Virus record (IMG/VR): IMGVR_UViG_3300025141_008585
Location: 1-25,335 of that record
Length of the DNA stretch: 25,335 bases
Strand: one strand, 5' to 3'
Origin: a virus
This document shows, piece after piece, positions 1 through 25,335 of the stretch. The stretch's first letter is position 1. Each line of letters starts with the position of its first letter. Under the pieces are notes generated by a model. The model was not told the origin of the DNA. It ran no database searches and saw only the letters and a program-made list of their open reading frames with translations. A program made the position numbers and the translations under genes.

Positions 1-1
1 A

Positions 2-265
2 ATATGTACATACAATGTAGATTTATCAGCAGGTGCAGATTTCAACGATGTAAAAGGGACTATATCATTACATAGAAAGAAACATTCAAATACATTATAC
101 ACAATAAATGCATTGAATGAAGTTATTGCAAACTTAAATAACGGTATAATTGATAGTAAATTTATAGTGCCGTGGGAAAACTTTCAAAATACATTGATGG
201 TAACAAATTCAGATGGATTGAATAAAATATCTACAAGGATTTACAAAATAATAAAAATAAATTAG
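2..265 (+). CDS. 3' end of an unrecognised gene (partial)
   Basis: An open frame enters from the left edge and runs 87 codons to a TAG at 263-265. The other two forward frames are broken by stops, and this one has ordinary phage codon use. The visible C-terminal part is polar and asparagine-rich, with no cysteine cluster, membrane segment or nucleotide-binding motif. I do not recognise the family. The gene ends just upstream of the AT-rich near-palindrome at 281-298, so it probably belongs to a separate transcription unit from the thioredoxin-like gene. A structural or hypothetical phage protein is equally possible. Confidence 0.6.
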   Translation: MCTYNVDLSAGADFNDVKGTISLHRKKHSNTLYTINALNEVIANLNNGIIDSKFIVPWENFQNTLMVTNSDGLNKISTRIYKIIKIN

Positions 266-280
266 TTGTTTCAGAATTTA

Positions 281-298
281 ATATATATTTATATATAC
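281..298. promoter_or_regulatory. AT-rich near-palindrome, site A
   Basis: The 18 bases read ATATATATTTATATATAC. They differ at only the first base from site B at 20345-20362, where the arms GTATATA and TATATAC flank TTTA. The minus strand contains TATAAATA, the core of T4 late promoters. The site lies 14 bases before the first ATG of the thioredoxin-like gene. It may be a promoter, an operator or both; the sequence alone does not decide. Confidence 0.5.
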
Positions 299-311
299 AA
301 TTAGGAGAAAA

Positions 312-1019
312 ATGGTTATGACAGACAAAAAACAAGAGTTATATTATTTCTATACAGAAGGGTGTGGATTCTGTAAAAAATCAGGACCAGTTGTAGATGA
401 ACTTATAAAAGAAGGACATAATATACTCAAACTCGATTTAGCAGAACCCGATAATAAAGGGTTAAAAGAAGAATTACAAAAAAAATATAATAAAAAATGT
501 GGAACACCCTGGTTTATTAATCCAGAAACAGGACATCAAGTATGTGGTTATAGGGAAAAAGATATTCTTATGAAATGGATAGAAGGTGAAGATATTCCAG
601 CTCCACCAAAACCAAAATCACCACCACCAAAACCACCATTTCATGGTGCAAGCAACAAAGAAGAAGCTGATTGGAAAAAAGAATATAAGAAATGGACTGA
701 AGAAAATTCACATATGCCAAATTTACAATCAGCAAGTCAAATTCTTGAAAGACCAAGACCAAAATCAGAACCACCAAGACCACCAATGCCAAACGGAACA
801 GATGAACAAATTGACAATTGGGGTAAAGAATATGATGTGTGGAGTAAAGAAAATAAACATCTTCCAAATTTACAACCTACAGAAATGATTGTTAATAGAT
901 TAAAACAACAAAGACAACAACAAGGTAAACAACCACAAGTCGGTGGAAATGTAGAAAAGAGATTGATAACACTTGAACAAAAACTTGATAAACTAATGAT
1001 ACATTTGGGAGTTCAATGA
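312..1019 (+). CDS. Thioredoxin/glutaredoxin-like protein with proline-rich repeats
   Basis: Residues 10-90 look like a thioredoxin fold: a beta strand leads into TEGCGFCKKSGP with the redox pair C18-x2-C21, and GTPWF at 65-69 supplies the cis-proline loop. The likely role is cytoplasmic thiol-disulfide exchange. Residues 98-194 are unusual, being two copies of a module of about 47 residues: a proline-rich stretch, a W-x3-Y-x2-W helix, then EN-x-H-(M/L)-PNLQ. The last 25 residues look like a short coiled coil. AGGAG at 303-307 is 4 bases before the ATG at 312 and 10 before the in-frame ATG at 318, so either may be used. The ATGA overlap with the next gene suggests coupled translation. Reduction of NrdJ is a reasonable but unproven role. 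Confidence 0.75.
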   Translation: MVMTDKKQELYYFYTEGCGFCKKSGPVVDELIKEGHNILKLDLAEPDNKGLKEELQKKYNKKCGTPWFINPETGHQVCGYREKDILMKWIEGEDIPAPPKPKSPPPKPPFHGASNKEEADWKKEYKKWTEENSHMPNLQSASQILERPRPKSEPPRPPMPNGTDEQIDNWGKEYDVWSKENKHLPNLQPTEMIVNRLKQQRQQQGKQPQVGGNVEKRLITLEQKLDKLMIHLGVQ

Positions 1020-1432
1020 AATTCAAACCAAAACCAACAGTAGATAGAAAAGCTACTGAACGAGAATTGGAATGTATTAAAAAAACTGAAGAAATGTTGA
1101 TGGGAGAAAATAAACTACCACCAGCATCTCAAATGATACGAAACATTGCAGTTGACCATTGGAAGTCATTAAAGGCTTGGGTTAAAGGTAGTCAAGTGAT
1201 TACTTCACAAGAAGAAGCAGAAAGAAGATGGGAGATATGTAAAGAATGTCCTAAACTTCTATATGATGAAACAAATCCAGATACAGGAAAGAAAGATGGT
1301 AGATGTCCATTATGTGGTTGTTTTATGAATGTCAAAGTTCATTATGCAATCGCTGAATGTCCAATAGGAAAATGGAAAAAAGATTGTGGTCATGGGTGTG
1401 ATTGTGGCTGTGAAGATAATTGTGAAGAATAG
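1016..1432 (+). CDS. Cysteine-rich zinc-type protein, function unknown
   Basis: This 138-aa protein has a central cluster with C75-x2-C78 in ICKECP and C97-x2-C100-x-C102 in CPLCGC, plus C115. That pattern suits one or two zinc sites of the kind seen in small phage zinc-ribbon proteins. The last 15 residues hold five more cysteines among acidic residues (C124, 128, 130, 132, 136), which may be a second metal site. Residues 30-43 (GENKLPPASQMIRN) resemble the end of each repeat in the upstream thioredoxin-like protein. The gene starts inside that gene's stop (ATGA), so the two are probably co-translated and may act together. I cannot name a function. Confidence 0.6.
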   Translation: MKFKPKPTVDRKATERELECIKKTEEMLMGENKLPPASQMIRNIAVDHWKSLKAWVKGSQVITSQEEAERRWEICKECPKLLYDETNPDTGKKDGRCPLCGCFMNVKVHYAIAECPIGKWKKDCGHGCDCGCEDNCEE

Positions 1433-1441
1433 AAAAAAAAG

Positions 1442-1473
1442 CTTGTTTTATATGTCAAAAATGATATATATTA
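1442..1473 (+). promoter_or_regulatory. Sigma70-like promoter for ssb (shared layout, copy 1)
   Basis: CTTGTTTTAT starts at 1442, and TATATT at 1467-1472 lies 18 bases after the TTG-based -35 hexamer. An A-run falls in the spacer. The layout matches the elements at 11892 and 14451 position for position. Transcription should start near 1479, leaving a leader of about 80 bases before ssb. An A-rich stretch from 1433 could serve as an UP element. Confidence 0.6.
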
Positions 1474-1495
1474 TAGAGATAGTAAATAGGTTATG

Positions 1496-1516
1496 TGGTT
1501 ATAATAGAGATAACCA
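1496..1516 (+). promoter_or_regulatory. Leader hairpin upstream of ssb, possible autoregulatory operator
   Basis: TGGTTAT (1496-1502) and ATAACCA (1510-1516) form a perfect 7-bp stem with a 7-base loop. A second GGTTAT at 1489-1494 could pair with the same right arm. From 1517 to the AGGAG at 1550-1554 the leader is A-rich and looks unstructured. In T4, gp32 represses its own mRNA by binding a 5' pseudoknot and the adjoining unstructured A/U-rich leader. The arrangement here is similar, but I see no clear pseudoknot partner for the loop. Confidence 0.45.
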
Positions 1517-1561
1517 TAAACAATAAACGATAAACAATAAAACACAAGTAGGAGAAAAAGC

Positions 1562-2338
1562 ATGGATATAAATGCAATTAAGAATAAGTTAAATAAGTTA
1601 CAGGCAACCTCATCAACATCAGAAAACTTTTGGAAACCAGAACCAGGTAAACAAGTAGTTAGAATTGTACCTTACAAACATAATAAAGATAATCCATTTA
1701 TTGAATTATACTTTCATTATAATTTAGGTAACAATAAAACATATCTTTCACCAGTTTCATTCGGTCGTCCAGACCCAGTTGAAGAATTTGCCAACAAATT
1801 GAAATCAACTGGAAACAAAGATGAGTGGATTCAAGGAAAACGATTAGAACCTAAAATGAGAACATACGTTCCCGTTGTAGTTCGTGGTCGTGAAAGTGAA
1901 GGTGTAAAGTTTTGGGGATTCGGCAAAACTGTATATCAAGAACTTTTAAGTGTTATTGCTGACCCTGATTATGGTGATATTACAGATCCAATTATAGGTC
2001 GTGATATTGGTATTGAACGACAAACACCAGCTGAAGCAGGTAATCAGTATGGTAAAACAACTGTTCGAGTTAAACCAAATCAAACACCAATTACAGAGGA
2101 TAAAACTCTATTAGAAAATGTCTTTGAAAATCAACCCAACTTACCAGAACTTTATACAGAACCAAGTTATGATGATTTAAAAGAAGCTCTTAGTAATTAC
2201 TTAAATCCTTCAGATGACGATACAGAAACAACAACTACAACTAATGGTGTTTCTGCAACTACTACACCAACTACAAATACTGGAACTACAACAGTTGACA
2301 AGGTAGAAGATGCCTTTGATGAACTGTTTAATAGTTAA
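1562..2338 (+). CDS. 32: gp32-like single-stranded DNA-binding protein
   Basis: This 258-aa protein matches the T4 gp32 family in layout. A basic N-terminal segment that could drive cooperative binding is followed by an OB-fold core with FWKPEPGKQVVRIVPYKH at 23-40 and KFWGFGK near 117-123. A threonine/asparagine-rich linker (about 220-244) then leads to the acidic tail VDKVEDAFDELFNS, the usual docking site for partner replication proteins. It should coat single-stranded DNA at forks and recombination intermediates. There is no cysteine, so the zinc site of T4 gp32 is missing. AGGAG sits 7 bases before the ATG. The gene has its own promoter, a structured leader and a hairpin downstream, which suggests a highly expressed and separately controlled gene. 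Confidence 0.9.
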   Translation: MDINAIKNKLNKLQATSSTSENFWKPEPGKQVVRIVPYKHNKDNPFIELYFHYNLGNNKTYLSPVSFGRPDPVEEFANKLKSTGNKDEWIQGKRLEPKMRTYVPVVVRGRESEGVKFWGFGKTVYQELLSVIADPDYGDITDPIIGRDIGIERQTPAEAGNQYGKTTVRVKPNQTPITEDKTLLENVFENQPNLPELYTEPSYDDLKEALSNYLNPSDDDTETTTTTNGVSATTTPTTNTGTTTVDKVEDAFDELFNS

Positions 2339-2359
2339 TAGTTAGGTATAGTTAGAATT

Positions 2360-2401
2360 GATGGGGTGGGGTTTCGTTCCACTCCACTTCATCACATTTT
2401 T
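2360..2401 (+). terminator. Intrinsic terminator-like hairpin between ssb and uvsX
   Basis: Bases 2360-2372 pair with 2381-2393 as RNA: 13 continuous pairs, three of them G-U, closing an 8-base loop. T2397-2401 follow as a short U-tract. This is one of the few GC-rich stretches in the window. The uvsX ribosome site AGGAG begins at 2403, so the hairpin may act as a partial terminator that keeps ssb mRNA abundant relative to downstream genes, or may affect uvsX translation. Confidence 0.6.
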
Positions 2402-2412
2402 AGGAGAAAGTT

Positions 2413-3546
2413 ATGACAGATACAGATAAAAGAGATGAATTAGCTAGTGTTATAGCTGATGAATTAAATAAAACCTTTAAACATCAACAGGTTGCGTATT
2501 TCTTACAAGATGACGGTACAAACCCAACTAATGTAACTGATTGGATTTCAACAGGTTCGACAATGTTAGATTTAGCTATTGCTAATAAACCAAATGGTGG
2601 TGTTGCCGTAGGCAAAATCACAGAGTTAAATGGTTTAGAGGGTAGTGGTAAATCTTTGATTGGTTCTCACTTATTAGCTTCAACACAGAGAAAAGATGGA
2701 ATTGCTGTTTACATAGATACAGAATCAGCAGTGTCACCAGAGTTTCTTGAAGCGATAGGTGTAGATACAACGAATATGTTATATGTTCATTTAGAAACAG
2801 TTGAAGAAGTATTTGAAACTATTGAAACAATTGTTACAAAGATAAGAGAATCAGATAAAGATAAGTTAGTTACAATTCTTGTTGACAGTTTAGCAGCTGC
2901 ATCTACGAAAGTAGAGATGGATGCTGACTTTGATAAAGATGGTTGGGCGACAGCCAAAGCAATCATCATATCAAAAGCTATGAGAAAAGTAACACAAATG
3001 ATAGCTCGTCAGAAGATAGCTCTCGTATTCACAAATCAATTACGACAAAAGTTAGGTGTGATGTTTGGAGATCCTTGGACTACAAGTGGTGGTAAGGCTC
3101 TTCCATTTCACTCATCAATTCGTGTTCGATTTAAGAATGCTGGGCAAATTAAAGATAGCAGTAAAAAGAATACTATTGGAATTAAAATTAAAGCACAAGT
3201 CATTAAGAACCGATTAGGTCCACCAATGAGAACTGCTGAATTTCCATTATATTTTGATACTGGTATTGATGATTGTGGTTCTTGGCTTACAGTAATGAAA
3301 GAACACAAGTTACTTAAACAAGCAGGTGCTTGGTACACAATACAACATGCTGATACAGAAACAGGTGAACTTATTAAAGAATACAAATTTCAATCAAAGG
3401 ATTTTGAAACATTAGTAACAGAGAATCCAGACTTGAAAGAATATTGTTATCAACAGATATGTGATGCTTGTATTCTTAAATATGATAGCAAAGAACTTGG
3501 TATTGATGATGTTGAAGAAACTGATGAGGTAGTGGATGAAATCTAA
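2413..3546 (+). CDS. uvsX: UvsX/RecA-like recombinase
   Basis: This RecA-fold ATPase should form filaments on single-stranded DNA and carry out strand exchange for recombination-dependent replication and repair. The Walker A motif GLEGSGKS is at 74-81 and Walker B VTILVDSLA at 153-161. A catalytic-type glutamate lies in YIDTESAVSP near 100-109, and FTNQLRQKLGVMFGDPWTT resembles the DNA-binding loop region of UvsX. At 377 aa it is close to the T4 UvsX length. AGGAG at 2403-2407 is 5 bases before the ATG. The C-terminus is acidic. It lies between ssb and the rnh/helicase genes, and UvsX works with gp32 on single-stranded DNA. Confidence 0.92.
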   Translation: MTDTDKRDELASVIADELNKTFKHQQVAYFLQDDGTNPTNVTDWISTGSTMLDLAIANKPNGGVAVGKITELNGLEGSGKSLIGSHLLASTQRKDGIAVYIDTESAVSPEFLEAIGVDTTNMLYVHLETVEEVFETIETIVTKIRESDKDKLVTILVDSLAAASTKVEMDADFDKDGWATAKAIIISKAMRKVTQMIARQKIALVFTNQLRQKLGVMFGDPWTTSGGKALPFHSSIRVRFKNAGQIKDSSKKNTIGIKIKAQVIKNRLGPPMRTAEFPLYFDTGIDDCGSWLTVMKEHKLLKQAGAWYTIQHADTETGELIKEYKFQSKDFETLVTENPDLKEYCYQQICDACILKYDSKELGIDDVEETDEVVDEI

Positions 3547-3661
3547 AAAGTTAAAAGAGTTTTTAGAAAAACCAGAAGTCAAGAAACTCCATAAAGAGGC
3601 AATGAAACTTCAAGGTATGGATAAACTCATCAAAAAGTTAAAAGAATCCGGTGAAGCATAA
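3536..3661 (+). CDS. Small lysine-rich protein of 41 aa
   Basis: The ATG at 3536 overlaps the last codons of uvsX, and the frame ends at TAA 3659-3661, directly before the ATG of the next gene. GAGG at 3526-3529 is 6 bases upstream. The product is a basic, probably helical peptide (M-K-S-K-K-L start, KLIKKLKES near the end) with no recognisable domain. The tight fit between two known genes and the good ribosome site support a real gene. A role in the recombination or replication complex is only a guess from position. Confidence 0.6.
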   Translation: MKSKKLKEFLEKPEVKKLHKEAMKLQGMDKLIKKLKESGEA

Positions 3662-4732
3662 ATGGAAAAGAAAGACTTAAACGACAAGTTTATATCTTTT
3701 TTAGACCAAACCAAAAACGAAGAACACAAATCAGTTACAAGATTGAACGATAGAGTTTTAATAATTGATGGTTTGAACACATTTATTAGAAATTTTAGTG
3801 TAGTACCAAGTCTTAACGATGATGGTAGACATGTGGGTGGACTTATTGGTTTCCTTCGGTCAGTAAGATATACTTGTGATATTCTCAAACCTTCAAGATG
3901 TATAATTGTATTCGATGGTAAAGGCGGTTCAAAGAAAAGACAAAAGTTATATCCAGAATATAAAGCAACTCGAAAAGTCAAAAAGAGATTGAATAGAAAT
4001 GTTGATTGGGGAACTGCACCACAAGATGAAGATCAATCAATGCGACAACAAATGGGTAGGTTAGTTGAATATTTAGAACAACTACCACTTACATTAATTT
4101 CAGTTGATAATATAGAAGCGGATGATGTGATGGCTTACATTTCACAACAGATACTTACAGAGAGTGATATATTTTTAATGTCAACTGACAAGGATTTCTT
4201 ACAACTTGTAGATGATAGAGTGAAAGTTTGGTCACCAACCAAAAAGAAGTTATACAATAAAAGAGAAGTTGAAGAAGAATATGGAATACCATCACGAAAC
4301 ATTCTAACATACAGAATACTTGATGGAGATAAGTCAGATAATATAAATGGTGTTCAAGGGGCGGGATTAAAGAGTATAATAAAATATATTGAACCAATTA
4401 CAGAAGATAAAGATTTCAATGTAATGGATTTAATTGAATATGCAGAAAATTCAGATAAGAAAATAAAACTCTTGGAAAATATCAAAAATAGTAGTAATAT
4501 ACTGAAACGGAATTATCTATTGATGCAATTAAATAAAGTAGATATTCCAGGTCATATAAAGTTGAAGATACAAGGAGCTGTGGACAGAGAAGTTCCACAG
4601 TTAATAAAACACAGGTTTCAAGTGATGTTTCTTCAAGATAAGTTAAGTAATCATATAAAGAATTTTGATAGTTGGATTACAGAATTTACAAGATTGAATA
4701 GATATAAAGGATTAAGCAAGATTGACAAATAA
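3662..4732 (+). CDS. rnh: RNase H / 5'-3' exonuclease (FEN family, T4 Rnh-like)
   Basis: The protein carries the acidic metal-binding motifs of the FEN-1/T4 RNase H family in order: IIDGLN (D36), IVFDGKGGSKKR (D85), YPEYKATRK, EADDVMAYI (E152, D154, D155), STDKDFLQL (D176, D178) and DGDKSDNINGVQGAG around 221-235, the last being a helix-hairpin-helix type DNA-binding loop. It should remove RNA primers and flaps from lagging-strand fragments. At 356 aa it is somewhat longer than T4 Rnh (about 305 aa), with an extra N-terminal stretch of about 30 residues. The ATG follows the upstream stop with no gap, and the end overlaps the helicase gene by 11 bases. Confidence 0.9.
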   Translation: MEKKDLNDKFISFLDQTKNEEHKSVTRLNDRVLIIDGLNTFIRNFSVVPSLNDDGRHVGGLIGFLRSVRYTCDILKPSRCIIVFDGKGGSKKRQKLYPEYKATRKVKKRLNRNVDWGTAPQDEDQSMRQQMGRLVEYLEQLPLTLISVDNIEADDVMAYISQQILTESDIFLMSTDKDFLQLVDDRVKVWSPTKKKLYNKREVEEEYGIPSRNILTYRILDGDKSDNINGVQGAGLKSIIKYIEPITEDKDFNVMDLIEYAENSDKKIKLLENIKNSSNILKRNYLLMQLNKVDIPGHIKLKIQGAVDREVPQLIKHRFQVMFLQDKLSNHIKNFDSWITEFTRLNRYKGLSKIDK

Positions 4733-6080
4733 TTTAGCAGATTTTGGGCATACATTTCAAATAAAGATATTATCATCTTTAATGGCAGATACCAATTTCA
4801 TTGCACAAATTTATGATATATTTGATGAAAGTCATTTTGATAATGATAGTCTAAAATGGATAGCAAAAGAATGTAAGTTGTATTATGATGAATATAAACA
4901 ACCAATAACATTAGATGTATTCAAAGTAAAGGTAAGTGAAGTCCATAATGATATTCTTAAAGCAACCATCATTGAAACACTTAAAGAGGTAGTTAGATAT
5001 TTAGAAGCACCAGATTTAGAATTTATTAAAGACCAAGCACTTAATTTCTTTAAGAACCAAACATTGAAAAATGCTATTATTGAAAGTGTTGAGATACTTG
5101 AAAACAAAGGTGATTTTGATACGATAAAACAATTAGTTGATAATGCTTTACGAGCAGGAGCTGAGAGAAATATTGGACACGAATACATTGATGATATAGA
5201 GGCACGATATTCAGAGATGGCTCGTGAAACAGTTGAAACTCCATGGGATGTGTTGAATGATTTAACACAGGGTGGTTTAGCTGCTGGAGAACTTGGAGTG
5301 ATAGTTGCACCCGCAGGTATTGGTAAAACTTGGATACTGTGTGCATTAGGAGCCGGTTCAATGAAACGGGGTTCAAATGTTATTCATTATACATTAGAAT
5401 TAAATGAAGCATATGTAGGATTAAGATACGATAGTGTATTTACAGGGATAGCTAATCAGAACTTAAAGTATCATAAAGATGAGGTGAAACAAAAGATTGA
5501 AAATGTAGAAGGTGAACTTATAGTTAAATACTTTCCAACAAAGACAGCATCAGTAAATACAATATCAGCTCATCTACAGAAATTACGAATGATGGGAAAA
5601 GATTTTAATATGGTTGTAGTTGATTATGCTGACATTCTTAAAGATACAGGATTTGCAAAAGAGGTTAGACACGCTCTTGGTAATATCTATGAAGATTTAA
5701 GAGGTTTAGCAGGTGAGTTCGGTATTCCAGTTTGGACAGCATCACAAGCAAATCGTTCAGCATTAGATGAAGATGTGATTGAAGCACAAAAGGTTGCTGA
5801 GAGTTATCAAAAGATTATGACTGCTGACTTCGTTGTTTCATTAAGTAGAAAAGTAGAAGATAAGATTGGTAATACAGGAAGATTTCATATTATTAAAAAT
5901 AGATTTGGACCTGATGGGTTAACTTATCCAGCGAAGATAAACACAAACACAGGTGCTGTTGAGATATATGAGGCTACAAGTGTTGGTGGAAAAGAACAAC
6001 AACAGAAGATAGATAATAGAGATAACCTTATGAAGAAAATGTTATCAAGTAGATATGACGATTTAATGGGAGAAGAATAA
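4722..6080 (+). CDS. 41: DnaB/gp41-type replicative helicase
   Basis: This 452-aa protein has a helical N-terminal domain (about 1-150) and a RecA-type motor domain. Walker A is APAGIGKTW at 196-204 and Walker B MVVVDYADIL at 297-306. YTLELNEA at 223-230 and the late ASQANRS segment suit DnaB motifs. It should be a hexameric helicase travelling 5'-3' on the lagging strand. No primase domain is fused and no primase gene appears nearby. I accept the TTG start at 4722, which overlaps rnh, because the N-terminal residues NLADFGHTFQIKILSSL look like the usual start of this family and the next Met is 20 residues in. The ribosome site is weak (AAGGA about 10 bases upstream), so translation may depend on coupling. 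Confidence 0.88.
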   Translation: MTNNLADFGHTFQIKILSSLMADTNFIAQIYDIFDESHFDNDSLKWIAKECKLYYDEYKQPITLDVFKVKVSEVHNDILKATIIETLKEVVRYLEAPDLEFIKDQALNFFKNQTLKNAIIESVEILENKGDFDTIKQLVDNALRAGAERNIGHEYIDDIEARYSEMARETVETPWDVLNDLTQGGLAAGELGVIVAPAGIGKTWILCALGAGSMKRGSNVIHYTLELNEAYVGLRYDSVFTGIANQNLKYHKDEVKQKIENVEGELIVKYFPTKTASVNTISAHLQKLRMMGKDFNMVVVDYADILKDTGFAKEVRHALGNIYEDLRGLAGEFGIPVWTASQANRSALDEDVIEAQKVAESYQKIMTADFVVSLSRKVEDKIGNTGRFHIIKNRFGPDGLTYPAKINTNTGAVEIYEATSVGGKEQQQKIDNRDNLMKKMLSSRYDDLMGEE

Positions 6081-6163
6081 TGTTATATGGATATATAGAA
6101 ATACCAGAAGATTATTGGGTAAGTTCACATAATGTGGAATACATTATAGTTGAAAGTCAGTAA
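6080..6163 (+). CDS. Microprotein of 27 aa between helicase and Mom-like genes
   Basis: The ATG overlaps the helicase stop (TAATG). GGAG at 6069-6072 is 7 bases upstream, a better ribosome site than those of the two flanking TTG-start genes. The product is short and acidic/aromatic (starts MLYGYIEIPEDYW) with no recognised domain. Its stop lies 14 bases inside the following Mom-like gene. It may be a real microprotein or a leader that delivers ribosomes to the TTG start at 6150. Without comparative data either is possible. Confidence 0.4.
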   Translation: MLYGYIEIPEDYWVSSHNVEYIIVESQ

Positions 6164-6800
6164 TTTTACAATAGCACCAGTTCAACGGATGGCTATTCAG
6201 TCATTCGTTGAAAAGTGGCACTATTCACATTCAACAAATGGAGTTCAACAAACTCAATGTTTTGCTCTATATGATGATGGTGAAATTCCACGATTGATTG
6301 GAGCTATGATTTATGCATTACCATCAATGAAAGCAACAGCAGCTAGATACAATCCAGATAATCCATTGGGGTGTTGGGAGTTACGAAGATTGTGTTGTAT
6401 TGATGATACACCAACAAATACAGAGAGTTTTTTTATTGGACAAACATTGAGGTGGATTAAGAAAAACACAGATATTGAGGTGATAGTTTCCTATGCAGAC
6501 TTAGAGCAGGGTCATGCGGGTGTAATTTACAAAGCCTCGAACTTTATCTACTTGGGCCAGAGTGGTGGTGGTAGAGTTCTTATGGTAGATGGTAAAAAAT
6601 ATCATGCCCGCTCTCTCAATCAAAAAGAGAAACCATATGGTAGAGAATTAAAGAGAAGATGGGAAAACAAAGAAGGTCACGATTGGTGGGATTCGGAAGA
6701 AGATAATATGTATTTCGTTGATACAAAACCAAAGAATATTTATGTGTATTATCTAAATAAAAAAGTAAAGAAGAAATTATTGAAGTTACATAATGGATAA
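6150..6800 (+). CDS. Mom-like (GNAT-fold) DNA-modification protein, paralog 1
   Basis: This 216-aa protein has the pattern I associate with phage Mu Mom-like proteins, a GNAT-related family in which Mom converts adenine in DNA to a carbamoylmethyl derivative that blocks restriction. Visible markers are WHYSH around H24-Y25, ELRRLC at 77-82, NTESF at 90-94, and SYADLEQGHAGVIYKASNF at 114-132. The same landmarks occur in the proteins at 6793 and 17950. Its insert after residue 135 and its C-terminal half differ from theirs. The TTG start at 6150 keeps the first strand before WHYSH; the next Met is residue 14. Translation is probably coupled to the 27-aa frame. The exact substrate and added group are unknown. 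Confidence 0.72.
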   Translation: MKVSNFTIAPVQRMAIQSFVEKWHYSHSTNGVQQTQCFALYDDGEIPRLIGAMIYALPSMKATAARYNPDNPLGCWELRRLCCIDDTPTNTESFFIGQTLRWIKKNTDIEVIVSYADLEQGHAGVIYKASNFIYLGQSGGGRVLMVDGKKYHARSLNQKEKPYGRELKRRWENKEGHDWWDSEEDNMYFVDTKPKNIYVYYLNKKVKKKLLKLHNG

Positions 6801-7515
6801 ATATTGCGATACATCGAAGGTTGTAATTTTACCAACAACAAAAGAAGTTGTTTATAAGATGATTACAAAAAAACATTATGCTAAAAAATGGACTGCTTCA
6901 ACTAACATATATGGAGTATATTGGGATGAAGGTGATTCACCATTTTTTGATGATAGAAAATTGAAATTGATAGGTGCTGTTTTATACGGGCATCCATCTG
7001 GTTTTAGAGTAGTAAAATCCGTATCAGAAGATTTAGAAATAGGCGAAGTGTTAGAATTAAAACGACTATGGATTGCTGATGGGTATGGTAAAAATATAGA
7101 ATCGTTTGTAGTATCGAAAACATTAAAAATGTTAAGGAAAGATGATTCAAATGTTAAGGTTATTATTTCATTTGCTGACCCAGTTCAGAACCATCAAGGA
7201 ACTATTTACCAAGCAACCAATTGGATTTATCAGGGAAGAAAAGTAAGTCGTGGAGATTTTTATGAATATAAATATCCAAATACCGATGTGTGGTTATCAG
7301 ATAGAGCAATCGGAGCACAACTTGGAAGTAACGCACTTGATAATGTATTAAAGAAAATACCTGATATGGAATATAGAGTTAAAATGAGAAAACATAGATA
7401 TTTATATTTCCTATGTAATAAACAAGAGAAAAAGAAACTTATGAAAAGTTTAAAACATCCAATCAAACCATATGGATTTACCTGTGATTGTGAAGGAATG
7501 TGTGAGTGTGAATAA
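6793..7515 (+). CDS. Mom-like (GNAT-fold) DNA-modification protein, paralog 2
   Basis: This 240-aa protein shares the landmarks of its neighbour: KKHYAKKW (H28-Y29), IGAVLYGHPSG, ELKRLW at 88-93, NIESF at 101-105, and SFADP followed by H134-x-G-x-IYQATNWIYQG. It is closer to the paralog at 17950 than to the one at 6150, sharing the YGKN-x-ES stretch, ATNWIYQG, and a C-terminal KHRYLY-x-LC...HP-x-KPY segment. It ends in an added cysteine/acidic tail, CDCEGMCECE, absent from the other two, which could bind metal. The ATG overlaps the end of paralog 1 by 8 bases. DNA base modification is inferred from the family; it has no visible methyltransferase motif. Confidence 0.72.
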   Translation: MDKYCDTSKVVILPTTKEVVYKMITKKHYAKKWTASTNIYGVYWDEGDSPFFDDRKLKLIGAVLYGHPSGFRVVKSVSEDLEIGEVLELKRLWIADGYGKNIESFVVSKTLKMLRKDDSNVKVIISFADPVQNHQGTIYQATNWIYQGRKVSRGDFYEYKYPNTDVWLSDRAIGAQLGSNALDNVLKKIPDMEYRVKMRKHRYLYFLCNKQEKKKLMKSLKHPIKPYGFTCDCEGMCECE

Positions 7516-7537
7516 AAGTAAGAATAAAGAAATAATT

Positions 7538-7555
7538 TGTTATATTTATAGATAC
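7538..7555. promoter_or_regulatory. AT-rich element upstream of nrdJ, site C
   Basis: TGTTATATTTATAGATAC shares 14 of 18 positions with site B at 20345, including the central TATATTTATA and the ending ATAC. The minus strand reads TATAAATA across the centre. It lies in the 85-base gap before nrdJ and is a weaker palindrome than sites A and B. It may be a promoter or protein-binding site. No cobalamin riboswitch fits in this gap. Confidence 0.4.
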
Positions 7556-7600
7556 CTCAGCGGGTAATATAAATCACAGAACAAACAGGAGTTATATGCT

Positions 7601-9610
7601 ATGGATTATAAAAAATTCAGTTTATCAGACAATTTCATAGACGGATATAAAAGAAAAAAACCACCATTTGGTTTCAATGGATTGGGTCATCTTGTGTATA
7701 TGAGAACATATTCACGACTTAAAGATGATGGTTCAAATGAACAATGGTGGGAAACAGTTAAGCGTGTTGTAGAGGGAACTTACAACATGCAAAAGAAACA
7801 CATTGAGAGATATGATTTAGGGTGGAATGCGTGGCAAGCACAACGGTCAGCACAAGAAATGTATGACCGAATTTTTAATATGAAATTCTTGCCTCCTGGA
7901 CGTGGACTGTGGGCGATGGGAACATCAATCACAGAAGAAAAAGGATTATATGCCGCCCTTAATAATTGTGCATTCGTATCAACACAAAATCTGAAAGAAG
8001 ATTTATCTAAACCATTTACATTTTTAATGGACGCTTCGATGGTTGGTGTTGGTGTGGGATTTGACACAAAAGGTGCAGAATCATTTGTTATAAGAGGACC
8101 AAAAACTGATAGAGGTATAGAAACATATGTAGTACCGGATACTCGTGAAGGTTGGGTTGAAGCATTACGAAGATTATTAGATAGTTATTTTCTTGGAATA
8201 ACACCAGTTGATTTTGATTATTCAAAGATACGAGACGCTGGCGAACCAATCAAGGGATTTGGTGGAGTGTCAAGCGGACACGAACCACTTAAAGAAGTTT
8301 TGAAGCTGATTAGAGATACTTTAGATAAAAATATAGGAGAACCAATATCTATAACAACAATTGTAGATATTATGAATTTGATTGGTAAGTGTGTTGTAGC
8401 AGGTAATGTTAGACGAACTGCTGAAATTGTATTTGGTGATTCAACATCTGATGAGTATATCAATTTAAAGAATTATAAAAAGAATCCACATAGAGAAACA
8501 TATGGTTGGACATCAAATAATTCAATCTTTGCTGAATTAGGTATGGATTATACAGATGTATCCGAAAGAATAAATGATAATGGTGAACCTGGTTTCGCAT
8601 GGTTGGATAATATGAGAGAATATTCTCGTATGAGAAATGGTAAGGATAATAAAGACCATAGAGTTGCTGGTGGTAATCCTTGTCTTGAACAATCATTGGA
8701 ATCATATGAGTTGTGTTGTTTAGTTGAAACATTTCCAAACAATCATAAAGATTTAGATGATTATTTAAAAACTTTAAAATATGCTTATTTATATGCAAAA
8801 ACGGTTACATTAGGAAAAACTCATTGGTCTGAAACAAACAGAGTGATGTTGAGAAATAGAAGAATAGGAACATCAGTTAGTGGTGTAGCACAATTCATTA
8901 CAGAAAAAGGGTTACATCAATTAAAAGAATGGTTAGAAGTGGGTTATGATTCAATTCAAGATTATGATAAAATGTATTCAGATTGGTTAGCCGTTCCTCG
9001 TAGTATAAAAACTACATCAGTAAAACCAAGTGGAACTGTATCTTTATTAGCAGGTTCAACACCAGGATTACACTATCCAGAATCACGATTTTATATCAGA
9101 AGAATTAGGTTATCAATCAGTTCACCACTAATTAAACCATTACAAAAAGCAGGTTACAATATAGAACCAGCTTTCGGTAGTGAAAATTCAACAGTAGTTG
9201 TAGAAGTTCCAGTTGATGTGGGTGAGGGTGTACGAACAATCAATGATGTATCAATGTGGGAACAAGTGAGTTTAGCAGCATTTATGCAAAAGTATTGGGC
9301 TGACAATCAAGTAAGTTGTACAGTTACATTTGATCCTGAAACAGAAGGACATCAGATATCATCAGCACTAAACTATTTTCAATATCAGATGAAAGGTGTT
9401 TCATTTTTACCTAAAATGGAATTTGGTGCATACAAACAAATGCCTTACGAAGAGATTACCGAAAAGAAATATAATAAAATGGTTAGTGAATTGTCGTTCT
9501 TATCATTCAGACAAGTAAAAGGTAATGAAGCAGAAGTAGAAAAGTTCTGTAACAATGATACTTGTGAGATTGATTTGGAAGCAATTAAAGAAACACAAGA
9601 AGTAAACTAG
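7601..9610 (+). CDS. nrdJ: Adenosylcobalamin-dependent (class II) ribonucleotide reductase, monomeric type
   Basis: The enzyme reduces ribonucleotides to deoxyribonucleotides using a radical generated from coenzyme B12. The 669-aa sequence resembles the monomeric triphosphate reductase of Lactobacillus leichmannii. It has PPGRGLW at 98-104, C123 in ALNNCAF (redox pair), NPCLEQSLE with the thiyl cysteine C361 and E363, ELCCLVE with the second redox cysteine at 372/373, VKPSGTVSLLAGSTPG as the phosphate-binding loop, and a C-terminal C650-x4-C655 pair that would shuttle electrons from thioredoxin. AGGAG at 7587-7591 is 9 bases before the ATG. An out-of-frame ATG at 7596 opens only a 14-codon frame. 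B12 must come from the host. Confidence 0.9.
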   Translation: MDYKKFSLSDNFIDGYKRKKPPFGFNGLGHLVYMRTYSRLKDDGSNEQWWETVKRVVEGTYNMQKKHIERYDLGWNAWQAQRSAQEMYDRIFNMKFLPPGRGLWAMGTSITEEKGLYAALNNCAFVSTQNLKEDLSKPFTFLMDASMVGVGVGFDTKGAESFVIRGPKTDRGIETYVVPDTREGWVEALRRLLDSYFLGITPVDFDYSKIRDAGEPIKGFGGVSSGHEPLKEVLKLIRDTLDKNIGEPISITTIVDIMNLIGKCVVAGNVRRTAEIVFGDSTSDEYINLKNYKKNPHRETYGWTSNNSIFAELGMDYTDVSERINDNGEPGFAWLDNMREYSRMRNGKDNKDHRVAGGNPCLEQSLESYELCCLVETFPNNHKDLDDYLKTLKYAYLYAKTVTLGKTHWSETNRVMLRNRRIGTSVSGVAQFITEKGLHQLKEWLEVGYDSIQDYDKMYSDWLAVPRSIKTTSVKPSGTVSLLAGSTPGLHYPESRFYIRRIRLSISSPLIKPLQKAGYNIEPAFGSENSTVVVEVPVDVGEGVRTINDVSMWEQVSLAAFMQKYWADNQVSCTVTFDPETEGHQISSALNYFQYQMKGVSFLPKMEFGAYKQMPYEEITEKKYNKMVSELSFLSFRQVKGNEAEVEKFCNNDTCEIDLEAIKETQEVN

Positions 9611-9620
9611 GAGAAATATA

Positions 9621-10007
9621 ATGGGTAAACAAGTTAAAAAGCACGGATATAGTTGTAAATTAGTTAGAGTAGTTGATGGTGATACAGCAGATGCTATGAT
9701 TGATTTAGGATTTAATGTTTGGGTTAAAGAAAGAATCAGATTCTATGGTGTAGACACTTGGGAATCAAGAACAAGAAATCTTGAAGAAAAGAAAAAAGGT
9801 TTAGCTGCTAAAGCTTATGTTAAAGACCTACTTGAAAATTCAGATGAAGGTAAGTTTTCAATCATATCACACGGTAAAGGTAAGTATGGTAGAGTTCTTG
9901 GTGAACTATTTGTAAAAGGTCACGAATCTTCGGTAAATGAATTATTGAAAGAAAATGGTCACGCGTATGAATATCATGGTGAAAAGAAAAAAACCTTTAA
10001 AAGTTAA
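9621..10007 (+). CDS. Staphylococcal-nuclease-like (SNase/TNase) protein
   Basis: This 128-aa protein has the OB-fold nuclease pattern: VVDGDTADAMID near 17-28 and RIRFYGVDTWESR near 38-50 supply the calcium-binding aspartates, one catalytic arginine and the glutamate general base; KGKYGRVLGEL holds the second arginine. The key residues of the family therefore appear intact. It would cleave DNA or RNA in a calcium-dependent way. No signal peptide is visible, so it should act in the cytoplasm, perhaps on host nucleic acid or in DNA repair. AGGAG lies 11 bases after the nrdJ coding end region. Its stop overlaps the start of the CysM-like gene. Confidence 0.85.
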   Translation: MGKQVKKHGYSCKLVRVVDGDTADAMIDLGFNVWVKERIRFYGVDTWESRTRNLEEKKKGLAAKAYVKDLLENSDEGKFSIISHGKGKYGRVLGELFVKGHESSVNELLKENGHAYEYHGEKKKTFKS

Positions 10008-10876
10008 TGGAAGTCGGAAATACACCATTAATAAAATTATCAGATAGGTTATATGCTAAATATGAGGCAGTAAATCCTGGTGGTTCTATAAAAGATAGAC
10101 CTGTTAAATACATTCTTGATTCATATGAAAAAGATGGATTACTTAAAAAGGGTGATACCATTATAGAAGCCACAAGTGGTAATACAGGTATATCATTAGC
10201 TATGATGTGTGCTGAACGAGGATACAAATGTGTAATTGTTATGCCGTCAGATATGTCAGTAGAACGAAAGAAGATGATGAAGTTCTTTGGAGCTGAATTA
10301 GTTGAAGTTGATGAAGGTGATTTCGATGGAGCTATTGAAACAAAAGAAATGATAGCTGAAGAACAAGGATATAAAACATTAAATCAATTTAGTAATGAAT
10401 TGAATATAGAATGTCATAGAGAAACAACATGTAAAGAAATATTATTTGACACTATGTTGGAAGATTATGATTCACAGATATCAGCCTTTGTTGCTGGAAC
10501 TGGAACAGGTGGAACTTTAATGGGTGTTCAACAAGGATTTAAATCTCATTCTATTAAGGCTAAAATTGTTGCAGTAGAACCTGCCGAATCTCCTGTTATG
10601 AGTGGTGGGAAAAAAGGACTTCATGGTATTCAAGGTATTGGAGATGGATCCAAATTTTTAGTTAATTTGGATTTGGTAGATAATATTATACCTATTTCTA
10701 CAGAAGATGCTAAAGAAAGAAGTAGAAGGTTGGCTAGAGAAAATGGTTTATTTGTTGGTGTATCAGCTGGAGCTAATGTACTAGCATCTGAACGATGGAT
10801 AGAAAAGAATAACCCAGATGGAATTGTAGTAACAATTCTATGTGACAGAGGTGAGAGGTATTTTAGCGTATTATGA
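10007..10876 (+). CDS. cysM: CysM-like PLP-dependent cysteine synthase
   Basis: This fold-type II PLP enzyme has NPGGSIKDRP with the Schiff-base lysine K29, substrate loop TSGNTG at 56-61, phosphate-cradle GTGTGGT at 164-170, and a late LCDRGERYFS. The aspartate there resembles CysM (CDRGDRYLS) more than CysK. Cysteine synthases replace the acetyl group of O-acetylserine with sulfide or thiosulfate; related enzymes use other nucleophiles to make, for example, diaminopropionate. At 289 aa it is slightly short but no motif is missing. The ATG overlaps the nuclease stop, and the end overlaps the thioesterase by 4 bases. The actual nucleophile and product are uncertain. Confidence 0.85.
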   Translation: MEVGNTPLIKLSDRLYAKYEAVNPGGSIKDRPVKYILDSYEKDGLLKKGDTIIEATSGNTGISLAMMCAERGYKCVIVMPSDMSVERKKMMKFFGAELVEVDEGDFDGAIETKEMIAEEQGYKTLNQFSNELNIECHRETTCKEILFDTMLEDYDSQISAFVAGTGTGGTLMGVQQGFKSHSIKAKIVAVEPAESPVMSGGKKGLHGIQGIGDGSKFLVNLDLVDNIIPISTEDAKERSRRLARENGLFVGVSAGANVLASERWIEKNNPDGIVVTILCDRGERYFSVL

Positions 10877-11235
10877 AATTTTTAACAAGAAAATTAATTA
10901 CACCAGCAGATTTAAATCCAAGAGGAACATTACATGGAGGTCAATTACTTAAATGGATTGATGAAGAAGGTGGTATTCATGCAGCATTGGAATTAGAAAC
11001 TGGATTGATTGTAACTAAATATATATCAGAAATAGATTTTAAGTTTCCTGTATTGGAAGGTGATGTAGTGGAGATAGGAATGCAGACAATAGAAATAGGT
11101 AATACATCTTGTACATTAGCCTGTGATGTTAGAAGTTTACAAGCTGATAGAGTTGTATGTTCAATAGATAAAATGGTTTATATTAGAGTAAACAAATATG
11201 GTTTACCAAAGAAACATGGGGGAATGAATGAATAA
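10873..11235 (+). CDS. Hotdog-fold acyl-CoA thioesterase (YciA-like)
   Basis: This 120-aa protein carries the YciA/BACH-type signature NPRGTLHGGQLLKWIDEEGG, with the conserved aspartate at D30 after the HGG turn, followed by strands typical of a hotdog domain. Family members hydrolyse acyl-CoA thioesters to free acid and CoA in the cytoplasm, usually as oligomers. It starts in the ATGA overlap with the CysM-like gene and overlaps the nucleotidyltransferase by 8 bases, so the three are very likely one translational unit. It may instead recycle an acyl-CoA intermediate produced by the phage; the substrate cannot be read from sequence. Confidence 0.8.
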   Translation: MKFLTRKLITPADLNPRGTLHGGQLLKWIDEEGGIHAALELETGLIVTKYISEIDFKFPVLEGDVVEIGMQTIEIGNTSCTLACDVRSLQADRVVCSIDKMVYIRVNKYGLPKKHGGMNE

Positions 11236-11746
11236 TTTTAATATTGATTGGAGAAGATCAATAATAGTATTGAGTGGTGGATTTGACCCAGTTCATAAAG
11301 GTCATTTAAGAATGTTTAGAGAAGCAAGTAATTTAGGTCACCAAGTAATCATAGGATTAAATTCGGATGAGTGGTTGACAAGAAAAAAAGGTAAACCATT
11401 TATGCAATTTGAAGAAAGAAAAGAAATCATTGAAGGATTCAAATATGTAAATCAAGTATTACCATTTGATGATAACGATGATACTGCTAGTGATTTAATT
11501 CGTAGAGTTCATACCATTTATACAAGTGAAGAATATGAATATGAAGCTTCTGATTTATTACATCAAGGATTTGTGGATTATTATAAAATATATTTTGCAA
11601 ATGGTGGTGATAGAACTACAAAGAATGTTCCAGAAATGTCTGTATGTAAAGAACTTGATGTAACAATGTTATGGGGAATAGGTGGTGGTAAAGTACAATC
11701 ATCATCTTGGTTAATTAATGGAGGAACAGAGGAGGAATTAGTATAA
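11228..11746 (+). CDS. HxGH-type nucleotidyltransferase (RfaE-C/TagD-like)
   Basis: The nucleotide-binding signature GGFDPVHKGHLRMFREA (about 17-33) has the HxGH motif. LNSDEWLTRKKGKPF with FEERKEII is like the heptose-1-phosphate adenylyltransferase half of RfaE and the TagD family. FANGGDRTTKNVPE and GGGKVQSSSWLI supply the usual later phosphate-binding motifs. Such enzymes transfer AMP or CMP to a phosphate (sugar, glycerol or pantetheine). At 172 aa it is of ordinary length with a small insert near 95-115. Neighbours suggest a small-molecule pathway, while the downstream glycosyltransferases would fit an activated-sugar role. The substrate is not determined. Confidence 0.8.
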   Translation: MNNFNIDWRRSIIVLSGGFDPVHKGHLRMFREASNLGHQVIIGLNSDEWLTRKKGKPFMQFEERKEIIEGFKYVNQVLPFDDNDDTASDLIRRVHTIYTSEEYEYEASDLLHQGFVDYYKIYFANGGDRTTKNVPEMSVCKELDVTMLWGIGGGKVQSSSWLINGGTEEELV

Positions 11747-11889
11747 TGGGATTCAGACGAACAGTAGGATTTACTGGAGATGATTTACCAATTAGAATTT
11801 ACTGGCATCACAGAAATCACGATTGGTCATCTTCAGATTTAAGAGAACGGGTATTTGAATCAGAAAAATATAGATGTGGGAGAAGATAA
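11746..11889 (+). CDS. Small basic protein of 47 aa
   Basis: The ATG at 11746 overlaps the last base of the nucleotidyltransferase stop. GGAGG at 11731-11735 is 10 bases upstream. The product is rich in arginine, histidine and tryptophan (IYWHHRNHDWSSSDLRER) and has no domain I recognise. The frame ends three bases before the polymerase promoter begins, which fits the end of an operon. Its function is unknown; nucleic-acid binding is possible from composition only. Confidence 0.55.
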   Translation: MGFRRTVGFTGDDLPIRIYWHHRNHDWSSSDLRERVFESEKYRCGRR

Positions 11890-11891
11890 CA

Positions 11892-11923
11892 CTTGTTTCA
11901 TAACATAAAAAGGTTGTATATTA
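11892..11923 (+). promoter_or_regulatory. Sigma70-like promoter for DNA polymerase (shared layout, copy 2)
   Basis: CTTGTTTCAT starts at 11892 and TATATT occupies 11917-11922, with the same 18-base spacing and spacer A-run as copies 1 and 3. The polymerase ATG begins at 11928. A start site about 7 bases after the -10 box would fall on or next to that ATG, and there is no ribosome site between them. Confidence 0.6.
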
Positions 11924-11927
11924 AGTA

Positions 11928-14444
11928 ATGGCTTACCAAAACATATATGTAAAAAGAACAAAGACAAATAGTGAAGTACATATTTGGGATGATCGGACCG
12001 GATATTCAAAGTTTCAATATAAACCATACGCTTACTTAAAATCTCAAACTGGTCAACATCGTTCATTATATGGTGATAAGTTAAAGAAAGTAAACTATTG
12101 GACTGGTGAAGATATACAAAAAGGTAATGTGTTTGAATCAGATGTTCCAATTGAAACTCGTGTATTGGTAGATATGTATCCAGATTCAGAAGAAGTATCA
12201 ACTGGTCATCGTGAGGTATATTTTGATATTGAGGTTGAAGTCACACAAGGATTTCCAGACCCTAAAGAGGCTCGTAATAAGATAACAGCGATTGCATTAT
12301 ACGATAAAACGACAGACAAATATCATTGTTTTATTTTAGGTGATGTGAAGAATACAGATGTGATTGAAGCATTTGAAAGTGAAGAAGAATTACTACAAAG
12401 ATTCTATCAGAAATATCTTGAAATTCAACCGACTATATTAAGTGGTTGGAATATTGATGGTTTTGATATTCCTTATTTATATAACAGAACTCGTAGAGTG
12501 ATGGGTGAATCATTTGCAAATTCATTATCACCGATTGGTGAGATATTTTATTCTGAACATAAAAAACAATATAAGATTGCTGGTGTGTCGTGTTTGGATT
12601 ATATGAAATTATATAGATTATTTACATACACACAACAATCATCATATAGATTAGATTATATAGGACAACTTGAAGTTGGTATTGGTAAAGTTGAATATGA
12701 AGGAACACTTAACGATTTGTATGAAACTGACATCAACAAGTTTATTGAATATAACTTAAACGATGTTAAGATTGTTAAAGCACTTGACGAAAAAATAAAA
12801 TTTATTGATTTGGCTCGTGGTATATCTCATGTTGGACATACACCATATGAAGATGTATATTATTCGAGTAGATATTTAGAAGGTGCTATTCTTACTTATT
12901 TAAAGAGTAATGATATTATAGCACCAAATAAGGATATAGATGCTCGTAAGAAAATGAATGATAATACCGAAAAGTTTAGTGGTGCTTATGTCAAAGATCC
13001 AGTTCCGGGTAGATATGAATGGGTGTATGATTTAGATTTAACATCAATGTATCCATCAATCATCATGACTTTGAATATATCACCTGAAATGAAGATTGGT
13101 AAATTACTTGGTTGGGATAGTAGAGAGTTCATCAGAGGAACACAAAAAACATATACACTTGAAAAAAATGGTAAAGTTCAAGGAACTCTTAATGATGAAG
13201 AACTAAAAAAATTATTTGAGAAAAAGAATATATCTGTATCATCAAATGGCGTGTTATATAGAAACGATAAAAAAGGACTTGTTCCAACACTATTAAGAAA
13301 ATGGTTTGATGAAAGAGTTGAATACAAACGATTGATGAAGAAGTTTGGTGGTGAGGGAGATACAGAACAACAGGGATATTTTAAACGAAGACAACATGTA
13401 CAAAAGATTATCCTTAATTCACTTTATGGTGTGTTGGGATTACCAGTATTTAGATTTTATGATATTGATAATGCTGAAGCAACAACTGTAACTGGTCAGG
13501 AATTGATTAAGTTTACACAGAAGATGGCAAATTACTTTTATAATAAAGAACTTGATGATAAAGAAGATTATGTAATTTATACAGATACGGATAGTATTTT
13601 TTGTAGTGCTGTTCCATTGGTAGAACATAGAAATCCAGATGCTGATACATCTGATGATGAATATATGACAAAAGAGATTTTATCAATTACGGAAGAAGTT
13701 CAAGATTTTATTAATGGTAGTTATGATATGTTTGCTAAAAGATTTTTGAATGTAAAAGATGAACATAGATTTGATATAAAACAAGAAGTAATATCTCGTT
13801 CAGCATTTTGGGTTACAAAGAAAAGATATGGTCAATGGATTATAAATGATGATGGAGTTCCTTGTGATAAGTTAGATGTTAAGGGGTTAGATATTGTCAG
13901 AAGTAGTTTCCCAGTATCATTTAGAGAATTGATGACACGAATTCTTAAAGGTATATTAAACAATACCAATAAAGAAGAAATTGATGATATGATTTTGACA
14001 TTTAAGAAAAGTTTAAAAGAGCAATCATTGGACGATATAGCTTTACCAACTGGTGTAAAAGGTATTCAAAAGTTTACTGATAGATCTCGTGGTAAGTTTA
14101 ACAATAAAACTATCTTTACAAATGTCAGAAAAGGAGCACCTGTACATGTAAAGGCGTCTATCACATATAATGATTTACTTAAATATTATGGATTAAAATC
14201 AATTGAACCAATCAGAAATTCTGATAAAATTAAATGGGTATATCTTAAAGAAAATCCATTACAGATTAAACAATTAGCATTTAAAGGATATGATGATCCG
14301 AAAGAAATTATTGATTATATTGAACAATATATTGATAGAGATAAGTTGTTCAAGAAAGCCCTACAAAAGAAACTTGATATGTTTTATGAAAGTTTAGATT
14401 GGGTATTGGTTGATAAGCAAGATACATTAGATAGATTTTTTTAG
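11928..14444 (+). CDS. 43: Family B DNA polymerase (T4 gp43-like)
   Basis: This is the replicative polymerase with proofreading. The exonuclease motifs are YFDIEVE (D100, E102), SGWNIDGFDIPYL at 172-184, and YNLNDVKIV with D279. The polymerase motifs are DLDLTSMYPSII at 368-379, KIILNSLYG at 493-501 and YTDTDS at 551-556. At 838 aa it is slightly shorter than T4 gp43 (about 898). The C-terminus QDTLDRFF resembles the clamp-binding tail of T4 gp43, fitting the gp45-like clamp encoded downstream. No intein interrupts the motifs. The promoter's -10 box lies just 5 bases before the ATG, so the mRNA is probably leaderless. Confidence 0.95.
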   Translation: MAYQNIYVKRTKTNSEVHIWDDRTGYSKFQYKPYAYLKSQTGQHRSLYGDKLKKVNYWTGEDIQKGNVFESDVPIETRVLVDMYPDSEEVSTGHREVYFDIEVEVTQGFPDPKEARNKITAIALYDKTTDKYHCFILGDVKNTDVIEAFESEEELLQRFYQKYLEIQPTILSGWNIDGFDIPYLYNRTRRVMGESFANSLSPIGEIFYSEHKKQYKIAGVSCLDYMKLYRLFTYTQQSSYRLDYIGQLEVGIGKVEYEGTLNDLYETDINKFIEYNLNDVKIVKALDEKIKFIDLARGISHVGHTPYEDVYYSSRYLEGAILTYLKSNDIIAPNKDIDARKKMNDNTEKFSGAYVKDPVPGRYEWVYDLDLTSMYPSIIMTLNISPEMKIGKLLGWDSREFIRGTQKTYTLEKNGKVQGTLNDEELKKLFEKKNISVSSNGVLYRNDKKGLVPTLLRKWFDERVEYKRLMKKFGGEGDTEQQGYFKRRQHVQKIILNSLYGVLGLPVFRFYDIDNAEATTVTGQELIKFTQKMANYFYNKELDDKEDYVIYTDTDSIFCSAVPLVEHRNPDADTSDDEYMTKEILSITEEVQDFINGSYDMFAKRFLNVKDEHRFDIKQEVISRSAFWVTKKRYGQWIINDDGVPCDKLDVKGLDIVRSSFPVSFRELMTRILKGILNNTNKEEIDDMILTFKKSLKEQSLDDIALPTGVKGIQKFTDRSRGKFNNKTIFTNVRKGAPVHVKASITYNDLLKYYGLKSIEPIRNSDKIKWVYLKENPLQIKQLAFKGYDDPKEIIDYIEQYIDRDKLFKKALQKKLDMFYESLDWVLVDKQDTLDRFF

Positions 14445-14450
14445 AAAAAG

Positions 14451-14482
14451 CTTGTATTATGTTACAAAATAGTTGTATATTA
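14451..14482 (+). promoter_or_regulatory. Sigma70-like promoter after polymerase (shared layout, copy 3)
   Basis: CTTGTATTAT starts at 14451 and TATATT is at 14476-14481, with the spacing of copies 1 and 2. The sequence just before it (TAGAAAAAGCTTGT) also matches copy 1, and in both cases the TAG is the stop of the preceding gene. The ATG at 14488 lies at the expected transcription start, so this mRNA is also probably leaderless. Confidence 0.6.
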
Positions 14483-14487
14483 TAAAA

Positions 14488-14664
14488 ATGGATAAGTGGT
14501 TTCATATTAAATTAAAAGAAACAGCAGATACTTATTTATCAAATTCAACCTTTTGGTTGGGTGGAAATAATAAAGAAGATATATTAAAAATCTTAAAGAT
14601 AAAACATAAAATAACAGAAAACGAAGTAGAGTGGATTCGTGAAGAAATTCCACCATTTGTATAG
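14488..14664 (+). CDS. Small protein of 58 aa, probably from a leaderless mRNA
   Basis: I place the start at ATG 14488 rather than the in-frame TTG at 14473, because that TTG lies at the -10 box of the promoter and would not be transcribed from it. The product (begins MDKWFHIKLKETADTYLS) is mixed in charge, with no recognised domain. The stop at 14662-14664 adjoins the ribosome site of the clamp gene, so it may also carry ribosomes toward the clamp. A role in clamp or polymerase function is suggested only by its position between the two. Confidence 0.6.
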   Translation: MDKWFHIKLKETADTYLSNSTFWLGGNNKEDILKILKIKHKITENEVEWIREEIPPFV

Positions 14665-14673
14665 GAGAATAAG

Positions 14674-15399
14674 ATGCAAAAAACAAAGTTAGATAAGTTC
14701 ATTCAAAAATATAATTTGGGTGGAAATGTAAATAGTGTAAAATGGACATCAGATGGTAATTCATTGAAAACATCATTTGTAACACCAGATAAATCATTAT
14801 TAGGAACAGTTAAAGTAGATAAGTTCACATTTGAAAATGCTGAACTTGGTGTATATCAAACAGACCAACTAAAAAGTTTGATTGGTGTATTGGGTGATGA
14901 TGTATCATTGACTTTATCAAGGTTCGGTGATAAAGCTGTATCATTAAATGTAAAGAATGGTTCAGTATCAATTGATTATGTGTTAAGTGATTTATCAGTT
15001 ATAGCAGACCCACCAGCACTTAAACGATTACCAGAGTTCGGAACACAGATTAAACTTGATACAAAGTTTATCAACACTTTCATCAAAGGTAAAAGTGCTT
15101 TAAGTGATGTTGATACATTTACAGTAATGAATAACAATAAAACAGGTGAAGTGGATATTGTTATTGGTTATGCTTCAACAAATACAAATAGAGTAAATAT
15201 TCCAGTTGAAACAATCACAAGTAATTTAACAGAAGCAATTTCATTTAATGCTAATCTTTTTAAAGAGGTGTTAACTGCAAATCGTGAATGTACATCAGCA
15301 ACTCTTGAAGTTTCAAACGAAGGTTTAGCTCGTGTTAATTTCAAAGTAGATGATTTCGATAGTGAGTATTATGTAGTTTCAATTCAAGATGTAGATTAA
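14674..15399 (+). CDS. 45: Sliding clamp (T4 gp45-like)
   Basis: This 241-aa protein fits the trimeric gp45 clamp in length and in its repeated strand-rich pattern: KFTFENAELGVYQTDQLKSLIGVL in the first half, with FNANLFKEVLTANREC in the second as the equivalent helix region. The whole is acidic, as expected for a ring surrounding DNA. It would tether the polymerase and, in T4, also activates late transcription. AGGAG at 14663-14667 is 6 bases before the ATG and overlaps the upstream stop. Synteny with the polymerase and clamp loader genes makes the call firm even though clamps have few invariant residues. Confidence 0.85.
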   Translation: MQKTKLDKFIQKYNLGGNVNSVKWTSDGNSLKTSFVTPDKSLLGTVKVDKFTFENAELGVYQTDQLKSLIGVLGDDVSLTLSRFGDKAVSLNVKNGSVSIDYVLSDLSVIADPPALKRLPEFGTQIKLDTKFINTFIKGKSALSDVDTFTVMNNNKTGEVDIVIGYASTNTNRVNIPVETITSNLTEAISFNANLFKEVLTANRECTSATLEVSNEGLARVNFKVDDFDSEYYVVSIQDVD

Positions 15400-15400
15400 T

Positions 15401-15538
15401 ATGAAAAAAGAATGGAAATATACTTTAATAGAGGAAAGTGGTACTGTCGATATTTATTATGCTAGTACTTTTTTTCACATGATTATTAAGGTATTGGGGG
15501 GTAAAATTCGTAGGAGCTTAGCTAATTGGAAACGATAA
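15401..15538 (+). CDS. Small basic protein of 45 aa
   Basis: An ATG two bases after the clamp stop opens a frame that ends 13 bases inside the clamp loader gene. The product begins MKKEWKYTLIEESG and ends in a basic segment (GGKIRRSLANWKR). I recognise no family. No convincing ribosome site precedes it. Evidence is the neat fit between two known genes; it may alternatively be a spacer that carries the AGGAG of the clamp loader. Confidence 0.5.
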   Translation: MKKEWKYTLIEESGTVDIYYASTFFHMIIKVLGGKIRRSLANWKR

Positions 15539-16440
15539 ATCATTCACTTTGGGTTGAGAAATGGCGACCAACGACATTAGATACATATATTGGTAACGAA
15601 CATCTGAAAAACAAGGTAAAGATTTATCTTGAAACTGAAGATGTTCCACACTTGTTATTGTATGGTGTTGCAGGAACTGGTAAAACAACATTGGCTAAAA
15701 TCATTACAAAGAATATTGATTGTGATCATCTTTACATAAACGCATCAGATGAAAACAATGTAGATAATGTTAGAACAAAGATAAAGAACTTTGCTTCGAC
15801 AATAGGATTTAGGGAATTAAAAGTAGTCATTCTTGATGAGGCGGATTTCCTAACACCAAACGCTCAAGCAGCTCTTCGTAATCTTATGGAAACATTTTCA
15901 AAACATTGTCGGTTCATACTGACTTGTAATTATGTAGAGAGAATAATAGACCCCATTCAATCAAGATGTCAACCATACAAAATCATTCCACCATCAAGAA
16001 AAGAAGTAGCAATTCATTTGAGAAATATTCTCGATGAAGAAGATGTTATGTATAAACTTGATGACTTGGCGATGATTGTGAATGCTGGTTATCCTGATAT
16101 TCGTAGAGTTATCAATTCAGCGCAAAGACAAATCGTTGATGGTAAATTGAAAATAGATGTAGGTTCAGTAATTCAGAATGATTATAAAATACAGTTGTTA
16201 GGTATGTTATCAGGTGGAGAACAACCCAAAGTAATCAGAAAGTTTCTCGCTGATAATTCAGTTAACGATTATTCAGAATTGTATAAGTTACTTTATGATA
16301 ACCTTGAAGAATATTCGAATGGTAAAGATGCTGAATGTATATTAGCAATTGCAGAAGGACAATATCAAGAGGTAAATGTTGTAGATAAAGAAATAACATT
16401 TATGGCGACAATAATTAAATTATTAAGGGTAATTAAATGA
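15526..16440 (+). CDS. 44: Clamp loader large subunit (T4 gp44-like, AAA+)
   Basis: This 304-aa protein is an RFC/DnaX-type AAA+ ATPase that opens the sliding clamp and places it on primer-template DNA. It begins with the RFC-box-like LWVEKWRPTTLDTYIG. Walker A GVAGTGKT is at 47-54, Walker B VVILDEAD at 100-107, sensor 1 ILTCNY near 131-136, and the arginine-finger SRC motif at 146-148. PDIRRVIN near 195-202 looks like sensor 2. I accept the TTG at 15526 because AGGAG at 15512-15516 is 9 bases upstream and the N-terminal motif starts at once. Its end overlaps the next gene by 4 bases. Confidence 0.92.
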   Translation: METINHSLWVEKWRPTTLDTYIGNEHLKNKVKIYLETEDVPHLLLYGVAGTGKTTLAKIITKNIDCDHLYINASDENNVDNVRTKIKNFASTIGFRELKVVILDEADFLTPNAQAALRNLMETFSKHCRFILTCNYVERIIDPIQSRCQPYKIIPPSRKEVAIHLRNILDEEDVMYKLDDLAMIVNAGYPDIRRVINSAQRQIVDGKLKIDVGSVIQNDYKIQLLGMLSGGEQPKVIRKFLADNSVNDYSELYKLLYDNLEEYSNGKDAECILAIAEGQYQEVNVVDKEITFMATIIKLLRVIK

Positions 16441-16631
16441 AAGCTTTTAGAGTAGTGAACAAGTCAATACCATTTATGGATAATTTTGGCGAAAGAAAAT
16501 ATAATGAAATAATAGTTACATTATATCAACCACCATATGAAGATGAAAATGTTTTGAATAAAACAGGTTGGAAACAAAAAGATGTAACAATAACAGATAT
16601 AACAATGGAGATACGAGATGGCAACGGTTAA
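16437..16631 (+). CDS. Hypothetical protein of 64 aa
   Basis: This short frame starts in an ATGA overlap with the clamp loader gene and overlaps the next gene by 14 bases. The product (MKAFRVVNKSIPFMDNFGE start) looks like a small beta-rich protein with a tyrosine/proline segment LYQPPYEDE. No metal site or known motif is visible. Its place inside the clamp loader operon supports a real gene; I do not recognise its function. Confidence 0.6.
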   Translation: MKAFRVVNKSIPFMDNFGERKYNEIIVTLYQPPYEDENVLNKTGWKQKDVTITDITMEIRDGNG

Positions 16632-16863
16632 AGGTAATTTCGGAGGCGGAACACACCAGACAGAAATAGATTTTTCAAAAACAAATGAAATAAAATGTGA
16701 AGTATGTATGAATGATACATTTGAACAAACTTTATTATTAAGAAAATTATCAGCATTGGTTTCACCGACGGGTGAAGAAACCATAATTCCTATGGCTGTA
16801 TTTGCTTGTAAGAAATGTGGTCATGTTAATAGTGATTTCAGACAAAGTGAATTAGATATATAA
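16618..16863 (+). CDS. Small zinc-binding type protein of 81 aa
   Basis: Two Cys-x2-Cys pairs, CEVC near residues 27-30 and CKKC near 63-66, are separated by about 32 residues. This is the spacing of a zinc ribbon. The end (CGHVNSDFRQSELDI) is like many phage zinc-ribbon hypotheticals. GGAG about 8 bases before the ATG supports the start. It sits between clamp loader genes together with another zinc protein, so a role in replication or transcription is possible but not shown. Confidence 0.65.
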   Translation: MATVKGNFGGGTHQTEIDFSKTNEIKCEVCMNDTFEQTLLLRKLSALVSPTGEETIIPMAVFACKKCGHVNSDFRQSELDI

Positions 16864-17079
16864 ATGCCAATATACACCTTTAAATGTCCAAAATGTAATA
16901 AAGTAAAAGAGGTATTACAGAAGATGGATGATTCACCACCTGTATGTGTAGATTGTAGCATAGTTCTACCGAGATATACAATTGAAATGGAACGGCAGTT
17001 TACAGGTAGTGGCGGTTTCAAACTTAAAGGTGGTGGTTGGTTTAAAGATGGTTACACAAAATTGGAGAAACCTAAATGA
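16864..17079 (+). CDS. FmdB-type zinc ribbon protein
   Basis: The 71-aa protein opens with PIYTFKCPKCNKVKEVLQ and has a second CVDC pair. This is the layout of FmdB-family zinc ribbons (first strand, CPxC, then the second CxxC about 20 residues later). A glycine-rich segment, FTGSGGFKLKGGGWFKDGY, follows and is also typical of that family. FmdB was named as a putative regulator, but the molecular role is poorly known. The ATG follows the upstream stop directly, and the end overlaps the clamp loader small subunit by 4 bases. Confidence 0.8.
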   Translation: MPIYTFKCPKCNKVKEVLQKMDDSPPVCVDCSIVLPRYTIEMERQFTGSGGFKLKGGGWFKDGYTKLEKPK

Positions 17080-17495
17080 CGATTATAGATTGGATGAACC
17101 AGTTATTGGTTCACAAGAAATCGTGGAACACATTTTCAGAAACAGACCAAAAGAAGTTTAGTCCATTTATCATAAACAGATGGTTATCAATGGATGATGA
17201 TTTTATAGAAATAGTAGATTTTTTTCAACAATATTCAATTGGATTATTAGAACCAAGAGAAGTGTATAAATGGTATTGCGATGTATTACCAAAAGGTAAA
17301 CGATATAATAAATACATCAAAGGTCGTAAAGATAAGAAATACGATGAATTATTAGTTTCTACAATGGTTAAACATTTTGAATGTAGTAACAAACAAGCAT
17401 CTGAATATCTTGGATTGATAGATAAACAAGAATTAAAAGAAATACTAAAAATGTATGGTACAGATGAGAAGAAGATAAAGAAGGTATTAAAATGA
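17076..17495 (+). CDS. 62: Clamp loader small subunit (T4 gp62-like)
   Basis: This 139-aa protein shows features of the gp62 subunits of T4-like marine phages: an N-terminal helix (IIDWMNQLLVHKKS), then FSPFIINRWLSMD near 28-40, a central PKGKRYNKYIKGRKDKK segment, and a C-terminal part with YLGLIDKQELKEILKMYG. With gp44 it forms the loader complex. It is shorter than T4 gp62 (187 aa) but close to the marine-phage forms as I know them. Two zinc-protein genes and a 64-aa gene separate it from gene 44, whereas the two are adjacent in T4. Confidence 0.8.
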   Translation: MTIIDWMNQLLVHKKSWNTFSETDQKKFSPFIINRWLSMDDDFIEIVDFFQQYSIGLLEPREVYKWYCDVLPKGKRYNKYIKGRKDKKYDELLVSTMVKHFECSNKQASEYLGLIDKQELKEILKMYGTDEKKIKKVLK

Positions 17496-17962
17496 GTGAA
17501 AAAGTAATAAAAGATAAACCAACAAAAGAAGAATATAAACTCGAAGATTTTGGTGAAATCATAGCAAGACACGATGATGGAACACCATTTATGGCTTTCA
17601 AAGATAATAAAAATCATCAGACAGTTAATGTGGTAACATCAATGGAACAAGAATGGCCAGAGATGACAAAAGAGTTTAAAAGATTACAACGAGAACAGTA
17701 TGAATTATTTTGTCGTAAGCAACATGATTATGGTCCAGGAAATATATCAGTTGGAACACAGTTACATACAGAAGAAGATATTAAGTTATCACTCACAGGA
17801 TTATGGTTCAGAATTAATGATAAGATACAAAGAGTTAAAACTTTATTGATGGGAAATAAGAAAGCAGCTGTAAACGATGAGCCAATCGAAGATGCTTTTC
17901 TTGATATGTCTAACTATGGTATTATGGCAACAATCGTAAAGAATGGAAAATGGGGAAAATAG
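17492..17962 (+). CDS. Nmad1 (DUF1599)-like protein
   Basis: The C-terminal two thirds matches the pattern of DUF1599, also called nucleotide modification associated domain 1: FCRKQHDYGPGNISVG near 76-91, LTGLWFRINDKIQRVKTLL near 100-118, and EPIEDAFLDMSNYGIMA near 130-146. The family was linked to DNA base modification through gene neighbourhoods in phages; its chemistry is not established as far as I know. The N-terminal 70 residues are not recognised. The gene starts in an ATGA overlap with gp62 and overlaps the third Mom-like gene by 13 bases, which strengthens the modification link. Confidence 0.75.
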   Translation: MSEKVIKDKPTKEEYKLEDFGEIIARHDDGTPFMAFKDNKNHQTVNVVTSMEQEWPEMTKEFKRLQREQYELFCRKQHDYGPGNISVGTQLHTEEDIKLSLTGLWFRINDKIQRVKTLLMGNKKAAVNDEPIEDAFLDMSNYGIMATIVKNGKWGK

Positions 17963-18711
17963 ATAAATCCAAAATAACAATTCGTGAAATACCGAAAAAG
18001 ATAGCCAAGAATATGATTGTAAAAAATCATTATAGCCACAAGTGGACATCTTGTAGATATGCACTTGGTATCTTTTATGAGACAGATAACGAACATCAGT
18101 TCTTTGATGAAACAGAAGAGAAATTAGCTGGTGTGGCTATCTATGGTTATCCTGTTGGTAGGAGTGCTCCTAAATCTATTTCACCTGAATTAAAAGAAGA
18201 AGAGGTTTTGGAGTTAACAAGGTTGTTTATATTTGATGAGTATGGAAAGAATACGGAAAGTGTGGTATTATCAAAAACATTCAACTGGTTAAAACAAAAT
18301 GCATCAGAGATAAAGGTGTTGGTTTCATATTCAGACCCAGAACAAGGTCATTTGGGAATTATCTATCAAGCAACAAATTGGATTTATCAAGGTAATAATA
18401 TTAGATTGATGCCAAATCATGCATTACGATTGACAGAAAGTGGTGATTGGATGCATTCTAGAAATGTAAATACTAAATATGGTTCGTGTAATCTCGAACA
18501 TTTGAAAAAGAAGATAGGTCATACATTTTGGAGAAAAGAAGAACCTGAAAAACATAGATATTTATATCTGTTGTGTGGGAAGAAGGATAAGAGAAAGATA
18601 ATGAATACTTTAATTCATCCACAAAAACCATATCCAAAAGACCCATATCAGTTTTACCCAGAAATACAAAAAATTGAAGTAGAAAATAATAAACAAGGAT
18701 TTTATGAATAG
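17950..18711 (+). CDS. Mom-like (GNAT-fold) DNA-modification protein, paralog 3
   Basis: This 253-aa protein repeats the landmarks of the two genes at 6150-7515: KNHYSHKW (H27-Y28), LAGVAIYGYPVG, ELTRLF at 88-93, NTES at 101-104, SYSDPEQGH at 126-134 and IIYQATNWIYQG. Its closest relative in the window is paralog 2; both share FFD, YGKN-x-ES and the C-terminal KHRYLY-x-LC segment. It lacks paralog 2's cysteine tail. Overlap with the Nmad1-like gene upstream and the nuclease downstream puts it in a tight operon. A DNA base, probably adenine by analogy with Mu Mom, is the likely target, but the group added cannot be told. Confidence 0.74.
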   Translation: MGKIDKSKITIREIPKKIAKNMIVKNHYSHKWTSCRYALGIFYETDNEHQFFDETEEKLAGVAIYGYPVGRSAPKSISPELKEEEVLELTRLFIFDEYGKNTESVVLSKTFNWLKQNASEIKVLVSYSDPEQGHLGIIYQATNWIYQGNNIRLMPNHALRLTESGDWMHSRNVNTKYGSCNLEHLKKKIGHTFWRKEEPEKHRYLYLLCGKKDKRKIMNTLIHPQKPYPKDPYQFYPEIQKIEVENNKQGFYE

Positions 18712-19579
18712 AATAAGTTATTCCCAGTTATCTATGTTTTCGGAATGTCCAAAGAGGTGGAAACTGAACTATATAGAAGATAAAAGAATATCAGAACCGA
18801 GTATTTATTTGTTGTTCGGAACAGCAATGCACGAAGTCATACAAAAGTATCTTAATGTTATGTATGAGTTTACAGTTAAGAGAGCTAATCAACTCAATTT
18901 AGAACGAACACTACAAGAGAAGATGGTTGAAGTATTCAATAAAGATAAAGAAACATATGGAAAAGACCCCTGTACGAAAGAAGAATTACAAGAGTTCTTT
19001 CAAGATGGTTGTGATATACTTGATTTCTTTAAGAAAAGACGAGGTGAGTATTTTAGTAAAAAAGGATATGAATTAATCGGCTGTGAAGTTCCAGTAGAGA
19101 TGGACTTACAGAAAAACTTAAAGTGGGTTGGGTATCTTGATATTGTGATGTTAGATACAATTAGAAATGTGATTAAAATCTATGACATAAAAACATCAAC
19201 AATGGGTTGGAACAAATGGGCAAAGGCCGATGAGAATAAAACACAACAGTTATTGTTATACAAACAATTTTATTCAAAACAATATAATCATCCTATTGAA
19301 CAGATTGAAGTTGAGTATTTCATAGTTAAACGAAAATTATATGAGAATGTAGATTGGCCACAAAAAAGAGTTCAAAAGTTTTCACCTGCAAGTGGAACTG
19401 TATCAATGAATAAGGTAGCGAGAAAACTTTCAAAGTTTATTGATGAGGGTTTTAATGATGATGGTACACATACAACAGATAACTTACTACCAACACCTTG
19501 CAAGAAATCTTGTATGTTCTGTGAATTTAATGAAACAGAATTTTGTGATGTTGGCGTCCATAAATGGAAGAAGAAATAA
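18704..19579 (+). CDS. Cas4/RecB-type PD-(D/E)XK nuclease with Fe-S cluster ligands
   Basis: The 291-aa protein begins with SYSQLSMFSECPKRW (C15). It then has GTAMHEVIQ (H43), GYLDIVM (D146), YDIKTS with the D161-x-K163 pair, and QQLLLYKQ (Q-motif near 181-188), the ordered active-site set of RecB-like nucleases. C266, C270, C273 and C281, with C15 available as well, provide enough cysteines for a 4Fe-4S cluster of the Cas4/AddB type. It would degrade or trim DNA, with roles in recombination, host DNA breakdown or DNA processing all possible. No CRISPR array is nearby, so it should not be called Cas4. It overlaps the Mom-like gene by 8 bases. Confidence 0.85.
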   Translation: MNRISYSQLSMFSECPKRWKLNYIEDKRISEPSIYLLFGTAMHEVIQKYLNVMYEFTVKRANQLNLERTLQEKMVEVFNKDKETYGKDPCTKEELQEFFQDGCDILDFFKKRRGEYFSKKGYELIGCEVPVEMDLQKNLKWVGYLDIVMLDTIRNVIKIYDIKTSTMGWNKWAKADENKTQQLLLYKQFYSKQYNHPIEQIEVEYFIVKRKLYENVDWPQKRVQKFSPASGTVSMNKVARKLSKFIDEGFNDDGTHTTDNLLPTPCKKSCMFCEFNETEFCDVGVHKWKKK

Positions 19580-19580
19580 A

Positions 19581-19934
19581 ATGAAATACTATTCTTTAAG
19601 AATAAAATTAGATGACATTATAATAAATGAAGATTTTGAAAAAAAAGTCTTGGAAAATATAAGATATTGTCGTAAATTAGTAGGTAAACAATTTAGAGTA
19701 ATTTTTTGGAACGAAAATTTAACAGGAACTCAATGTAAAGAATTTGTTGAACGAAATGAACATTTATTATTTGAAATCCACACACAGATAACAAAAAGAT
19801 TTCAAGCTGTTTGGTATCTTATCACAAGTAATGGCGATAAATCAAGATGGAGATACAAATCAGATGGTGATATTTTAGATGGGATATCATCATATATAAA
19901 ATTGATTAAACATATGAAAGGTAGAAACAGGTGA
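19581..19934 (+). CDS. Hypothetical protein of 117 aa
   Basis: I start this gene at ATG 19581, one base after the nuclease stop. The frame extends further upstream only as a shadow of the nuclease gene. The product (MKYYSLRIKLDDIIINED start) has mixed charge and alternating strand/helix character with aromatic residues (VIFWNE, AVWYLITS). I see no catalytic motif, cysteine pair or membrane segment. It ends in a 4-base overlap with the SLOG-family gene. No function is assigned. Confidence 0.6.
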   Translation: MKYYSLRIKLDDIIINEDFEKKVLENIRYCRKLVGKQFRVIFWNENLTGTQCKEFVERNEHLLFEIHTQITKRFQAVWYLITSNGDKSRWRYKSDGDILDGISSYIKLIKHMKGRNR

Positions 19935-20332
19935 AAGTAGGTATCGTAGGTGCTCGAATATACGAGAACAAAAAACGAATTAAAGATTTCATATTCAAAT
20001 TGAAACAAAAATATGGTGATGATACAATTATAGTAAGTGGTGGATGTAAAAATGGAGCTGATAAATATGCTAAGAAATATGCATTGGAATTGGGAGTTCA
20101 ATATGAAGAATATCCACCATTCCACGAAGTTCATAATTTATACTGTGTATTACCTGAAAGTTGTTATGGAATACCATATAAAGTTACAAATTATTTTGCA
20201 AGAAACAAATTGATTGCAAAAAATTCAGATTATATTGTAGCATTCATTCCCGAAGGACATGTTTCAAATGGGACAAATAATACATTAAAATATGCAGAAA
20301 AATTTGGTAAAAAAACAATAATAATTCATTAG
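19931..20332 (+). CDS. SLOG-family (DUF2493/YspA-type) nucleotide-binding protein
   Basis: This 133-aa Rossmann-like protein opens with KVGIVGAR, then IIVSGGCKNGADKYAKKYA near 38-56, the glycine-rich phosphate-binding turn of the DprA/LOG-like SLOG superfamily, and ARNKLIAKNSDYIVAF near 89-104, with a final GTNNTLKYAEKFGK helix. SLOG proteins bind nucleotides or nucleotide-derived ligands, and some act in biological conflict systems. Its ligand and partners here are unknown. The start is GTG, in an overlap with the previous stop. It ends the operon: the next gene follows a 58-base gap with a regulatory-looking element. Confidence 0.72.
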   Translation: MKVGIVGARIYENKKRIKDFIFKLKQKYGDDTIIVSGGCKNGADKYAKKYALELGVQYEEYPPFHEVHNLYCVLPESCYGIPYKVTNYFARNKLIAKNSDYIVAFIPEGHVSNGTNNTLKYAEKFGKKTIIIH

Positions 20333-20344
20333 TTTTCTTATTTT

Positions 20345-20362
20345 GTATATATTTATATATAC
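20345..20362. promoter_or_regulatory. AT-rich palindrome upstream of RHH gene, site B
   Basis: GTATATA and TATATAC form a perfect 7-base inverted repeat around TTTA. The same element with one change is at 281-298 and a looser version at 7538-7555. The minus strand contains TATAAATA. Site B lies 28 bases before the start of the ribbon-helix-helix gene, a position that would suit an operator or a promoter for that gene. Confidence 0.55.
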
Positions 20363-20390
20363 GAATATATAATAAAGTAGGAGAATGGTT

Positions 20391-20588
20391 ATGGACAATT
20401 CCAAATTAACTTCGGTAAAATTGTTACAGAGTTTATATGAGAGATTTAAATTAGCAACAATCAATACCAGAATGACATTACAAAAATTAACAAACAGGTC
20501 AATCGATTTGTATTTAACAGATGATGATTTTAGAGATAAGATAGAAACACACGATAATTTAACCGTTAGTGGTAGTAATCACTTATAA
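20391..20588 (+). CDS. Small ribbon-helix-helix type DNA-binding protein
   Basis: The 65-aa product begins with a strand-like LTSVKLLQSL, then two helices (YERFKLATINTR and MTLQKLTNRSIDLYL). This strand-helix-helix order is that of CopG/Arc/MetJ-type regulators, which dimerise through the strand and read short palindromes. A loose tail (THDNLTVSGSNHL) follows. I choose ATG 20391: AGGAG at 20379-20383 is 7 bases before it, but only one base before the upstream in-frame ATG at 20385. The palindrome at 20345-20362 could be its own operator. The similarity is a pattern judgement and could be wrong for such a short protein. Confidence 0.62.
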   Translation: MDNSKLTSVKLLQSLYERFKLATINTRMTLQKLTNRSIDLYLTDDDFRDKIETHDNLTVSGSNHL

Positions 20589-20604
20589 GATAAGGAACAA
20601 ATAA

Positions 20605-21981
20605 ATGTCAAAGAAAAAGATATTATTGATGTCAGATGACCTGAGAATGCACTCTGGTGTAGCTTGTGTATCAAAGGATGTTGTTCTTGGAACTATAAAA
20701 GAATATGATTGGGTTCAAATAGGTGGAGCAGTAAAACATCCTGAAGAAGGTAAAATAGTTGATATGTCAGAAGCTGTCAAAAACGAAGAAGGTGTTTCTG
20801 ATGCATATTTAAAAGTTTATCCAGTTAGTGGTTATGGTAATCCTGATATATTAAGGCAAGTATTAGATATAGAAAAACCAGATGCCATTTTACATTTCAC
20901 AGACCCACGATTTTGGGTTTGGTTTTATAATATGGAACATGAAATCAGACAGAACATACCTATATTTTATTATAATATTTGGGATGATTTGCCAGATCCA
21001 TTATATAACACAAATTTCTATCGTAGTTCAGATTTGTTGATGGGGATATCAAAACAAACTTATGGTATAAACAAACGGATACTTTCTAAATATGATTACG
21101 AAGATTGGCAAACTCAGTATGTTCCACATGGTATAAATTCAAGAAGGATATTTAAGATTGAAGACAAAGGTGATACAAAATTTAAAAAGTTTGAAGAACA
21201 ATATGGTTTGAATAAATACAAATTTAAAGTGTTATATCTGAATAGAAATATAAGACGAAAACAACCAGGTGATTTTGTATTAGCGTTCAAACATTTTGTA
21301 GATGGACTTACAGAAGAACAACAAAAAGAATGTTGTTTAGTATTTCATACACAACCATCTGACGAAAATGGAACTGACTTGAAAGCTGTTTGTCGAACAT
21401 TGATGCCAGATTATAATGTCATATTTACTTATGATAATGGTGGACCAATGAATGATGAACAAATGAATTATCTTTATAATTCAATTGATGTTTATATGAA
21501 TCTCGCATCAAACGAAGGATTTGGTTTAGGTAGTTGTGAAGCACTTACAACAGGAACACCGATTGTGGTAACTGTTACTGGTGGATTACAAGACCAATGT
21601 GGTTTCAAGAAAGAAGATGGTTCTCGTCTTACAGCTGAAGATTATGTTGAGTTGGGTTCTAATCACAGAGGTGAACATAAAGAACATGGAGAATGGGTTC
21701 ATCCAGTATTTCCATCTAATATAAGTTTACAAGGTTCACCAATGACACCATATATTTTTGATGATAGAGTTCAATATGAAGATGCGGGTGAAGCTCTTCG
21801 TAAGTGGTATGATATGGGTACTGAGGAAAGAGAACGGTGTGGTGAAGTAGGAAGACAATTTGTTAAAGACAAAAATATTGGAATGGATGCAGATGAAATG
21901 GCTAATGGATTTATTAAAGCAATGAACACGGCATTTGAAAAGTGGAAACTAAGAGAACAATATACTTTGGAGGCTGTATAA
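20605..21981 (+). CDS. GT-B glycosyltransferase (family 4-like), first copy
   Basis: This 458-aa protein has the two-domain GT-B layout. The N-terminal half begins KKILLMSDDLRMHSGVACVS, and the C-terminal half has KVLYLNRNIRRKQPGDFVLAF (start of the nucleotide-sugar domain) and NLASNEGFGLGSCEALTTG near 298-316, the E-x7-E donor-binding motif of GT4 enzymes. It would transfer a sugar from a nucleotide donor, with virion proteins, DNA or host surface glycans as possible acceptors. AAGGA lies 8 bases upstream of the ATG. It is followed directly by a second GT-B gene. The acceptor cannot be inferred. Confidence 0.82.
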   Translation: MSKKKILLMSDDLRMHSGVACVSKDVVLGTIKEYDWVQIGGAVKHPEEGKIVDMSEAVKNEEGVSDAYLKVYPVSGYGNPDILRQVLDIEKPDAILHFTDPRFWVWFYNMEHEIRQNIPIFYYNIWDDLPDPLYNTNFYRSSDLLMGISKQTYGINKRILSKYDYEDWQTQYVPHGINSRRIFKIEDKGDTKFKKFEEQYGLNKYKFKVLYLNRNIRRKQPGDFVLAFKHFVDGLTEEQQKECCLVFHTQPSDENGTDLKAVCRTLMPDYNVIFTYDNGGPMNDEQMNYLYNSIDVYMNLASNEGFGLGSCEALTTGTPIVVTVTGGLQDQCGFKKEDGSRLTAEDYVELGSNHRGEHKEHGEWVHPVFPSNISLQGSPMTPYIFDDRVQYEDAGEALRKWYDMGTEERERCGEVGRQFVKDKNIGMDADEMANGFIKAMNTAFEKWKLREQYTLEAV

Positions 21982-23345
21982 TGAATAAGAAATTGATGTT
22001 AATATGTGCACCAGTATCAAGTCGTAGTGGATATGGAGCTCACGCGAGAGATTTAGTTTGGTCATTCATTCAACACGATAAATATGATATAAAGATTTTA
22101 GATGTTCGTTGGGGTGATACACCGAAGAATGCATTAAATAAAGATAACACAAATGACAAAAAGATTTTAGAGTGTATTTTACCCGAACCCAATTTAGACA
22201 GACAGCCAGATATCTATGTAGACATCCGTATTCCAAATGAATTTGAAACATATGGTAAATTTAACATTGGGATAACCGCTGGTATTGAAACTAATGCGGT
22301 ATCTGGAAAATGGTTAGAAGGTTGTAACAAAATGGATTTAGTTATAGTTCCATCAGAACATTCAAAGATGGGATTTGTGAGAACAGTATATGATGCTGTT
22401 CAGAATGCTCCAGATGGTTCACAACAAAAAGTTGGTGAACTTAAATTAGAAAAACCGATAGAGGTTTTATTTGAAGGAGCAGATGAAGAAATATATAAAC
22501 CATTAGACAAGGATGAAATAGATTCAGATTTCTTTGATATGTTAAATGACAAAGTTCCAGAAAAATCAGCATTTTTATTTGTAGGTCAATGGACTAAAGG
22601 TGGTTATGGTGAAGATAGAAAAGATATTGGTAGAATGATAAAAGTATTTTATGAGAGTTTTGCTAACAAGAAGAAACAACCGGCATTGATACTCAAAACA
22701 AGTGGAGCTACATTTTCTATAATGGATAGAGAAGATACATTAAGTAAAATTAAAGATGTCAAAGCACAATTTCCATCTGATTGGGTATTACCAAATGTAT
22801 ATCTTCTTCATGGAAATCTATCAGCTGAAGAAATGAATTTCTTATACAATCATCCAAAAGTGAAATCTATGATTTCATTCACACACGGAGAAGGATTTGG
22901 GAGACCGTTGTTAGAAGCTACAATGACAGGACTTTCGGTTATAGCTTCTAATTGGTCAGGACAACTTGATTTTTTAGATACTGAAAAATCCTTATTACTT
23001 TCAGGTGAATTACAACAAGTTCCACAATCAGCTGTTTGGAAAGATATAGTTATACCAGAAAGTCAATGGTTTACAGTAGATGAAGTAATTGCATATAAAG
23101 CATTGAATTATGCATTTGATAATTCATATGATATAAAACGGAAAGCAAAATCACTTATGAGAATAAACAGAGAAAAGTATAAGTTGAGTGATATGATTGA
23201 AAAACTTGATAAGGTTATGGAACAATATACATCACAATTGTCAACACAGGTAGGATTAAAACTACCTAAGTTAAAAAAGGTTGACAAATCAGAATTACCA
23301 AAGATTAAATTACCAAAGTTAAAAAAAGTTACGGAGGAGGTTTAA
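21981..23345 (+). CDS. GT-B glycosyltransferase (family 4-like), second copy, with LPKLKKV tail
   Basis: I start at ATG 21981, where GGAGG at 21968-21972 is 8 bases upstream; the frame upstream of it is a shadow of the first GT gene. The 454-aa product starts with LMLICAPVSSRSGYGAHARD, a GT-B N-terminal glycine loop, and has FVGQWTKGGYGEDRKD in mid-protein and SFTHGEGFGRPLLEATMTG as the donor-binding E-x7-E motif. The C-terminal 30 residues are unlike a GT: two copies of LPKLKKV separated by a short linker. The next gene's product ends with the same motif. Together with the first GT gene it probably forms a glycan pathway; the acceptor is unknown. Confidence 0.82.
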   Translation: MNKKLMLICAPVSSRSGYGAHARDLVWSFIQHDKYDIKILDVRWGDTPKNALNKDNTNDKKILECILPEPNLDRQPDIYVDIRIPNEFETYGKFNIGITAGIETNAVSGKWLEGCNKMDLVIVPSEHSKMGFVRTVYDAVQNAPDGSQQKVGELKLEKPIEVLFEGADEEIYKPLDKDEIDSDFFDMLNDKVPEKSAFLFVGQWTKGGYGEDRKDIGRMIKVFYESFANKKKQPALILKTSGATFSIMDREDTLSKIKDVKAQFPSDWVLPNVYLLHGNLSAEEMNFLYNHPKVKSMISFTHGEGFGRPLLEATMTGLSVIASNWSGQLDFLDTEKSLLLSGELQQVPQSAVWKDIVIPESQWFTVDEVIAYKALNYAFDNSYDIKRKAKSLMRINREKYKLSDMIEKLDKVMEQYTSQLSTQVGLKLPKLKKVDKSELPKIKLPKLKKVTEEV

Positions 23346-23870
23346 ATGCAGATAGTCAGTAATTGTCCTTTATGTGAACAACATTCATTACATATTATTG
23401 GTCAAGAAGAAGCACAAATGTTACAATGTCTTCATTGTGGGTATGTAAGTACAACAAAGTTTATTGGTAAGAAAGAAGATAATGAAGAATATCAAAACCT
23501 CACAGAAGATATGAAAAATTGGTCAAAAGAATTTAATGGTAGAATTTGGATACCAACAATGATGACTTTACCAATAGGAATGTTATATCCATTTGATGTA
23601 GAAGAAGTTGTCGCTGATGGTACTAGAAGAACTGTTATGAAATGGGCATTCGCTGAAATGGTTAACATACCAGAAGAAGAACAAAAGAATTATCCTATTC
23701 CAGGTGATACAGAACAGTATTATGAAACAATGTATGATGTTGACAACGCCAAACAATACGATGAGTTCTTTGAAGGTATGTTGGAATTAAATAACAGAAT
23801 GAAAGAAGAAGCTGAACAACAAAATCAACCAACAAATTTAAAACTTCCAAAGTTGAAAAAGGTTGACTAA
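23346..23870 (+). CDS. Zinc-ribbon protein with LPKLKKV tail
   Basis: The 174-aa protein has an N-terminal zinc ribbon with CPLC near residues 7-10 and CLHC near 29-32. A central domain follows (WIPTMMTLPIGMLYPFDVEEV and MKWAFAEMV segments) that I do not recognise, then an acidic helical stretch. It ends in LKLPKLKKVD, the same motif as in the C-terminus of the glycosyltransferase encoded just upstream. The start directly follows the upstream stop, with GGAGGAGG before it. A shared binding partner for the two proteins is plausible. Its function is unknown. Confidence 0.65.
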   Translation: MQIVSNCPLCEQHSLHIIGQEEAQMLQCLHCGYVSTTKFIGKKEDNEEYQNLTEDMKNWSKEFNGRIWIPTMMTLPIGMLYPFDVEEVVADGTRRTVMKWAFAEMVNIPEEEQKNYPIPGDTEQYYETMYDVDNAKQYDEFFEGMLELNNRMKEEAEQQNQPTNLKLPKLKKVD

Positions 23871-23872
23871 AG

Positions 23873-24247
23873 ATGCCAAGGAGAATAACTCATAGTAGAA
23901 ATATTTTTTTAAGAGATGTTGGTGGTAGAAAATATATTCCAGGTGATATCATTCAATTTATTTACAGAAGTGAAGACATTTATGATAGAGTACCAAATGT
24001 TTTCGTATTAAAACGAGATGATAAAAATAAAATAATTCTTGGTATAAATATAAATTATCTTTCAGAGTATGAAATTAGTAGATTATTAAAAGAAATAAAT
24101 TTCAAAAAAATGAAATATTGGAATTTATATAAAGATTCATATAGGACATATTCAATTAAAAAAATGTCAACTATAAAAGTTGTTGAATACAAAACAAATA
24201 AAATGTTAGCAGAAGAACGAAAACAACAAAGGGAAAATAATGAATAA
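23873..24247 (+). CDS. Hypothetical protein of 124 aa
   Basis: The product begins MPRRITHSRNIFLRD and contains PGDIIQFIYRSEDIYDRVPN followed by FVLKRDDKNKIILGININYLSE. That combination suggests a small beta-rich domain (Y-D-x-x-P then G-x-N-x-x-YL), a pattern I have a vague memory of in T4-like marine phages but cannot name. The C-terminus is basic and helical. It starts 3 bases after the previous stop and overlaps the next glycosyltransferase gene by 8 bases. Confidence 0.55.
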   Translation: MPRRITHSRNIFLRDVGGRKYIPGDIIQFIYRSEDIYDRVPNVFVLKRDDKNKIILGININYLSEYEISRLLKEINFKKMKYWNLYKDSYRTYSIKKMSTIKVVEYKTNKMLAEERKQQRENNE

Positions 24248-24875
24248 TGATTTTAGCATTTCATATGCTATACTCACACATAACGAAACAGATTCATTAC
24301 AACGGTTACTTGATTTTCTTATAAAACATAAAGATGAAAACGATGAAATAGTCATACTTGATGATTTTTCAGATGATGAAAAAACAAAGGGAATATTTGA
24401 TACTTATGTTTCAATATATGATATAAAATTTGAACAACGACAATTATTAAAAGATTTTGCTAATCAGAAAAACTACTTGACTCGTATGTGTAATAATTCG
24501 TATATTATGAATATAGATGCAGATGAGTTGTTAACAAAGTTTTTTGTGAAAAATATTAAAACTGTGTTAGAAGCTAATCCAACAATTGATTTGTTTTATG
24601 TGCCACGAGTTAATACGGTAGATGGTATTGATCCGGGATATCATTTAAAACAATGGGGTTGGATTATGAATGATAAAGGTTGGATAAACTTTCCAGATTA
24701 CCAAAGCAGGTTATACAGAAAACGACCAAACATCTTATGGGAAAAACCAGTTCACGAAACAATAGTTGGTTATAAAGAATATACTTATCTACCAGCAGAA
24801 AAAGGATGGGCGATGATTCACGATAAAGAAATTGATAAACAAGAAAAACAGAATGAGTTTTATAGTCAAATATGA
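24240..24875 (+). CDS. GT-A (family 2-like) glycosyltransferase
   Basis: This 211-aa protein has the GT2 layout: SYAILTHNETDSLQRLLDFL at 7-26, EIVILDDFSDD near 36-46 as the nucleotide-binding strand, and the metal-binding DxD in NIDADE near 91-96. The later part (QSRLYRKRPNILWEKPVHE) resembles the acceptor-side end of small GT2 enzymes. It would use a UDP- or other NDP-sugar with a divalent metal. It overlaps the next, partial gene by 4 bases. With the two GT-B enzymes it suggests a multi-step glycan pathway; the acceptor is unknown. Confidence 0.85.
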   Translation: MNNDFSISYAILTHNETDSLQRLLDFLIKHKDENDEIVILDDFSDDEKTKGIFDTYVSIYDIKFEQRQLLKDFANQKNYLTRMCNNSYIMNIDADELLTKFFVKNIKTVLEANPTIDLFYVPRVNTVDGIDPGYHLKQWGWIMNDKGWINFPDYQSRLYRKRPNILWEKPVHETIVGYKEYTYLPAEKGWAMIHDKEIDKQEKQNEFYSQI

Positions 24876-25335
24876 TTAAAATAAAATTGTTAGAGCACCA
24901 CATCCATAGAAATGAAACAACATTTCGACCATTTGTTTTTGCTCAAAATTATTTGAGAGATATAGGAATAGAATTTACAGATTCGGGTGACTATGATTAT
25001 GCTTGGGTTGGGCAGGCTAGTATAATAGATAAGAAGAAATCACTTAAAGAATCAGTTGATAAGGGATTGGAATTTATATCAGAGATTACAGGTGATTATA
25101 TGATTGTGGATGGTCAAGATTCTACATCTTTAATTGGAACTATTGATGTATTTAGAGAATCAAATGCTAAACTATTTCTTAAAAATTCATATTTAAAAGA
25201 TTTTAATTTATATAAGAAAGGTTGGGCCAATGGTAGAATGTATTGGGGAGAAGGTGATTATTCAGTTCCTGATATAGATGAATTAAAACCTAAAATGAAA
25301 TTAACTGGTTGTAATTGGTTACATACCATTCAACC
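24872..25335 (+). CDS. Hypothetical protein, cut by window edge (possible glycan gene)
   Basis: The frame starts in the ATGA overlap with the GT2 gene and stays open for 154 codons to the edge. The visible part begins MIKIKLLEHHIHRNETTFRP and includes MIVDGQDSTSLIGTIDVF, FLKNSYLKDFNLYKK, GRMYWGEGDYS and GCNWLHTIQ. These segments look like a GT-B-type or glycan-related protein in which YMIVDGQD ends a Rossmann-like strand, but no donor-binding motif has been reached. Being in the glycosyltransferase operon supports a glycan role. The true length is unknown. Confidence 0.55.
   Translation, partial: MIKIKLLEHHIHRNETTFRPFVFAQNYLRDIGIEFTDSGDYDYAWVGQASIIDKKKSLKESVDKGLEFISEITGDYMIVDGQDSTSLIGTIDVFRESNAKLFLKNSYLKDFNLYKKGWANGRMYWGEGDYSVPDIDELKPKMKLTGCNWLHTIQ

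Follow-up and report, generated by a model that had tools for sequence, protein, structure and literature searches.

Three Mom-family proteins of separate ancestry in the replication gene cluster of a phage genome fragment

Three stand-alone Mom proteins in two slots

The window analysed here is the whole 25,335 nt stretch, a 25 kb phage genome fragment that includes three genes for proteins of the Mom family, here named Mom A, Mom B and Mom C. Mom A (positions 6150–6800, 216 aa), a Mom/GNAT-fold DNA modification protein, and Mom B (6793–7515, 240 aa) are arranged in tandem in slot 1, between the genes for a DnaB-like replicative helicase (4722–6080; PF03796) and a B12-dependent (class II) ribonucleotide reductase (7601–9610; PF17975 and PF21995). 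Mom C (17950–18711, 253 aa) is found in slot 2, bounded on the left by the gene for a DUF1599 'Nucleotide modification associated domain 1' protein (17492–17962; PF07659, 33.8 bits against a cut-off of 25) and on the right by one for a PD-(D/E)XK exonuclease-like protein (18704–19579; PF12705, 67 bits). All of these genes are on the plus strand, and the reading frames of the three Moms are open throughout. The start of Mom B overlaps the end of Mom A by 8 bases, and Mom C overlaps both of its neighbours, the DUF1599 gene at its end and the nuclease gene at its start. The start codon of Mom A is TTG, which has been kept in orthologues found in the same slot.

A family B DNA polymerase gene (11928–14444, plus strand; PF00136) has its nearest isolate relative in Microcystis phage Mel-JY01 (48%, tblastn). 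As it is accompanied by genes for gp32 (PF08804), UvsX/RecA (PF00154), a 5' exonuclease and clamp loader A (PF16790), and by a sliding clamp position, the region is a T4-like replication cluster. Two genes for zinc-ribbon proteins (16618–16863 and 16864–17079), which returned a match to Zn_ribbon_8 or nothing specific, are upstream of Mom C, at a distance of two genes; at the level of annotation, no Com-like gene directly precedes Mom A or Mom C. Scans of the window for tRNA genes and Rfam families returned no matches, and no match to Mom C was found when bacterial genome contigs were scanned for a host.

The Mom profile PF25680, for which the curated cut-off is 27.1 bits, matched A, B and C over nearly its full length with scores of 135, 144 and 178 bits, respectively, and all three matched PHROG 1384, 'Mom-like DNA modification protein' (E 1e-46 to 1e-55). 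Searches with phmmer against the Mom of phage Mu (PDB 8bv8) gave E values of 5e-10 (A), 6e-9 (B) and 4e-10 (C), and a profile of B and C matched 8bv8 with an E value of 6e-25. The three proteins share only 30% (A/B), 31% (A/C) and 40% (B/C) identity. Five motifs (in A numbering, H-Y at 24–25, E-L-x-R at 77–80, N-x-E-S at 90–93, S-[YF]-[AS]-D at 114–117 and H-x-G-x-x-Y-x-A-[ST]-N at 122–131) are fully or almost fully conserved in an alignment in which Mu Mom and Moms from isolated phages are also represented. The 8bv8 entry is titled as the inactive mutant S124A, and the equivalent of S124 is the serine of N-x-E-S (S93 in A, S104 in B and S104 in C). This serine is invariant across the clade alignment, as are the H-Y, E-L-x-R, N, S and D/Y positions. 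A search with domain profiles found no methyltransferase or other additional domain, and each protein is a Mom without a fused partner. An earlier note, made from the sequence alone, had described three Mom-like proteins here with these shared motifs and no methyltransferase motif, and was right on each count, as well as in its coordinates; A, B and C are true members of the Mom family, with matches far beyond chance.

The same note had proposed structure prediction, alongside profile searches, against Mu Mom and GNAT proteins. AlphaFold models of Mom A (pLDDT 86) and Mom B (pLDDT 87) are closest in the PDB to 8bv8, with Z scores of 20.0 and 20.3, and the next matches are at 15.1 and 12.5, respectively. 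Protein and small-molecule acetyltransferases are among the lower-ranked matches. Ratios of dN/dS, computed at dS near 0.4–1.4, were 0.08–0.11 for Mom A (against four orthologues), 0.09 for Mom B (against contig L135) and 0.06–0.08 for Mom C (against close orthologues). All three genes are thus under purifying selection and, as the motif residues are also intact, this phage probably has more than one active modification enzyme.

Ancestry and turnover of the Mom genes

In a phylogenetic tree, A, B and C fall in different deep Mom clades, with B on a longer branch. AU tests rejected a clade made up of all three (p = 4e-193), of A and B (4e-60) and of B and C (3e-49), ruling out a recent triplication within the phage. 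The three are old paralogues or xenologues with separate ancestries. The clades differ in their loops and at clade-specific positions, two of them close to the conserved H-Y motif (B34/A30 and B37/A33) and one beside the tyrosine of the catalytic region (B140/A128).

Whole-contig searches of 78 related IMG/VR contigs, a non-random sample picked up via Mom queries, found two or more Mom matches over the cut-off in 54 and three or four in 11. The novelty that the earlier note had implied for a phage with three Moms is therefore not borne out. What stands of its interpretation is that three diverged Moms, with intact motifs and under purifying selection, are present in one phage replication region. 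Counts in the related contigs range from zero to four Moms, which come from about eight clades and occupy a few slots within a single replication gene cluster; the combination A+B+C was seen only in the window.

Two Moms of the same clade are almost never found together. Of the 82 contigs in which at least two full-length Moms were found, 81 contain no same-clade pair, and D+E pairs account for 44 of the 82. The sole exception, L020, has two Moms of one clade that are 50% identical. An in-match stop that had suggested a broken extra clade-A copy in L020 is the normal end of the open reading frame, and the copy appears intact. A supposed broken clade-A Mom in L129 is instead a DruA-like protein, and the tally was corrected for it. 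In a rough shuffle of the 13 distinct combinations (L020 excluded), 3.2 same-clade repeats were expected and none was seen (P 0.017), a value that is indicative only, as the contigs come from a Mom-query sample and are phylogenetically non-independent.

The contents of the two slots were compared on backbones that are 75–90% identical. Slot 1 contains A+B in the window, L044 and L136, A alone in L137–L139, an H-clade Mom in L160 and no Mom in L161. Slot 2 contains C in the window and L159 and no Mom in L160. Moms have been gained and lost slot by slot in these relatives. The adjacent PD-(D/E)XK gene was considered as a restriction partner of Mom C and rejected, as L160 retains the nuclease gene (84% identical) in a slot that has no Mom. 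The B clade is rare and, in the nine contigs where it occurs (window included), always adjoins a clade A or clade D Mom; clades A, C, D and E are each also found without B. In related contigs, genes for DruA-like proteins frequently overlap Mom genes. Profile–profile comparison of an alignment of DruA-like proteins with one of Moms gave no significant match (E about 0.1).

Comparison with the Moms of other phages

Phage Mu uses Mom to disguise its own DNA from bacterial restriction enzymes. In work by Karambelkar et al. from 2020, Mu Mom is said to bind iron and acetyl-CoA. Mu Mom shares its family (PF25680), the GNAT fold (in the A and B models), the motif residues including S124, and its size with A, B and C, from which it differs in sequence (about 22–24% identity). 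Mu has a single late mom gene with its own annotated Com regulator (NC_000929), whereas the three genes here lie among replication genes of early type.

The nearest isolate relative of both C (54%) and B (42%) is the Mom of Polaribacter phage P12002L, a 49 kb phage that differs in having one Mom and an adjoining DNA methyltransferase gene. The nearest isolate relatives of Mom A are in the Klebsiella RaK2 group, Enterococcus Efquatrovirus and Geobacillus PK3.6 (41–49%). The two phages checked, RaK2 and PMBT2, have one full Mom each, compared with three here; a 584 aa frame in RaK2 includes an additional weak Mom match.

An earlier report describes several Moms in one phage, and the window is not unique in this respect, nor did its Moms arise by recent triplication. 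The jumbo phage PA5oct resembles it in having several Mom-type enzymes, reported as five momylating enzymes and explained as a means of overcoming more than one restriction system (PMC7824862). Five Moms of the present family were not recovered from PA5oct with PF25680, which returned a single match, below the cut-off, in a 553 aa frame. The Mom domains of jumbo phages are typically fused to nuclease domains (PMC7824862), in contrast to the stand-alone Moms of the classic family in the window, and A, B and C show no such coupling to a nuclease of the restriction endonuclease fold. A functional analogy is offered by phages with several DNA methyltransferases, and by Bacillus phages with multi-specificity methyltransferases (PMC12707154), which combine several recognition specificities, with another enzyme family and another chemistry.

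Possible roles of the Mom set

We consider it fairly probable that A, B and C form a functional, non-redundant repertoire, with each enzyme acting on adenines in its own sequence context and the three together blocking more host restriction enzymes. The Moms appear to have entered the two slots one at a time and, as they lie among replication genes, would be produced while the genome is copied; the replication gene cluster that holds the slots is T4-like and conserved. By analogy with Mu Mom, each would add the Mom group to N6 of adenine, so that the expected base is the known adduct and not necessarily a new one, and the adenine context probably differs from enzyme to enzyme. The union of these contexts would then protect against more restriction enzymes than a single Mom, and the set may be analogous to that of a phage with several DNA methyltransferases, each with its own specificity. 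That co-occurring Moms almost always come from different clades speaks for different targets or functions rather than dosage, but could also reflect different timing of expression or different acceptors.

Alternatively, A, B and C might attach chemically different groups, or act stepwise on one base, giving more than one unusual base. This we regard as unlikely. The depth of the clades, their loop differences and the clade-specific residues listed above would fit it, as would the restriction of B to positions beside a clade A or D Mom, where a partner enzyme would be expected, and GNAT chemistries are varied, including methylcarbamoyl transfer (PMC8072286). However, every clade shares its core motif residues with the others and with Mu Mom, clades A, C, D and E occur without B, so that no single fixed pathway is seen, and the B clade is small, leaving the pairing to rest on few independent cases. 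A broader form, in which the Moms differ in both attached group and site, so that two or three different acyl-type modifications of adenine occur in the DNA of one virion, and in which the DruA-like neighbours of relatives belong to the same modification system, is distinctly unlikely. The position of B, always adjoining another Mom with a few bases of overlap, and its longer branch could instead indicate a non-catalytic partner or decoy subunit of its neighbour; with every invariant motif residue kept, an 8bv8-like fold (Z 20.3) and a dN/dS of 0.09, this is quite improbable for B, the likeliest candidate among the three.

The tandem of A and B and the frequency of gain and loss could suggest redundant copies, either duplicated recently for dosage or drifting as leftovers of horizontal transfer. 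As the tree and AU tests exclude recent duplication, and the intact motifs and dN/dS of 0.06–0.11 contradict drift, redundancy is very unlikely. It is just as improbable that these proteins act during replication on RNA, nucleotides or protein and not on DNA; GNAT folds do serve many acceptors, but comparisons of sequence, profile and fold all place the DNA-modifying Mu Mom first, well above other GNATs, and the genes sit among those for DNA replication.

To our knowledge, research on Mom has dealt almost exclusively with the single enzyme of phage Mu, and we know of no account of how a Mom selects its target sequence. With its two to four coexisting, diverged Moms of separate clades, the present lineage is a ready-made comparative set, with a shared chemistry core and differing recognition parts. 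The recurrent overlap of Mom genes with DruA-like genes may offer a first biochemical hint on DruA, a Druantia defence protein. If each Mom does mark different sites, this lineage would show a phage building broad protection from restriction out of Mom enzymes, and swapping parts between clades could reveal the residues responsible for recognition.

The three Mom proteins and their ancestry

The proteins A, B and C, encoded on the plus strand at 6150–6800, 6793–7515 and 17950–18711, had been described in the earlier note as Mom-like and as sharing a set of motifs, and both descriptions hold. They scored 135, 144 and 178 bits, respectively, against the Pfam Mom family (PF25680, cut-off 27.1), no other Pfam family was found in any of them, and all three matched PHROG 1384, 'Mom-like DNA modification protein', and, at the sequence level, the structure of phage Mu Mom (8bv8). 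Of these proteins, C comes nearest to the family profile. The structure models cover A and B (AlphaFold, mean pLDDT 86 and 87), and their best PDB match was 8bv8, with Z scores of 20.0 and 20.3, clearly ahead of the GNAT proteins that ranked second (15.1 and 12.5). We assign A, B and C to the Mom family without reservation.

The shared motifs (H-Y, E-L-x-R, N-x-E-S, S-x-x-D and G-x-x-Y-x-A) show no or almost no variation in alignments of clades A to F, which are deep groups in our Mom tree, and are also present in the Moms of Mu and isolate phages. The 8bv8 entry is titled 'phage Mu protein Mom inactive mutant S124A', and its chain reads N-S-E-A in the PDB alignment where the Mu genome encodes N-S-E-S; the counterpart of the mutated serine is S93 in A and S104 in both B and C. 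Against close orthologues, dN/dS was 0.08–0.11 for A, 0.09 for B and 0.06–0.08 for C. The intact core and these ratios indicate that all three are maintained as working proteins.

Mom A starts with TTG (position 6150), a start that is conserved in six contigs with the same slot, among them the related contigs L043, L135–L137 and L139. ATG is the start codon where an A-clade gene belongs to a different slot or group (L034, L140). As Mu mom starts with GUG (PMC6483171) and artificial expression of Mom has been described as toxic (PMC12707154), the weak TTG start may keep expression of Mom A low.

The Mom tree comprises 110 proteins, and its few long branches of uncertain position include none from the window. 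In it, A falls in a clade with the Moms of Klebsiella phage RaK2, Enterococcus phage PMBT2, Vibrio phage VnaP and Geobacillus phage PK3.6. B and C belong to another large group, which includes Polaribacter phage P12002L, and each forms a small clade of its own. Forced groupings of A+B+C (p 4e-193), A+B (p 4e-60) and B+C (p 3e-49) were all rejected. The tree and these rejections rule out a triplication within this phage as the source of A, B and C.

Mom turnover in the replication cluster

The window, an IMG/VR virus record of 25,335 bases, has a GC content of 31–32% and its main genes are all on the plus strand. Profile searches identified a T4-like replication cluster comprising a gp32-like single-strand binding protein, UvsX/RecA, a 5'-3' exonuclease, a DnaB-type helicase, a class II ribonucleotide reductase, a family B polymerase, clamp loader subunits and a PD-(D/E)XK exonuclease. 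Glycosyltransferase genes come after the cluster. Among isolates, the nearest polymerase is that of Microcystis phage Mel-JY01 (48%), whose 190 kb genome has the same local gene order but is without any Mom. Bacterial genome contigs scanned with Mom C gave no match and pointed to no host.

In contigs with the same gene order, Moms have been gained, lost or replaced at the same positions. Both A and B lie in the helicase/reductase gap of the window, of L044 and of L136; L137–L139, L118, L119, L123 and L133 have only A there, L160 has a Mom of the distant clade H, and L161 has no Mom. The gap between DUF1599 and PD-(D/E)XK holds C in the window, L007–L017 and L159, and in L160 it is empty, with the flanking genes 3 bases apart. 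In a more distant group of contigs, one Mom (clade F) lies between the clamp and clamp loader genes and another (clade A) precedes DUF1599, and a third group has D and E in tandem. Longer arrays are D-B-E in L046 and L047 and four tandem Moms (A, B, an unplaced divergent one and D) at L034:1810-4901, directly upstream of which lies an HNH endonuclease gene.

At least two Mom matches over the cut-off were present in 54 of 78 contigs searched whole, and three or four in 11; as these contigs were found via Mom queries, the counts are not a frequency in nature. By contrast, among 50,697 isolate records, tblastn queries with A, B and C found essentially one place per record (324 places in 324 records, 279 in 278 and 320 in 320).

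Other genes of the region were also noted. DUF1599, 'Nucleotide modification associated domain 1' (17492–17962), directly precedes Mom C, directly follows an A-clade Mom in L048, L053 and L140, and is retained in L160, whose slot is empty of Mom. Between the nuclease and polymerase genes, a cassette at 10007–11746 encodes a PLP-dependent cysteine synthase-like enzyme, a 4HBT thioesterase and a cytidylyltransferase-like protein; some relatives carry it and others do not, and no link to Mom was seen. The thioesterase (10873–11235) is 95–98% identical to proteins near Mom genes at L024:11703-12062 and L025:10925-11284. As these contigs otherwise have little in common with the window, this points to recent transfer of the gene.

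DruA-like genes near Mom genes

Of 156 loci, 51 have a gene with the DruA domain (PF14236), known from the defence system Druantia, no more than 10 kb from a Mom; some of these loci are near-copies of one another. In 16 cases, involving clades A, B, D, E and H, the two genes are at most 300 bases apart and usually overlap by 4–24 bases. Adjoining or overlapping examples are L026:984-2147, L026:3586-4674, L024:10720-11304, L025:9280-9987, L020:588-1787, L085:6481-7749, L096:11530, L154:2133-3359, L129:2660-3253 (minus strand) and L084:5882-6484. The window has no DruA-like gene. The L129 protein also matches the PHROG Mom (E 3e-6) and, below the cut-off, Pfam Mom, and DUF4338, the former name of the DruA domain, has been termed a GNAT domain by Burroughs, Iyer and colleagues (PMC10853773). 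Profile-profile comparison of DruA-like and Mom alignments was not significant, and a common origin within GNAT is therefore suggested rather than established. In Synechococcus phage DSL-LC03 (L169:921-2091), a gene annotated as a type II restriction endonuclease overlaps a Mom-like gene.

A probable division of labour among co-resident Moms

Full-length Moms were found in 135 contigs, 82 of which carry two or more. Two of the 82, L129 and L020, were initially listed as repeating a clade. The extra 'Mom' of L129 is the DruA-like protein, which had been miscounted, and the two Moms that L020 has from clade A are only 50% identical to each other. Co-resident Moms thus nearly always differ in clade. 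Shuffling the 13 distinct combinations gave 3.2 expected repeats and zero repeats in 1.7% of shuffles, figures that are indicative only, as L020 was omitted and the combinations are not independent. The near-absence of same-clade pairs argues against a dosage effect and for division of labour. In the clade alignment, some clade-specific residues lie beside the conserved H-Y and others follow the conserved G-x-x-Y, positions that would fit differing acceptor recognition. B was found only adjoining Moms of clades A and D, and it could have a partner or second-step role.

That a single phage may carry several Moms is, in principle, already known. For phage PA5oct, Iyer and colleagues described five momylating enzymes and proposed that having several of them helps against more than a single restriction system (PMC7824862). 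PF25680 gave a single match to PA5oct, below the cut-off, so its enzymes appear to be of a more distant Mom type. The Moms of that type are described as usually joined to nuclease domains (PMC7824862), whereas the Moms of the window's lineage are stand-alone and classic. What is new, relative to the open-access literature, is the exchange of stand-alone classic Moms of about eight clades between fixed positions within a single replication cluster. The Moms would probably be made together with the replication proteins and modify adenine in new phage DNA, each in its own short sequence context, so that three enzymes would cover more restriction sites than one.
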